Virus record (IMG/VR): IMGVR_UViG_3300049841_000119
Coordinates: 1-41,003 of that record
DNA: 41,003 nt
From: a virus
Direction: 5' to 3' (one strand)
Part shown: in pieces, positions 1-41,003 of the stretch
How positions within the stretch are numbered: position 1 is the first letter of the stretch
Layout of the letters: every line of letters begins with the position of its first letter
Made by a program: the position numbers and the translations under genes
The notes under the pieces: model-generated
The model's input: only the letters and a program-made list of their open reading frames with translations
What the model was told of the DNA's origin: nothing
Databases searched by the model: none

Positions 1-57
1 TTCTCGGGGCATTCATGGGGGTGGCGACAAGAGCCACCCCCATGAATGCCCCGAGAA
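1..57. repeat. Perfect 25-bp inverted repeat at the window edge
   Basis: Positions 1-25 are the exact reverse complement of 33-57, with a 7-nt spacer (gacaaga, 26-32). The repeat lies inside the last readable part of a small minus-strand gene and touches the very end of the sequence. A perfect stem this long is not a normal terminator: there is no T-run, and it is about three times the usual stem length. A fold-back artefact at a contig end is the simplest explanation. A hairpin-type terminus is a less likely alternative. Confidence 0.9.
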
Positions 58-121
58 AGACGGCGAGGGCCATGGTGAGAAGGGTCAGGGGGTAGATGAA
101 GTCGGACCAGTCGAAGGTCAT
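1..121 (-). CDS. Small membrane protein, 3' end cut off
   Basis: An ATG at 121 overlaps the stop of the preceding gene as ATGA, typical translational coupling. The readable product is about 40 residues: MTFDWSDFIYPLTLLTMALA, then a hydrophobic stretch to about residue 33, giving one probable transmembrane helix. It runs off the left edge, so length and C-terminus are unknown. The last 15 or so codons lie in the 25-bp inverted repeat; if that repeat is an artefact, residues after about 26 are not real. The position next to other small membrane proteins at the late end of the operon suggests a lysis-region protein, but no family is recognised. Confidence 0.55.
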   Translation of the reverse strand, partial: MTFDWSDFIYPLTLLTMALAVFLGAFMGVALVATPMNAPR

Positions 122-441
122 GGCATGGCCCCCTCGTCCTTGGGCGGCATGCCCAGCTTCTTGCGAAGGGTGGAGTTCTCGGCGGCGAGGTCGACGATGG
201 CCTGCTGGAGGATCGTGACCTTGCGCTCGAGGTGCTCGCGTCGCTCGATCTCGTTCTTGAGCTGCTCGCGCAGCAGGTTCACCTGATCGGAGAGGGCCTT
301 GGCGTTGTCCTGCAGGTTGTCGATCAGCTCGGCCTGAACCGGCTGGAGACCCGAGCGACGGGCGAACCAGAATGTCAGGGCCGCGATGAAGGCCCCGATG
401 AGCAGGGCCAGCAGGAAGGAGAGATAGGGGCCGAGGTCCAC
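118..441 (-). CDS. Membrane-anchored coiled-coil protein
   Basis: The 107-residue product has one N-terminal transmembrane helix (about residues 5-27), a basic stop-transfer (ARRS), and then a long charged heptad-rich helix (about 35-97) that should form a coiled coil, ending in a short polar tail. The start is GTG at 441, directly after the TAG of the upstream zinc-ribbon gene (TAGGTG), with a GAGAGGGA ribosome-binding site. Its stop overlaps the next start (ATGA). An N-terminal anchor followed by a periplasm-sized coiled coil resembles Rz-like spanins and related lysis accessory proteins, and the gene lies two genes from a holin-like gene. No lipoprotein partner is visible, so the function is inferred from architecture and position only. 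Confidence 0.7.
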   Translation of the reverse strand: MDLGPYLSFLLALLIGAFIAALTFWFARRSGLQPVQAELIDNLQDNAKALSDQVNLLREQLKNEIERREHLERKVTILQQAIVDLAAENSTLRKKLGMPPKDEGAMP

Positions 442-627
442 CTAGTCGATCCCTCTCTTCCTCTTGGGCCGGGTCGAGACCAGCTCGCCGCCGCAGTTGG
501 GACACAAGATCATCTTGAGGCCGGGCAGCTTGAGCCAGCCGAAGCCGCACTCGGGCTTCGGACAGCGCATGGGCAGGCCGTAGTCCTCGGCCCTGATCTT
601 GGGGCGGACCAAGCCGCCCGCACTCAT
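442..627 (-). CDS. Small zinc-ribbon protein
   Basis: The 61-residue basic protein has two cysteine pairs, CPKPEC (C22, C27) and CPNC (C42, C45), about 15 residues apart. This is the spacing of a treble-clef or zinc-ribbon knuckle. The C-terminus is Arg/Lys-rich (STRPKRKRG), compatible with nucleic-acid or protein binding. It starts at ATG 627 after a 31-nt gap; no strong ribosome-binding site is visible, but the gap holds a small GCACC/GGTGC hairpin. It sits between the holin-like and coiled-coil membrane genes. The role is unknown: small zinc ribbons are common in phage late regions and can be regulators or structural stabilisers. Confidence 0.7.
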   Translation of the reverse strand: MSAGGLVRPKIRAEDYGLPMRCPKPECGFGWLKLPGLKMILCPNCGGELVSTRPKRKRGID

Positions 628-658
628 GGGGACAGGAAGAGGCGCACCCCGTAGGTGC

Positions 659-976
659 TCACTTGACCACCGAGGTCTTCTCGGTGAGCATCGAGTCGAA
701 GCCCGGGTCGGCGTCGGTCTGGCGTCCGATCTGGGACCAGATGAGGCCGTAGGCCGCCGAGCCCACCACGGTGGCCACGGTGATCAGGTTGACGGCGTTC
801 TCGAGGGTCAGCGGCTGGCCCGAGACGACCGCCCCGGCGATCCCGATCACGATGTAGCAGGCCAGCGCGATCATGGCGTTGACCTGCGTGGACCAGCCGG
901 ACTGCTTGATGAAGGCAATGAGAATGGGAGACACCGCCGAGAACAGCACGAAGGCGGCGTTCTGGTCGACATCCAC
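659..976 (-). CDS. Holin-like three-TM membrane protein
   Basis: The 105-residue protein has three predicted hydrophobic helices (about residues 7-23, 32-52 and 60-80), a short N-terminus (MDVDQN) and a charged C-terminal tail. Small size, several TM helices, a polar tail and placement at the end of the tail operon match holins, which open the cytoplasmic membrane to release or activate the endolysin. The start is GTG at 976, preceded by GGGAGGG about 8 nt upstream; the nearby ATG at 984 is in another frame. No endolysin follows within the window, so the lysis role is inference; another small membrane protein of unknown role is possible. Confidence 0.6.
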   Translation of the reverse strand: MDVDQNAAFVLFSAVSPILIAFIKQSGWSTQVNAMIALACYIVIGIAGAVVSGQPLTLENAVNLITVATVVGSAAYGLIWSQIGRQTDADPGFDSMLTEKTSVVK

Positions 977-1015
977 TGGGCCATCCCTCCCGGGGGTTGG
1001 CCCCTCCCGGCTGCC

Positions 1016-1408
1016 TCACTTCACGATAGCACGGTCGCCGGGCGTGAGAACACCCTGTTCGACCCTCTCCGCGAACTTGGTCTTGGAGTAGCCCCGGGCA
1101 AAGAGGAAGTTGTACTCCTCGGTGGTCAGGCCCTTCACCGTCATCCATGTCCGGGCCGCCCAGAAGGGGCTGCGCCCGATGGCAAGGATCGTCCCCCGCC
1201 GGAACAGGGGCCCCAGCACATCGAGGAACTGGCGCAGCATCTCGTAGCCGAACTCGAGGGGGCAGTCGAAGGAGACATCCTCCCAAGTGTGGTTGTAGCC
1301 CCAGTCCACGGCCTCGTCGCAGGGCTTGTCGAGCCGGTCCTTGAAGTAGGTGGTGAAGTCGGCGAGGGTGTTGATCCCGTAGTCGAAGACCGGCTTCTCG
1401 TCGTCCAC
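1016..1408 (-). CDS. Conserved-looking hypothetical protein, tail-end operon
   Basis: The 130-residue soluble protein is not recognised. The start is GTG 1408, overlapping the TAG of the preceding gene by one base (TAGTG). A longer in-frame extension to 1609 would overlap that gene deeply and has Pro/Arg-rich shadow composition, so it was rejected. The sequence is rich in aromatics (FDYGINTLADFTTYFKDRLD, WDWGYNHTW-like patches) and ends with a basic, helical segment containing TTEEYNFLFARGYSKTKFAE. No membrane segment or signal peptide is seen. Coupling to the tail gene upstream and position before the holin-like gene suggest a minor virion or assembly protein, but nothing shows a mechanism. 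Confidence 0.65.
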   Translation of the reverse strand: MDDEKPVFDYGINTLADFTTYFKDRLDKPCDEAVDWGYNHTWEDVSFDCPLEFGYEMLRQFLDVLGPLFRRGTILAIGRSPFWAARTWMTVKGLTTEEYNFLFARGYSKTKFAERVEQGVLTPGDRAIVK

Positions 1409-2550
1409 TAGAGCCCCCTCACATCGTTCTCGCGGATCCGGTCGTGGGCCACGCTCGGGTCGGTCTGCCTGCCCGGATGCCTGCCGCTCCGCAGGGACTG
1501 GGCCACCACGAGGTAGGTCACCACGAGGACGAAGGGTCTCTCGCAGGGGTCCTGCGGGTCCGTCAGGGGAGTGTCGAGAAGGCGGTAGGAGCGCCCGCTG
1601 CGGTCGCATTCGTCGTGGATGTAGTCGACGCCGTACTCGAGCATCTTGCCCTTGGGCGTGTAGACATTCATCGTCGAGCGGGCCGGGCTGACCTCCACCG
1701 TGAACTGGCGGTAGGTCTCCTGACTGCCATCCATCTTCTCGATGGTGTTCTCGTGGATGGCCACCACATCGGTGCCCCAGCCCTCGCTCTGGTAGGTGTC
1801 CTCGTTGAGGTGATAGATCTGGTTGTTGAACAGCGACAGGGCCATCATCTGGGGGCGGTGACAGAGGTCGAACTCCCAGAAGGCAGTGGTCTCACAGACG
1901 ACGGCATTGATGCAGGTGCCATGGGAGATCCCGAAGGCACCCCACAGCCCCGAGTAGGTTTTCGACAGGTCGCCGATGGCGGCCGTCTGGGGGCCGATAC
2001 CCTCGTTGGGCTTGTTGCCGCCCATCTCGTTGTTGCCGAAGTAGTGATCATTGAGATAGCCGTACAGGCGCCCACCGGTTCCCCAGCCCTGAGCCCCCGA
2101 ACCCGGATCGTAGGCCCAAGCGATGCCCAGCTTGGTCCCCGGAGGCGTGTCTCCCTCGGCATAGTAGTGGAGGCTGGTGGGCATGTTGTGGGCGTCGGAG
2201 AACAGGTTGTCGGCGTTCCAGTCGTCCCCCTGATTGGGCCCGATGCCGCCGCTCCACTTGGTCGAGTAGGGCTTGAAGACCCACTGGCTCGGGCCGTCGT
2301 AGTCCACGCTTCCGAGCGGAGGTGACGATCTCCTGTAATCGAGCCGCCAGATGCGGGCGAGCTTGTGCTCGACCGGGAAGTCGATCGGTCCGTTGGCGAA
2401 TATCGTCAGGGGGGCCAAGAAGCCGGTGTCGCTGGTCAGGACCGCCTCGGGAACAATGCCCAGACCACCGATGTACATGATCCCGGGCCTGTCCCGGAGC
2501 ATGTTCCAGAAGCGCCTCTGGCCGACCTCGACCGATCCCGGGTTGGGCAT
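1408..2550 (-). CDS. Putative minor virion protein of the tail-tip module
   Basis: The 380-residue protein of unknown family starts at ATG 2550, three bases after the stop of the hub paralogue, with a GGAGG site inside that gene's last codons. It is rich in Gly, Asn, Trp and Tyr with few helices predicted (for example WSGGIGPNQGDDWNADNLF and GGRLYGYLNDHYFGNNEMGG), which looks like a beta-rich extracellular or virion-surface protein. Residues from about 290 (VSPARSTMNVYTPKGKMLEY) read like a compact beta domain ending in a hydrophobic strand (FVLVVTYLVV) and a basic tail. As the last large gene of the tail-tip cluster it is probably a baseplate or receptor-contact protein. No catalytic motif was found. 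Confidence 0.6.
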   Translation of the reverse strand: MPNPGSVEVGQRRFWNMLRDRPGIMYIGGLGIVPEAVLTSDTGFLAPLTIFANGPIDFPVEHKLARIWRLDYRRSSPPLGSVDYDGPSQWVFKPYSTKWSGGIGPNQGDDWNADNLFSDAHNMPTSLHYYAEGDTPPGTKLGIAWAYDPGSGAQGWGTGGRLYGYLNDHYFGNNEMGGNKPNEGIGPQTAAIGDLSKTYSGLWGAFGISHGTCINAVVCETTAFWEFDLCHRPQMMALSLFNNQIYHLNEDTYQSEGWGTDVVAIHENTIEKMDGSQETYRQFTVEVSPARSTMNVYTPKGKMLEYGVDYIHDECDRSGRSYRLLDTPLTDPQDPCERPFVLVVTYLVVAQSLRSGRHPGRQTDPSVAHDRIRENDVRGL

Positions 2551-2552
2551 CC

Positions 2553-4238
2553 CTAGCCTCCGGTGGTGTCACCGCCCAGACCCGGGGTGCTCTCCCCCGG
2601 GTAGGGCAGGTAGTCGTAGATGTTCCACGGGGCCTCGGGCTCGAGGCCCAGCTCGAGATCGTACTGGGGCAGGGCGTAGTAGATCGACCCGTGGGGTTCC
2701 TTGGCCACCGTGAAAGAGGTCTTGATCTGGCGGATGACGAGGTTCACATCCACCTCATGGACCGAGGAGCGCAGCCTGACCACCTGACCGGCCTGATAGC
2801 CCGGGTCCCAGATCGTGGCGGTGGCCCTGACGATGGGCTCGTCGAAGCGGGTGAGGATGGCGTCACCCCGCCGCTGCAACCATGCCTGATGGTGGATGTC
2901 CTCCCTCATCTCTCCCGCCTGCCAGCGTCCCCAGTGGGCGATCGAGTCGATCTGGGCGTTCTCGGGCCGGGGATCACCCGTGTCCGGGTCCCAGACGGCC
3001 GCACTGACCTCGGCCAGACGCTGCTGATAGGTGACGATCTTGGCCCGGTAGGTCGTGATGGCCTTGTTCTGGGCCGCCGTCCGACGGCGGAGGGCCAGCA
3101 GCCCGTTGAGGACGACCTGCGTGTGGTCGATGAGGCCCTGCCAGTAGCGGATCCAGAACTCCCCGTCGCCGACCTCGTGCCAGACCATGACCTCGCCCGT
3201 CACGGTCTTGGCGAGGGTGCCCCAGACGAGCACATCGTTGATCATCGAGCTGATGTCGGAGGTGATCGTCAGGTTGCGGCTGCTGATGCCACCCAGCCCG
3301 TCGGTGATCGGGTAGGCCGCCGTGACCGTCTCCCGGTCGTGGTACTGGAGGGCCATGTAGGCGTCGATGTTCCAGACCGCGCTGGTGATCTGGCTGACCG
3401 ACTGCATGAAGCGCCGCAGGGTGGACCCTGCCTCGGGCATGGCCCACGGGGCGACCGGGGCCGGGGTGGATACGGAGTCCACCCCGCTGGTGTAGTCGAG
3501 GCCGAGGGGCAGGTCGGGCAGGAGGTACTCCGAGAAGACCGTGTCGATCATGTCGGAGTCGAGGGTGCCCTGCGGGAAGTTGGGCCAGACATGGTAGGCA
3601 CCCATGTTCATCCTCGTGTCGGCATGGGTGGCATATTCCGACGGGTAGTTGCGGACCGCGAGGCGGTCGAACAGGATGTTGTAGTCCGTGCCCACGAGGA
3701 CGGTCTTGGGAGCGATGGAGTCCTCGAAGAAGTAGCCCTGCTCCACCCCGGTCACCCAGCCCCCGAAGACGCGCAGGTCGTCGACAGCGAAGCGGATCTC
3801 CTCCCCCGCACGGAACTCAGGGTGCGATCCCCTGAGGGTGATGCGGAAGCTGCCCGGACCGGTCTTGGCCGTCTGGGTGAACTCCGTCTGCGACCACACG
3901 ATGTCCCCGGTGATGTCCAGCCACGCCTCCTGCTGGGTGCGGTCGTAGCCGCTCTTGCGGGGAGCACGGGCCAGACGGTAGCGCTCGATCGCAGCCCGGC
4001 GCTGGTCCATGTACGCCTCGAGCTGGTCCTCCTGAGCGTCCGTCCTCTTGCTCTTGGGGATGGCGATGATGGCGTTGATGAGCCTCTGGATGCGGGCGAT
4101 CTCGTCCCACCACAGCTCGACCGGGTCCTGCGCCCGGACCCTCGCCAGCTCCGCCTTGAGAGCGGCGATGTATTCGCGGATGCGCTTGATCTCGTCCGCG
4201 TCGGAGACATTGAAGGCACGCTCGGTGTAGGTCGCCAT
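2553..4238 (-). CDS. Minor tail / tail-hub protein, copy B
   Basis: The 561-residue protein is a paralogue of the product at 10297-11919. The shared block is FGGWVTGVEQGYFFEDS...DYNILFDRLAVRNY here (about residues 149-196) against WWGYLFVLEQGFLFPDD...DLNILFDKLVMYNH there, followed in both by a STLRRFM/TTLRGFF segment, an AVWNIDAY/AVWYIDPEGY strand and an NDVLVWG/NDVLVFAG motif. This architecture resembles siphovirus tail-hub (gp27/Tal-like) proteins that cap the tube and hold fibres. Copy B has an extra N-terminal helical region (about 13-95, coiled-coil-like) and a helical insertion near residues 365-410. The ATG at 4238 follows a strong AGGAGGAG site, 9 nt after the giant gene. Exact hub role is inferred from order and pattern. 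Confidence 0.65.
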   Translation of the reverse strand: MATYTERAFNVSDADEIKRIREYIAALKAELARVRAQDPVELWWDEIARIQRLINAIIAIPKSKRTDAQEDQLEAYMDQRRAAIERYRLARAPRKSGYDRTQQEAWLDITGDIVWSQTEFTQTAKTGPGSFRITLRGSHPEFRAGEEIRFAVDDLRVFGGWVTGVEQGYFFEDSIAPKTVLVGTDYNILFDRLAVRNYPSEYATHADTRMNMGAYHVWPNFPQGTLDSDMIDTVFSEYLLPDLPLGLDYTSGVDSVSTPAPVAPWAMPEAGSTLRRFMQSVSQITSAVWNIDAYMALQYHDRETVTAAYPITDGLGGISSRNLTITSDISSMINDVLVWGTLAKTVTGEVMVWHEVGDGEFWIRYWQGLIDHTQVVLNGLLALRRRTAAQNKAITTYRAKIVTYQQRLAEVSAAVWDPDTGDPRPENAQIDSIAHWGRWQAGEMREDIHHQAWLQRRGDAILTRFDEPIVRATATIWDPGYQAGQVVRLRSSVHEVDVNLVIRQIKTSFTVAKEPHGSIYYALPQYDLELGLEPEAPWNIYDYLPYPGESTPGLGGDTTGG

Positions 4239-4247
4239 CTCCTCCTC

Positions 4248-7200
4248 CTACCCGAACATGGCGGCGCAGATCGTGCCGCCCGAGAAGCCCCGGGCTGCCG
4301 TCCGCAGGTACTCGGGCGAGATCGCAAGCAGGGCAGCACCGTTGTGCTGGAGCGGGTTCATGATGTAGTAGGTCCCGTTCTGGTAGGCCACCCCGATCTG
4401 GTGCAGGCCGTTGAAGCCAAAGCGGTAGCTCGAGGGCAGGCCGCTGGAGCGAACCGCGAGAGAAGCGATCCAGCCCGCCTTCAGAAGCGAGATGAAGCCG
4501 TTCCAGTCGGTCGAGGCGTAGCGCTTGATGCGGGCGTCTGGCCAGCATCCCCGGGCACCGCGGATGACATTGTCGAGGGAGCCCCCGGTCGGTCCCGGGC
4601 GATCCGGGTTGCCGGCATGGGAGCGGAAGTGGGGCACGCTGACATACCAGCCCGGGACGCCGGCAGCCTTGGCCGCCCAGACCGTGGCCACCACCCAGCA
4701 GTCGTCGATGTCTCCCGCCCCCCAGTAGCCGATCTGGCTGATGGCGGGAGGCAAGGATCCGACCCGCCCGGTCCCCGACGGGTTGGGGTTGCTGGGGGTG
4801 GCCGGGGCACCCTGACTGGTGTAGTGGGTCACCGCGCAGTACAGGGACTCCAGCTCGGCCTCCGCCTCGAGGATGAGCATGATCAGGCGCTCGATCTCGG
4901 CGTCGTTGCCCACCGGGATGGGGTCGGGGATGAACGCCTCGACCTTGACCCGGAAGCTGCGCCCGATGACCGGCGGGTTCCCGTACGGGTCGGTGGGATC
5001 GCCTCCGTCCTCGGGGAAGATGATGATCGAGCTGGCCCTGACATAGGCTCCCACCGGGAAGCCCCCGAGACCGCCACCACTCGAAGCCACCCATGCCCCC
5101 ACCCCGAAGTTGTGGCCGATGTAGGCCCCGACGGTGAAGGCCATCTCGGACAGGATCTGGGCGGCGAGGTAGAACCTCTTCGGCCGGGCCCCGAGCACGA
5201 CCGCCTCGAGGGACAGCAGTCCGTCGCGCTCACCCTCAGGGACGATCTCCGCCCCCAGAAGGAAGCTGCCCGAACGGCGCAGGTAGTCGAGAACGGCGTC
5301 GATCCGGGGGCCCGGGGTGATCGTGATCGTCTTCTTGATGTTGGCATCGAGCCGCAGGTAGGGCTGGACCCAAGCGTCAGCGGAGAAGCCCCGCACGAAC
5401 AGCAGGGCGTCCACGCTGAAGCCCTTGGCCGCCAGCACCGCCGCCGTCCCGAAGAAGACCCTCTGGGGGACGAGGATGCTGGCCTCTGCCGCGAATGAGA
5501 ACCTGACCTCGCCCACCCCGGCCAGATCCGCCTCGACGGTGAACAGGCCCGACTTCTCGCGCCCGACGATCCACGCGTCGATGGTCGCCGGGGTCCCCGT
5601 GGTGCCCACGATCCAAGCGTCAACCGTGGGGGCGGGGCGGGAGTCGACGACCGTGTCGTCACGGTAGTAGGTCACCATGCCCGAGCCCGTGTACAGCGGG
5701 TCGTAGGGCGGCCCGTTCTTGCTGACCCAGACGTAGTAGTCCTCGTAGTAGTACGACGGCCAGAAGACATAGGTCCCGGGCTCGTCGATCCACTCGTAGA
5801 GGTGCTGGGTGATCGAGTCGAAGCCCAGCGGGATGGGCGGCACCGATCCGGGATAGCTGGGGAAGTCCCAGATGGTGACCGTGACCGGGGTCAGGTCGAT
5901 GATCCTGATGGGTCCCGACACGAGGTTGCGGTCATCGCGGGAGAGGTTCCCCGAGCTGCCGATGTTGGGTGTGCCGGGGAAGGAGAGGCGCTCGCTGACG
6001 AGGTTGCGGACCACATGGCTCGAGCCCTCTCCCTCGAACACGACCGTGCTCACCGCCAGCACCAGCTCCGCCTCGAGGAGAAGCTCTCCTGCCATGGCGT
6101 TGCTGAAGACATAGGCGTCGAGGAACATCGAGTACTGGGGACGGCCCTCCTCGATGATCGCCGCCTCGACCGGGAAACTCCCGGCCGCGTGCAGGAGCAG
6201 GAAGGCGTCGACCGTGAAGTGCGGGTACACCCATGTCTCGGTGTAGGGGTCCCAGACGGCGCAGGGGTCCCTCTTCTCGGCGTCGAGGTAGAGCTGGTGG
6301 GATGCCGTCGTCGGGCGCTTGTAGGCGAAGACCGTGAAGATGGCCTTTCGCTGGCCCTTGATCACCGCCCGCAGGGAGATGGCCTTGAAGGCTCCCACCG
6401 TGAACGAGCCGGTGATCCGCTGGCGCTTGATCGCCGAGGCCGTCCACTCCACCGGGCCCATGTGGGAGAAGAGCACGGCGTCGGTGTCGATCCGCCCCGC
6501 CAGCCAAGCGTTGGCCGGGTAGTCGAACTCCCAGTGCCAGACGATGGCCGAGTCGAGGGTGCCCGAAGGGGCAGGCAACATCGTGTCGCCGGGCTTGAAG
6601 ACGACGGTGTTGATGTAGAAGATGTGGATGACGATGTAGGCGTCGAGCAGGAAGTAGGGCGGACCCTTGAGGATCTCGAGGCCGGCCTGCGACACCGAGG
6701 CGGGCGGCTCGTAGCCCGTCCGGACGGCCTCGATGCCCGCCTGCGACACCACGGCATTGGGGACGGGCGAGATCACGGCCTCGATCGCGAGCTGGGTGAC
6801 CCGGGCGGCTGCCTCATCGGGCAGCAGGACGGCCTCGACCGCGATCTGGGTCACCCGCGACGAAGGCGATCCGATCCTCGCGTCGACCTTGAGGGTCCTG
6901 TACCGCGGCACCCTGACCATCGCCGCCACCCTGAAGGCGGGGCGCACGAAGGCATCCAGCGTGGCCTCTCCCGTCGGGCGGGAGATGAGCCACGAGGACG
7001 CCGTCAGGGAGCCGGAACGGGGACCCTTCAGGACCGCGTCGGCGTGGAAGCCGGTGATCGCGGCCGAGACCGTGAAGCTCTCGAAGGGCCGGCGCACGAT
7101 CTGGGCGTAGACCGAGAAGGGGATGAAGGCCCCGACCGTGAACAGGCCGGCCTTCCACGCCCCGGCCGTGAAGGAGGCTTCCGGGCGGCGCACGATCTGG

Positions 7201-8219
7201 GCCGCGACGGTCGTCGAGCCCGTGCGCGTCCCCGAGATCGAGGCCGCCACCGCGAACGAGGCCGTCAGGATCGAGTAGACCCAAGCGCCGACGGTGAAGG
7301 GCGTCCCGGTGACAACATTCTTGATCTCGGCGTCGAGGGTGAACGAGGTCTTGATCCACGCCTGAAGCGGGATCGTCAGGTACGAGGTCCCGAAGTCGGT
7401 GTAGGAGCCCGCTCCCCCGAGGCCGGGCCGGTAGATGTTGTCCTTGTACGAGAAGATGTAGTACTGGCCCGCCGGGAGGCCCCGGACATCGTGCTCCCCG
7501 ACCGTCGGGTCGATCAGGGAGCCGACCACCGAGGTGTCGCTGACGATGCCGAGGCTGCCACCGTCATCCGGCAGGGCGTCGACGATGATCGTGACCGGCT
7601 CGGACCCGACGGTGAAGGTGGAGGAGAGCTTGTTGACCGTCTGCCCGCCCCGGGTGCGGCTGGTTCCCGGGTAGGACAGGGCCACGATCGAGCGGCCCAT
7701 CGTCTGCAGGCGGATGGCGTCGAGGGAGCCCCGGTTCAATCCGCCGAGGAAGGCGTCGACCGTCAGGGAGCCGCTGGCAGAAGCCTTGCGGATCGCCCCG
7801 GCGGTGAACGAACCGGAACGGGGACCGAGGATCAGGCCCGAGGCGGCGAAGCTCCCCGCGCCCGGGACCTTGACCACCGAGTCGAGGAAGATCCGGCCCT
7901 TGGAGATCTCGTGGAGGACCTCGATCCCGGCGAAGGAAACGAGGGCGTTAACCGGGGTGGAGGGGGCCCTGACGATCTCGAGTCCGGCGGTGGAGACGAG
8001 GGCATTCGGGGTGCCGAAGCGGGCAGCCTCGATGCCCGCCTGCGAGATGATGGCGTTGGGGATCGGGGAGAGGACCGCCTCGACCGCGAGCTGGGTGACC
8101 CGAGCCGCCTGCGAGGTCGGCGAGATGACCGCCTCGACGGCGTGCTGCGTTACCCGCGCTGAACCAGATGTGGAGGCAATGACTGCCTCGACCGCGATCT
8201 GGGTGACGCGGCCGGCCAT
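4248..8219 (-). CDS. Giant repeat tail protein with C-terminal cysteine-peptidase domain
   Basis: This 1323-residue protein opens with about 17-residue repeats of RVTQ(I/L)AVEAV and SQAG(I/L)E(A/I) type (residues 1-100), which recur near 460-530. Most of the rest consists of short beta-type units ending in FTVxAxI/LDAxI, with less repetitive inserts around residues 150-290 and 700-870. The C-terminus (about 1135-1323) differs: DDCW with Cys1174, GLHQIG with His1273 and MNP with Asn1288 form a Cys-His-Asn order and spacing typical of papain-fold (peptidase C39-like) enzymes. On a tail protein this could cleave cell-wall peptide bridges or a host surface protein. The start ATG 8219 lies in a TAGGCCATG junction. 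The repeats are recognised; the peptidase activity is inferred from motifs. Confidence 0.75.
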   Translation of the reverse strand: MAGRVTQIAVEAVIASTSGSARVTQHAVEAVISPTSQAARVTQLAVEAVLSPIPNAIISQAGIEAARFGTPNALVSTAGLEIVRAPSTPVNALVSFAGIEVLHEISKGRIFLDSVVKVPGAGSFAASGLILGPRSGSFTAGAIRKASASGSLTVDAFLGGLNRGSLDAIRLQTMGRSIVALSYPGTSRTRGGQTVNKLSSTFTVGSEPVTIIVDALPDDGGSLGIVSDTSVVGSLIDPTVGEHDVRGLPAGQYYIFSYKDNIYRPGLGGAGSYTDFGTSYLTIPLQAWIKTSFTLDAEIKNVVTGTPFTVGAWVYSILTASFAVAASISGTRTGSTTVAAQIVRRPEASFTAGAWKAGLFTVGAFIPFSVYAQIVRRPFESFTVSAAITGFHADAVLKGPRSGSLTASSWLISRPTGEATLDAFVRPAFRVAAMVRVPRYRTLKVDARIGSPSSRVTQIAVEAVLLPDEAAARVTQLAIEAVISPVPNAVVSQAGIEAVRTGYEPPASVSQAGLEILKGPPYFLLDAYIVIHIFYINTVVFKPGDTMLPAPSGTLDSAIVWHWEFDYPANAWLAGRIDTDAVLFSHMGPVEWTASAIKRQRITGSFTVGAFKAISLRAVIKGQRKAIFTVFAYKRPTTASHQLYLDAEKRDPCAVWDPYTETWVYPHFTVDAFLLLHAAGSFPVEAAIIEEGRPQYSMFLDAYVFSNAMAGELLLEAELVLAVSTVVFEGEGSSHVVRNLVSERLSFPGTPNIGSSGNLSRDDRNLVSGPIRIIDLTPVTVTIWDFPSYPGSVPPIPLGFDSITQHLYEWIDEPGTYVFWPSYYYEDYYVWVSKNGPPYDPLYTGSGMVTYYRDDTVVDSRPAPTVDAWIVGTTGTPATIDAWIVGREKSGLFTVEADLAGVGEVRFSFAAEASILVPQRVFFGTAAVLAAKGFSVDALLFVRGFSADAWVQPYLRLDANIKKTITITPGPRIDAVLDYLRRSGSFLLGAEIVPEGERDGLLSLEAVVLGARPKRFYLAAQILSEMAFTVGAYIGHNFGVGAWVASSGGGLGGFPVGAYVRASSIIIFPEDGGDPTDPYGNPPVIGRSFRVKVEAFIPDPIPVGNDAEIERLIMLILEAEAELESLYCAVTHYTSQGAPATPSNPNPSGTGRVGSLPPAISQIGYWGAGDIDDCWVVATVWAAKAAGVPGWYVSVPHFRSHAGNPDRPGPTGGSLDNVIRGARGCWPDARIKRYASTDWNGFISLLKAGWIASLAVRSSGLPSSYRFGFNGLHQIGVAYQNGTYYIMNPLQHNGAALLAISPEYLRTAARGFSGGTICAAMFG
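6675..6870 (-). repeat. RVTQ-AVEAV repeat array, second copy
   Basis: This block of the giant tail gene encodes RVTQIAVEAVLLPDEAAA, RVTQLAIEAVISPVPNAV, VSQAGIEAVRTG and SQAGLEILKG in succession. It is nearly the same at DNA level as the beginning of the same gene: compare about 6728-6816 with 8028-8110, which share long identical runs. It looks like an internal duplication that placed a second N-terminal-type cap in the middle of the protein. Confidence 0.8.
7915..8216 (-). repeat. RVTQ-AVEAV repeat array, first copy
   Basis: The first 100 codons of the giant tail gene are tandem units of about 17-19 codons: RVTQIAVEAVIASTSGSA, RVTQHAVEAVISPTSQAA, RVTQLAVEAVLSPIPNAI, then ISQAGIEAARFG, VSTAGLEIVRAP and VSFAGIEVLHE. 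Repeats of the RVTQxAVEV kind are familiar from minor tail proteins of actinobacterial phages. They mark the N-terminal, probably tail-attached, part of the fibre. Confidence 0.85.
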
Positions 8220-8222
8220 GGC

Positions 8223-9233
8223 CTACGAGACCAGCTTGACGCCGAACTCGGCTCCGTTCACATCGGAGATGGTCCATGCCGACGATGTCAGCGGATTGAC
8301 CTCAGTGATTTCCGGGTAGAAGGCATAGCTGGTGCCGATGGATACCGTCGCTCCGTCCACATCGCTGGCCGGGGTCCCGTTCCCGTACACCGGGGCGATG
8401 CTCCTGCTACCCGCGTCATCCTTGCGAGCCACCAGCACCACCTTGACTGCCTTCACCGTCCCCGTCGTCGGGGTGACATTTTGGAAGGCGTAGGTGTCCT
8501 TCTCGCCGGCAGTTGTCTCAGAGACGTAGTCCGTGTCGGAGTTGTGGGCCGCCTCGTCGACGCACTGGTAGTTGCTGCCAGCCGACGGACTCCACTGGGT
8601 CGTTCCCCCGGCCCCCGAAGGGAGAACAGACTGAACGCGAACATCGCCAAGGAAATTGGCATCCTCGATATACAAGTCATCGTAATATTGATAGGCGTTA
8701 TCAGAGCCATTGTACATGTATAGACGAGTGATATTTGTAGAAGTCTGCCCCTTTGTGTTATAACCCGAGACATTGATCTCGGTCGTGCCATTAATGCGAA
8801 GCTCGACAGTCCCCGAGGAGGCATCAACCTTGACCTTGGCTTCAAGGTAATACCACACATCATTGGTGATAGTGGTGGTGGTCACGGCCCCAGCGATAGC
8901 CGTGCCATTGACATAGGCTTGGATGCGATACGAACCGTCAAACCTGAAACTGACCTGTTCTCCCACATCGTCATAGAAAGCAATCGGTTTCGAAGTCGTG
9001 GCTGTGTACGCATTACGTTTGAATGCAAACCCAGCGATCAGGGTTGTTTTTGGAGATTGGGCAAATGGAAGCCACAGGTGCATGTAGCTGACCTGCATGC
9101 ACCCGCCACCGAAGCGAGCACCCGTTCCTGTTATGGCAACGCTTCCCGGTTGCTGCCATGTGTATCCCGGCCAAGCCAAACCAAACGAGGCGGTCGCGTA
9201 GTAGTCGAACCCATCACAAGCCAAGAGGGCCAT
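8223..9233 (-). CDS. Lectin-like tail adhesin, copy B
   Basis: The 336-residue protein has a beta-sandwich look: an N-terminal jelly-roll/LamG-like half (WYYLEAKVKVDASSGTVELR, a typical ConA-like strand pair) and a C-terminal half with FLGDVRVQSVLPSGAGGTTQ, SAGSNYQCVDE and KDTYAFQNV. The gene at 9236-10285 is a clear paralogue with the same motif order. Such proteins are common phage tail or fibre proteins and probably bind host glycans. The ATG at 9233 follows the stop of the paralogue (TAGCCATGG); an in-frame extension to 9323 would run into that gene. Base composition from about 8640 to 9200 is clearly more A/T-rich than the neighbours, suggesting recent acquisition or recombination of the binding half. 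Confidence 0.7.
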   Translation of the reverse strand: MALLACDGFDYYATASFGLAWPGYTWQQPGSVAITGTGARFGGGCMQVSYMHLWLPFAQSPKTTLIAGFAFKRNAYTATTSKPIAFYDDVGEQVSFRFDGSYRIQAYVNGTAIAGAVTTTTITNDVWYYLEAKVKVDASSGTVELRINGTTEINVSGYNTKGQTSTNITRLYMYNGSDNAYQYYDDLYIEDANFLGDVRVQSVLPSGAGGTTQWSPSAGSNYQCVDEAAHNSDTDYVSETTAGEKDTYAFQNVTPTTGTVKAVKVVLVARKDDAGSRSIAPVYGNGTPASDVDGATVSIGTSYAFYPEITEVNPLTSSAWTISDVNGAEFGVKLVS

Positions 9234-9235
9234 GG

Positions 9236-10285
9236 CTACACCTTCACGGCGCTGACGGTGAACACGCCCTGACCGGGGATCTCGTAGCCGAACTCGAGGC
9301 CGTTGATGTCGGACTCGGACCACGCAGACCCGGTGACCGGGTTAGTGTTGAAGATCTCGTAGTAGTTCTGGTAGCCGTCCGCCACGGCCACCATCGTCCC
9401 CGTGGCATGTCCGCCCACGAAGAGCTTGGGCCTGATGCGACGGAAGCCGGCGTCGTCCTTCTTGACCCGCAGGAGGGTCTGGACACCCTTGATCGAGCCC
9501 GTCGCCCCGAGGTTGGCCATGGCGAAGCTGTCGAGGGCCCCGACGAGGGACGAAGAGTTGTAGTCGCTGTCGCTCGGCGGTGACTCGTCGACCGTCTGGT
9601 AGTTGCTCCCGGCCGACGGGGTGAAGATTGCGCTCCCGCCTGCCCCCGAGGGGGCGAGGTACTCGACCCGGCAGTCGCCGAGGAAGGCATTGCCCGCGTT
9701 CGAGTCGAGGACATAGATGTCGTCGTAGTCGTACATGCCCGTCTGGGTCCCACCTACCCAGCCGCTCAGGCCGAGACTGTCGGCGTAGGCATTGGAGGTG
9801 CCGCCCCTCGTGTTGACGTTGGTGAGGTTGAGCCACTCGACCCCGTCGACGTTCACGATCACCGAACCGGTGGTGTTGTGGAAGGTCATCTTGACCTCGA
9901 GGTAGCGCCAGATCCCGCTGCTACCCCATGTCAGGGTGGAGGTCCCCAGCACCGTCCCGGTCTGGGCGCTCCGGGCCCTGATCTTGCCGTCGATCATCGT
10001 GAGGGAGGCTTGGAAGGTACTCCCGTCCATGAACCCCATGAGGGGATAGCCGTCGTTGGCGGAGATATTGGAGGGTTTCACGGCCATCCCCGCCCAGAGG
10101 GTGGTGTAGTTGCCGGGCAGGGCCTTGCGAACGCACCGCAGGCCACCGTTGGGTGAGCTGCTCAGGGCCGAGCCACCATAGCGACCGGTCACCAGTGTCA
10201 TTGGATAGCCGGAAACCAGATAGTCCGTCCACTTCTGGAGAGGATCGGTGTAGTGGTCGCACGAGTCCATGAAGATGACGGCCAT
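9236..10285 (-). CDS. Lectin-like tail adhesin, copy A
   Basis: The 349-residue paralogue of the next gene downstream. The N-terminal half (MAVIFMDSCDHYTDPLQKW, then GIWRYLEVKMTFHNTTGSVI) has the strand pattern of a ConA/LamG-like sandwich. The C-terminal half carries FLGDCRVEYLAPSGAGGSAI, SAGSNYQTVDE and a V(K)KDDAG segment shared with copy B. The ATG at 10285 has an AGGAGG site 7 nt upstream; a long in-frame extension to 11305 overlaps the hub gene and is spurious. It lies between hub copy A and adhesin copy B, so it is probably part of the receptor-binding apparatus. No enzyme motif is seen. Unlike copy B, its base composition matches the surrounding genes. Confidence 0.7.
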   Translation of the reverse strand: MAVIFMDSCDHYTDPLQKWTDYLVSGYPMTLVTGRYGGSALSSSPNGGLRCVRKALPGNYTTLWAGMAVKPSNISANDGYPLMGFMDGSTFQASLTMIDGKIRARSAQTGTVLGTSTLTWGSSGIWRYLEVKMTFHNTTGSVIVNVDGVEWLNLTNVNTRGGTSNAYADSLGLSGWVGGTQTGMYDYDDIYVLDSNAGNAFLGDCRVEYLAPSGAGGSAIFTPSAGSNYQTVDESPPSDSDYNSSSLVGALDSFAMANLGATGSIKGVQTLLRVKKDDAGFRRIRPKLFVGGHATGTMVAVADGYQNYYEIFNTNPVTGSAWSESDINGLEFGYEIPGQGVFTVSAVKV

Positions 10286-10296
10286 ATCCCCCTCCT

Positions 10297-11919
10297 CTAG
10301 TCGGTCAGGTTGTGCCAGACGTGGTATTCGACATACGGGCGCTTGGTGATTGAAGCTTCCGTCTTGAAGATGCCCTTGTCGGGATCGATCTCGAGGAAGC
10401 CGATGACTCCCGACGCTTGGGGGTCGGGAACGCTCGTGCGCCGCAGGCCCTCGACCACCACCGTCAGGCTGTTCCTGATGTAGGCGTAGGAGCACTGCCA
10501 GCGGCTGCCGGATAGTGGCTGGGGGTACTCCTTGACCAGCACCATCGGGGAAGCCTCGACATAGGTGTATGCCTTGGTCGGGTCCGACATGTCGATGACA
10601 TTGAAATTGGGCTGCACCAGACCCCGGGTGGCGGGACGCTTGAGGGCGAGCAGGAGACCCCACGGGTCCTGCGTGTCGTAGCTGCAGGTCACCCGGTACT
10701 CGACCACATTCGGCGTCGGGAAGCTCATGTCGATGGCCCTGATGGGCAGGTTGACATGGTCCTGAGACTGCAGACCCGTGGTCGGGTCGTAGACCATGAA
10801 GACATGGGCGTCGGAGAAGATGGGCACGATCATCCCCGGGTAGAGGCCCGGGCGGTAGATGGTGAACTCGGCCCGCATGGCCGGGATGCCCTCCTGCGTG
10901 AGGACCTTGTTGGCCCGGGCATTGATCATCCCCAGCATCCAGTCGGAGCCCATGACCTCGCTCCACTGGAAGCGGCCGAACAGGTTCACCGAGGGGTTGT
11001 TCGTCTTGTGCGCGTAGTACAGGAACTCCTGCGTCGACTGCGGCGTCGGGTCGAGCTTGCCGGCGAAGACGAGGACATCGTTCTTGAGGCGGCTGACATC
11101 GGTCGTGATCGACAGGGACCGGCAAGGCGTCACCCCCACGCCGTCCCCGACCGGGAAACCGTAGTCGGTGTCCTGCTCCTTCCAGACGATGTAGCCCTCG
11201 GGGTCGATGTACCAGACTGCCGACCCCGGCTGGCTGCGGACGATGTTGCGTGAGACATCCTCGAAGAAGCCGCGCAGGGTCGTTCCCGGACCCGGTGGCG
11301 TCCATGTCGCCGAGGTGTCCCCGGTGTTGATCATGCTGATCGAGAAGATCTTGCAGTCGCTCGGAGCGAAGGGTGCCTGACCGTACTTGATGGTCGGCCC
11401 CACGAGGTCGATGTCGAAGTCGGCCATCATCGTCTGGATGTAGCTCTTGTCCGTCGTGTTCTGGGGCACGGAGACGACATAGCCCGACACCTTGCCGTCG
11501 TCGCCCACGACCTTCTGGCGCTGGTAGGTCCCCCCGCCGTCGGGATACCAGTTCTCGTGGGTGTGGTTGTACATGACCAGCTTGTCGAAGAGGATGTTCA
11601 GGTCGACCCCGCGCAGGACGATCTTGGGCTCGGGGTCATCGGGGAAGAGGAAGCCCTGCTCGAGCACGAACAGGTAGCCCCACCACATCCTGACCCCGTC
11701 GACGAGCAGCTGGATCTGGTCACGGCCCGGGGAGAAGCGGGGACGGGGATCATGCGGGTGGTGGGTCTTGGGCCAGTGGGGGTACTCCCGAAGGGTGACC
11801 TGACAGGATCCCGGTTGGGCTCCCGCAGCCACCTGAAAGCTGGTCTGGGAGAAGACGGTCACATTCGTGACATCCGTCTCCCCGACATAGATCTGGACGG
11901 TGGAGGTCTCGGGCACCAT
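10297..11919 (-). CDS. Minor tail / tail-hub protein, copy A
   Basis: The 540-residue protein directly follows the tape measure gene, the usual place of distal-tail or hub genes. It shares with the protein at 2553-4238 the block WWGYLFVLEQGFLFPDD plus DLNILFDKLVMYNH (about residues 73-123), TTLRGFFEDVSRNIV, AVWYIDPEGYIVWKEQD and NDVLVFAGK. The GxWYID strand after a helical LR-x-F segment is typical of gp27/Tal-type hub proteins. The C-terminal about 130 residues (from YTYVEASPMV) look like a separate beta domain. The start ATG 11919 sits in a TAGGCCATG junction with the tape-measure stop. Copy A lacks the N-terminal helical extension of copy B. Confidence 0.7.
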   Translation of the reverse strand: MVPETSTVQIYVGETDVTNVTVFSQTSFQVAAGAQPGSCQVTLREYPHWPKTHHPHDPRPRFSPGRDQIQLLVDGVRMWWGYLFVLEQGFLFPDDPEPKIVLRGVDLNILFDKLVMYNHTHENWYPDGGGTYQRQKVVGDDGKVSGYVVSVPQNTTDKSYIQTMMADFDIDLVGPTIKYGQAPFAPSDCKIFSISMINTGDTSATWTPPGPGTTLRGFFEDVSRNIVRSQPGSAVWYIDPEGYIVWKEQDTDYGFPVGDGVGVTPCRSLSITTDVSRLKNDVLVFAGKLDPTPQSTQEFLYYAHKTNNPSVNLFGRFQWSEVMGSDWMLGMINARANKVLTQEGIPAMRAEFTIYRPGLYPGMIVPIFSDAHVFMVYDPTTGLQSQDHVNLPIRAIDMSFPTPNVVEYRVTCSYDTQDPWGLLLALKRPATRGLVQPNFNVIDMSDPTKAYTYVEASPMVLVKEYPQPLSGSRWQCSYAYIRNSLTVVVEGLRRTSVPDPQASGVIGFLEIDPDKGIFKTEASITKRPYVEYHVWHNLTD

Positions 11920-11922
11920 GGC

Positions 11923-14900
11923 CTACACCGCCGGGCTGCGGAGGCCGAACATCTGGCCCTTGCGGGAGAGGGCCTTCTCGACCTCGTGGGCCACCCTGTA
12001 AGCCAGATCGGAGATGTCCTGCTGGTCCTTGACCACCGGACCGTTGATGTTCACGACGACATTGGCCGAGCCGCCATAGGCCGTCTGGGGAGCCATGTCG
12101 GCCATGCGCGGGTTCTTGAGGACCGCGACCGCCTCACCCTTGGCTTCCCCGACAACCATCTTGGTGGGCCCGACGGTCATGCCGACGATGCCTTCGGCGT
12201 TGTACCCGGGCGGGAGGTAGGGGGTCCGTGTCCCCCCGCCGCCGTGAACAGTCACCTGATCGCCGTACTGGCTAGGCCCGGTGCCGGGGGTGTAGACCTT
12301 CTCGCCCTGCCTGTTCGTGCTGACCGTGTAGCCAAGGGACTTGTAGATCGCGTCGACGCCGATTTCGAGACTGCCGGCGAAGTTGCTGATGCCCTGCGAG
12401 GCCGCGCTCAGGGCGGTCTCCCAGTTGCTCCTCGAGGTGTTGAGCATGGCGTCGATGTTGCCGAGGGCCACGCCAAGCTTCGCCTGAGCACCGGCAATGG
12501 CCCTCTGGGCCTCGATGCTGTACAGCTCGGCGTCCCGGGCCTTGGTCATCACATCGATGGCTCTCGAGGCATCTGTGGCGGCCCGCTCGGCGTTGATCTT
12601 CCAGATCTCACCCGAGATGGTGAAGTCGCGGAAGGAGAAGTTGAGCTGCTTCTGGGCCACCCCGGCCTCGGCGATGGCCTGCCGCTGGCGGTAGTAGCGC
12701 TCCTCCCCGGTCTCCCCGGGGGCTTGGAACTGGGCAAGGGCCAGCTGGGTGGTGATGGCCCGCTGCTGGAGCTGCAGGCCGAGCTGCTGGCTCTGGCGGG
12801 AGATCAGCCACTGCTCCCGCTGGAGCTGTCCGAGGCGGGTGGCAGAGACATTGTTCAGGCCGAGGCGGGCCTTCTGCTCCTTGGTCAGGAGGCCCACTGC
12901 GTCGCCGAGGGATCGGTTGGCGAGGCGGATCTGGTTGTCCCAGCTCGCCTGCGAGGCGGCCCGGTTCATCTCCGTCATCTTCAGGGTGAACTTGGCGATG
13001 GCGGCCGAGGCGGCCATGGCCTGAGAGGCGGCCATGGCGAAGTCGGGCAGGGACTGGGGGTTGAACTGGAAGATCTGCTTGGCGGCCTCGACCAAGCCCT
13101 TGCCCGCCACCCCGGCCATGTAGACATTCGAGGCGGTGGTGGAGGCCATGGCCTCGCCCATCGCCCCCGCCGCACCGGGAGTCATGCCCGCCCGGGCGGG
13201 CGTCAGGGGACCGATGCTCGAGATGCCCGCAGGCAGCAGGGGCTGCTGGAGGATGCTCTTCCATGTCTGGATCGGGATCTCGACATTGATCTGGCGCTGC
13301 TGCTGGGCTGCTGTGGCCTGCCACTGGGCCTTGATCTGGCGGACATTCAGGTCAGCCCAGACTTGGGGCTCGGCAACTGTCTTGCCGACGGCCGACTCAA
13401 GCATCGCCTTCTTGTATTCCTCGGTGCTCTTGGCGACCTTGCCGACCTTCTGTCCGGTTTCGTCGAGGTCATCTCCAACAGCCATGATGACGTGCGAAGT
13501 CCGGGCCATGGTCATTCCGAAGACATCGCCAGCCTTGGCGGCGGCCACCACGGCAGCGTCTTCTTCCGCCACGCTTTTGGCATAGCGCCAATGGACGGGG
13601 ACGGAGTCCTTCATCTGCGTGGCGCCCCGACCCGCCGCCTCGGTCAGGTCGTCCATGGCGGCACGGTTGGCCTCCAACCCCTCGGGGCGCAATCCAGCTT
13701 CCGGGTTATAAACCCCTGTCTCCATCGGATTGGTCGGAGGAGACTTGGGGAAGACTGCCCTGAACCACCCCGTCACATCCAAGTCACGCAGGATGTCTCC
13801 CCCCTGCCCGATCAGGTCGAAGACGGGGTTCAGGGGACTCCCGCCTTGCTTCTTGGCCTCGCCAAGAACAGTGTTGCGGTAATCCGAGTTGGCCATGAAA
13901 TCAAAACCGCGCTGGAGGTCTCCGACGAGATCCGTTTGAGCACCCGGGCGATTACCGGCAAAGGTCCCTTGGACATTCTCGGAAAATCCCTTGGTCCCAC
14001 CCATGTAGGTGGCAAACAGGGATGTCCCGAACAGACCCCCCGTTCCGCCGTAGAGGCCGGACGGAGCACCAGCCCCTGCCCCATAGGAGGCACGCACGAG
14101 CTGCTGGGTCTCCTCCATGGCCTTGGCCCCGGCCTTGATCAGGATCGTCGTGGCAAGGCTGGTCCTGACATAGTCATAGGCTTCTTTGGAAAGCCCTGCC
14201 GTTACCGCCGTCTGGGAAATGACTGCCTGTACGTTGCCATGAGCAGCCTGCGTTTGATCAGCAAGTCCGGTGGTGACCTTTGTGGAGGTGGAGTTCCAGC
14301 CCGTAAGGGCATCAATCTGCTTCCCGATGATATCGACAGCAATGCCAACCCCCTTGTTGGCTGCCGACATGGCAACGCCGTAGAGGGAGGTGGCACCGAT
14401 GATCACGCCGAGGTTGCGGACGATGCTTCCCGTCGACGGGAGAAGCTTCTGGTTGGCCTCCTTGAACGCGTCAAAGGCTTTGGTGACTTTGCCCATTTCA
14501 TCCGAGGACCCGGCAATGGCCTTCATCTGGGCCTTGGTCGCCTCTGCCTCCTTGCCACGCTCTCCCATCAGCTTGGCGCTGAGGTTCATGTACTCGTCCA
14601 ACCCGGCCTCGATCGGGATCTCTTCCCCGACCTCCCCAATGGCTGAAGGAGCCGTGAGAACGGTCGTACCCTTGGTGGCAACCTGCAGGGCTCGTTGAGC
14701 CTCACGGGCTTCGTACTGCATGGCGTACTGCCGACGGCGCCCACCGAACTCCATGGAGGCGAGCTGGGCGATGGTGCCACGCGGCGTCCGGCCGCCCATG
14801 ACCTGCTGCCAAGCAGTCATCGTCTGGCCGATGTCGGCAATCGAAGCTCGGGCAGACCGAGCAGCCGTGAGAAGCTGTCGTGTCCGCTCCTTGATCGCAG

Positions 14901-17900
14901 GGTCCTCCTGCAGGGAGACATCCTTGTTCCCCTGAGCCCGCAGGGCGGCGAAGATCTCCTCCTCGTTGAGCCCCCTGTCAGCGATGGCCTTGACGAAGCT
15001 CTCCATGGTCTCGGGGTACTGCAGGCGACCCATGCGGGCAAAGCCCGGAGGAGGGGCTCCAGCGCCAGCAGCTGCTGGCCCAGCAGCGGGGCGCGCAGCC
15101 GCAGCCCCGGCGGCCCCCGCCGCCGTGGCGTTGCGGGTGTTGACCGTGGTGGCCCCCTCGGCGGTCACATTGACCGTCTGGGCCTGAACCGTTTCAGGTG
15201 CGGGCTGCTGGGGGGCGGGCTGCTCCGCAGTGATCGGAGCCGGCTGGTAGCCGGGGCCCACGCCGTAGGCAGGAGGCGCAACCGGAGGTTGCAACTGCAC
15301 GAGTTGCGGCGTCGAGAGGTTGGCAACCAGCCGCTCCTCCGGGGTCCGGGGATGCGACCAGAACGGATCGATCTCGCCGCCCATCGGGTTCGGTCCGATG
15401 GTCGGACCGCCACCCTTCCGATGAGGCACCTGATCCATCAGGCGGTTGGGAATGATGATCCCGTCCTCTGGCGGGGCGAACAGCTCGTTGCGGCGCTTGC
15501 CGATGGTCACGATCCCGCCGCTGGCCTGACGCGGAATCTGGTCCATGACCTTCTTGGGGATCAGGTGAGCGAGGCGGTTGGGGACAAACAGCTCGGGTCC
15601 GATCTCGCCGACGATGTAGAGACCCTCTCCCGATCGGCCACCACCGGCCTTGTGGCTGGAGGCGCCGAAGCGCTCCTCGAGCCACTTGATCATGTTCCGG
15701 TTGGCGACATGGATGTCGGTGGGCCGCTGCCCGACCAGCTTCATGATGTCGAAGGGATCTTCGCCGTAGAGCTTGGCTGCGGCGAACAGCTCGGCGAAGG
15801 CTTCTGCCCCCGGCATCCGGCGCTGGTTTCCGCCGACATACCAAGCCGACAGGTCCAGCGGGCTCGCGAGGGCGTACTTGCTGGGCGGGTTGGCGAGGAT
15901 CCCCTGCTTGTTTCGCTGGATCCACTCCATGCCCTCGATGCCGGCGGAGTGATGGAGCAGGTGGCCGAACTCGTGGGTGGCAATGCCTTCGACCTTGCCG
16001 GCCTCCACGCCCGATCGCCCCTCGCCGCCCATGATCGAGGCGATGTTGCCCATGTAGTCGCCGAAGAGGAGGTTCTCGCGGATGGCTTTCGGGTTGAACC
16101 TGATGTTCCAAGGAGTGGTGTACGCCGCGACCATGCCCTGCCCGGGCAGGGCCTTGATCCACTTGTCGCCCGGCAGCGCCCCCGAGAGCGTGAGAGGCAG
16201 GCGGTACTCGTCGGACAGAGACTCGAGGGTCTCGACGATCGGCTTCTGGTAGCGCTTCAGGATGCGGTTGAAGGTGGGGTCGATGGACACACCGCCGCCA
16301 CCCTGACGGTAGATCTTGGGCGGCAGCTTGCTCTCCCGGGCGCGCCGCAGCCATTCGGGCACCTTGGGCGGCTCCGCGACAGGGACCTCGGGAGCCTTGG
16401 GGGGATCCGGGAGGCCGAGGATGCGACGGGTCAGGGGACCGTAGACGGGGCCGCCCGCGGCCATCTTGAGCTTGGGGCGGAGGGATCCGAAGGGGCTGCT
16501 GGGCTCGACCATCATTGTCGGCCGTGGCTGACCGACCTTCTCGATGAGCCCTTGCCAGCTCATCCTGCCCGCGGGCAGGGACGCGCCCGGTCGGGCTCCG
16601 GCCATCCAGCGTTCGGCGATCGTGCCGAAGTTGTAGCGCTCCTGCGCTTCTTCGGCCTGTCGCCGCAGTCGGGCATCCATGACGCCCGGCACGCCCGCGA
16701 TCCGCGGCCAGAGAGCCTGTCCGTAGCGCTCCGCTTCACGGCCGGGGGTAAAGAGGTAGTCTCGCTTGAGCAACCCGGGGGTGATAAACGGGATCGGAAG
16801 ACCCACGAAATCGCGAGCGACTCGAGCCCGGCCGCCGCGAGCAAGGCCAAGCGTGGGCCGGTACACGCCCTCCCGCGGGTGGATGTAGTGCTCCCACTCG
16901 AAGCCGTACATCTCCGCCATCTGGTCGAGGATGTCGTTCCACAGGCGGGCGTCCAGATTGACGCGGCGGCTGTTGACCACCTTGTAGAGGTCGTCGGGGT
17001 TCATCTTCTTGGCCTCGGCCACGGAGAGCCCGATCCTCGGCAGGAGACTCTTGAACAGGGCCTTCTCGGGAGGGCCGGTGAAGATGAAGTCCTGCCCGTA
17101 CCCGGCCATCTTCTGGTCGCGACGCATGATCGTGGTGTGGTGCGGCGTCACGACCCACGACTCCGCCTGACCCTCGATCAGCATGGAACCGATGTCGCCC
17201 GTGGAGGGCCGCCAGATCTCGTGACCCATGGTGGCCGTCGGATGGTTGTGAACGCCGCGCTTGTCGAGCTGGGAGAGGATGTTGAACGAGACGGGGATGA
17301 TCTGTCCCTTGTCGTTCATCTGGTATTCGTGGCCCATGTTCAGCCCTAGCCGCCCGCCGAGCCACCACGGGATGCCCTCGGTACGCATCGGGTAGACCGA
17401 ATGCGAGTCACCGATCGCCATCCCCTGAAGCTCTTCGCCGTACTTGTTGCCGAAGGTCAGGGCATGCTCGACTTGGGCGTTCCTGATCTGATCGATCATC
17501 GAGGACGACATGGCCGAGACCCGCGGGTCCCAGAGCGGGCCGGAGAAGCCGGAAGGCGTGTAGCGGTGCAGGAGGCGGGCCGGCTTGAAGGTGTTGGCGA
17601 AAGCTCCCTCGCCAGCGTGGACGAAGCCACCGCGAGCACGCTTCTGCCCCTGCTGCTGCATGGACTGGTAGGCCATGATCGCCATGAAGGGGTCGTTGGC
17701 CCAGTCCGCGGCGGTCTGGAAGACCTGCGAGGCGAAGCTGCCACCGGGGTGGACGAGGCCGTGGGTCTGGCCAGCGACGGCGACGCCGCCCGCGGCACGA
17801 TGGCCGAGGTATCTCCACAGGGCTTCCCAGTTGCGGGGAACTTCGAGTTCGCCGCCGCCACCGGCATACCATGCAATGGCCTGCGTTCCCCGGACCTGCT

Positions 17901-20547
17901 CTCCGCGCAACCCGGCGAGTTTCCGGACTGCCGTATCGACGGCCACGCGTTCCATCGGAGTCGCGACTTCGCGGGTGTGACCGGCGGCACGGTTGACCAT
18001 CCGATCGATCGCGTTCGCTCGCTCCTCGCCACGCAGGGCAAGGGCGAACGGAAGATCCTTCGGACCGGCGAGGATCCCGAACGGATCGACTCCGGTCTTC
18101 GGCCGGTAGACGCCGGTCTTCGTCTTCTCCCAGAGCGAAAGGGCCGACAGCCGAGCCGTCCCGCCAGCGAAGACCGACGGCATCGTTCCCTTGCCGGTCC
18201 CGAAGCGACCCTTCTGGATCTGGTCGATGAAGGCCGTCGCCGAGAGGAGGTTCCGAGGCCATGGAGCGTTCTGGCTGAACTTGGCAGTCGTGGCAGCGAG
18301 GAGGTCCGGGGAGACGTTCCGGCCTCCCGCGATCCGCTCCAGCAGGTCTCCCATCTCCGGATACCAGCCGAGTCCCTTCGAGACGGTCAGGGGCGTCTGG
18401 GCTTCGAGATTTCGCTGGAGCGTCGCGAATGCCTGCGGATAGAGTTCCGCCATGGCTCGCTTGATGTTCACCGGCTCCCGGGGGCCACCCAGCCCCGCGA
18501 ACGGATAGGCCTCGAGCGGACTGACTCGCTTCCCGGCCACGGCATGGACGAGGCCACCACCGGCCTTCCGGCGCCCGTACACGATGTCCATGAGGCGGCT
18601 GGTCTGCGCCCGCAGGCCCTTGTCCGAGGCGTACCACGTCTCGCCGTAGCCGAGGTCGTACGCGGCCTTCTCGTGCCCGCCGCGGAGGACCATGTCGGCG
18701 GAACGCTTCCGGGCGATGACGGTCGACGGGTCGACATCGATCAGGCCGGTGGCGGGGTTCAGCCATGTCCCGACATAGGGAGCCCCGGCCTTCTTCTGGG
18801 CGTGGAAGGCGCGCATGAAGGCGACGGGGTCGGTCTGGGGGACATGGAACGACTGGGCATCCGGCAGGTAGGCCGAGATGCCGACGGCATGGCCGCGACC
18901 CGGGACCGCCACCGAGGGGTCGACCGGGAAGGTGCCGCCGCCCTCCGCAAGGGTCTGCTTCCACGCCCGGGCCGTGACGCCGCGCCATGCATGGGCGATG
19001 CCCCCACGACGCCGCAGGCCGATCCACGACGGCGGAAGGGAGGCGGGGATGTACCCGGTGTCATCCGGCAGGACGGGGCTCTCTCCGGGCATCCTGTGGC
19101 CCTTGGTGCGGCGGTCGCCGTACTGGTTGATCTGGACCGTGGTGGGGACCTTCTCGATCCCGAGGCGGCGGGCGACGGCGAGGCGGTGGTTGCCGTCGGC
19201 GACGGTGGCGGTGTGCCTGAAGGGGTCGTACCAGACCTGCACCGGCTTCTTGGGATCGAAGCCCTCCGCACGGATCTTCTCCGTCAGCTCGTCGAGGTAG
19301 CCGTAGTCGTGGGCGAAGCGGGGATGGATCTCGCGGTCCAGCTCGCGATAGGGCAGCAGGCTCGAGACCGAGACATGCTCCACCCGCGGAGCGTCACGCC
19401 AGCTCGGGTCGAGGCGCCAGTCGCGGCGGACAGGACCACCTTCCTGCCGCGAGCGACCCCGACGGAAGCGATGCCAGTTGCTGTCCTGACCCCAGTACTG
19501 CAGGTCGCGGCGGGGAATAGCCTGCCGCGTGGTAACGACTCCGGAGCGATCTGGGCCCGAAAACCTACGATCACTCGGCGTACGGAGAACAGCCGCCTCG
19601 TCGTGATACATGTAAAGCGGATTGCCACCAGCCATCCAATACGATCCGCGCTGCCATGGCGACTCCCCGGCTGCATGGCGGTCATCGCGAATGTGGCTGC
19701 GTGGCTGAACTCCGGCTCCCTGAATTCCACCCAGCCTGATGAAAGGCAGACTATGGGTGACATGGTAGGCATAGCCGCGTGGGGTATCGAAGGCATTGCC
19801 CCAGACGCGTTCTTGGTAATCGAACAGATCCCGGGACGACCCCGGACGCGCCGATCCGTACTTCCCTCCATAGCCCCGGACGGTCTTGCCCCGGTAGGCT
19901 CCCATCTCGCGCTCGTGGCGACGCTGCTGCTGGTACTCGAGGGCGGCGATCTCCGCCTCGCGGCGGCGCATGCGCTCCTGCTCGCGGTGCCAGCGCTCGG
20001 CGTCGGGGACGATGCGGCCGTGGGTCTGGGGGACGAAGACTTCCGGGCGGCGCTCGCCGACGAGGACCGGGCGATGCTGCTGGACCGGACCGCCGTGGGC
20101 CCGTGTCGGGACCTTGGGGATGAACTGCTCGATCGCCTGCCGACCCCACAGCCGCCCCTGAGCGGGGGAGACGCCGGCCATGCTCGAGAAGACGGTCCCG
20201 ATGATGGCCTGCGGGCTGTATGGGCCCGAGCGCGGGAAGGTGGCGCTGATCTGGACGGGGATGGCACCGAGGCCGCGGGAGATCTCGGTGCGGAGCTGGA
20301 CCAGCTGGCCCTTGTTGACGGTCAGGGAGACATCGACGCCGGTCAGGCTCTGGGCAGACGAAGGCCCGGAGGCAGCCGGCTTGCCGCCTCCCGCCTTGAG
20401 CTGGGCAGCACCGGACCCGGCCCGGGCAGCCTGCTGCTGGAAGGTATTCAGGGCACCCTGAGCGGTCTTCATGCCGCCCATGAACTGCCCCGCGTCGAGG
20501 GTGAGCTTTACCCCGATGCTGCTGACTTCACCAGTCTCGCCTGCCAT
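11923..20547 (-). CDS. Tape measure protein with a large internal cargo-domain region
   Basis: The 2874-residue protein starts at ATG 20547 (GGGAG site) right after the G/GT chaperone genes, the invariant place of tape-measure genes. The N-terminus (VKLTLDAGQFMGGMKTAQGA), a VGERRPEVFVP motif (about 165), a VGEIGPELFVP motif (about 1645) and the C-terminal VVVNINGPVVKDQQDI segment are tape-measure hallmarks. Residues about 1840-2874 are mostly helical with a hydrophobic stretch near 2045. Between about 250 and 1640 lie module-like regions: ART-like (Y261-H-V-T-H), ParB-like (D451-GNHR), a GTW/DVD/YDL cargo-type domain (about 560-645), an unknown helical domain (690-900), JAMM-like (H1100-N-H1102-P, S1115, D1118) and HExxH zincin (H1525, E1526, H1529). 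A Pro/Ala linker spans about 1770-1840. Module activities are inferred from motifs. Confidence 0.9.
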   Translation of the reverse strand: MAGETGEVSSIGVKLTLDAGQFMGGMKTAQGALNTFQQQAARAGSGAAQLKAGGGKPAASGPSSAQSLTGVDVSLTVNKGQLVQLRTEISRGLGAIPVQISATFPRSGPYSPQAIIGTVFSSMAGVSPAQGRLWGRQAIEQFIPKVPTRAHGGPVQQHRPVLVGERRPEVFVPQTHGRIVPDAERWHREQERMRRREAEIAALEYQQQRRHEREMGAYRGKTVRGYGGKYGSARPGSSRDLFDYQERVWGNAFDTPRGYAYHVTHSLPFIRLGGIQGAGVQPRSHIRDDRHAAGESPWQRGSYWMAGGNPLYMYHDEAAVLRTPSDRRFSGPDRSGVVTTRQAIPRRDLQYWGQDSNWHRFRRGRSRQEGGPVRRDWRLDPSWRDAPRVEHVSVSSLLPYRELDREIHPRFAHDYGYLDELTEKIRAEGFDPKKPVQVWYDPFRHTATVADGNHRLAVARRLGIEKVPTTVQINQYGDRRTKGHRMPGESPVLPDDTGYIPASLPPSWIGLRRRGGIAHAWRGVTARAWKQTLAEGGGTFPVDPSVAVPGRGHAVGISAYLPDAQSFHVPQTDPVAFMRAFHAQKKAGAPYVGTWLNPATGLIDVDPSTVIARKRSADMVLRGGHEKAAYDLGYGETWYASDKGLRAQTSRLMDIVYGRRKAGGGLVHAVAGKRVSPLEAYPFAGLGGPREPVNIKRAMAELYPQAFATLQRNLEAQTPLTVSKGLGWYPEMGDLLERIAGGRNVSPDLLAATTAKFSQNAPWPRNLLSATAFIDQIQKGRFGTGKGTMPSVFAGGTARLSALSLWEKTKTGVYRPKTGVDPFGILAGPKDLPFALALRGEERANAIDRMVNRAAGHTREVATPMERVAVDTAVRKLAGLRGEQVRGTQAIAWYAGGGGELEVPRNWEALWRYLGHRAAGGVAVAGQTHGLVHPGGSFASQVFQTAADWANDPFMAIMAYQSMQQQGQKRARGGFVHAGEGAFANTFKPARLLHRYTPSGFSGPLWDPRVSAMSSSMIDQIRNAQVEHALTFGNKYGEELQGMAIGDSHSVYPMRTEGIPWWLGGRLGLNMGHEYQMNDKGQIIPVSFNILSQLDKRGVHNHPTATMGHEIWRPSTGDIGSMLIEGQAESWVVTPHHTTIMRRDQKMAGYGQDFIFTGPPEKALFKSLLPRIGLSVAEAKKMNPDDLYKVVNSRRVNLDARLWNDILDQMAEMYGFEWEHYIHPREGVYRPTLGLARGGRARVARDFVGLPIPFITPGLLKRDYLFTPGREAERYGQALWPRIAGVPGVMDARLRRQAEEAQERYNFGTIAERWMAGARPGASLPAGRMSWQGLIEKVGQPRPTMMVEPSSPFGSLRPKLKMAAGGPVYGPLTRRILGLPDPPKAPEVPVAEPPKVPEWLRRARESKLPPKIYRQGGGGVSIDPTFNRILKRYQKPIVETLESLSDEYRLPLTLSGALPGDKWIKALPGQGMVAAYTTPWNIRFNPKAIRENLLFGDYMGNIASIMGGEGRSGVEAGKVEGIATHEFGHLLHHSAGIEGMEWIQRNKQGILANPPSKYALASPLDLSAWYVGGNQRRMPGAEAFAELFAAAKLYGEDPFDIMKLVGQRPTDIHVANRNMIKWLEERFGASSHKAGGGRSGEGLYIVGEIGPELFVPNRLAHLIPKKVMDQIPRQASGGIVTIGKRRNELFAPPEDGIIIPNRLMDQVPHRKGGGPTIGPNPMGGEIDPFWSHPRTPEERLVANLSTPQLVQLQPPVAPPAYGVGPGYQPAPITAEQPAPQQPAPETVQAQTVNVTAEGATTVNTRNATAAGAAGAAAARPAAGPAAAGAGAPPPGFARMGRLQYPETMESFVKAIADRGLNEEEIFAALRAQGNKDVSLQEDPAIKERTRQLLTAARSARASIADIGQTMTAWQQVMGGRTPRGTIAQLASMEFGGRRRQYAMQYEAREAQRALQVATKGTTVLTAPSAIGEVGEEIPIEAGLDEYMNLSAKLMGERGKEAEATKAQMKAIAGSSDEMGKVTKAFDAFKEANQKLLPSTGSIVRNLGVIIGATSLYGVAMSAANKGVGIAVDIIGKQIDALTGWNSTSTKVTTGLADQTQAAHGNVQAVISQTAVTAGLSKEAYDYVRTSLATTILIKAGAKAMEETQQLVRASYGAGAGAPSGLYGGTGGLFGTSLFATYMGGTKGFSENVQGTFAGNRPGAQTDLVGDLQRGFDFMANSDYRNTVLGEAKKQGGSPLNPVFDLIGQGGDILRDLDVTGWFRAVFPKSPPTNPMETGVYNPEAGLRPEGLEANRAAMDDLTEAAGRGATQMKDSVPVHWRYAKSVAEEDAAVVAAAKAGDVFGMTMARTSHVIMAVGDDLDETGQKVGKVAKSTEEYKKAMLESAVGKTVAEPQVWADLNVRQIKAQWQATAAQQQRQINVEIPIQTWKSILQQPLLPAGISSIGPLTPARAGMTPGAAGAMGEAMASTTASNVYMAGVAGKGLVEAAKQIFQFNPQSLPDFAMAASQAMAASAAIAKFTLKMTEMNRAASQASWDNQIRLANRSLGDAVGLLTKEQKARLGLNNVSATRLGQLQREQWLISRQSQQLGLQLQQRAITTQLALAQFQAPGETGEERYYRQRQAIAEAGVAQKQLNFSFRDFTISGEIWKINAERAATDASRAIDVMTKARDAELYSIEAQRAIAGAQAKLGVALGNIDAMLNTSRSNWETALSAASQGISNFAGSLEIGVDAIYKSLGYTVSTNRQGEKVYTPGTGPSQYGDQVTVHGGGGTRTPYLPPGYNAEGIVGMTVGPTKMVVGEAKGEAVAVLKNPRMADMAPQTAYGGSANVVVNINGPVVKDQQDISDLAYRVAHEVEKALSRKGQMFGLRSPAV
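15930..16000 (-). other. HExxH metallopeptidase motif in the tape measure protein
   Basis: Residues 1521-1535 read GIATHEFGHLLHHSA: H1525, E1526 and H1529 are the zinc-binding and catalytic set of a zincin. A downstream GAEAFAELFAAAKL helix (about 1580) offers glutamates as a possible third ligand. Upstream about 90 residues (from SIDPTFNRILKRY) give a plausible N-lobe. Zincins of this kind occur as toxin or phage cargo domains, and could process virion or host proteins. Confidence 0.65.
17185..17440 (-). other. JAMM-like metal-binding motif in the tape measure protein
   Basis: Residues 1098-1118 contain H1100-N-H1102-P, then S1115-T-G-D1118: an HxHP-x11-SxxD signature as in JAMM/RadC-type zinc domains, with candidate upstream glutamates in NKYGEELQGMAIG (about 1047). 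A VVTPHHTTIMRR strand follows (about 1130). Active JAMM proteins are isopeptidases; RadC-like members have unclear activity. The match is by motif only. Confidence 0.5.
19107..19386 (-). other. ParB/Srx-like domain within the tape measure protein
   Basis: Residues about 388-480 read VSVSSLLPYRELDRE, then YLDELTEKIRAEGFD, a V(Q)VWYDP strand and VADGNHRLAVARRLGIEKVP with D451, N453, H454 and R455. The order L-pyRel / LteKIraeGf / DGNHRlAvArrLG / VPttV is the ParB N-terminal (ParBc) fold signature. Members act as CTPases or nucleases in partition proteins, or as sulfiredoxin relatives. No HTH follows, so partition is unlikely; a standalone catalytic or nucleotide-binding module is more plausible. 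Confidence 0.7.
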
Positions 20548-20563
20548 CGGATCTCCCGGGGCG

Positions 20564-21141
20564 CTACACCGACTCTCCCTTGAAAGTCTCAGCGTTGTAC
20601 TCGATCACGTCGTCGACGCTTGGCAGCTTTTCGCCTTCGGCGGCGACGGTGTTTTGGGTGACCCAATCCTCGCGCAAGGCGAGGTAATAGTGAAAAGGGA
20701 GTGCCGCTACCTCGTGAGGCCACTTCCCGTACCGGCGGGCAATACGGAAGATGAGGTCACGGGTCGTCAGTCGTTTCCCTTGGCCGTGCCTTCCTCGGCC
20801 TCGCCGTCATCCTTCTTGGGTGTGGCCGGCTCGTCGCCGTAGTGCATCCGGTTGACGGTCTGGTTGAGCTTCAGCACCACCCTCATGGGCAGGCCGGCGA
20901 GGGTCTCCGCCGTGAGCTTGGGGTCGAAGGAGCAGCGCAGGACCATGAGCTTCAGGAGGAGGGAGTTGTCGATGCTCTCGTCCTCGCCTCCCGTCACCGG
21001 GTTGGTGGTCTTGGTCGTCGCCTTCCTCACGAGGTCGTCGTAGTCGCCGATCGACAGCTCGCGCAGGCGGAAGGTCAGCCCGCGAACGGTGACCTCCTCC
21101 TCGAGGAACTCCGGGGTCAACGGTTGCGGTCCACGCGCCAT
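20564..21141 (-). CDS. Tail assembly chaperone GT (made by -1 frameshift)
   Basis: Ribosomes translating gene G can slip by -1 on GGGAAAC (20779-20773) and continue to a TAG at 20564, giving a 192-residue product: the first 123 residues of G plus a 69-residue T domain that begins RLTTRDLIFRIARRYGKWPH and ends VIEYNAETFKGESV. The KWPxEV..LPF/HYYLA pattern is typical of T domains in siphovirus G/GT pairs. The G/GT proteins coat the tape measure and recruit tail-tube subunits. The T part has no good independent start and ends 16 nt before the tape measure ATG. Coordinates span the shift; the second part is read from 20773. Confidence 0.85.
20767..21141 (-). CDS. Tail assembly chaperone G
   Basis: The 124-residue protein (LTPEFLEEEVTVRGLTFRLR, then a helical body, then an acidic-basic tail PKKDDGEAEEGTAKGND) lies between the tail tube genes and the tape measure gene, as gpG-type chaperones always do. 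It overlaps the upstream gene by 25 nt (start ATG 21141). The last codons carry a perfect X-XXY-YYZ slippery heptamer in the correct frame, four codons before the stop. In related phages G is made in large excess over GT. The chaperones act in the cytoplasm and are not in the mature virion. Fold assignment is by position, size and frameshift signal rather than strong motif. Confidence 0.85.
   Translation of the reverse strand: MARGPQPLTPEFLEEEVTVRGLTFRLRELSIGDYDDLVRKATTKTTNPVTGGEDESIDNSLLLKLMVLRCSFDPKLTAETLAGLPMRVVLKLNQTVNRMHYGDEPATPKKDDGEAEEGTAKGND
20773..20779 (-). promoter_or_regulatory. Programmed -1 frameshift slippery heptamer
   Basis: On the minus strand the heptamer is G GGA AAC, with the zero-frame codons AAG GGA AAC GAC TGA. 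It matches the canonical X XXY YYZ rule (X=G, Y=A, Z=C). After a -1 slip the next codons are CGA CTG ACG ACC CGT, leading into the open T frame of 69 codons. The zero-frame stop lies 3 nt past the heptamer. No strong pseudoknot was recognised by eye. Confidence 0.88.
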
Positions 21142-21461
21142 ATCTTCACCCTCTCGATCAATAGGCTCCGACCCTCCCTTACCGTCCGGGACGCGGGGTC
21201 TTTCTCGAGCCTGTATTGGGTTGTCTGGTTCAGGTTCAGGAAGATGACCTTCTCGTATTCGTCATCGTTCCAGAGTGCGTCGCTGACAAAAGAAAAAGAG
21301 GCGTGGAGATCGTACAGACCCGCTTCCGGGCCGGTGTCTCCACGCCTCTGCAGCGTCCATTGGTTCAGTTCCCCGACCTTGGCTCCAAGGAAGGGGATCT
21401 CCACGGTCCCGGCGGGCTTCAGCAGTGGCCCTGACCGGATCGTCTTGAACAGATAGCCCAT
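21117..21461 (-). CDS. Unknown protein between tail tube and chaperone genes
   Basis: The 114-residue protein is not recognised. Two start codons are possible: ATG 21467 abuts the AGAGG site with no spacer, whereas ATG 21461 has 6 nt of spacing, so 21461 is preferred. The sequence (GYLFKTIRSGPLLKPAGTVE...AKVGELNQWTLQRRG, then FVSDALWNDDEYEKVIFLNL) is beta-rich with many charged residues and no membrane segment. It overlaps gene G by 25 nt, so the two are co-translated, and lies below a large hairpin that follows the tail tube gene. A minor tail or tail-chaperone-associated protein is likely from position only. Confidence 0.65.
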   Translation of the reverse strand: MGYLFKTIRSGPLLKPAGTVEIPFLGAKVGELNQWTLQRRGDTGPEAGLYDLHASFSFVSDALWNDDEYEKVIFLNLNQTTQYRLEKDPASRTVREGRSLLIERVKIWRVDRNR

Positions 21462-21482
21462 CGCCATCCTCTATTGGGTTGG

Positions 21483-21529
21483 GACGGAGGCGGCAACAGC
21501 CGGGAGGGGCCTAATCGACCGCCTCCGTC
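21483..21529 (-). terminator. Stem-loop after the second tail tube gene
   Basis: An 11-bp perfect stem (gacggaggcgg, 21483-21493, against 21519-21529) encloses a 25-nt loop with a small CGGC/GCCG helix. It lies in a 77-nt gap, 15 nt past the stop of the tail tube gene. There is no T-run on the minus strand, so it may be a partial terminator or an mRNA 3'-end stabiliser that lowers expression of the downstream genes relative to the abundant tube protein. Confidence 0.5.
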
Positions 21530-21544
21530 AATGAGCTGGGAACG

Positions 21545-21988
21545 CTAGGTGAGGGAGCCGCTCGAGAAGACCGTCCAGTTCCCGGAGGCCCGGAAGTTGC
21601 CGGTGGTCTTGATCGCGTCGGTGTTGCTGGCGGTGATCGAAGCGTCGATCAGGCCCGGGCCATGGGCGATCATGATCTCGCTCGTGGCCCCGTTGGGGTT
21701 GTCGTCGGCATAGAGGTAGATGTTGAGCGCGTCCGAGTTGGCCGCGTTGACCTGCCAGTCGCCCGAGACATCGAGGAGGCCCGCGAAGGTCCCCTGAATG
21801 TCCTTGAGGCCGACGAGGTAGGTCTTGTTGGTCGCCCCGAAGGTGGTCGAGTCGACGTAGTCACGGCCGAGGGAAAGGGTCCACTCGGTCTTGGCCGAGA
21901 GCTTGACCGCGCCGGGAGCACCCTTGGCCCCGCCGAGGTAGATCGCCCCGTTTTTGCCGTGGAGCTTGGTGCCGTCTCCTGTCGCCAT
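21545..21988 (-). CDS. Major tail (tube) protein, copy 2
   Basis: The 147-residue protein is a clear paralogue of the product of 22003-22383: both begin MAT..G(T)KLHGKNGAIY, then KTEWTL, a D(V)STF segment, (V/A)GL(K/M)DI(Q/S)GTF(A/S)GLLDV, Y(L)YAD, and end with IDASITASNTDAIKTTGNFR/VDASVTASVTDAVRITGNFK. This is the pattern of siphovirus tube proteins (beta-sandwich, with a GTFsG strand and a C-terminal 'tGnf..sG.W' strand). The ATG at 21988 has an AAGGTG site. It probably polymerises around the tape measure. A hairpin follows it, consistent with high expression. Which copy forms the main tube cannot be told from sequence. Confidence 0.75.
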   Translation of the reverse strand: MATGDGTKLHGKNGAIYLGGAKGAPGAVKLSAKTEWTLSLGRDYVDSTTFGATNKTYLVGLKDIQGTFAGLLDVSGDWQVNAANSDALNIYLYADDNPNGATSEIMIAHGPGLIDASITASNTDAIKTTGNFRASGNWTVFSSGSLT

Positions 21989-22002
21989 TGTTCACCTTCT
22001 GT

Positions 22003-22383
22003 TCAGGGGATCGTCCACGTCCCGGCAGCCTTGAAGTTGCCAGTGATGCGGACGGCATCGGTAACACTGGCCGTCACGGAGGCATCCACGAAGGCGGGCC
22101 CGGAGGCCGTGGCGGGAAGGCCCTCGTCGGCATACAGGGTCACCGTGTATGCCACCCCGTCATTGCTCGATAGGGCGAGATCCCCGTCTACGTCCAGCAA
22201 TCCCGAGAAGGTCCCCGAGATGTCCATGAGCCCGGCGGCGTACACCTTGTTCCTGTCACGGAATGTGGATACGTCGGCGAACTCCCGGGACATGTTCAGG
22301 GTCCACTCGGTCTTGTTGGTCACCTTGGTCCCGTTGATGTAGATGGCCCCGTTCTTGCCGTGGAGCTTCCCGTCCGTCGCCAT
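22003..22383 (-). CDS. Major tail (tube) protein, copy 1
   Basis: The 126-residue paralogue of the following gene, 21 residues shorter because it lacks a GAKGAPG-type insert, an insert near the YAD segment and a C-terminal SSGSLT tail. Shared motifs are KNGAIYINGTKVTNKTEWTL, GTFSGLLDVDGD and VTDAVRITGNFKAAGTW. It lies directly after the tail terminator gene, the usual place of the tube gene, with AGGAGA 5 nt before ATG 22383. A tandem duplication of the tube gene is the best explanation. One copy may form the main tube and the other a specialised ring or a decorated variant. Confidence 0.75.
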   Translation of the reverse strand: MATDGKLHGKNGAIYINGTKVTNKTEWTLNMSREFADVSTFRDRNKVYAAGLMDISGTFSGLLDVDGDLALSSNDGVAYTVTLYADEGLPATASGPAFVDASVTASVTDAVRITGNFKAAGTWTIP

Positions 22384-22392
22384 GGGACTCTC

Positions 22393-22806
22393 CTACGACG
22401 ACTGGTCGGTCCAGATCGAGTACGAACCCCCGATCTGGTAGATGCGCTTCCCCTCGGAGTCGATGTCTGGCCCCGTCGGCAGATCCGCGACCCGGCGGCA
22501 AAGCAGATTGGTCTGCCCATCCACGTTGAGCACAGCCTCGTTGAGTGCCCCGGCGATGAGCGCGTCGATGTTGTTGGCATCGACGGGGTTCTCCGCGTAG
22601 ACCGATACATCGATCAGGGTCTGGATGATCACCCCGGTCCAGTCGTAGGAATACGGGGCCGCGACCAGCTGGTAGACGATGAACGGGTATCGGACCTTGC
22701 GGGGAGCGATCCCCTCGTGAATACCGCCTCTGATGGCGGACACGAGGGAGGGTGAGGCACGGAGTACCTGCACGACCGCTCGCTTGACGGGGGCGACGGA
22801 GGTCAT
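22393..22806 (-). CDS. Tail terminator / tail completion protein
   Basis: The 137-residue protein (APVKRAVVQVLRASPSLVSA...PFIVYQLV, then VIIQTLIDVSVYAENPVDAN and a SYSIWTDQ end) has the pattern of tail terminator proteins (gpU/DUF3168-like): an N-terminal helix, a 'YPfIvy' strand and a long strand followed by a helix with repeated Asn/Asp. It lies between the HK97-gp10-like protein and the tube genes, as expected. It would cap the finished tube and join it to the head. The ATG is at 22806, 13 nt after the previous stop. Family assignment rests on pattern and order. Confidence 0.75.
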   Translation of the reverse strand: MTSVAPVKRAVVQVLRASPSLVSAIRGGIHEGIAPRKVRYPFIVYQLVAAPYSYDWTGVIIQTLIDVSVYAENPVDANNIDALIAGALNEAVLNVDGQTNLLCRRVADLPTGPDIDSEGKRIYQIGGSYSIWTDQSS

Positions 22807-22819
22807 CGGTCGTTCCCCT

Positions 22820-23530
22820 TCACAGCCGCACCACGATCTCGATCTCCGCCCCCGAGGCCCCGGTGCGTCCGGCCTCGGAGACGGCAGCCGCGATCCGGCT
22901 GACGATTTCAGCTCGGCTCTCCGCCGCAGCCGGGCGAAGGAAGGGGTGGGCAGCGTTGTGGCGCGTGCCGAACTCCTGATACTTCGCGTACGGCGTCGGG
23001 GAGATGACCCATGCCTCTGCCCGGTTCCCAGCCATCGTGGCCGGCGTCGCGTGGATCTCGCCCCGCAACCGGCCTCCGACGTTGAGGTGCTGGAAGGTGG
23101 AGAAGTTGGACCGCTTGGAACGGACCTCTGACGCTCCCCTGCGGGTCAGGAAGGTGGCCCGGGGCTCGAAGCCCATCTTCCTTCGGGACATCTCTTGGTC
23201 GTACTCGGCCAAGAGGCGCTGTGCCGCCGCCAGACGACGCTCCCTCCAGTGGACTGGGGGGCGCTTGCCGTGGATCGTCCGGGCGGTCGAGGGATCCTCG
23301 GGCGAGACCACCGTGGGCGGTCCGCCGAACTTGAAGGCGATGTCGCGTGGCCCCCGTGCCTCGCCGATCTCGCTCATCGTCTTGAAGCGGATGTTGTAGC
23401 CGCCGTCGGCGAACAGCCGCCTGACCGGTGCCAGAGACTTGGCCCGGGCGGCAACGATGTTCGCCCCCTCGCCGAGGGCCTGAGCAGCAGCCTCGAAGAT
23501 GGCCTGCCCGATGGCCTCGAGGCTGATCAC
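22820..23530 (-). CDS. HK97 gp10-like neck / tail completion protein
   Basis: The 236-residue protein starts at GTG 23530, overlapping the preceding TGA as GTGA, with a GAGGAAG site upstream; an upstream in-frame ATG at 23569 would lie inside the previous gene. It opens with a helical region (ISLEAIGQAIFEAAAQALGE) and has the characteristic end SPTPYAKYQEFGTRHNAAHP followed by FLRPAAAE. The 'YAxxqEFGT...HPFLRPA' signature is that of HK97 gp10-type proteins, which act at the head-tail junction. The central region (about 95-150) is unusually basic and longer than in most family members. Confidence 0.85.
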   Translation of the reverse strand: MISLEAIGQAIFEAAAQALGEGANIVAARAKSLAPVRRLFADGGYNIRFKTMSEIGEARGPRDIAFKFGGPPTVVSPEDPSTARTIHGKRPPVHWRERRLAAAQRLLAEYDQEMSRRKMGFEPRATFLTRRGASEVRSKRSNFSTFQHLNVGGRLRGEIHATPATMAGNRAEAWVISPTPYAKYQEFGTRHNAAHPFLRPAAAESRAEIVSRIAAAVSEAGRTGASGAEIEIVVRL

Positions 23531-23928
23531 TCCCTCTTCCTCAGGCTGCAGGTCAGGAGCGGCAGCCACGTCGACTCGGCCGTGGTGTCGCTGACGGTGT
23601 AGTCCTCGGCACCGACATGGACATGGTCACCGGGCAGGACATCCGTGCCCACCGGAAGGAAGAGGCGGTAGGTGTTGACCGTGACGATCATCCCCGTGTC
23701 CACCTGCTGGACCGGGGTGGGGGTGGAGTAGAACCAGCCCTTGACCTGCTGGCGGCGGGCCTCGGAGGTGGTGGTGTAGCTCAGGTAGTCGTCCCCGTAG
23801 TCGCCGCCCACCGGGATCGCCGCCTCCGCCCGGCGCTCGATGGTGACCGGGGTGGTCATGCCCAGCAGGGCGATGTCCCTCACCCTGTCCATCTGCTTGG
23901 TGGTGAGGAAGCGCTCCTGCCGGGGCAT
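23527..23928 (-). CDS. Head closure / stopper protein
   Basis: The 133-residue protein has a beta-barrel pattern: VTIERRAEAAIPVG, a strand-rich middle (QVKGWFYSTPTPVQQVDTGM), VGTDVLPGDHVHVGAEDYTV and a short C-terminal strand. The 'lpvgtdi.pgD.v...g..Y.V' motif is typical of head-tail joining proteins of the SPP1 gp16/HK97 gp7 type. The order adaptor, stopper, gp10-like, terminator is preserved around it. It starts at ATG 23928, 1 nt after the adaptor stop, and ends with a GTGA overlap. It likely closes the portal channel after packaging. Confidence 0.75.
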   Translation of the reverse strand: MPRQERFLTTKQMDRVRDIALLGMTTPVTIERRAEAAIPVGGDYGDDYLSYTTTSEARRQQVKGWFYSTPTPVQQVDTGMIVTVNTYRLFLPVGTDVLPGDHVHVGAEDYTVSDTTAESTWLPLLTCSLRKRE

Positions 23929-23929
23929 G

Positions 23930-24838
23930 TCAGCGCACCGTCAGGAAGTCGGTCCGGTAGGAGGACAGGAGCAGCGAAGCCTCGGGGATGAGGATGTCGA
24001 GGTTCTCCGCCAGCGATCCCGTGGCAGGGAGGTTCTGGCGGGTCATCTCCACCTCCGCCACCCGCAGGCGGTTGAGGTGGGCCATGCCCCGGGAGTGCAG
24101 CTCTGCCTGTCCGTGCAGGTAGGCCACGATGTGCCCTGTCCCGTACTGCAGGTCGCTGGGCAGCTTGTGGTGGTAGGTGGCCGTGACCGAGTCGGTGGCC
24201 ACGAGGTTGTCGGCGAACACCACCGACCCCTCGTTGGCGTTCACGGTGTAGCCGCTCGACTGGACGGCGCCGTTCTTCTTGATCACCGGGGCCCGGTCGG
24301 TGTCCGTGAACCAGAACTGGTTCTGGGCCCGCCATGTCTGTCCGTCCGAGCAGGACAGCTCCTCGTCGGTGACGGTGAAGTCCCAGCCATAGGTGTAGCT
24401 GCACCGGGCGATCGGGGTGGCGAGGCCGACATTGGGAACGATGAGGGCGTTGAACAGGCCCGACGAGGTGATGGCGAGGGACACGACCTCGAAGTAGCGC
24501 TCGGTGTTGTTGATCATCAATTCCGTGGGAGCGATCTCGACATACTGGGTATTGGTGACATAGATGCGGAACTGGCTGATCGAGACGACAGGCCAATGGA
24601 ACGGATAGTAACGGCGCTGGCCGATTTCGAAGGGGTTCGTCGGGTAGCGCCAAGCATGCTGCTCGCCCGTGATCGTGCCTCCCCGGAAGTCGTGCTTCTG
24701 GGGGATCCGCGGGACATTGCAGTAGGCGTCCACGACGGAGGACGCCTGCGCGATCAGGGACGACACCTCGGCATCGTCGAGTTCGGAGATGTCGATGCCG
24801 AAGCCCATTTCCCTAAACCGTGCAGGAGTCAAGTACAT
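23930..24838 (-). CDS. Head-tail connector (adaptor)
   Basis: The 302-residue protein starts at ATG 24838 with a very strong GGGGAGGAT site; a longer in-frame opening to 25069 runs across the antisense HNH gene and was rejected. The N-terminus (YLTPARFREMGFGIDISELD, then SSLIAQASSVVDAYCNVP) is the helical 'Ls...l....' pattern of gp6-like adaptors. The middle is a long beta-rich region and the C-terminus (HGQAELHSRGMAHLNRLRVA) returns to helices. At about 300 residues it is longer than classical 100-residue adaptors. It follows the capsid gene apart from the inserted HNH gene. The role at the portal ring is inferred. Confidence 0.7.
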   Translation of the reverse strand: MYLTPARFREMGFGIDISELDDAEVSSLIAQASSVVDAYCNVPRIPQKHDFRGGTITGEQHAWRYPTNPFEIGQRRYYPFHWPVVSISQFRIYVTNTQYVEIAPTELMINNTERYFEVVSLAITSSGLFNALIVPNVGLATPIARCSYTYGWDFTVTDEELSCSDGQTWRAQNQFWFTDTDRAPVIKKNGAVQSSGYTVNANEGSVVFADNLVATDSVTATYHHKLPSDLQYGTGHIVAYLHGQAELHSRGMAHLNRLRVAEVEMTRQNLPATGSLAENLDILIPEASLLLSSYRTDFLTVR

Positions 24839-24855
24839 TGTGGTATCCTCCCCGC

Positions 24856-25305
24856 ATGGCTCCACCGAAGCGTCCGCTCGAGCAACGGTTCTGGGAGAAG
24901 GTCGAGAAAGGAGACGGCTGTTGGATCTGGGCTGGTAGTCGAGGGCCCAAGGGCTACGGCCAGTTGTGGAGCGAGGGGACGTTTCTTCGTTCCCACCGCG
25001 TGAGTTGGCTGGTTCACTTCGGCCCCATTCCTGAAGGGATGTGGGTGCTGCACCACTGCGACAACCCATCCTGCGTCCGACCCGACCATCTCTATCTCGG
25101 GACTGCCCAGCAGAACTCTGCCGACCGCGAGCGCCGCAAGCGGCATGCCCACAAGGTCCACAGGAGCCTGACTTGGCAACAGGCGGAGGAGATCCGTGAT
25201 GCTCGTCGTCGTGGGATCAAACTCAAGCCGTTGGCCACGAAGTACGGGGTGAGTGAGGTCACCATCCACAACATCGCGACATTCAAGATCTACGCGAAGG
25301 AGTGA
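24856..25305 (+). CDS. HNH endonuclease, antisense to the operon
   Basis: The only plus-strand gene in the window, 149 residues. GCWIWAGSRGPKGYGQLW, then HRVSWLVHFG, HHCDNPSCVRPDHLYLGT and an N..D segment form the complete HNH_3 finger with zinc-type Cys residues. A C-terminal helix-turn-helix-like stretch (WQQAEEIRDARRRGIKLKPL, then YGVSEVTIHNI) should give DNA specificity. This is typical of a free-standing phage homing endonuclease. ATG 24856 is chosen since homology should begin there; no good ribosome-binding site precedes it, and a GTG at 24820 is an alternative. It splits the capsid and connector genes; only 17 nt separate its start from the divergent connector start. Confidence 0.9.
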   Translation: MAPPKRPLEQRFWEKVEKGDGCWIWAGSRGPKGYGQLWSEGTFLRSHRVSWLVHFGPIPEGMWVLHHCDNPSCVRPDHLYLGTAQQNSADRERRKRHAHKVHRSLTWQQAEEIRDARRRGIKLKPLATKYGVSEVTIHNIATFKIYAKE

Positions 25306-25333
25306 GGGGGCCGTCCGGCGGAACGACCCCCTC
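25304..25333. terminator. Hairpin between HNH and capsid gene ends
   Basis: GAGGGGG (25304-25310) pairs with CCCCCTC (25327-25333), with CGT/ACG extending the stem beyond one mismatch around an 8-nt loop. It begins inside the HNH stop codon and sits 9 nt past the capsid stop on the other strand, so it could end both converging transcripts. No T-run is present on either strand, so efficiency is uncertain. Confidence 0.5.
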
Positions 25334-25341
25334 CCCGGGAA

Positions 25342-26679
25342 CTAGACCTTGACCCTGATCTTGTTGCTCCACGGCAGCACCTTCACCGCGAGCCCGTTCA
25401 TCATGAAGACGATGTACAGGTGGGTGAGCTGGCCGCTGATGCCGATCGGGATCTCGAGGACCGTGGGGCCCGGGCTCCCGAGGTAGGGCAGCGTGATGCT
25501 GCCCTCGTCGAGGAGGTACAGGTCGCGGTACTCGGTTCCGCCGATGTGGTACGAGGCGATCGAGTCGCCCGGGACCACGGCGAAGGGGATCTGGCCGGCA
25601 TAGGTGTTGATCGTCTGGGCGGTCGCACCGACGCCGATGTTGACGTAGTTGGGACCGACGAGCCGGACCTTGGCGTCCTGCTGCTCGTCGAAGGTGACCT
25701 TCTCCTGCGGGTGGCCCCAGATGATCGACACATTGCCGCCCGCCTGCGTGATGGGCAGGAGAGCCGAGTCGACCTTGTTGCGGAAGGCCCCGCCCGCCCA
25801 AGTGCTGGAGTCGTCACCGTCGAAGGTCGACGGGTCGAGGTTCACGGCATTGGTGGTCAGGAGCTGGCGCAGGCCGGTGAAGGCGTTGGCGTCGTACAGG
25901 CCGTACTCGTCGTCGGCCGTGCCGGAGGCGACCGCGGCGTTGCCGCCGAAGATCGTCTTCTGCATCTTGTGGGACATGGCCCGGAGGCCGCCCTGAAGCT
26001 CGATCGCCTCGGGGTTGTAGTTCATCCCGCCCGCCATGACGGCGAACTGGGACTTCAGGCTGATGCCCCGGCGGGTGGCGAGGATGGCGATGTTGGTGTT
26101 CTTGCGCTCGTAGGTGCTCGTGTCGTCGGACACGGTGCCCAGCTCCGCCATGAACTTGGCATCGCCGTAGGCCGTGATCTGGTTCCACGCGTGCAGCAGG
26201 CCGTTGGCCGGCTCCTTGGGGAACCGGTCGTAGGCCGGGAACATGCGGATGAAGACCTCGTAGAGCATCGGCTCGAGGTCCTGCCTGATCAACGCGGTGG
26301 CCCCGCCAGTGTCGAGGGCCTTGGCGATGTCCGGGTCGAGCTGCCCGCCGAGGTTGTTGAAGGCGTTCTGGGCGGAGAAGCCGGCGGTGTTCAGCCAGAC
26401 GTGGAGCGGGATGCCGCTGTCCTTGACGGCCGCCTGCCGGGTGATCAGCTCGATGATGTGGCTGGTGGACTTGGTGCGGAGGGTCTCGGTGAGAGCCATC
26501 CGCTCGTCCGGGGTGATGTAGCGGCGGGTGGGAGCGGGAGTGCCCTGATCCTCGATCCCCTTGGTCGGGGGAGTCGCGACATTGGGGGCCTCGTTCATCC
26601 GCAGGAGCGTCTTGCCGATCTGCTCCTGCGTCTCGAGGACACCCTTCAGGAGGGCCTCCAGCTCAGGGCTCATGCCCAT
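25342..26679 (-). CDS. Major capsid protein (HK97 fold)
   Basis: The 445-residue protein begins with a helical delta-type region (MSPELEALLKGVLETQEQIG), then a linker with TPAPTRRYITPDE, and the body with GGQLDPDIAKALDTGGATAL, LIRQDLEPMLYEVFIRMFP, SLKSQFAVMAGGMN, YGLYDANAFTGLRQLL, IIWGHPQEKV and a C-terminal strand set. The order matches HK97-fold capsid proteins. It follows the protease gene directly (6-nt gap). The ATG is at 26679 (AAAGGA site); a second ATG lies at 26673. The N-terminal region is probably cleaved by the protease during maturation. Confidence 0.9.
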   Translation of the reverse strand: MGMSPELEALLKGVLETQEQIGKTLLRMNEAPNVATPPTKGIEDQGTPAPTRRYITPDERMALTETLRTKSTSHIIELITRQAAVKDSGIPLHVWLNTAGFSAQNAFNNLGGQLDPDIAKALDTGGATALIRQDLEPMLYEVFIRMFPAYDRFPKEPANGLLHAWNQITAYGDAKFMAELGTVSDDTSTYERKNTNIAILATRRGISLKSQFAVMAGGMNYNPEAIELQGGLRAMSHKMQKTIFGGNAAVASGTADDEYGLYDANAFTGLRQLLTTNAVNLDPSTFDGDDSSTWAGGAFRNKVDSALLPITQAGGNVSIIWGHPQEKVTFDEQQDAKVRLVGPNYVNIGVGATAQTINTYAGQIPFAVVPGDSIASYHIGGTEYRDLYLLDEGSITLPYLGSPGPTVLEIPIGISGQLTHLYIVFMMNGLAVKVLPWSNKIRVKV

Positions 26680-26685
26680 AGCTGG

Positions 26686-27813
26686 TCATCCTTTCTTGAG
26701 GAGGGTGAGGAAGTCGTCGCTGTAGACCGAGCGCAGGCTTTCGAACTTCTCGCTCGCCTCGCGGACGGTGGCGCGACGACCCACGGGGGTAGCGGACAGG
26801 CGAGCCAAGATCTCGGCCGTGCTCGCGAGGACCTTCTCGGTCGCCGCGATGGCCGCGTCCCTCTCGAGGTTGGCGTCGTCCAGAGCCTTCTTGGTGTCGA
26901 TCAGCTCGCGGGTGACCGCCCGGAGAAGGTCGCTGGAGGTTCGCAGGGAAGCCACGACGGTGGGCTCCAAGAGCTGGAGCGCCGGCTCGACTTCCTCGAC
27001 CTCGGGCTCGTCCGTTTCCTCGTTCTCAGGGACGCTCTCGAGAGCTTCCTGCGAGGGCTCACCAGCCGGGGCCTTGCCGCCCCGGTTGCCGGTGTCGATG
27101 GAGATGTTCGCGAAGGGTGTCTCGATGGACACCGTCGCGTCGGTGATGTCGGGCTCGACATCCGCGGAGACGCTCTCGGGCTCGAGGCCCTCGACATCCT
27201 CGGAGGTGATCTCGACCTCTTCGACCTCGGGGGACTCGAGAGAGCCGTCCCCCTCGATGGCGACCTCCTCCCCGAGGTCCGCCTCCTCGAGCTGCCTCTC
27301 GATCCCGTTGAGGGACTTGACGGCGTACTCGACCCACGATCGCGGGTTGGCCGGGACGCCCACGAGGGAGGTCTCGAGGAGGTCGACATGGTCGATCTGG
27401 TAGGCGCCTGACTTCCGGTCTCGGGTTGCTCCGCCGTCGGGGATCATCGCCCCGATGGACAGGCCCAGCTGGGTGCCGTTGTTGATGGCCTCCCACGCCT
27501 TGACCGCCCGCTCGTTGGCGGAGTTGACCACGATGTCGAGGGACAGGTCGTGGATGGAGGGATCGGTCGGGTGGGAGCGGATCGAAGCCCGCTCGACCGA
27601 ACCCGCCACATCCTCGGGAACCCGGTACTCGTGGTTCAGGAAGATCGTCAGGTTGTTGTTGGCGGCCTGCTCCATGTCGGTCAGCGCCGAGGGGCTCATG
27701 GTGTCCCCGTGACGATCCTTGATCGTCGAGCTGGCGATGCCGTGGAGGCGCATCTTGCCGTCGGGGCCCATGCTCGTCTTGAGCATGGGCGCGAAGATCT
27801 TGAAGGTGTTCAC
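26686..27813 (-). CDS. HK97-family prohead protease with scaffold-like C-terminus
   Basis: The 375-residue protein has residues 1-165 typical of the U35 prohead serine proteases: HGIASSTIKDRHGDTMSPSA, FLNHEYRVPEDVAGSVERA (H61), QLGLSIGAM (S119) and HVDLLETSLVGVPANPRSWV (E147 region). Residues about 175-290 are extremely acidic, followed by a helical region (DLLRAVTRELIDTKKALDDA) to the C-terminus, as expected for a fused scaffold. The protease trims scaffold and capsid N-termini inside the prohead. GTG 27813 starts it with GTGA coupling to the upstream glycosyltransferase gene. Confidence 0.9.
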   Translation of the reverse strand: MNTFKIFAPMLKTSMGPDGKMRLHGIASSTIKDRHGDTMSPSALTDMEQAANNNLTIFLNHEYRVPEDVAGSVERASIRSHPTDPSIHDLSLDIVVNSANERAVKAWEAINNGTQLGLSIGAMIPDGGATRDRKSGAYQIDHVDLLETSLVGVPANPRSWVEYAVKSLNGIERQLEEADLGEEVAIEGDGSLESPEVEEVEITSEDVEGLEPESVSADVEPDITDATVSIETPFANISIDTGNRGGKAPAGEPSQEALESVPENEETDEPEVEEVEPALQLLEPTVVASLRTSSDLLRAVTRELIDTKKALDDANLERDAAIAATEKVLASTAEILARLSATPVGRRATVREASEKFESLRSVYSDDFLTLLKKG

Positions 27814-29072
27814 GCGGTTTCCTCCGATGCTTCAGTGGGAGTGGAAGGCTGGAAGCTAGCCAGCGCCACGATCCACTCATCGAACTTCTGGGCCGCGAAA
27901 TCCCAAGAGAAGGTCTTCGCGTGGGCTGCCCCGGCCGCGCCGAGATCCCTTCTCAGCCCCTTGGAGAAGTACAGGCGCTCGACAGCCGAGGTGAAGGCGT
28001 CGATGTCGGGCAGCCAGTTGTCCTCGCCCGCGGGAGTCGTCAGGAGACCCTTGGGCTCGAGGAGGATCCCTCCGGGTCCGACCACCTCGGGGATGGCGGA
28101 CACGCTCTGGGCCACGATGGGGATGCCGCATGTCGCGGCCTCGAGGAGGGTCAGGCCGAAGCCCTCTCCCCGCGAGGTGGAGACGAAGCAGTCGAAAGCT
28201 GAGTAAAGGACATTGAGGTCTTGCAAGGCCCAGCCCTCGAAGCTGCTGTGCAGGCCCGGGAAGTGGAACCTCGTCGGGTCGACCGAGCTGGACTCGCGGG
28301 AGAGCATCGCCTGAAAGCGGATGCCGCTGGTGGCGTTCTCGTCCTCGCAGTGGAAGTGGGTCTCGATGTCCTTGTACTTCTTCATGAGCGGCCAGAGGGC
28401 CTTCACGAGGGCCGGGTAGTCCTTGCGACCGCTGTTGGTGTCGACCCGCCCGACGAGGAAGTTGTCGGGATCGAAGTTGAAGGCCCGCTTGCAGTCCGCC
28501 TTGGTCCGACACACGATCCCGGTGCTGGTGACCTTGGGCTTCTCCTCGATCGGCCAGAAGATCTCCGGGTCGCTGCCGTGGTAGACCATCTCGCTGGGGG
28601 TGTAGGCCGCCTGACCCCACTTGCTCATGGCCACCACATTGGTGACCTTGGGCAGGACCGTGGTCCAGCGGGGAGGCAGGTTGACCCCGTCGTCGGGGAC
28701 ATAGGACAGGATCGGCCGGTAGCGCAGGAGGATGTGCTCGGGGTCGTACTTGTTGTCGAACAGGAAGCGCAGCACGATCTGGGGATCGGACAGGGTCACG
28801 ACGACATCCGGCTCGAACTTGCCCAGCATCTCGATGACCCTCGAGAAGCCGTAGATGTCGGTCATCGAGAAGATGTCCGGGCGGTAGAGACGCAGCGGTG
28901 TCGGGTGGTCGTGCCCGAACCTCTCGCAGGGCCAAGCGTCTCCACGGAAGTTGACGGCGAGGACCCGGACTTCGTGCCCGTAGTCCTCGACGAGACGCTC
29001 GCCGATGCTGTGCGTGACCCGGGAGAAGCCCGTCGTGCAGCCCGCGTCACTGAGCCAAAGGATCTTGCTCAA
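27810..29072 (-). CDS. GT4-family glycosyltransferase
   Basis: The 420-residue protein has an N-terminal Rossmann half (KILWLSDAGCTTGFSRVTHS, then KFEPDVVVTLSDPQ) and a C-terminal half with VGRVDTNSGRKDYPALVKAL, the acceptor-turn LNVLYSAFDCFVSTS and the EGFGLTLLEAATCGIPIVA motif (E-x7-E), the signature of GT-B fold family 4 enzymes. It would transfer a sugar from a nucleotide-sugar donor. The start is TTG 29072, forming TTGA with the preceding stop, with GGGAG 7 nt upstream. It is translationally coupled to the head protease at its other end, so its product is made with the head proteins. The target could be a capsid or tail protein. Confidence 0.88.
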   Translation of the reverse strand: MSKILWLSDAGCTTGFSRVTHSIGERLVEDYGHEVRVLAVNFRGDAWPCERFGHDHPTPLRLYRPDIFSMTDIYGFSRVIEMLGKFEPDVVVTLSDPQIVLRFLFDNKYDPEHILLRYRPILSYVPDDGVNLPPRWTTVLPKVTNVVAMSKWGQAAYTPSEMVYHGSDPEIFWPIEEKPKVTSTGIVCRTKADCKRAFNFDPDNFLVGRVDTNSGRKDYPALVKALWPLMKKYKDIETHFHCEDENATSGIRFQAMLSRESSSVDPTRFHFPGLHSSFEGWALQDLNVLYSAFDCFVSTSRGEGFGLTLLEAATCGIPIVAQSVSAIPEVVGPGGILLEPKGLLTTPAGEDNWLPDIDAFTSAVERLYFSKGLRRDLGAAGAAHAKTFSWDFAAQKFDEWIVALASFQPSTPTEASEETA

Positions 29073-29485
29073 TCCATGTCTCCCTGTGGGATCAGTCTTC
29101 CCGCATGAGGTTCGAAGCCGTCCTTCACCTGAAGGGCGTGGTTTCGCCAGCCGTACTCGGACCGGAGAAACTTCGACCTCGCCTCCATGGGTGACCGGCC
29201 CTCGACGAGGGCCAGCACGATCTCGGAGACGAGGTCGTCGTAGAAGGGATGGATCAGGTAGCGGTAGCCCGGGGAAATCCTCGCCAAGCGCTTGGCGTGG
29301 GAGAAGATGTCGTGCCCCGTGTGCAACGGGAGGATCGGCGCGAGCGGCGGAGGAGGCGGCCGACGCTCTCGAGACCGATCCTCCCGCCCGTGGAGTCGGC
29401 GCCTGAGGTTGCGTAGCTCGTTCTGCCTTGCCCTGTAAGCCGGATGTTCAGCCCGCCAGCGTCGGTAGTAGGCCGCATCCGGCAT
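29069..29485 (-). CDS. Small basic protein of unknown function
   Basis: The 138-residue protein begins MPDAAYYRRWRAEHPAYRAR, a Tyr/Trp/Arg-rich opening often seen in phage DNA-binding or HNH-associated small proteins. A Pro-rich linker (RRPPPPPLAPILPL) separates it from a helical C-terminal part, HPFYDDLVSEIVLALVEGRS, which vaguely recalls a sigma region 2 or HTH helix. The ATG at 29485 lies in a TAGGCCATG junction. Its stop overlaps the TTG start of the GT4 gene. A nucleic-acid-binding regulator is possible, but no motif is decisive. Confidence 0.6.
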   Translation of the reverse strand: MPDAAYYRRWRAEHPAYRARQNELRNLRRRLHGREDRSRERRPPPPPLAPILPLHTGHDIFSHAKRLARISPGYRYLIHPFYDDLVSEIVLALVEGRSPMEARSKFLRSEYGWRNHALQVKDGFEPHAGRLIPQGDMD

Positions 29486-29488
29486 GGC

Positions 29489-29815
29489 CTACTGGCGGCG
29501 GACGGTGATCGTCACCTCGGGGCTGGTGGTCTGCACGCGACCGCCCTGATAAGCAATTTCCCACTGCACGACGTATGTCCCCGGGACCGACAGGTCGTTC
29601 GGCCCCCACGAGTAGCTGACCCGACCCGCGGGGCCATCGAGGACGGTGGCGGAGGCATTCACCTGATAGCGCCGATCGTCTCCGCGGCGCATCTGGAAGC
29701 GCACCCCGCTGACATAGGCGGGTGACAGGTCGATGACCGACGAGATGTCATCTTCCTCGTGGATGATGGCGGTGATGTCCGGGGCCGTATCGCCTTGTAC
29801 GAAGGTCAGTGACAT
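29489..29815 (-). CDS. Small beta-sandwich virion protein (BppU-N-like)
   Basis: The 108-residue protein reads FVQGDTAPDITAIIHEEDD, then VSGVRFQMRRGDDRRY, TVLDGPAGRVSYSWGPNDLS, PGTYVVQWEIAYQGGRVQTT and ends VTITVRR. The order 'qGDtaP / v.F.m / G.v.Y.W...Dl..pGtY..eweV' is the pattern of a small Ig-like or BppU N-terminal-like domain found in many phage baseplate or decoration proteins. It lies between a virion-type protein and the small basic protein, three and eight bases from its neighbours. It probably mediates assembly of a fibre or surface spike. The assignment is by pattern. Confidence 0.7.
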   Translation of the reverse strand: MSLTFVQGDTAPDITAIIHEEDDISSVIDLSPAYVSGVRFQMRRGDDRRYQVNASATVLDGPAGRVSYSWGPNDLSVPGTYVVQWEIAYQGGRVQTTSPEVTITVRRQ

Positions 29816-29822
29816 GGCTCAC

Positions 29823-30422
29823 TCACGCGGCAGGGGTGGCGATGATGGCGTAGATGTCGGCAGATCCTTGGGTGGCGCTACCGTCATTCGCCGTGCAAGC
29901 CACGAGCGCCCCAGCCGTCACAAGGCGAACTGGAGAGTTCTGGGAACTCGTCACTTGACCCCCAGTTGGAAATTCCCTCACCAGAGCAGCGGGTGCCACG
30001 TCGGCATCTGGGGCGGTGGGACCGATATTCGCCCCAACGCGCGACGCGGTAACAGTGAAGTAATTGAAGTTCGGACTGCCCCAAGTGGCCCCGCCTGCGC
30101 ACACGTCCACCCGGGCATCGTCGGCATGAGCGTCCCATGGAACAAGCACTTCGACCCACGCGCCAATGACCACCGTTCCCGCGTCCAGATCGGCGACCTT
30201 GATCCCGTCCCCAATATTCGGGGTGTTGTAATTCACCCGAAACGGGCCTAACCGCGTGATGATGAGACCAACTGCACCCTCCCCGCTTCCGAGATCGCTC
30301 AGGGTTCCTGCTGGCAGGCGCAGGCTCGTCGCCGGGTCCACCGTGGTCGTGCCGTCGGTGACGGAGATGGGCGCGGAGACCACGCCCTGATCGATGAGGG
30401 TCTGGATCTCTACATTTGCCAT
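29823..30422 (-). CDS. Putative virion surface protein
   Basis: The 199-residue beta-rich protein (VSAPISVTDGTTTVDPATSL, GVGLIITRLGPFRVN-like strands, GAWVEVLVPWDAHADDARVD) has no membrane segment and few charged helices. It is not recognised. The ATG at 30422 has an AAGGG site 4 nt upstream. It lies between a small membrane protein and the Ig-like gene. Codon use from about 29940 to 30300 is less GC-biased than in the neighbours. A fibre, decoration or accessory structural role is likely from position alone. Confidence 0.6.
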   Translation of the reverse strand: MANVEIQTLIDQGVVSAPISVTDGTTTVDPATSLRLPAGTLSDLGSGEGAVGLIITRLGPFRVNYNTPNIGDGIKVADLDAGTVVIGAWVEVLVPWDAHADDARVDVCAGGATWGSPNFNYFTVTASRVGANIGPTAPDADVAPAALVREFPTGGQVTSSQNSPVRLVTAGALVACTANDGSATQGSADIYAIIATPAA

Positions 30423-30467
30423 GTGACCCTTACACCTCGACTACATCGTCGAGGGCATCATGCCCCC

Positions 30468-30668
30468 TCATAGGCTCAACGAGGTCCTCCCGGTGAAGAA
30501 GAACCAGACGGCCGCGATCAGGCCGAACACCCAGCACCACTGCTCGAGGAAGTTCCCGACGGAGGTAGCGATGGGCACCTTGATGGCGACGAGGACGATC
30601 CCGATCAGGAGGATCACCAAGGCCGTGACGATCCCGACACAGGCCGCCAAGATCACGCGCTGCAACAT
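30468..30668 (-). CDS. Two-TM small membrane protein
   Basis: The 66-residue protein has two hydrophobic helices (about residues 5-29 and 43-60) joined by a short loop (KVPIATSVGNFLEQ), with a short polar tail (TGRTSLSL). ATG 30668 is preferred because GAGG lies 7 nt upstream; GTG 30674, which forms GTGA with the fibre stop, has only 1 nt spacing. Two-TM proteins of this size include holins, antiholins and membrane-remodelling factors. It is far from the three-TM holin-like gene at 659-976, so a second lysis protein or an unrelated membrane function are both possible. Confidence 0.65.
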   Translation of the reverse strand: MLQRVILAACVGIVTALVILLIGIVLVAIKVPIATSVGNFLEQWCWVFGLIAAVWFFFTGRTSLSL

Positions 30669-30670
30669 GT

Positions 30671-33600
30671 TCACACCTCGATGACGGCGTCGAGGGTGCA
30701 GGCCCCGGCCACCCATGCTCCCGCGACAAACGGCGCTCGCCGCACGAAGAGCCAAGTGAAGTCGATGGTCGCGGCGCTCACTGTCGAGGCGAGGGTAGCG
30801 GCCGAGTTCGTGGCATCCAGAGTTCCCGCCGCGAACGATCCGGAGATCGTCGCTGCCGAGAAGGTGGCCTCGATCTCCTGAACGATGTGCAGGCTGATCG
30901 AGGCGTCCACCCCGAGGGTGCCGCCGATGGTCGAGAGAAGGATGGCGTCGGCGACAAATGCGACCGATGCCGAGGAGTTGATCGCGGCCTCGACCGCGAA
31001 GGAACCGGTTGGGATCGAGCTGACCGAGGCGTCGGCGCCGAAGGAGCCGGTAGAGACGATCGAGAGGACCGCCCCGGCCCCGATGGAGCCCGACTGCTCC
31101 CGCAGCAGGGTTGCCTCGAGGGTGAACGCCCCTCCCGCCGTGGCGAGGGTGATCTGGGCGTCGGAGGTGAAGGAGGCTTGTCGGGGGGACAGAAGGACGG
31201 CATTGGCTGCGAACCCGACCATTCGGGTGGCCGCGATGACCGACTGGGCACCGAAGCCTGCCTGAGCAACCGTCTTCAGCAGTGCGTCGGCCGGGAATGA
31301 GCCCGCGCTGGTCCCGATGACGACTGCGCCTGCGCTGATGGTAGCAGACGCTGTACGCCTGACAATGGCCTCGGCCGAGAATGCCCCGACACCCGTTCCG
31401 TAGATCCACGCCGAGACGCCGATGACGCCCGTCTGGGAAGCGACAACGACCGCCCCGGCATCGAAGGTTGTCGCCTGCGTCGCGAGCGATACCGCGTCGA
31501 CCGTCAGGGTCCCCGCCCCGGCGGTGGGGGAGATGATCCAAGCGTCGAGCGTCTGGACGCCGGTTCCCGTGGCGAGGACAATGGCCTCGGTCGTCAGGCT
31601 AGCCGCACTTCCCTCGCGGAGAAGGACGGCGTCGACTACCGCAGGCGATGCAATCGTCCGCCTGACGACCGCATCCACAGCAAGGGAGGACGAGATGGGG
31701 CTCAGGACAAGGCTGTCGGCGCTGAAGAATGTCTGGCGCTGGCGCTGGATGACGGCATCCGATGTGAAGGCGGAGGAGCCCGTCGCCAGCACCACCGCGC
31801 CGGCCGCGAACATTCCGGTCGCGGTGGCCGAGATGACGGCGGCGCTGGAGAAGTCGTCGTTCGATGTGGAGCGAATGACCGCAGCCGCCCCGAAGGTGGC
31901 CCCGGAGGTCCCCAGCACCACCGCGCCGATGACCGTGGAGCCGCCGACCGCAGCCAAGATCACCGCGTCGGCCGAGGTCGCCCCGGCAGTCAGGCGGGTC
32001 AGGACGGAGTCGGTCCCGAAGGCTCCCGTGGCCCCCCGGACCAAGACGGCCTCGAGGCGGAAGTCGAAGTAGTACGGGCCAGCGATCCACGCCTCGGCCT
32101 CGAGGTGACCGTAGGCTCCCGCGAGGACGAAGGCGTCGACCGGGAAGCGCCCGGCCAGCCAAGCACCGACCTCGAAGATCCCCGAGATCCATGCCCCTGC
32201 CGTGAAGCTCGAGGGGATCGTCGCGAAGACGACGGCGTCGGCAACCGTCGAGGCCACGCCGACCTGCGCTAGGATCGCGTCGGTCGTCAGGCTGTCCGTG
32301 GAGCCCCGGAGAACGACGGCATTGGCGGTGCAGCTCCCGCCGATCGCCTGCCTGACGACCCCATCCACCCCGAAGGAGCCAGCCAGCGGGGCGGCGATGA
32401 CGGCGTTCGCCGCGAACGAGGCCCCCAGATGACCTAGGACGGCCGCATCGAGGGCCCACGGCGTCCGGGTCAGGGTGGCCTTGATGACGGCCTCCGCGAC
32501 CGCCGTAGCGCCTCGTGGGGCCAGCAGGATTGCATCGGCGGAGTAGCCACTCTCGATCGGCAGTCCGATGACCGCTTCCGCCCCGAAGGAATTGCCCGAG
32601 GAGCCGATGATGACCGAGTCGACCAAGGGGCCGGGGCCATCCACGACCAGCAGCGTCCAGACGACCGCGTCGCCCTCGTAGGTCACGGGATCGCCGCCGT
32701 AGGTCACGACATACTGATCGGCAGACCCAAAGATCCACGTCTTGAGCCGGATGGCGTCGGCCGTCGCGCTCGACGCTGACGATTTCGTGACGATTGCGTC
32801 GGCGGTGAACGATCCGGGGATGGTGGTGATGCCCGAGACGAGGACCGCGTCGAGCGTCGGACCGGGGAAGTCGACGACTTCGCCCGACAGGTTGTTCAGG
32901 TCCCAGACGATGGGCTGGTAGAGGCTTCCGGTGTAGTTGTAGTCACCGAGGAGGATGCTTCCGGACACCGCCTCGTAGTTGGTTCGGCTTCCAATGGGCG
33001 GCAGGATGGTCGGCGGATCGGTGGGGTTGAGCAGGTCCCAGATGACGGCGTGAGTCTGGGGGTCGTTGGCTTGGCCGTAGATCGTGTTTCCGACAATGCC
33101 GTAGGCATACGAGTGGGTCTCGTTGGCGATGGCACCAAGGATGGTTGGGGGATCAGTTGGGTTGGCTAGGTCCCAGATGACGACGTGAAACTGAGTGTCT
33201 TGGGCCATGCCACAGATCGTGTCGCCGACAATGCCGTAGGCATACGAGTGGGTCTCGTTGGCGATAGCGCCAAGGATGGTCGGGGGGTTGGTGGGATTGA
33301 GCAGGTCCCAGATGACGGCGTGGCCTTGGGTGTCGTCGGCATAGCCACAGATCGTGTTTCCGACAATGCCGTAGGCATACGAGTAGGTCTCGTTGGCGAT
33401 GGCACCAAGGATTGTCGGGGGGTTGGTGGGATTGAGCAGGTCCCAGATGACGGCGTGAGTCTGGGGGTCGTTGGCTTGGCCGTAGATCGTGTCGCCGACG
33501 ATGCCGGAGGCAACCGAGTAGTTCTCGTTGGCGATGGCACCAAGGATGATCGCTGGGTCCGTGGGGTTGAGCAGATCCCAGATGACCGCGTGGCCCCGGG

Positions 33601-34810
33601 CGTCGTTGGCTTGGCCGTAGATCGTGTCGCCGACGATGCCGGAGGCAACCGAGACGGTCTCGTTGGCGATGGCACCGAGGATGGTAGGAGGATCGGTGGG
33701 ATTGAGCAGGTCCCAGATGACTGCATGCTGCTGGGTGTCGTTGGCTTGGCCGTAGATCGTGTTGCCCGCAATGCCAGAGGCCCACGAGTAGGTCTCGTTG
33801 GCGATCTGGCCAAGCAGGACGGGATCTGCCGTCGGATCGGTCAGGTCCCAGAGCGCGGCGCGCTCGACCGACCAGTCGTCGTCTGCCACCTCACCAACGG
33901 CATGGGTGCCATCGGTGCCGTAGGTGTAGCCCTCGGCCATGCCCGAACCGAATGGCAGCAGGGTGTACTGCATCTTGCCGAACACCCACGTCCGCAACTG
34001 GATGGCATCGGCGGAGAAGAACCCCTCGGTCGGGGCGAGGATGAGGGCGTCGAGCGAGAACGAGGACTCCGGCGACGCGGAGATGACGGCGTCCAGCGAC
34101 CATGGAGTCTGCCCGGGGGTAGCCAGCAGGACGGCGCTGACGGAGAACGAGCCCGCCTGCGCCCGCTTCAGGACCGCATCGATGGTCCTGCCCGCGGGGA
34201 CCAGCGTGGTCTTGATGACGGCGGCAGCGGCGAATGAGCCGGACTGGGTGATCTTGATGGTCGCCGCAGCGGTGAAGGCCCCCGTCTGCTCACGCTTGAC
34301 GATTGCGTCGGCAGAGAGCGAACCTAGACCAGTCGAGCGGATGATGGCCGCGGCGGAGAAGGTCGGGGCCAGCGTCTTCCGCAGGGTCGCATTCGCCGCG
34401 AAGGTGGGCTCGAAGGTGCGCCGCAGGATGGCTGCGGCGGCGAACGACTTCGTGCCCGAGCTGGCGAGAATGACCGCATCGAGGGTCTTGGGAGTCGGGG
34501 TGATCGCGGCGAAGATGACGGCGTCGGCCTTCAGGCCCGCGACCGGCGCGACGGTGGCCTTGAGGACCGCATCCGCGGTGAAGGTCTGCGCCGCACCCGA
34601 GATCGTCTTCTTCAGGACCGCATCGGCCTTGGGCTGGGTCCCGGGGACCATCCCCGAACGGAAGATGACGGCATCCGCCGCAAACGAAGCCCCCGCAACG
34701 GGCATCGTCCGCTTGATGACCGCGGACGCGCTGAAGCTGCCCTCGACAGGCAGAGAGCCTGCGAGGGCGGCGGCTGCCTCTACTGGCTGGTAGAGCCAGA
34801 AGGCAGACAT
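30671..34810 (-). CDS. Giant ADAVI-repeat fibre with an internal HAF-type beta-propeller
   Basis: The 1379-residue protein consists mainly of about 65 units of 15-18 residues with the consensus xGSFxADAV(I/L)xxxx (for example GASFAADAVIFRS, QTFTADAVLKATV, GSFGADASV). At about residues 280-650 a different region intervenes: eight WDL motifs, seven of them in near-perfect 45-residue units (HAVIWDLLNPTDPPTILGAI, then ANET.S.A.GIVG.TIYGQAND), a HAF-type repeat that should fold as a 7- or 8-bladed beta-propeller. The repeats probably form a rigid beta shaft and the propeller a binding head. The ATG is at 34810, 4 nt after the previous stop; the C-terminus ends TLDAVIEV. The receptor-binding role is inferred. 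Confidence 0.75.
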   Translation of the reverse strand: MSAFWLYQPVEAAAALAGSLPVEGSFSASAVIKRTMPVAGASFAADAVIFRSGMVPGTQPKADAVLKKTISGAAQTFTADAVLKATVAPVAGLKADAVIFAAITPTPKTLDAVILASSGTKSFAAAAILRRTFEPTFAANATLRKTLAPTFSAAAIIRSTGLGSLSADAIVKREQTGAFTAAATIKITQSGSFAAAAVIKTTLVPAGRTIDAVLKRAQAGSFSVSAVLLATPGQTPWSLDAVISASPESSFSLDALILAPTEGFFSADAIQLRTWVFGKMQYTLLPFGSGMAEGYTYGTDGTHAVGEVADDDWSVERAALWDLTDPTADPVLLGQIANETYSWASGIAGNTIYGQANDTQQHAVIWDLLNPTDPPTILGAIANETVSVASGIVGDTIYGQANDARGHAVIWDLLNPTDPAIILGAIANENYSVASGIVGDTIYGQANDPQTHAVIWDLLNPTNPPTILGAIANETYSYAYGIVGNTICGYADDTQGHAVIWDLLNPTNPPTILGAIANETHSYAYGIVGDTICGMAQDTQFHVVIWDLANPTDPPTILGAIANETHSYAYGIVGNTIYGQANDPQTHAVIWDLLNPTDPPTILPPIGSRTNYEAVSGSILLGDYNYTGSLYQPIVWDLNNLSGEVVDFPGPTLDAVLVSGITTIPGSFTADAIVTKSSASSATADAIRLKTWIFGSADQYVVTYGGDPVTYEGDAVVWTLLVVDGPGPLVDSVIIGSSGNSFGAEAVIGLPIESGYSADAILLAPRGATAVAEAVIKATLTRTPWALDAAVLGHLGASFAANAVIAAPLAGSFGVDGVVRQAIGGSCTANAVVLRGSTDSLTTDAILAQVGVASTVADAVVFATIPSSFTAGAWISGIFEVGAWLAGRFPVDAFVLAGAYGHLEAEAWIAGPYYFDFRLEAVLVRGATGAFGTDSVLTRLTAGATSADAVILAAVGGSTVIGAVVLGTSGATFGAAAVIRSTSNDDFSSAAVISATATGMFAAGAVVLATGSSAFTSDAVIQRQRQTFFSADSLVLSPISSSLAVDAVVRRTIASPAVVDAVLLREGSAASLTTEAIVLATGTGVQTLDAWIISPTAGAGTLTVDAVSLATQATTFDAGAVVVASQTGVIGVSAWIYGTGVGAFSAEAIVRRTASATISAGAVVIGTSAGSFPADALLKTVAQAGFGAQSVIAATRMVGFAANAVLLSPRQASFTSDAQITLATAGGAFTLEATLLREQSGSIGAGAVLSIVSTGSFGADASVSSIPTGSFAVEAAINSSASVAFVADAILLSTIGGTLGVDASISLHIVQEIEATFSAATISGSFAAGTLDATNSAATLASTVSAATIDFTWLFVRRAPFVAGAWVAGACTLDAVIEV
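32985..33850 (-). repeat. 135-bp tandem DNA repeats encoding propeller blades
   Basis: A landmark, gttggcgat, occurs at 33122, 33257, 33392, 33527, 33662 and 33797, exactly 135 bp apart. Neighbouring units are nearly identical over most of their length, so this is a recent tandem amplification at DNA level. Each unit encodes 45 residues with one WDL motif. Units differ mostly at positions before HAVIWDL (DTQQ, DARG, DPQT, DTQG, DTQF) and in SxA(S/Y)G. Confidence 0.95.
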
Positions 34811-34814
34811 GGGA

Positions 34815-35168
34815 TCAGGCGACCTTCCTGATCGACCAGACGATGCTGCGGCTGTTCGTGCCCGCGATACAGGTCACGCTGAAGTCCCACTTGTGGAGCA
34901 GGATCAGCGATGGCGTGACGTAGTGGGGCGAGTCGAGCGGCCCGGTCACGTTGTCGATGAAGATGACCCGGCTCGTGCCACCACTGCTGACTGCGTCGTA
35001 GCACTTGATCTGGTAGATGTCGCCCGCCGCGAGGGCGGAGAGGTCGAGGAAGAGCTGGTAGACCCCATCGTCGCTCTGGCCCGATCCCTGCGTCGTGGAT
35101 GCCGCCGCGAGGAAATACTCAGTTCCCCACGAGGACCCGCTGCTCTGGAACGCTTCGCTGATTGCCAT
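34815..35168 (-). CDS. Putative virion surface protein
   Basis: The 117-residue protein (SEAFQSSGSSWGTEYFLAAA, then DDGVYQLFLDLSALAAGDIY and a C-terminal strand with SLILLHKWDFSVTCIAGTNS) has a beta-sandwich pattern with a Ser/Thr-rich start and no membrane helix. It is not recognised. The start ATG 35168 overlaps the preceding stop (TGATG), and the stop is 4 nt from the giant fibre start. Tight coupling to the fibre suggests a fibre base, a collar or a decoration protein. Confidence 0.6.
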   Translation of the reverse strand: MAISEAFQSSGSSWGTEYFLAAASTTQGSGQSDDGVYQLFLDLSALAAGDIYQIKCYDAVSSGGTSRVIFIDNVTGPLDSPHYVTPSLILLHKWDFSVTCIAGTNSRSIVWSIRKVA

Positions 35169-36019
35169 CAGTCCACCCCGTAGATGATGTAGTCGAAGAC
35201 ATTGTTGGTTGTTCCGTTACACATCCCTGCCACGCGGAGGTCCCGACCGGCGGGGAGGTTAAAGCCCATGCGGGCAAGGGTCATGTTCCCGGCAGACATG
35301 AGGACCGACTCCGTTCCGGTGTCGGTCGATCCCATGAGAGGCCCAGCGACCCCGGTGCTCGCGCCGAGGCGTATCTCGGCCAGCACGCGGTAGTCAGTGA
35401 GAGAAGCATCCGCGCCCCCTTGCATCCCGATCTGCATGTACTTGATCGGGTTCGTCGTGGACGCCGTCAACTGGCCCGCTGTCCCGTAGGTGCTGTTGCC
35501 ATGGGTGACGTTCGTGCCCTTGCTGTTGGCGCTGTCAACCCCATACGCGGTGACCCGCGTCCCGACCCAGCCGAAGTTCTGGGGGCGCTGGAACAGGTGG
35601 ATGCGGCAGTTCACCGTGTCGGCCACCGGACCCGAGGCGATGTAGGCCGCCTGCATCCGGGCCGAGAGGCGGCTGTTGGCCGGGATGAAGATCGGGAAGT
35701 AGAACGCCGAGAACGTGTTAGAGACGTTCTCGTTGAGGAGGTAGCCCGATGCGAGATCAGGGATCAAGACCGTCTCGGACGACGACGCGCCGATCCCGAT
35801 GTCGAGCAACTGCGAGGTGTTCGTGTTGCTCACGGCAGTGTTGTCGAGGGCGATGAGGATGCCCAGCGCACGCGCCCCGGTGTCCGCGATGAGCTGCGTC
35901 CAGCTTCCCTTCGTGTTGGCCGTCGTGGACGAGGTGATCGTCGTCCCTGCCGACGAGGTGGTGGTGGTCGAGGGCGTCGTGTTGAGGAAGCCCGGTCGAG
36001 CCGGGATCATGAGCGGCAT
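35168..36019 (-). CDS. Virion structural protein with two similar halves
   Basis: The 283-residue protein opens with a Ser/Thr-rich stretch (NTTPSTTTTSSAGTTITSS), then KGSWTQLIADTGARALGILI, SQLLDIGIGASSSE, a YFPIFIPANSRLSARMQ segment, and near residue 195 a second, diverged copy: GQLTASTTNPIKYMQIGMQ with LAEIRLGASTG. The GxWxxL...T / LDIGIGAxxSE / FPixIPaxsrlsaR series is a phage virion pattern known from memory in many environmental phages; its role is unclear. The ATG at 36019 has a GGAGA site, and the four-hairpin gap lies just upstream. It begins the fibre module, so it is likely a surface or fibre-base component. Confidence 0.65.
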   Translation of the reverse strand: MPLMIPARPGFLNTTPSTTTTSSAGTTITSSTTANTKGSWTQLIADTGARALGILIALDNTAVSNTNTSQLLDIGIGASSSETVLIPDLASGYLLNENVSNTFSAFYFPIFIPANSRLSARMQAAYIASGPVADTVNCRIHLFQRPQNFGWVGTRVTAYGVDSANSKGTNVTHGNSTYGTAGQLTASTTNPIKYMQIGMQGGADASLTDYRVLAEIRLGASTGVAGPLMGSTDTGTESVLMSAGNMTLARMGFNLPAGRDLRVAGMCNGTTNNVFDYIIYGVD

Positions 36020-36042
36020 GGGCGTTCTCCGGGTACAGCAAA

Positions 36043-36064
36043 GCCCCGGGGATAACCCCGGGGC
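36043..36064 (-). terminator. Perfect 9-bp GC stem-loop
   Basis: GCCCCGGGG (36043-36051) pairs perfectly with 36056-36064 around a 4-nt loop. On the minus strand it is followed only by TTTG, so the U-tract is weak. It lies between the glycan island and the fibre module, 24 nt before the ATG at 36019. It may be a partial terminator or a 5'-leader hairpin for the fibre operon. Confidence 0.5.
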
Positions 36065-36096
36065 CTGTCGCTATTCATGTTGCTCGCGAAGGTTGT

Positions 36097-36169
36097 GGCC
36101 ATTGCATTGGCCCCTTCCGACGCCCCATTGCATTGGGGCGGCTATTTTCCCTCGGGACTATCCCCCGAG
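36097..36169 (-). other. Three further tandem stem-loops in the intergenic region
   Basis: Hairpin A, 36097-36112: ggcca / tggcc with loop ttgcat. Hairpin B, 36121-36140: cgcccca / tggggcg with the same loop ttgcat. Hairpin C, 36151-36169: ctcggg / cccgag, overlapping the stop codon of the upstream gene (36158-36160). A and B share 11 bases (cattgcattgg). None is followed by a convincing T-run. A transcript-processing site, an attenuator or a protein-binding RNA element is possible. No promoter consensus was recognised in the gap. Confidence 0.55.
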
Positions 36170-36577
36170 CATCCTGCCGGCGATGGTCTCCACATCGTCT
36201 GCCCCACAGACTACCCCGTTGGGCAAGAGCCAGAGGTCCACCGTCGTCCCGTCGGCCTTCTTCTTCCCGATCCCGACTGCCGTGATCTCGCTGCCGAGCA
36301 TGAGATTGCCGATGTGGCGGCGGCGGAAGTAGGGCTGGTCGCCGGGCTCGACGATGAGGCCGAAGATGACCCTCCCCGATCCCTTGTGGTACAGCCACCA
36401 TGCGCCCGGGGCCCGCATGGCCTCCCTGTTGTGCTCGATCCAGCCGGGCTCGTCGAGGTCGATCCCGATGTTGCCGGCGCTCGTCCGCTCCTCGGGCTCG
36501 ATGACGAGGTAGAAGGGGAAGTCGCCCTGCCAGCCGCTGTTCTGGACCTCGATGGCGCTGCTCTCTATGACTTCCAT
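36158..36577 (-). CDS. Unknown protein at the end of the glycan island
   Basis: The 139-residue protein starts at ATG 36577, overlapping the upstream glycosyltransferase by 13 nt, with GAGG 5-9 nt upstream. It has strand-rich sequence (DFPFYLVIEPEERTSAGNIG, then GAWWLYHKGSGRVIFGLIVE, then GIGKKKADGTTVDLWLLPNG) and no membrane segment or catalytic motif. The GAWWLYHK segment and tight coupling suggest a role connected to the glycosyltransferase or to a virion domain, but no family is recognised. The stop codon is inside a stem-loop. Confidence 0.6.
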   Translation of the reverse strand: MEVIESSAIEVQNSGWQGDFPFYLVIEPEERTSAGNIGIDLDEPGWIEHNREAMRAPGAWWLYHKGSGRVIFGLIVEPGDQPYFRRRHIGNLMLGSEITAVGIGKKKADGTTVDLWLLPNGVVCGADDVETIAGRMLGG

Positions 36578-37452
36578 CCCAGCCTCGCCAGAGCTTCGTC
36601 GCGGCTCAGGATCTCCTCCCCGATGCTGCCGAGGAGGGCCGCCCGGAACTTGGACGCTTCCGGGTCGCGAAAGGCGATCTCGCGCAGGAATGTCTCCTCG
36701 GTGATGATTTGATCTCCGATGTGCCCCACCTTTACCGAGGTGTCCACGAAGATCCTGCATCCGGCCTCTTTCGCCTCCTTGCAGAACAGAAAGTCCTCGC
36801 CGAGGATGCCCTCCCAGCGGAAGAAGGGGATCGGCGTCTGGCCCTTGCGTTCCTCGTCCGAGGGGAAGGGGATACCGAGGCGATGCTGCATGATCCGGTC
36901 GAAGACGCGGCGGTGGATGAGGCAGAACGCCATGCCAGTGGCGTCCACCTCGACGGCGGAGTCCGCCGGCCAGCGCTCGATGAATGTGTATCCCTTCCGG
37001 TCCAGCTCGGTTGGTGCCGCGAACCTGTACATCGTCGGCTGGTAGGGATCGCCGCGCTGGAAGCAAAGGCCGCCGACGATGTCGAGGTCGAACTTGGCCT
37101 GCGTCTCGATGAGGACCCGCATCGCCTCCGGCTGCCAGACCATGTCGGAGTCGATGAACAGGATCCAGTCGCCCCGCATGTCGTTGATGCACTGGTTGCG
37201 CTGGAACGTGAGGATGTTGCCCTGCACGATGTAGCGCTTGTGGAACTGGCCCGGCTTCAGCCAAGTGAGGTCGGTCATGAGCCACGAGATCGCCGTCTGG
37301 GCGGCGACCTTGTCGCGGGTCACCATCGCGACCGTGCCCATGCACTCGCTGAACTGGACGGGGTTGTCGTGAACCTCGAGCACATTCATCTCGAGGCCGT
37401 CGACGATCCCGGCCCGCCGCGAACGGCGGGCCTTAGGCTTGGCCTCCGCCAT
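36565..37452 (-). CDS. GT-A glycosyltransferase (family 2-like)
   Basis: The 295-residue protein starts at ATG 37452, 2 nt after the Ig-like gene stop. A short basic N-terminus (KPKARRSRRAGI) leads to the GT-A fold: NILTFQRNQCINDMRGDWIL, FIDSDMVWQPEAMRVLIET (DxD motif S-D-M, about 96-105), DIVGGLCFQRGDPYQPTMYR and LGEDFLFCKEAKEAG (ED motif, about 214-221), where the metal and nucleotide-sugar donor and catalytic base are expected. This type is common in phages. Its acceptor is unknown; neighbouring virion-type proteins are candidates. Confidence 0.85.
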   Translation of the reverse strand: MAEAKPKARRSRRAGIVDGLEMNVLEVHDNPVQFSECMGTVAMVTRDKVAAQTAISWLMTDLTWLKPGQFHKRYIVQGNILTFQRNQCINDMRGDWILFIDSDMVWQPEAMRVLIETQAKFDLDIVGGLCFQRGDPYQPTMYRFAAPTELDRKGYTFIERWPADSAVEVDATGMAFCLIHRRVFDRIMQHRLGIPFPSDEERKGQTPIPFFRWEGILGEDFLFCKEAKEAGCRIFVDTSVKVGHIGDQIITEETFLREIAFRDPEASKFRAALLGSIGEEILSRDEALARLGWKS

Positions 37453-37454
37453 GG

Positions 37455-37793
37455 TCAGGCGACGACGACGGTGGCGGGGTCGGAGACGGACGACTCGTTG
37501 TCGGGGTCGGTCACGTCGTAGAGCTGGACGGTGTAGGTCCCGGTCTCCGGGAAGATGTAGTCGTTGAACTGGAAGTCCCCGTCGGGGGTGGTCCCGAAGA
37601 CCTGCGACTGGCCGACCACGTTGCCGCCGACCGTCATCCGCAGAACATAGCGGAACTCGGGGCTGGTGGGGTAGGCGTTGCCGTCGAAGCTGCCGGTGTC
37701 GTTGGTCTCGGTGTTCTCGATGTCGAAGCGGCAGACCGTGCTCTTGGCGGTGATGCTGCCCGACGCGGGGGTGACGGTGATCGAGGCGGCCAT
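37455..37793 (-). CDS. Small Ig-like virion protein
   Basis: The 112-residue protein begins MAASITVTPASGSITAKSTV, continues with EFRYVLRMTVGGNVVGQSQV, DFQFNDYIFPETGTYTVQLY and ends SSVSDPATVVV. The seven-strand pattern with 'G-x-Y-T-V-x-L-Y' is that of an Ig-like (Big2/FN3-type) domain. GGAGG lies 5 nt before ATG 37793. Such domains decorate capsid and tail proteins. Lying between two glycosyltransferase genes, it could be the glycan acceptor, but that is inference. Confidence 0.7.
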   Translation of the reverse strand: MAASITVTPASGSITAKSTVCRFDIENTETNDTGSFDGNAYPTSPEFRYVLRMTVGGNVVGQSQVFGTTPDGDFQFNDYIFPETGTYTVQLYDVTDPDNESSVSDPATVVVA

Positions 37794-37810
37794 TGGATCC
37801 TCCGTGGTTG

Positions 37811-38668
37811 CTACAGCCAGTCGCTCGTGGTGACGACTGCTTCGGGACGATACGGGATGACGATGTCTCCGGTAAACAGCTTCGACAGCTCGTCGCTGAA
37901 CCGCCGCACGGGGCAGTTCCGGCACTGCAGGAACCGGACCCCGTTGACGAAGCTCTCACTGAAATCGTGGTGAAGCTGACCGCAACCGTTGGTGAGAGGC
38001 TCCAGCCACGGTGCCCGGGATCGCGTGTCACCCTCCTTCAGCTCGATCGGATGCCAAGAGAACGGCGGCTCGTGGATCATGACCTTGGTCTCGTGGGCCA
38101 TCCTCATGAGCCGGTAGCCGAGCTGCTGGTCCTCGCTCCCGTGGCGTCCGTTGAAGGCCATGTCGAAGGCCCCCACCTCGCGCAGGAAGCCGGTCCGGGC
38201 CACCAGCATGCCCCCGTAGCAGGAGTAGTAGCCGTGCATCGCCGGGGGCACCGGGTTCTCGCGGCTCCTGCCGGTGTCGCGGTGCGACAGGCGGATCTCC
38301 TCGAAGGTCATCTGCGAAAAGTCGAGGAGGCGGTGATTGCCCCAGATGTAATCCTTGTCACCCAAGGTCCACAGGGAGTCCTCGACCATCGTCGGGGGAG
38401 CGATCTGGTCGTCACCTTGGATGATCACGATCTCGGCCTCGGCCGCGAAGATGCCCACATTCTGGCGCAGGGCCACATCGAAGTCCCCCACCCCGTACTC
38501 CTCCGAGGTGAAGCGCAGGAGCCTCGTCCGGGTGGCCGCCTCGAAGGGCAGGATCTCGTTGGAGACCACCGTGATCGTGTCCGGGGAGACGGTCTGCAGG
38601 GACAGGCTGCGGACCAGCATCTCGACCTGCCTCGGGCGAAGACCCGGGATGACGACCTCGACGCCCAT
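37811..38668 (-). CDS. GT-A glycosyltransferase with C-terminal GT2/galactosyltransferase motif
   Basis: The 285-residue protein starts at ATG 38668, overlapping the preceding stop by one base (TGATG); an extension to 39259 is a shadow. GVEVVIPGLRPRQVEMLVRS opens the nucleotide-binding half, EIVIIQGDDQIAPPTMVEDS carries the DDQ metal motif (about 77-88), and FNGRHGSEDQQLGYRLMRMA (about 172-185) is the GT2/GT27-like 'ED' catalytic segment. The C-terminal part has CRNCPVRRF, a possible metal or disulfide pair. It is one of three GT-A enzymes in the island. Confidence 0.85.
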   Translation of the reverse strand: MGVEVVIPGLRPRQVEMLVRSLSLQTVSPDTITVVSNEILPFEAATRTRLLRFTSEEYGVGDFDVALRQNVGIFAAEAEIVIIQGDDQIAPPTMVEDSLWTLGDKDYIWGNHRLLDFSQMTFEEIRLSHRDTGRSRENPVPPAMHGYYSCYGGMLVARTGFLREVGAFDMAFNGRHGSEDQQLGYRLMRMAHETKVMIHEPPFSWHPIELKEGDTRSRAPWLEPLTNGCGQLHHDFSESFVNGVRFLQCRNCPVRRFSDELSKLFTGDIVIPYRPEAVVTTSDWL

Positions 38669-39456
38669 CAGAAGGGTCTCGTGGTGTAGTCCCAGACCGG
38701 CGCCGGCAGGCCCTCCTCGTCGTCCTCCTGACCTGTCCTGCGGACGATCATGTCCCTGTCGTTGTAGTACGCCCGCTGGGCGAGGATCTGCTCCTGCGAG
38801 CGGAACAGGCAGCGGTGCTCGACCTTGTAGGCCGACCGGATCGCCCTCTGGGGGAGATGCGGCCAGTCCGGCCCGTGGCCGCTGTTGTGGATCCACGAAC
38901 GCTGGCCGCCCTTGACCCCGCTGTACTCCCAGTGGTTCCGGTCGACCCTGATCCCGGGCAGGGCCCGGTAGATCTGGGGCAGGTTGACGGTGACATTGGC
39001 CTGCTGGGTGTGCCAGTTGGTGGCCGAGACCTCCGCGAGGGAACGGCCCTCCGGGGCGGGAGTCACGAAGGGGACGGTGAGCGAGTCCTCCTCGGTGATC
39101 TCCAGCTCCCTCCGTACGGCTGCCCGGCTGAAGGCCGAGATGACATGGTCGGTGTCGACGACGATGATCCAGTCGCTCTCGTAGGCGGCCATCGCCATGC
39201 AGTAGGAGCGCTTCTCCACCGCGCCCTTCCACAGGCGATCGGGCTGCAGGATGAGGCACTCGAGCCCGACCTCCGCCGCCGCATCCCGGATCGCGGCCAC
39301 CTCGGCGTCGGAGCTTCGAGGCGTGGCCCCGGGGTAGCGCCGGTAGGCCCCGTCGAGGGCCACGAAGCGATCAGCCACGCTGGCCGCTCCACGCACGCAG
39401 GCGTCGAGGTCCTCGGGCTTCTCGTTCCACCAGCACAGCGCCGCCGTGACGATCAC
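38668..39456 (-). CDS. GT-A-like glycosyltransferase
   Basis: The 262-residue protein starts at GTG 39456 with GTGA coupling to the epimerase stop and a GAGAGG site upstream; GTG 39471 is an alternative. ALCWWNEKPEDLDACVRGAA, SVADRFVALDGAYRRYPGAT and DWIIVVDTDHVISAFSRAAV (DxD, about 95-105) form the front of a GT-A fold. The C-terminal half has RDHWEY-like and GHGPDWPHLPQRAIR segments and a Tyr/Arg-rich end. It looks like a GT2-type enzyme whose acceptor is unknown. It lies in the island with NDP-sugar genes. Confidence 0.75.
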   Translation of the reverse strand: MIVTAALCWWNEKPEDLDACVRGAASVADRFVALDGAYRRYPGATPRSSDAEVAAIRDAAAEVGLECLILQPDRLWKGAVEKRSYCMAMAAYESDWIIVVDTDHVISAFSRAAVRRELEITEEDSLTVPFVTPAPEGRSLAEVSATNWHTQQANVTVNLPQIYRALPGIRVDRNHWEYSGVKGGQRSWIHNSGHGPDWPHLPQRAIRSAYKVEHRCLFRSQEQILAQRAYYNDRDMIVRRTGQEDDEEGLPAPVWDYTTRPF

Positions 39457-40334
39457 AGGAACCTCTCGCACACTCGGACCACACCCTCATCGATCGAGAC
39501 CCGGGGCTCGACTCCCAGAAGGTCGGACTGCTTGCTCAGGGCCGGCCACTTCCTGAGGGTCATCCGGGACGGCTGCTCCACCACCTTCACGAGGTCGGGC
39601 GAAGCCCCGAGTCGCTCGCGGATCCTCTCCGCCAGATCCTCGGTCTCGATCAGGTCGGGATGACCGATGTTCACCACCTCGTAGCTCGTGAGGTACATCA
39701 TCCTCTCGAGGGCCCGCACCGCGTCGCTGACATGCAGCCACGACCGGGACGATCCGGCGTGGACCTCGATCGACCTGCCGCGAGAGAGGCGCTCGGCGAA
39801 GCGGATCATGGCGCTTCGGTGGTCGCCGAGGGTCTCGTTCTCGTCGTAGATCATGAACGGCCGAACGGTCGACGCCCAGAGGTTGTGCTCGCGGACCTCG
39901 TACTCGACGAGCTGCTCACCGAGGTACTTGGTCAGCCCGTAGCGGTTGTTGGGACAGGGAACGCTGTCATCCTCGTCCATGATCCCCTCCATCGGGCCGT
40001 AGACCTCGGAGGTCGAGAAGAAGACGAGGCGGGCACCGACCCTCTTGGTCAGGGCGATCACATTGTTGGTCCCGGCGAGGTTGGTGGCGACGGCGAGGGA
40101 GCCAGCCTGTTCGCAGGTCACCCGGGAGACCACGGCTGCCATCAGGTACACGACCTCTGGCTCCCAGTCGAACGCCTCGAGCAGGTCGATGGGATAGTTG
40201 ATGTCGGCCATCGAGTAGTGATCACGGTGGCCGGGCTTGATGTCGGTGGTGTAGACCTCGTGCCCGACCTCGCGCAGGTAGCGGACCAAGGGTCCCCCGA
40301 CGTTGCCCTCCGAGCCGATGGCGAGGATCTTCAC
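39453..40334 (-). CDS. NAD-dependent epimerase/dehydratase (extended SDR)
   Basis: The 293-residue protein starts at GTG 40334 (GTGA with the methyltransferase stop); ILAIGSEGNVGGPLVRYLRE has the GxxGxxG NAD-binding motif, VFFSTSEVYGPM has the active-site Ser (about 105-112) and NRYGLTKYLGEQLVEYEVRE has YxxxK (about 131-140). These define extended SDRs that epimerise, dehydrate or reduce NDP-sugars. The C-terminal region with WLHVSDAVRALERM and EVVNIGHPDLIETEDLAERI is the usual substrate lobe. It likely makes a modified NDP-sugar for the glycosyltransferases next to it. Confidence 0.9.
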   Translation of the reverse strand: MKILAIGSEGNVGGPLVRYLREVGHEVYTTDIKPGHRDHYSMADINYPIDLLEAFDWEPEVVYLMAAVVSRVTCEQAGSLAVATNLAGTNNVIALTKRVGARLVFFSTSEVYGPMEGIMDEDDSVPCPNNRYGLTKYLGEQLVEYEVREHNLWASTVRPFMIYDENETLGDHRSAMIRFAERLSRGRSIEVHAGSSRSWLHVSDAVRALERMMYLTSYEVVNIGHPDLIETEDLAERIRERLGASPDLVKVVEQPSRMTLRKWPALSKQSDLLGVEPRVSIDEGVVRVCERFL

Positions 40335-40834
40335 GACCGGCGCAGGATGGCGAGTCCCCACGGGCTCGAGTGGACGGTCTCGAGGCGGTAAACGCCGTTG
40401 CTCGCGGCGAATTCGTCGACGGCACGCGAGACATCCCTGCCCACCCTCGTGTCGAGGTAGTCGTGCAGGGCGATCACATCGGGCGTCAGGGTCGAGGCCC
40501 GCTCCAGCTCGAGGACCGTCTGGTCGTACTCGTGGCTGGAGTCGATCATCACGAAGTCGGCATGGCGGGGGAGGTCGACCTTGACCGAGTCGCCGACGAC
40601 GAAGTGCCAGCGCGGGTCGTTCGAGACCCGCTCGGGGATCGGACAGTTCTCGGCGATGTCCACCCCGTAGAGGACCCCGTCAGGTGGCAGGCCGTCGAGG
40701 ATGGCCCACGAGGAGACCGCCCCCCTGACGCCGAACTCGACCGCGACCTTGGCCTGCGAGGCGTACTCGGTGAGGTGGCGCAGGTGGGGAACCATGTCCA
40801 CCCAGCCCCGGGCGTAGGTCTCAAGGTCCATCAC
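40331..40834 (-). CDS. SAM-dependent methyltransferase (Methyltransf_24-like)
   Basis: The 167-residue protein has VAVEFGVRGAVSSWAILDGL (motif I, about 28-48), VLYGVDIAENCPIPERV, a GDSVKVDLP strand and DFVMIDSSHEYDQTVLELER followed by LTPDVIALHDY, the cephalosporin-hydroxylase/Methyltransf_24 pattern. It would methylate a sugar or other small group using SAM. The start is GTG 40834 or ATG 40831, both behind AAGGGG. The stop forms GTGA with the epimerase start. Methyl sugars are common in such islands, but the substrate is unknown. Confidence 0.8.
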   Translation of the reverse strand: MMDLETYARGWVDMVPHLRHLTEYASQAKVAVEFGVRGAVSSWAILDGLPPDGVLYGVDIAENCPIPERVSNDPRWHFVVGDSVKVDLPRHADFVMIDSSHEYDQTVLELERASTLTPDVIALHDYLDTRVGRDVSRAVDEFAASNGVYRLETVHSSPWGLAILRRS

Positions 40835-40837
40835 GGC

Positions 40838-41003
40838 TCACCCCTTCCCATGCCACCACCTCGTGTCGTGCCAGCGGATGTAACGCTCGGGCGTCCCGAG
40901 GTCGACATAGTTGCCGAGGAAGGCCCAGCCCATGTCCAGCCGTCCCAGCTGGGGTCCGTCCTTCTCCTCCCCGTTGAGCCTCCCGAGGGAGGCGGCCCTG
41001 ATC
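40838..41003 (-). CDS. Sugar-phosphate nucleotidyltransferase, 5' part outside the window
   Basis: Only the last 54 codons are present. They end GWAFLGNYVDLGTPERYIRW, then HDTRWWHGKG and TGA at 40838. The 'xVDxGTPExYxrw' segment is the C-terminal motif of NTP_transferase proteins such as glucose-1-phosphate thymidylyl- or mannose/heptose-1-phosphate guanylyltransferases. It would activate a sugar to an NDP-sugar, the first step for the epimerase and glycosyltransferases downstream. Three bases separate its stop from the next GTG. The nucleotide base used cannot be told without the N-terminus. Confidence 0.8.
   Translation of the reverse strand, partial: IRAASLGRLNGEEKDGPQLGRLDMGWAFLGNYVDLGTPERYIRWHDTRWWHGKG

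Follow-up and report, generated by a model that had tools for sequence, protein, structure and literature searches.

A phage fibre candidate built from 14-residue repeats, with a propeller-like domain set into the N-terminal half of its shaft

We analysed a viral record of IMG/VR, 41,003 bases long and here called the window, whose gene content is that of a long-tailed phage. The gene that concerns us is an open reading frame that begins with ATG and encodes 1379 residues, in which a shaft of short repeats is interrupted by two inserts. Its features are collected in Table 1 together with those of the neighbouring head, tail and glycosyltransferase genes. The reading frame that adjoins the fibre gene at 30468-30668 is small and hydrophobic.

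Table 1. The fibre gene, its parts and the surrounding genes in the window
Feature	Position	Strand	Basis or remark
Fibre gene, 14-residue shaft units and two inserts	30671..34810	-	unit scan; orthologues at equivalent gene-order position
N-terminal shaft, residues 24-276, 17 units	33983..34741	-	unit list
Insert 1, residues 277-648, propeller-like domain	32867..33982	-	WDL motifs; Foldseek of low-confidence model: propellers
Eight 45-residue WDL repeats, putative blades	32879..33958	-	WDL spacing, DNA tandem repeat
Short shaft segment between inserts, residues 649-693	32732..32866	-	unit list
Insert 2, residues 694-725, 32 aa	32636..32731	-	entry and exit sequences
C-terminal shaft, residues 726-1310, without inserts, aligns to relatives	30881..32635	-	unit list, alignments
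C-terminal cap, residues 1311-1379, conserved	30674..30880	-	alignment of relatives
BppU_N-type Ig-like protein; next structural gene past the shaft in relatives	29489..29815	-	gene order, L068 fusion
GT4-type glycosyltransferase, conserved neighbour	27810..29072	-	
Two more glycosyltransferase ORFs, upstream of shaft	36565..39259	-	conserved in L043, L046, L050
Prohead protease	26686-27813	-	downstream of fibre
Major capsid protein	25342-26679	-	downstream of fibre
Tail completion and tail tube genes	21545-23569		
2874-aa ORF, taken as tape measure	11923-20547		size and position
Shaft paralogue in tail-tip cluster	4248..8219	-	looser units, other inserts, cysteine-peptidase-like C-terminal region

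With a position-specific matrix derived from 14 shaft proteins we located 823 units, whose consensus is G-S-F-T-A-D-A-V-I-L-R-T-Q-S and in which the alanine at position 7 is 95% conserved. Hydrophobic residues alternate along the unit (F3, A5, A7, I9). In the window's fibre the scan returns 63 units with the consensus GSFTADAVILRTQS, and a strict core of 5 residues is found 75 times, where 500 shuffles gave 22.6 on average and never more than 34. A preliminary description of this DNA had counted about 65 ADAVI units on both sides of a central domain, with a period of 15-18 residues. The number is borne out by the scan and the flanking arrangement by the unit list, but the usual period is 14 residues, found in 44 of the 62 spacings; spacings of 15, 16 and 17 together account for 13, and 10 occurs twice. 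The shaft of the relative L047 is entirely regular, with 89 units and all 88 spacings equal to 14, and that of L057 has 98 units. Beyond the last regular unit, the cap consists of 9-residue repeats (EATFSAATI...) and two final shaft-like strands.

Insert 1 carries eight WDL motifs, at residues 321, 366, 411, 456, 501, 546, 591 and 636, each 45 from the next. In the DNA the array appears as a 135-bp tandem repeat (33003-33805, 5.9 copies, 84% matches). Repeats 2-7 share 73-89% DNA identity, and for repeats 1 and 8 the identity to the other repeats falls to 41-48%; judged by these figures, the middle six seem to stem from a recent tandem amplification and the outer two look old. The preliminary description had placed a HAF-type propeller at about residues 280-650. 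The eight repeats are indeed there, but the HAF label does not hold: the TIGR02913 (HAF) profile, with a threshold of 22.65 bits, has no match in the window even at E<=10, and as a control it scores 194 bits on a HAF protein in L053. The WD40 profile PF00400 likewise finds nothing in the window at E<=10, and with both profiles silent we rejected membership of the insert in either family. LVIVD (PF08309) gives no Pfam match in the window at E<=1. A profile-profile comparison of the blades with LVIVD gave a weak match (Prob 30%, E 5e-4; reversed control E 0.5), and weak tblastn matches of the insert lead to a HAF protein, an LVIVD protein and plasmid WD40 proteins.

A model of insert 1 made from the single sequence has a pLDDT of 37, and the Foldseek matches listed for it are propeller proteins, with TM-scores of about 0.2. 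We regard an eight-bladed beta-propeller as likely rather than proven. The array could instead be some other 45-residue beta repeat that forms an open solenoid and no propeller with its four-stranded blades closed into a ring, a reading with which the low pLDDT, the low TM-scores and the silence of the HAF and WD40 profiles agree. We consider it doubtful, since the eight regular repeats carry a WD motif and the weak tblastn and profile matches are to LVIVD, HAF and WD40 proteins, with a negative reversed-sequence control.

Insert 2 was absent from the preliminary description. Both inserts are bounded by sequences of the same type: insert 1 is entered after a unit ending ...DAIQLRTWV and left before PGPTLDAV, and insert 2 has the entry DAIRLKTWIFG and the exit DGPGP. 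Taking in one insert of the relative L046, all three entry units end in DAI(Q/R)L(R/K)T(W/M)(V/I)FG, and two of the three exits read PGPT(L/I)DAV, the third being PGPLVDSV. The likeness of these sequences suggests common junctions.

We scanned IMG/VR with the fibre protein, the capsid protein, the shaft C-terminus and the Ig-like protein, and found shaft proteins between 371 and 2460 aa in length, a number of them clipped at contig ends. The relatives share the order glycosyltransferases, shaft, BppU_N-like Ig protein, GT4, prohead protease and capsid, and this order is kept down to 58% capsid identity. No gene of the block is less conserved than the shaft (mostly 32-40% identity, as compared with 52-85% for GT4 and 50-79% for the Ig protein in most relatives), whose alignments show indels that are mainly one or two units long. 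Conservation is concentrated towards one end of the protein. In nine relatives (L004, L005, L006, L021, L043, L044, L046, L057 and L061) the best local alignment falls in the C-terminal half of the fibre and ends at or close to its C-terminus.

Inserts follow the opposite gradient. Of 21 internal inserts compared, 15 are centred in the N-terminal half, and none has its centre past fraction 0.62 of the protein length. In several other shaft proteins the N-terminus is a non-shaft stretch of 220-530 aa. The inserted domains also differ from one relative to another: L061 carries Laminin_G_3 twice (120.6 and 59.9 bits, cutoff 27.6), L004 and L043 share a closely similar 'VTVTTLQDGG' module, and the inserts of other relatives have no Pfam match. 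The shafts of L047, L048 and L057 have no inserts. A 42-residue candidate insert in L004 (1005-1046) looks like degenerate shaft units and was not accepted as a domain. Within this conserved shaft family the N-terminal part receives a variety of unrelated domains, and the propeller-like domain of the window is one of them. What stands of the preliminary description is a repeat shaft with a separate inserted domain, encoded in a phage structural gene cluster.

The conserved C-terminus is linked to the neighbouring Ig-like gene by a fusion. In L068, the reading frame at 3960-8303 joins a shaft C-terminus to a Pfam BppU_N domain (PF10651, 27.2 bits against a gathering score of 23.1), and this domain is 54% identical to the Ig-like protein of the window. 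The window protein itself has no direct Pfam match to BppU_N, and we place it in the family provisionally, through its likeness to the domain fused in L068. Because of this fusion and the conserved C-terminus, the fibre is probably anchored at its C-terminal end, with the Ig-like protein as an adaptor, and the N-terminus would be distal. The polarity of the fibre would then be reversed compared with that of usual tail fibres.

The structure prediction proposed in the preliminary description was run on monomers, with confidence for the shaft, as for the insert, remaining low. A model of 15 shaft units, based on 24 aligned sequences, has a pLDDT of 53 and a pTM of 0.41, and places one strand of about 10 residues in every unit. 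It superposes on the flattened beta-helices of SufB and SufD with Z 14-16 over 211/214 residues (rmsd 3.0-3.5), and Foldseek of the model against PDB and BFVD gives no match at E<=0.001. The shaft may accordingly be pictured as a beta-solenoid. About 10 residues of each 14-residue unit would form a strand and 4 a turn, and the chain would probably wind into a flattened beta-helix that takes up two units in every turn. With a rise of about 4.8 A per turn, the 63 units of such a helix would extend for some 15 nm. Two strands per turn lead one to expect a two-unit superperiod, and among ten arrays tested it is present in L047 and L048 and weaker in L045 and L070, but it is not seen in the fibre of the window or in L004, L043, L057 and L061, and so is not general. 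Single-unit indels, moreover, would flip a solenoid with two units per turn, and we count them against it.

The same indels, together with the near-constant short repeats and the alternating hydrophobics, would fit a shaft in which each unit forms one layer of a trimer, either a triple beta-spiral or a triple-stranded beta-helix, with three propellers arranged round the axis as in the phi11 receptor-binding protein. A known phage propeller fibre is in fact a homotrimer (PMC4901313). Against this, the monomer model, for all its low confidence, is a solenoid that superposes on SufB and SufD, and the shaft profile has no sequence match to any PDB chain. We judge the trimeric shaft unlikely and favour the solenoid.

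Where on the particle the fibre would sit bears on its role. The gene directly precedes the protease and capsid genes, an order conserved in relatives, and the tail-tip cluster lies elsewhere and has a shaft paralogue of its own. Both observations would suit a fibre or decoration of the head, anchored to the capsid, that holds the particle on cell surfaces or particles and is no main receptor-binding protein. The linked Ig domain, however, appears to be of the BppU_N family, which is known from siphophage baseplates, and the order of genes is by itself no proof of where a protein sits. We regard a head fibre as a somewhat unlikely but serious alternative. It is very improbable that the protein is absent from virions and serves as an adhesin made by the phage for the surface of the infected cell, or secreted from it. 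Sugar-modifying genes are adjacent and the adjoining small reading frame is hydrophobic, as such an adhesin might have it, but the N-terminus has no obvious signal peptide as judged by eye, and the gene is embedded among head and tail genes, with a baseplate-type Ig protein fused to its counterpart in L068.

Searches beyond the relatives returned little. The shaft has no match in Pfam, NCBIfam or the PDB sequences, and profiles of the shaft, the blades, the Ig protein and the peptidase-like region found nothing in PDB sequence searches. Neither shaft, propeller nor paralogue has a relative among 50,697 phage records, a search in which the low-complexity filter may hide repeats. The preliminary description had proposed to look among metagenomic phages for the combination of shaft and propeller, which was not found again in IMG/VR: the propeller query gave no match there, and of the 18 single matches to a degenerate DNA pattern for the WD motif, not one fell in a shaft protein or came with 45-residue repeats. 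Because the propeller occurs in no other phage searched, its function cannot be deduced from its distribution. Among 84,980 prokaryote genomes the shaft C-terminus has no match; a capsid scan of the same genomes found a single locus at 41% identity, which belongs to an Anaerolinea MAG and has no shaft ORF closer than 10 kb. We found no description of the 14-residue repeat in the literature.

Taken together, we lean towards an adhesion fibre carried on the virion of a long-tailed phage, with a beta-solenoid shaft, a C-terminal anchor and exchangeable domains in its N-terminal half, a reading to which we give slightly better than an even chance. The C-terminal half and the 9-residue-repeat cap would be proximal, with the neighbouring BppU_N-like Ig protein fastening them to the particle. 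At the distal end, the N-terminal half would display the domains set into the shaft, a putative eight-bladed propeller here and laminin-G/concanavalin A-like and other domains in the relatives, which probably bind glycans or proteins of the host surface. As a guess, the Ser/Thr-rich shaft units may be glycosylated by the neighbouring transferases. More tentatively, and at somewhat less than an even chance, we propose that these proteins form an undescribed fibre family, defined by a single-chain beta-solenoid, a C-terminal BppU_N-type Ig anchor, an N-terminal half that takes up unrelated domains between units, and reversed polarity.

We believe that a family of shafts with exchangeable domains is of greater interest than the single protein. 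If the proposal is true, a uniform shaft accepts different folded domains between its repeats, with the variable end N-terminal, and uncultivated phages may renew their host contacts through domain exchange instead of point change. Because the shaft family is missing from the curated libraries searched, current annotation lists the fibres of such environmental phages as unknown, and the consensus of the 14-residue unit offers a way to find them. So regular a scaffold is also of interest to protein design.

Several known systems share one feature or another with this fibre. The core of SufB and SufD, a right-handed parallel beta-helix with two strands per turn, gives the best structural superposition of the shaft model, but these proteins are cytosolic Fe-S scaffolds of nine turns and form no fibre; we regard the similarity as a lead. 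Adenovirus and reovirus build their fibre shafts as triple beta-spirals from short 15-residue repeats of a single strand-turn type. Short strand-turn repeats are common to these and the phage shaft, whose unit differs in having 14 residues and whose monomer model suggests a solenoid. The LVIVD, HAF and WD40 propellers resemble insert 1 in their repeats of about 40-45 residues, their WD/DVSNP-like motif and their weak matches, but the insert reaches no family-profile threshold. TP901-1 BppU offers a parallel for the Ig-like shaft partner, which the L068 fusion would place in the same domain family, PF10651; this domain is N-terminal in TP901-1 but lies C-terminal to the shaft, or forms a separate small protein, in the family described here.

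The closest parallel in design is found in the receptor-binding proteins of Staphylococcus phages phi11 (Gp45) and 80alpha (gp61), phage adhesion proteins of stem-platform-tower build with a mid-chain beta-propeller, which stands between stem and tower (PMC4901313, PMC7048315). The preliminary description, which knew of no characterised fibre of this design, thus holds in part. The known proteins are baseplate homotrimers with five blades after an alpha-helical coiled-coil stem, whereas the fibre of the window has eight 45-residue repeats within a continuous beta-rich shaft of 14-residue repeats; we found no sequence relation between them, and rejected an assignment to the phi11 type. A propeller-bearing phage fibre is already known, and what is new is a variant of the modular adhesion fibre that combines a repeat shaft with exchangeable inserted domains.

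The Ser/Thr-rich shaft of the fibre is bracketed by genes for sugar metabolism, with a cluster on one side and a GT4-type glycosyltransferase on the other (see table), and in two IMG/VR relatives, L047 and L048, a glycosyltransferase-like gene likewise lies ahead of the shaft. The small ORF that follows the fibre gene probably encodes a membrane protein. The 9-residue repeat near the end of the fibre forms a conserved C-terminal cap in many relatives.

Features of the window and its relatives
Sequence	Positions	Strand	Feature
Window	4248-8219	-	Shaft paralogue, tail-tip cluster
Window	21545-21988, 22003-22383	-	Two adjacent major-tail-protein paralogues
Window	27810-29072	-	GT4-type glycosyltransferase
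Window	30468-30668	-	ORF immediately past fibre stop codon, small and hydrophobic; 66 aa counted from internal ATG
Window	30737-30880	-	Distinct 9-residue repeat xATxSAATI, fibre residues 1311-1358
Window	36158-40834	-	Glycosyltransferases, NDP-sugar SDR, methyltransferase-like; immediately upstream of fibre
L021	3197-5739		Shaft locus, two overlapping shaft ORFs
L049	5355-9293	-	Orthologue of shaft paralogue

Because the sole capsid relative found in the 84,980 prokaryote genomes scanned (41% identical) lies on an Anaerolinea MAG contig (L056, PNKK01000002.1), there is a weak hint that Chloroflexota are the hosts.

The second shaft ORF of the relative L021 seems to start at VSTFDPGVFD, and a similar motif occurs within an insert of L046 and at the N-terminus of the paralogue in L049. 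The window's own paralogue carries RVTQIAVEAVI repeats and several inserts, and its C-terminus (DDCW ... LHQIGV) is conserved, at 67% identity to the L049 orthologue. Searches of Pfam and PDB returned no match to this C-terminus, which appears to be a cysteine peptidase or else a peptidoglycan hydrolase.
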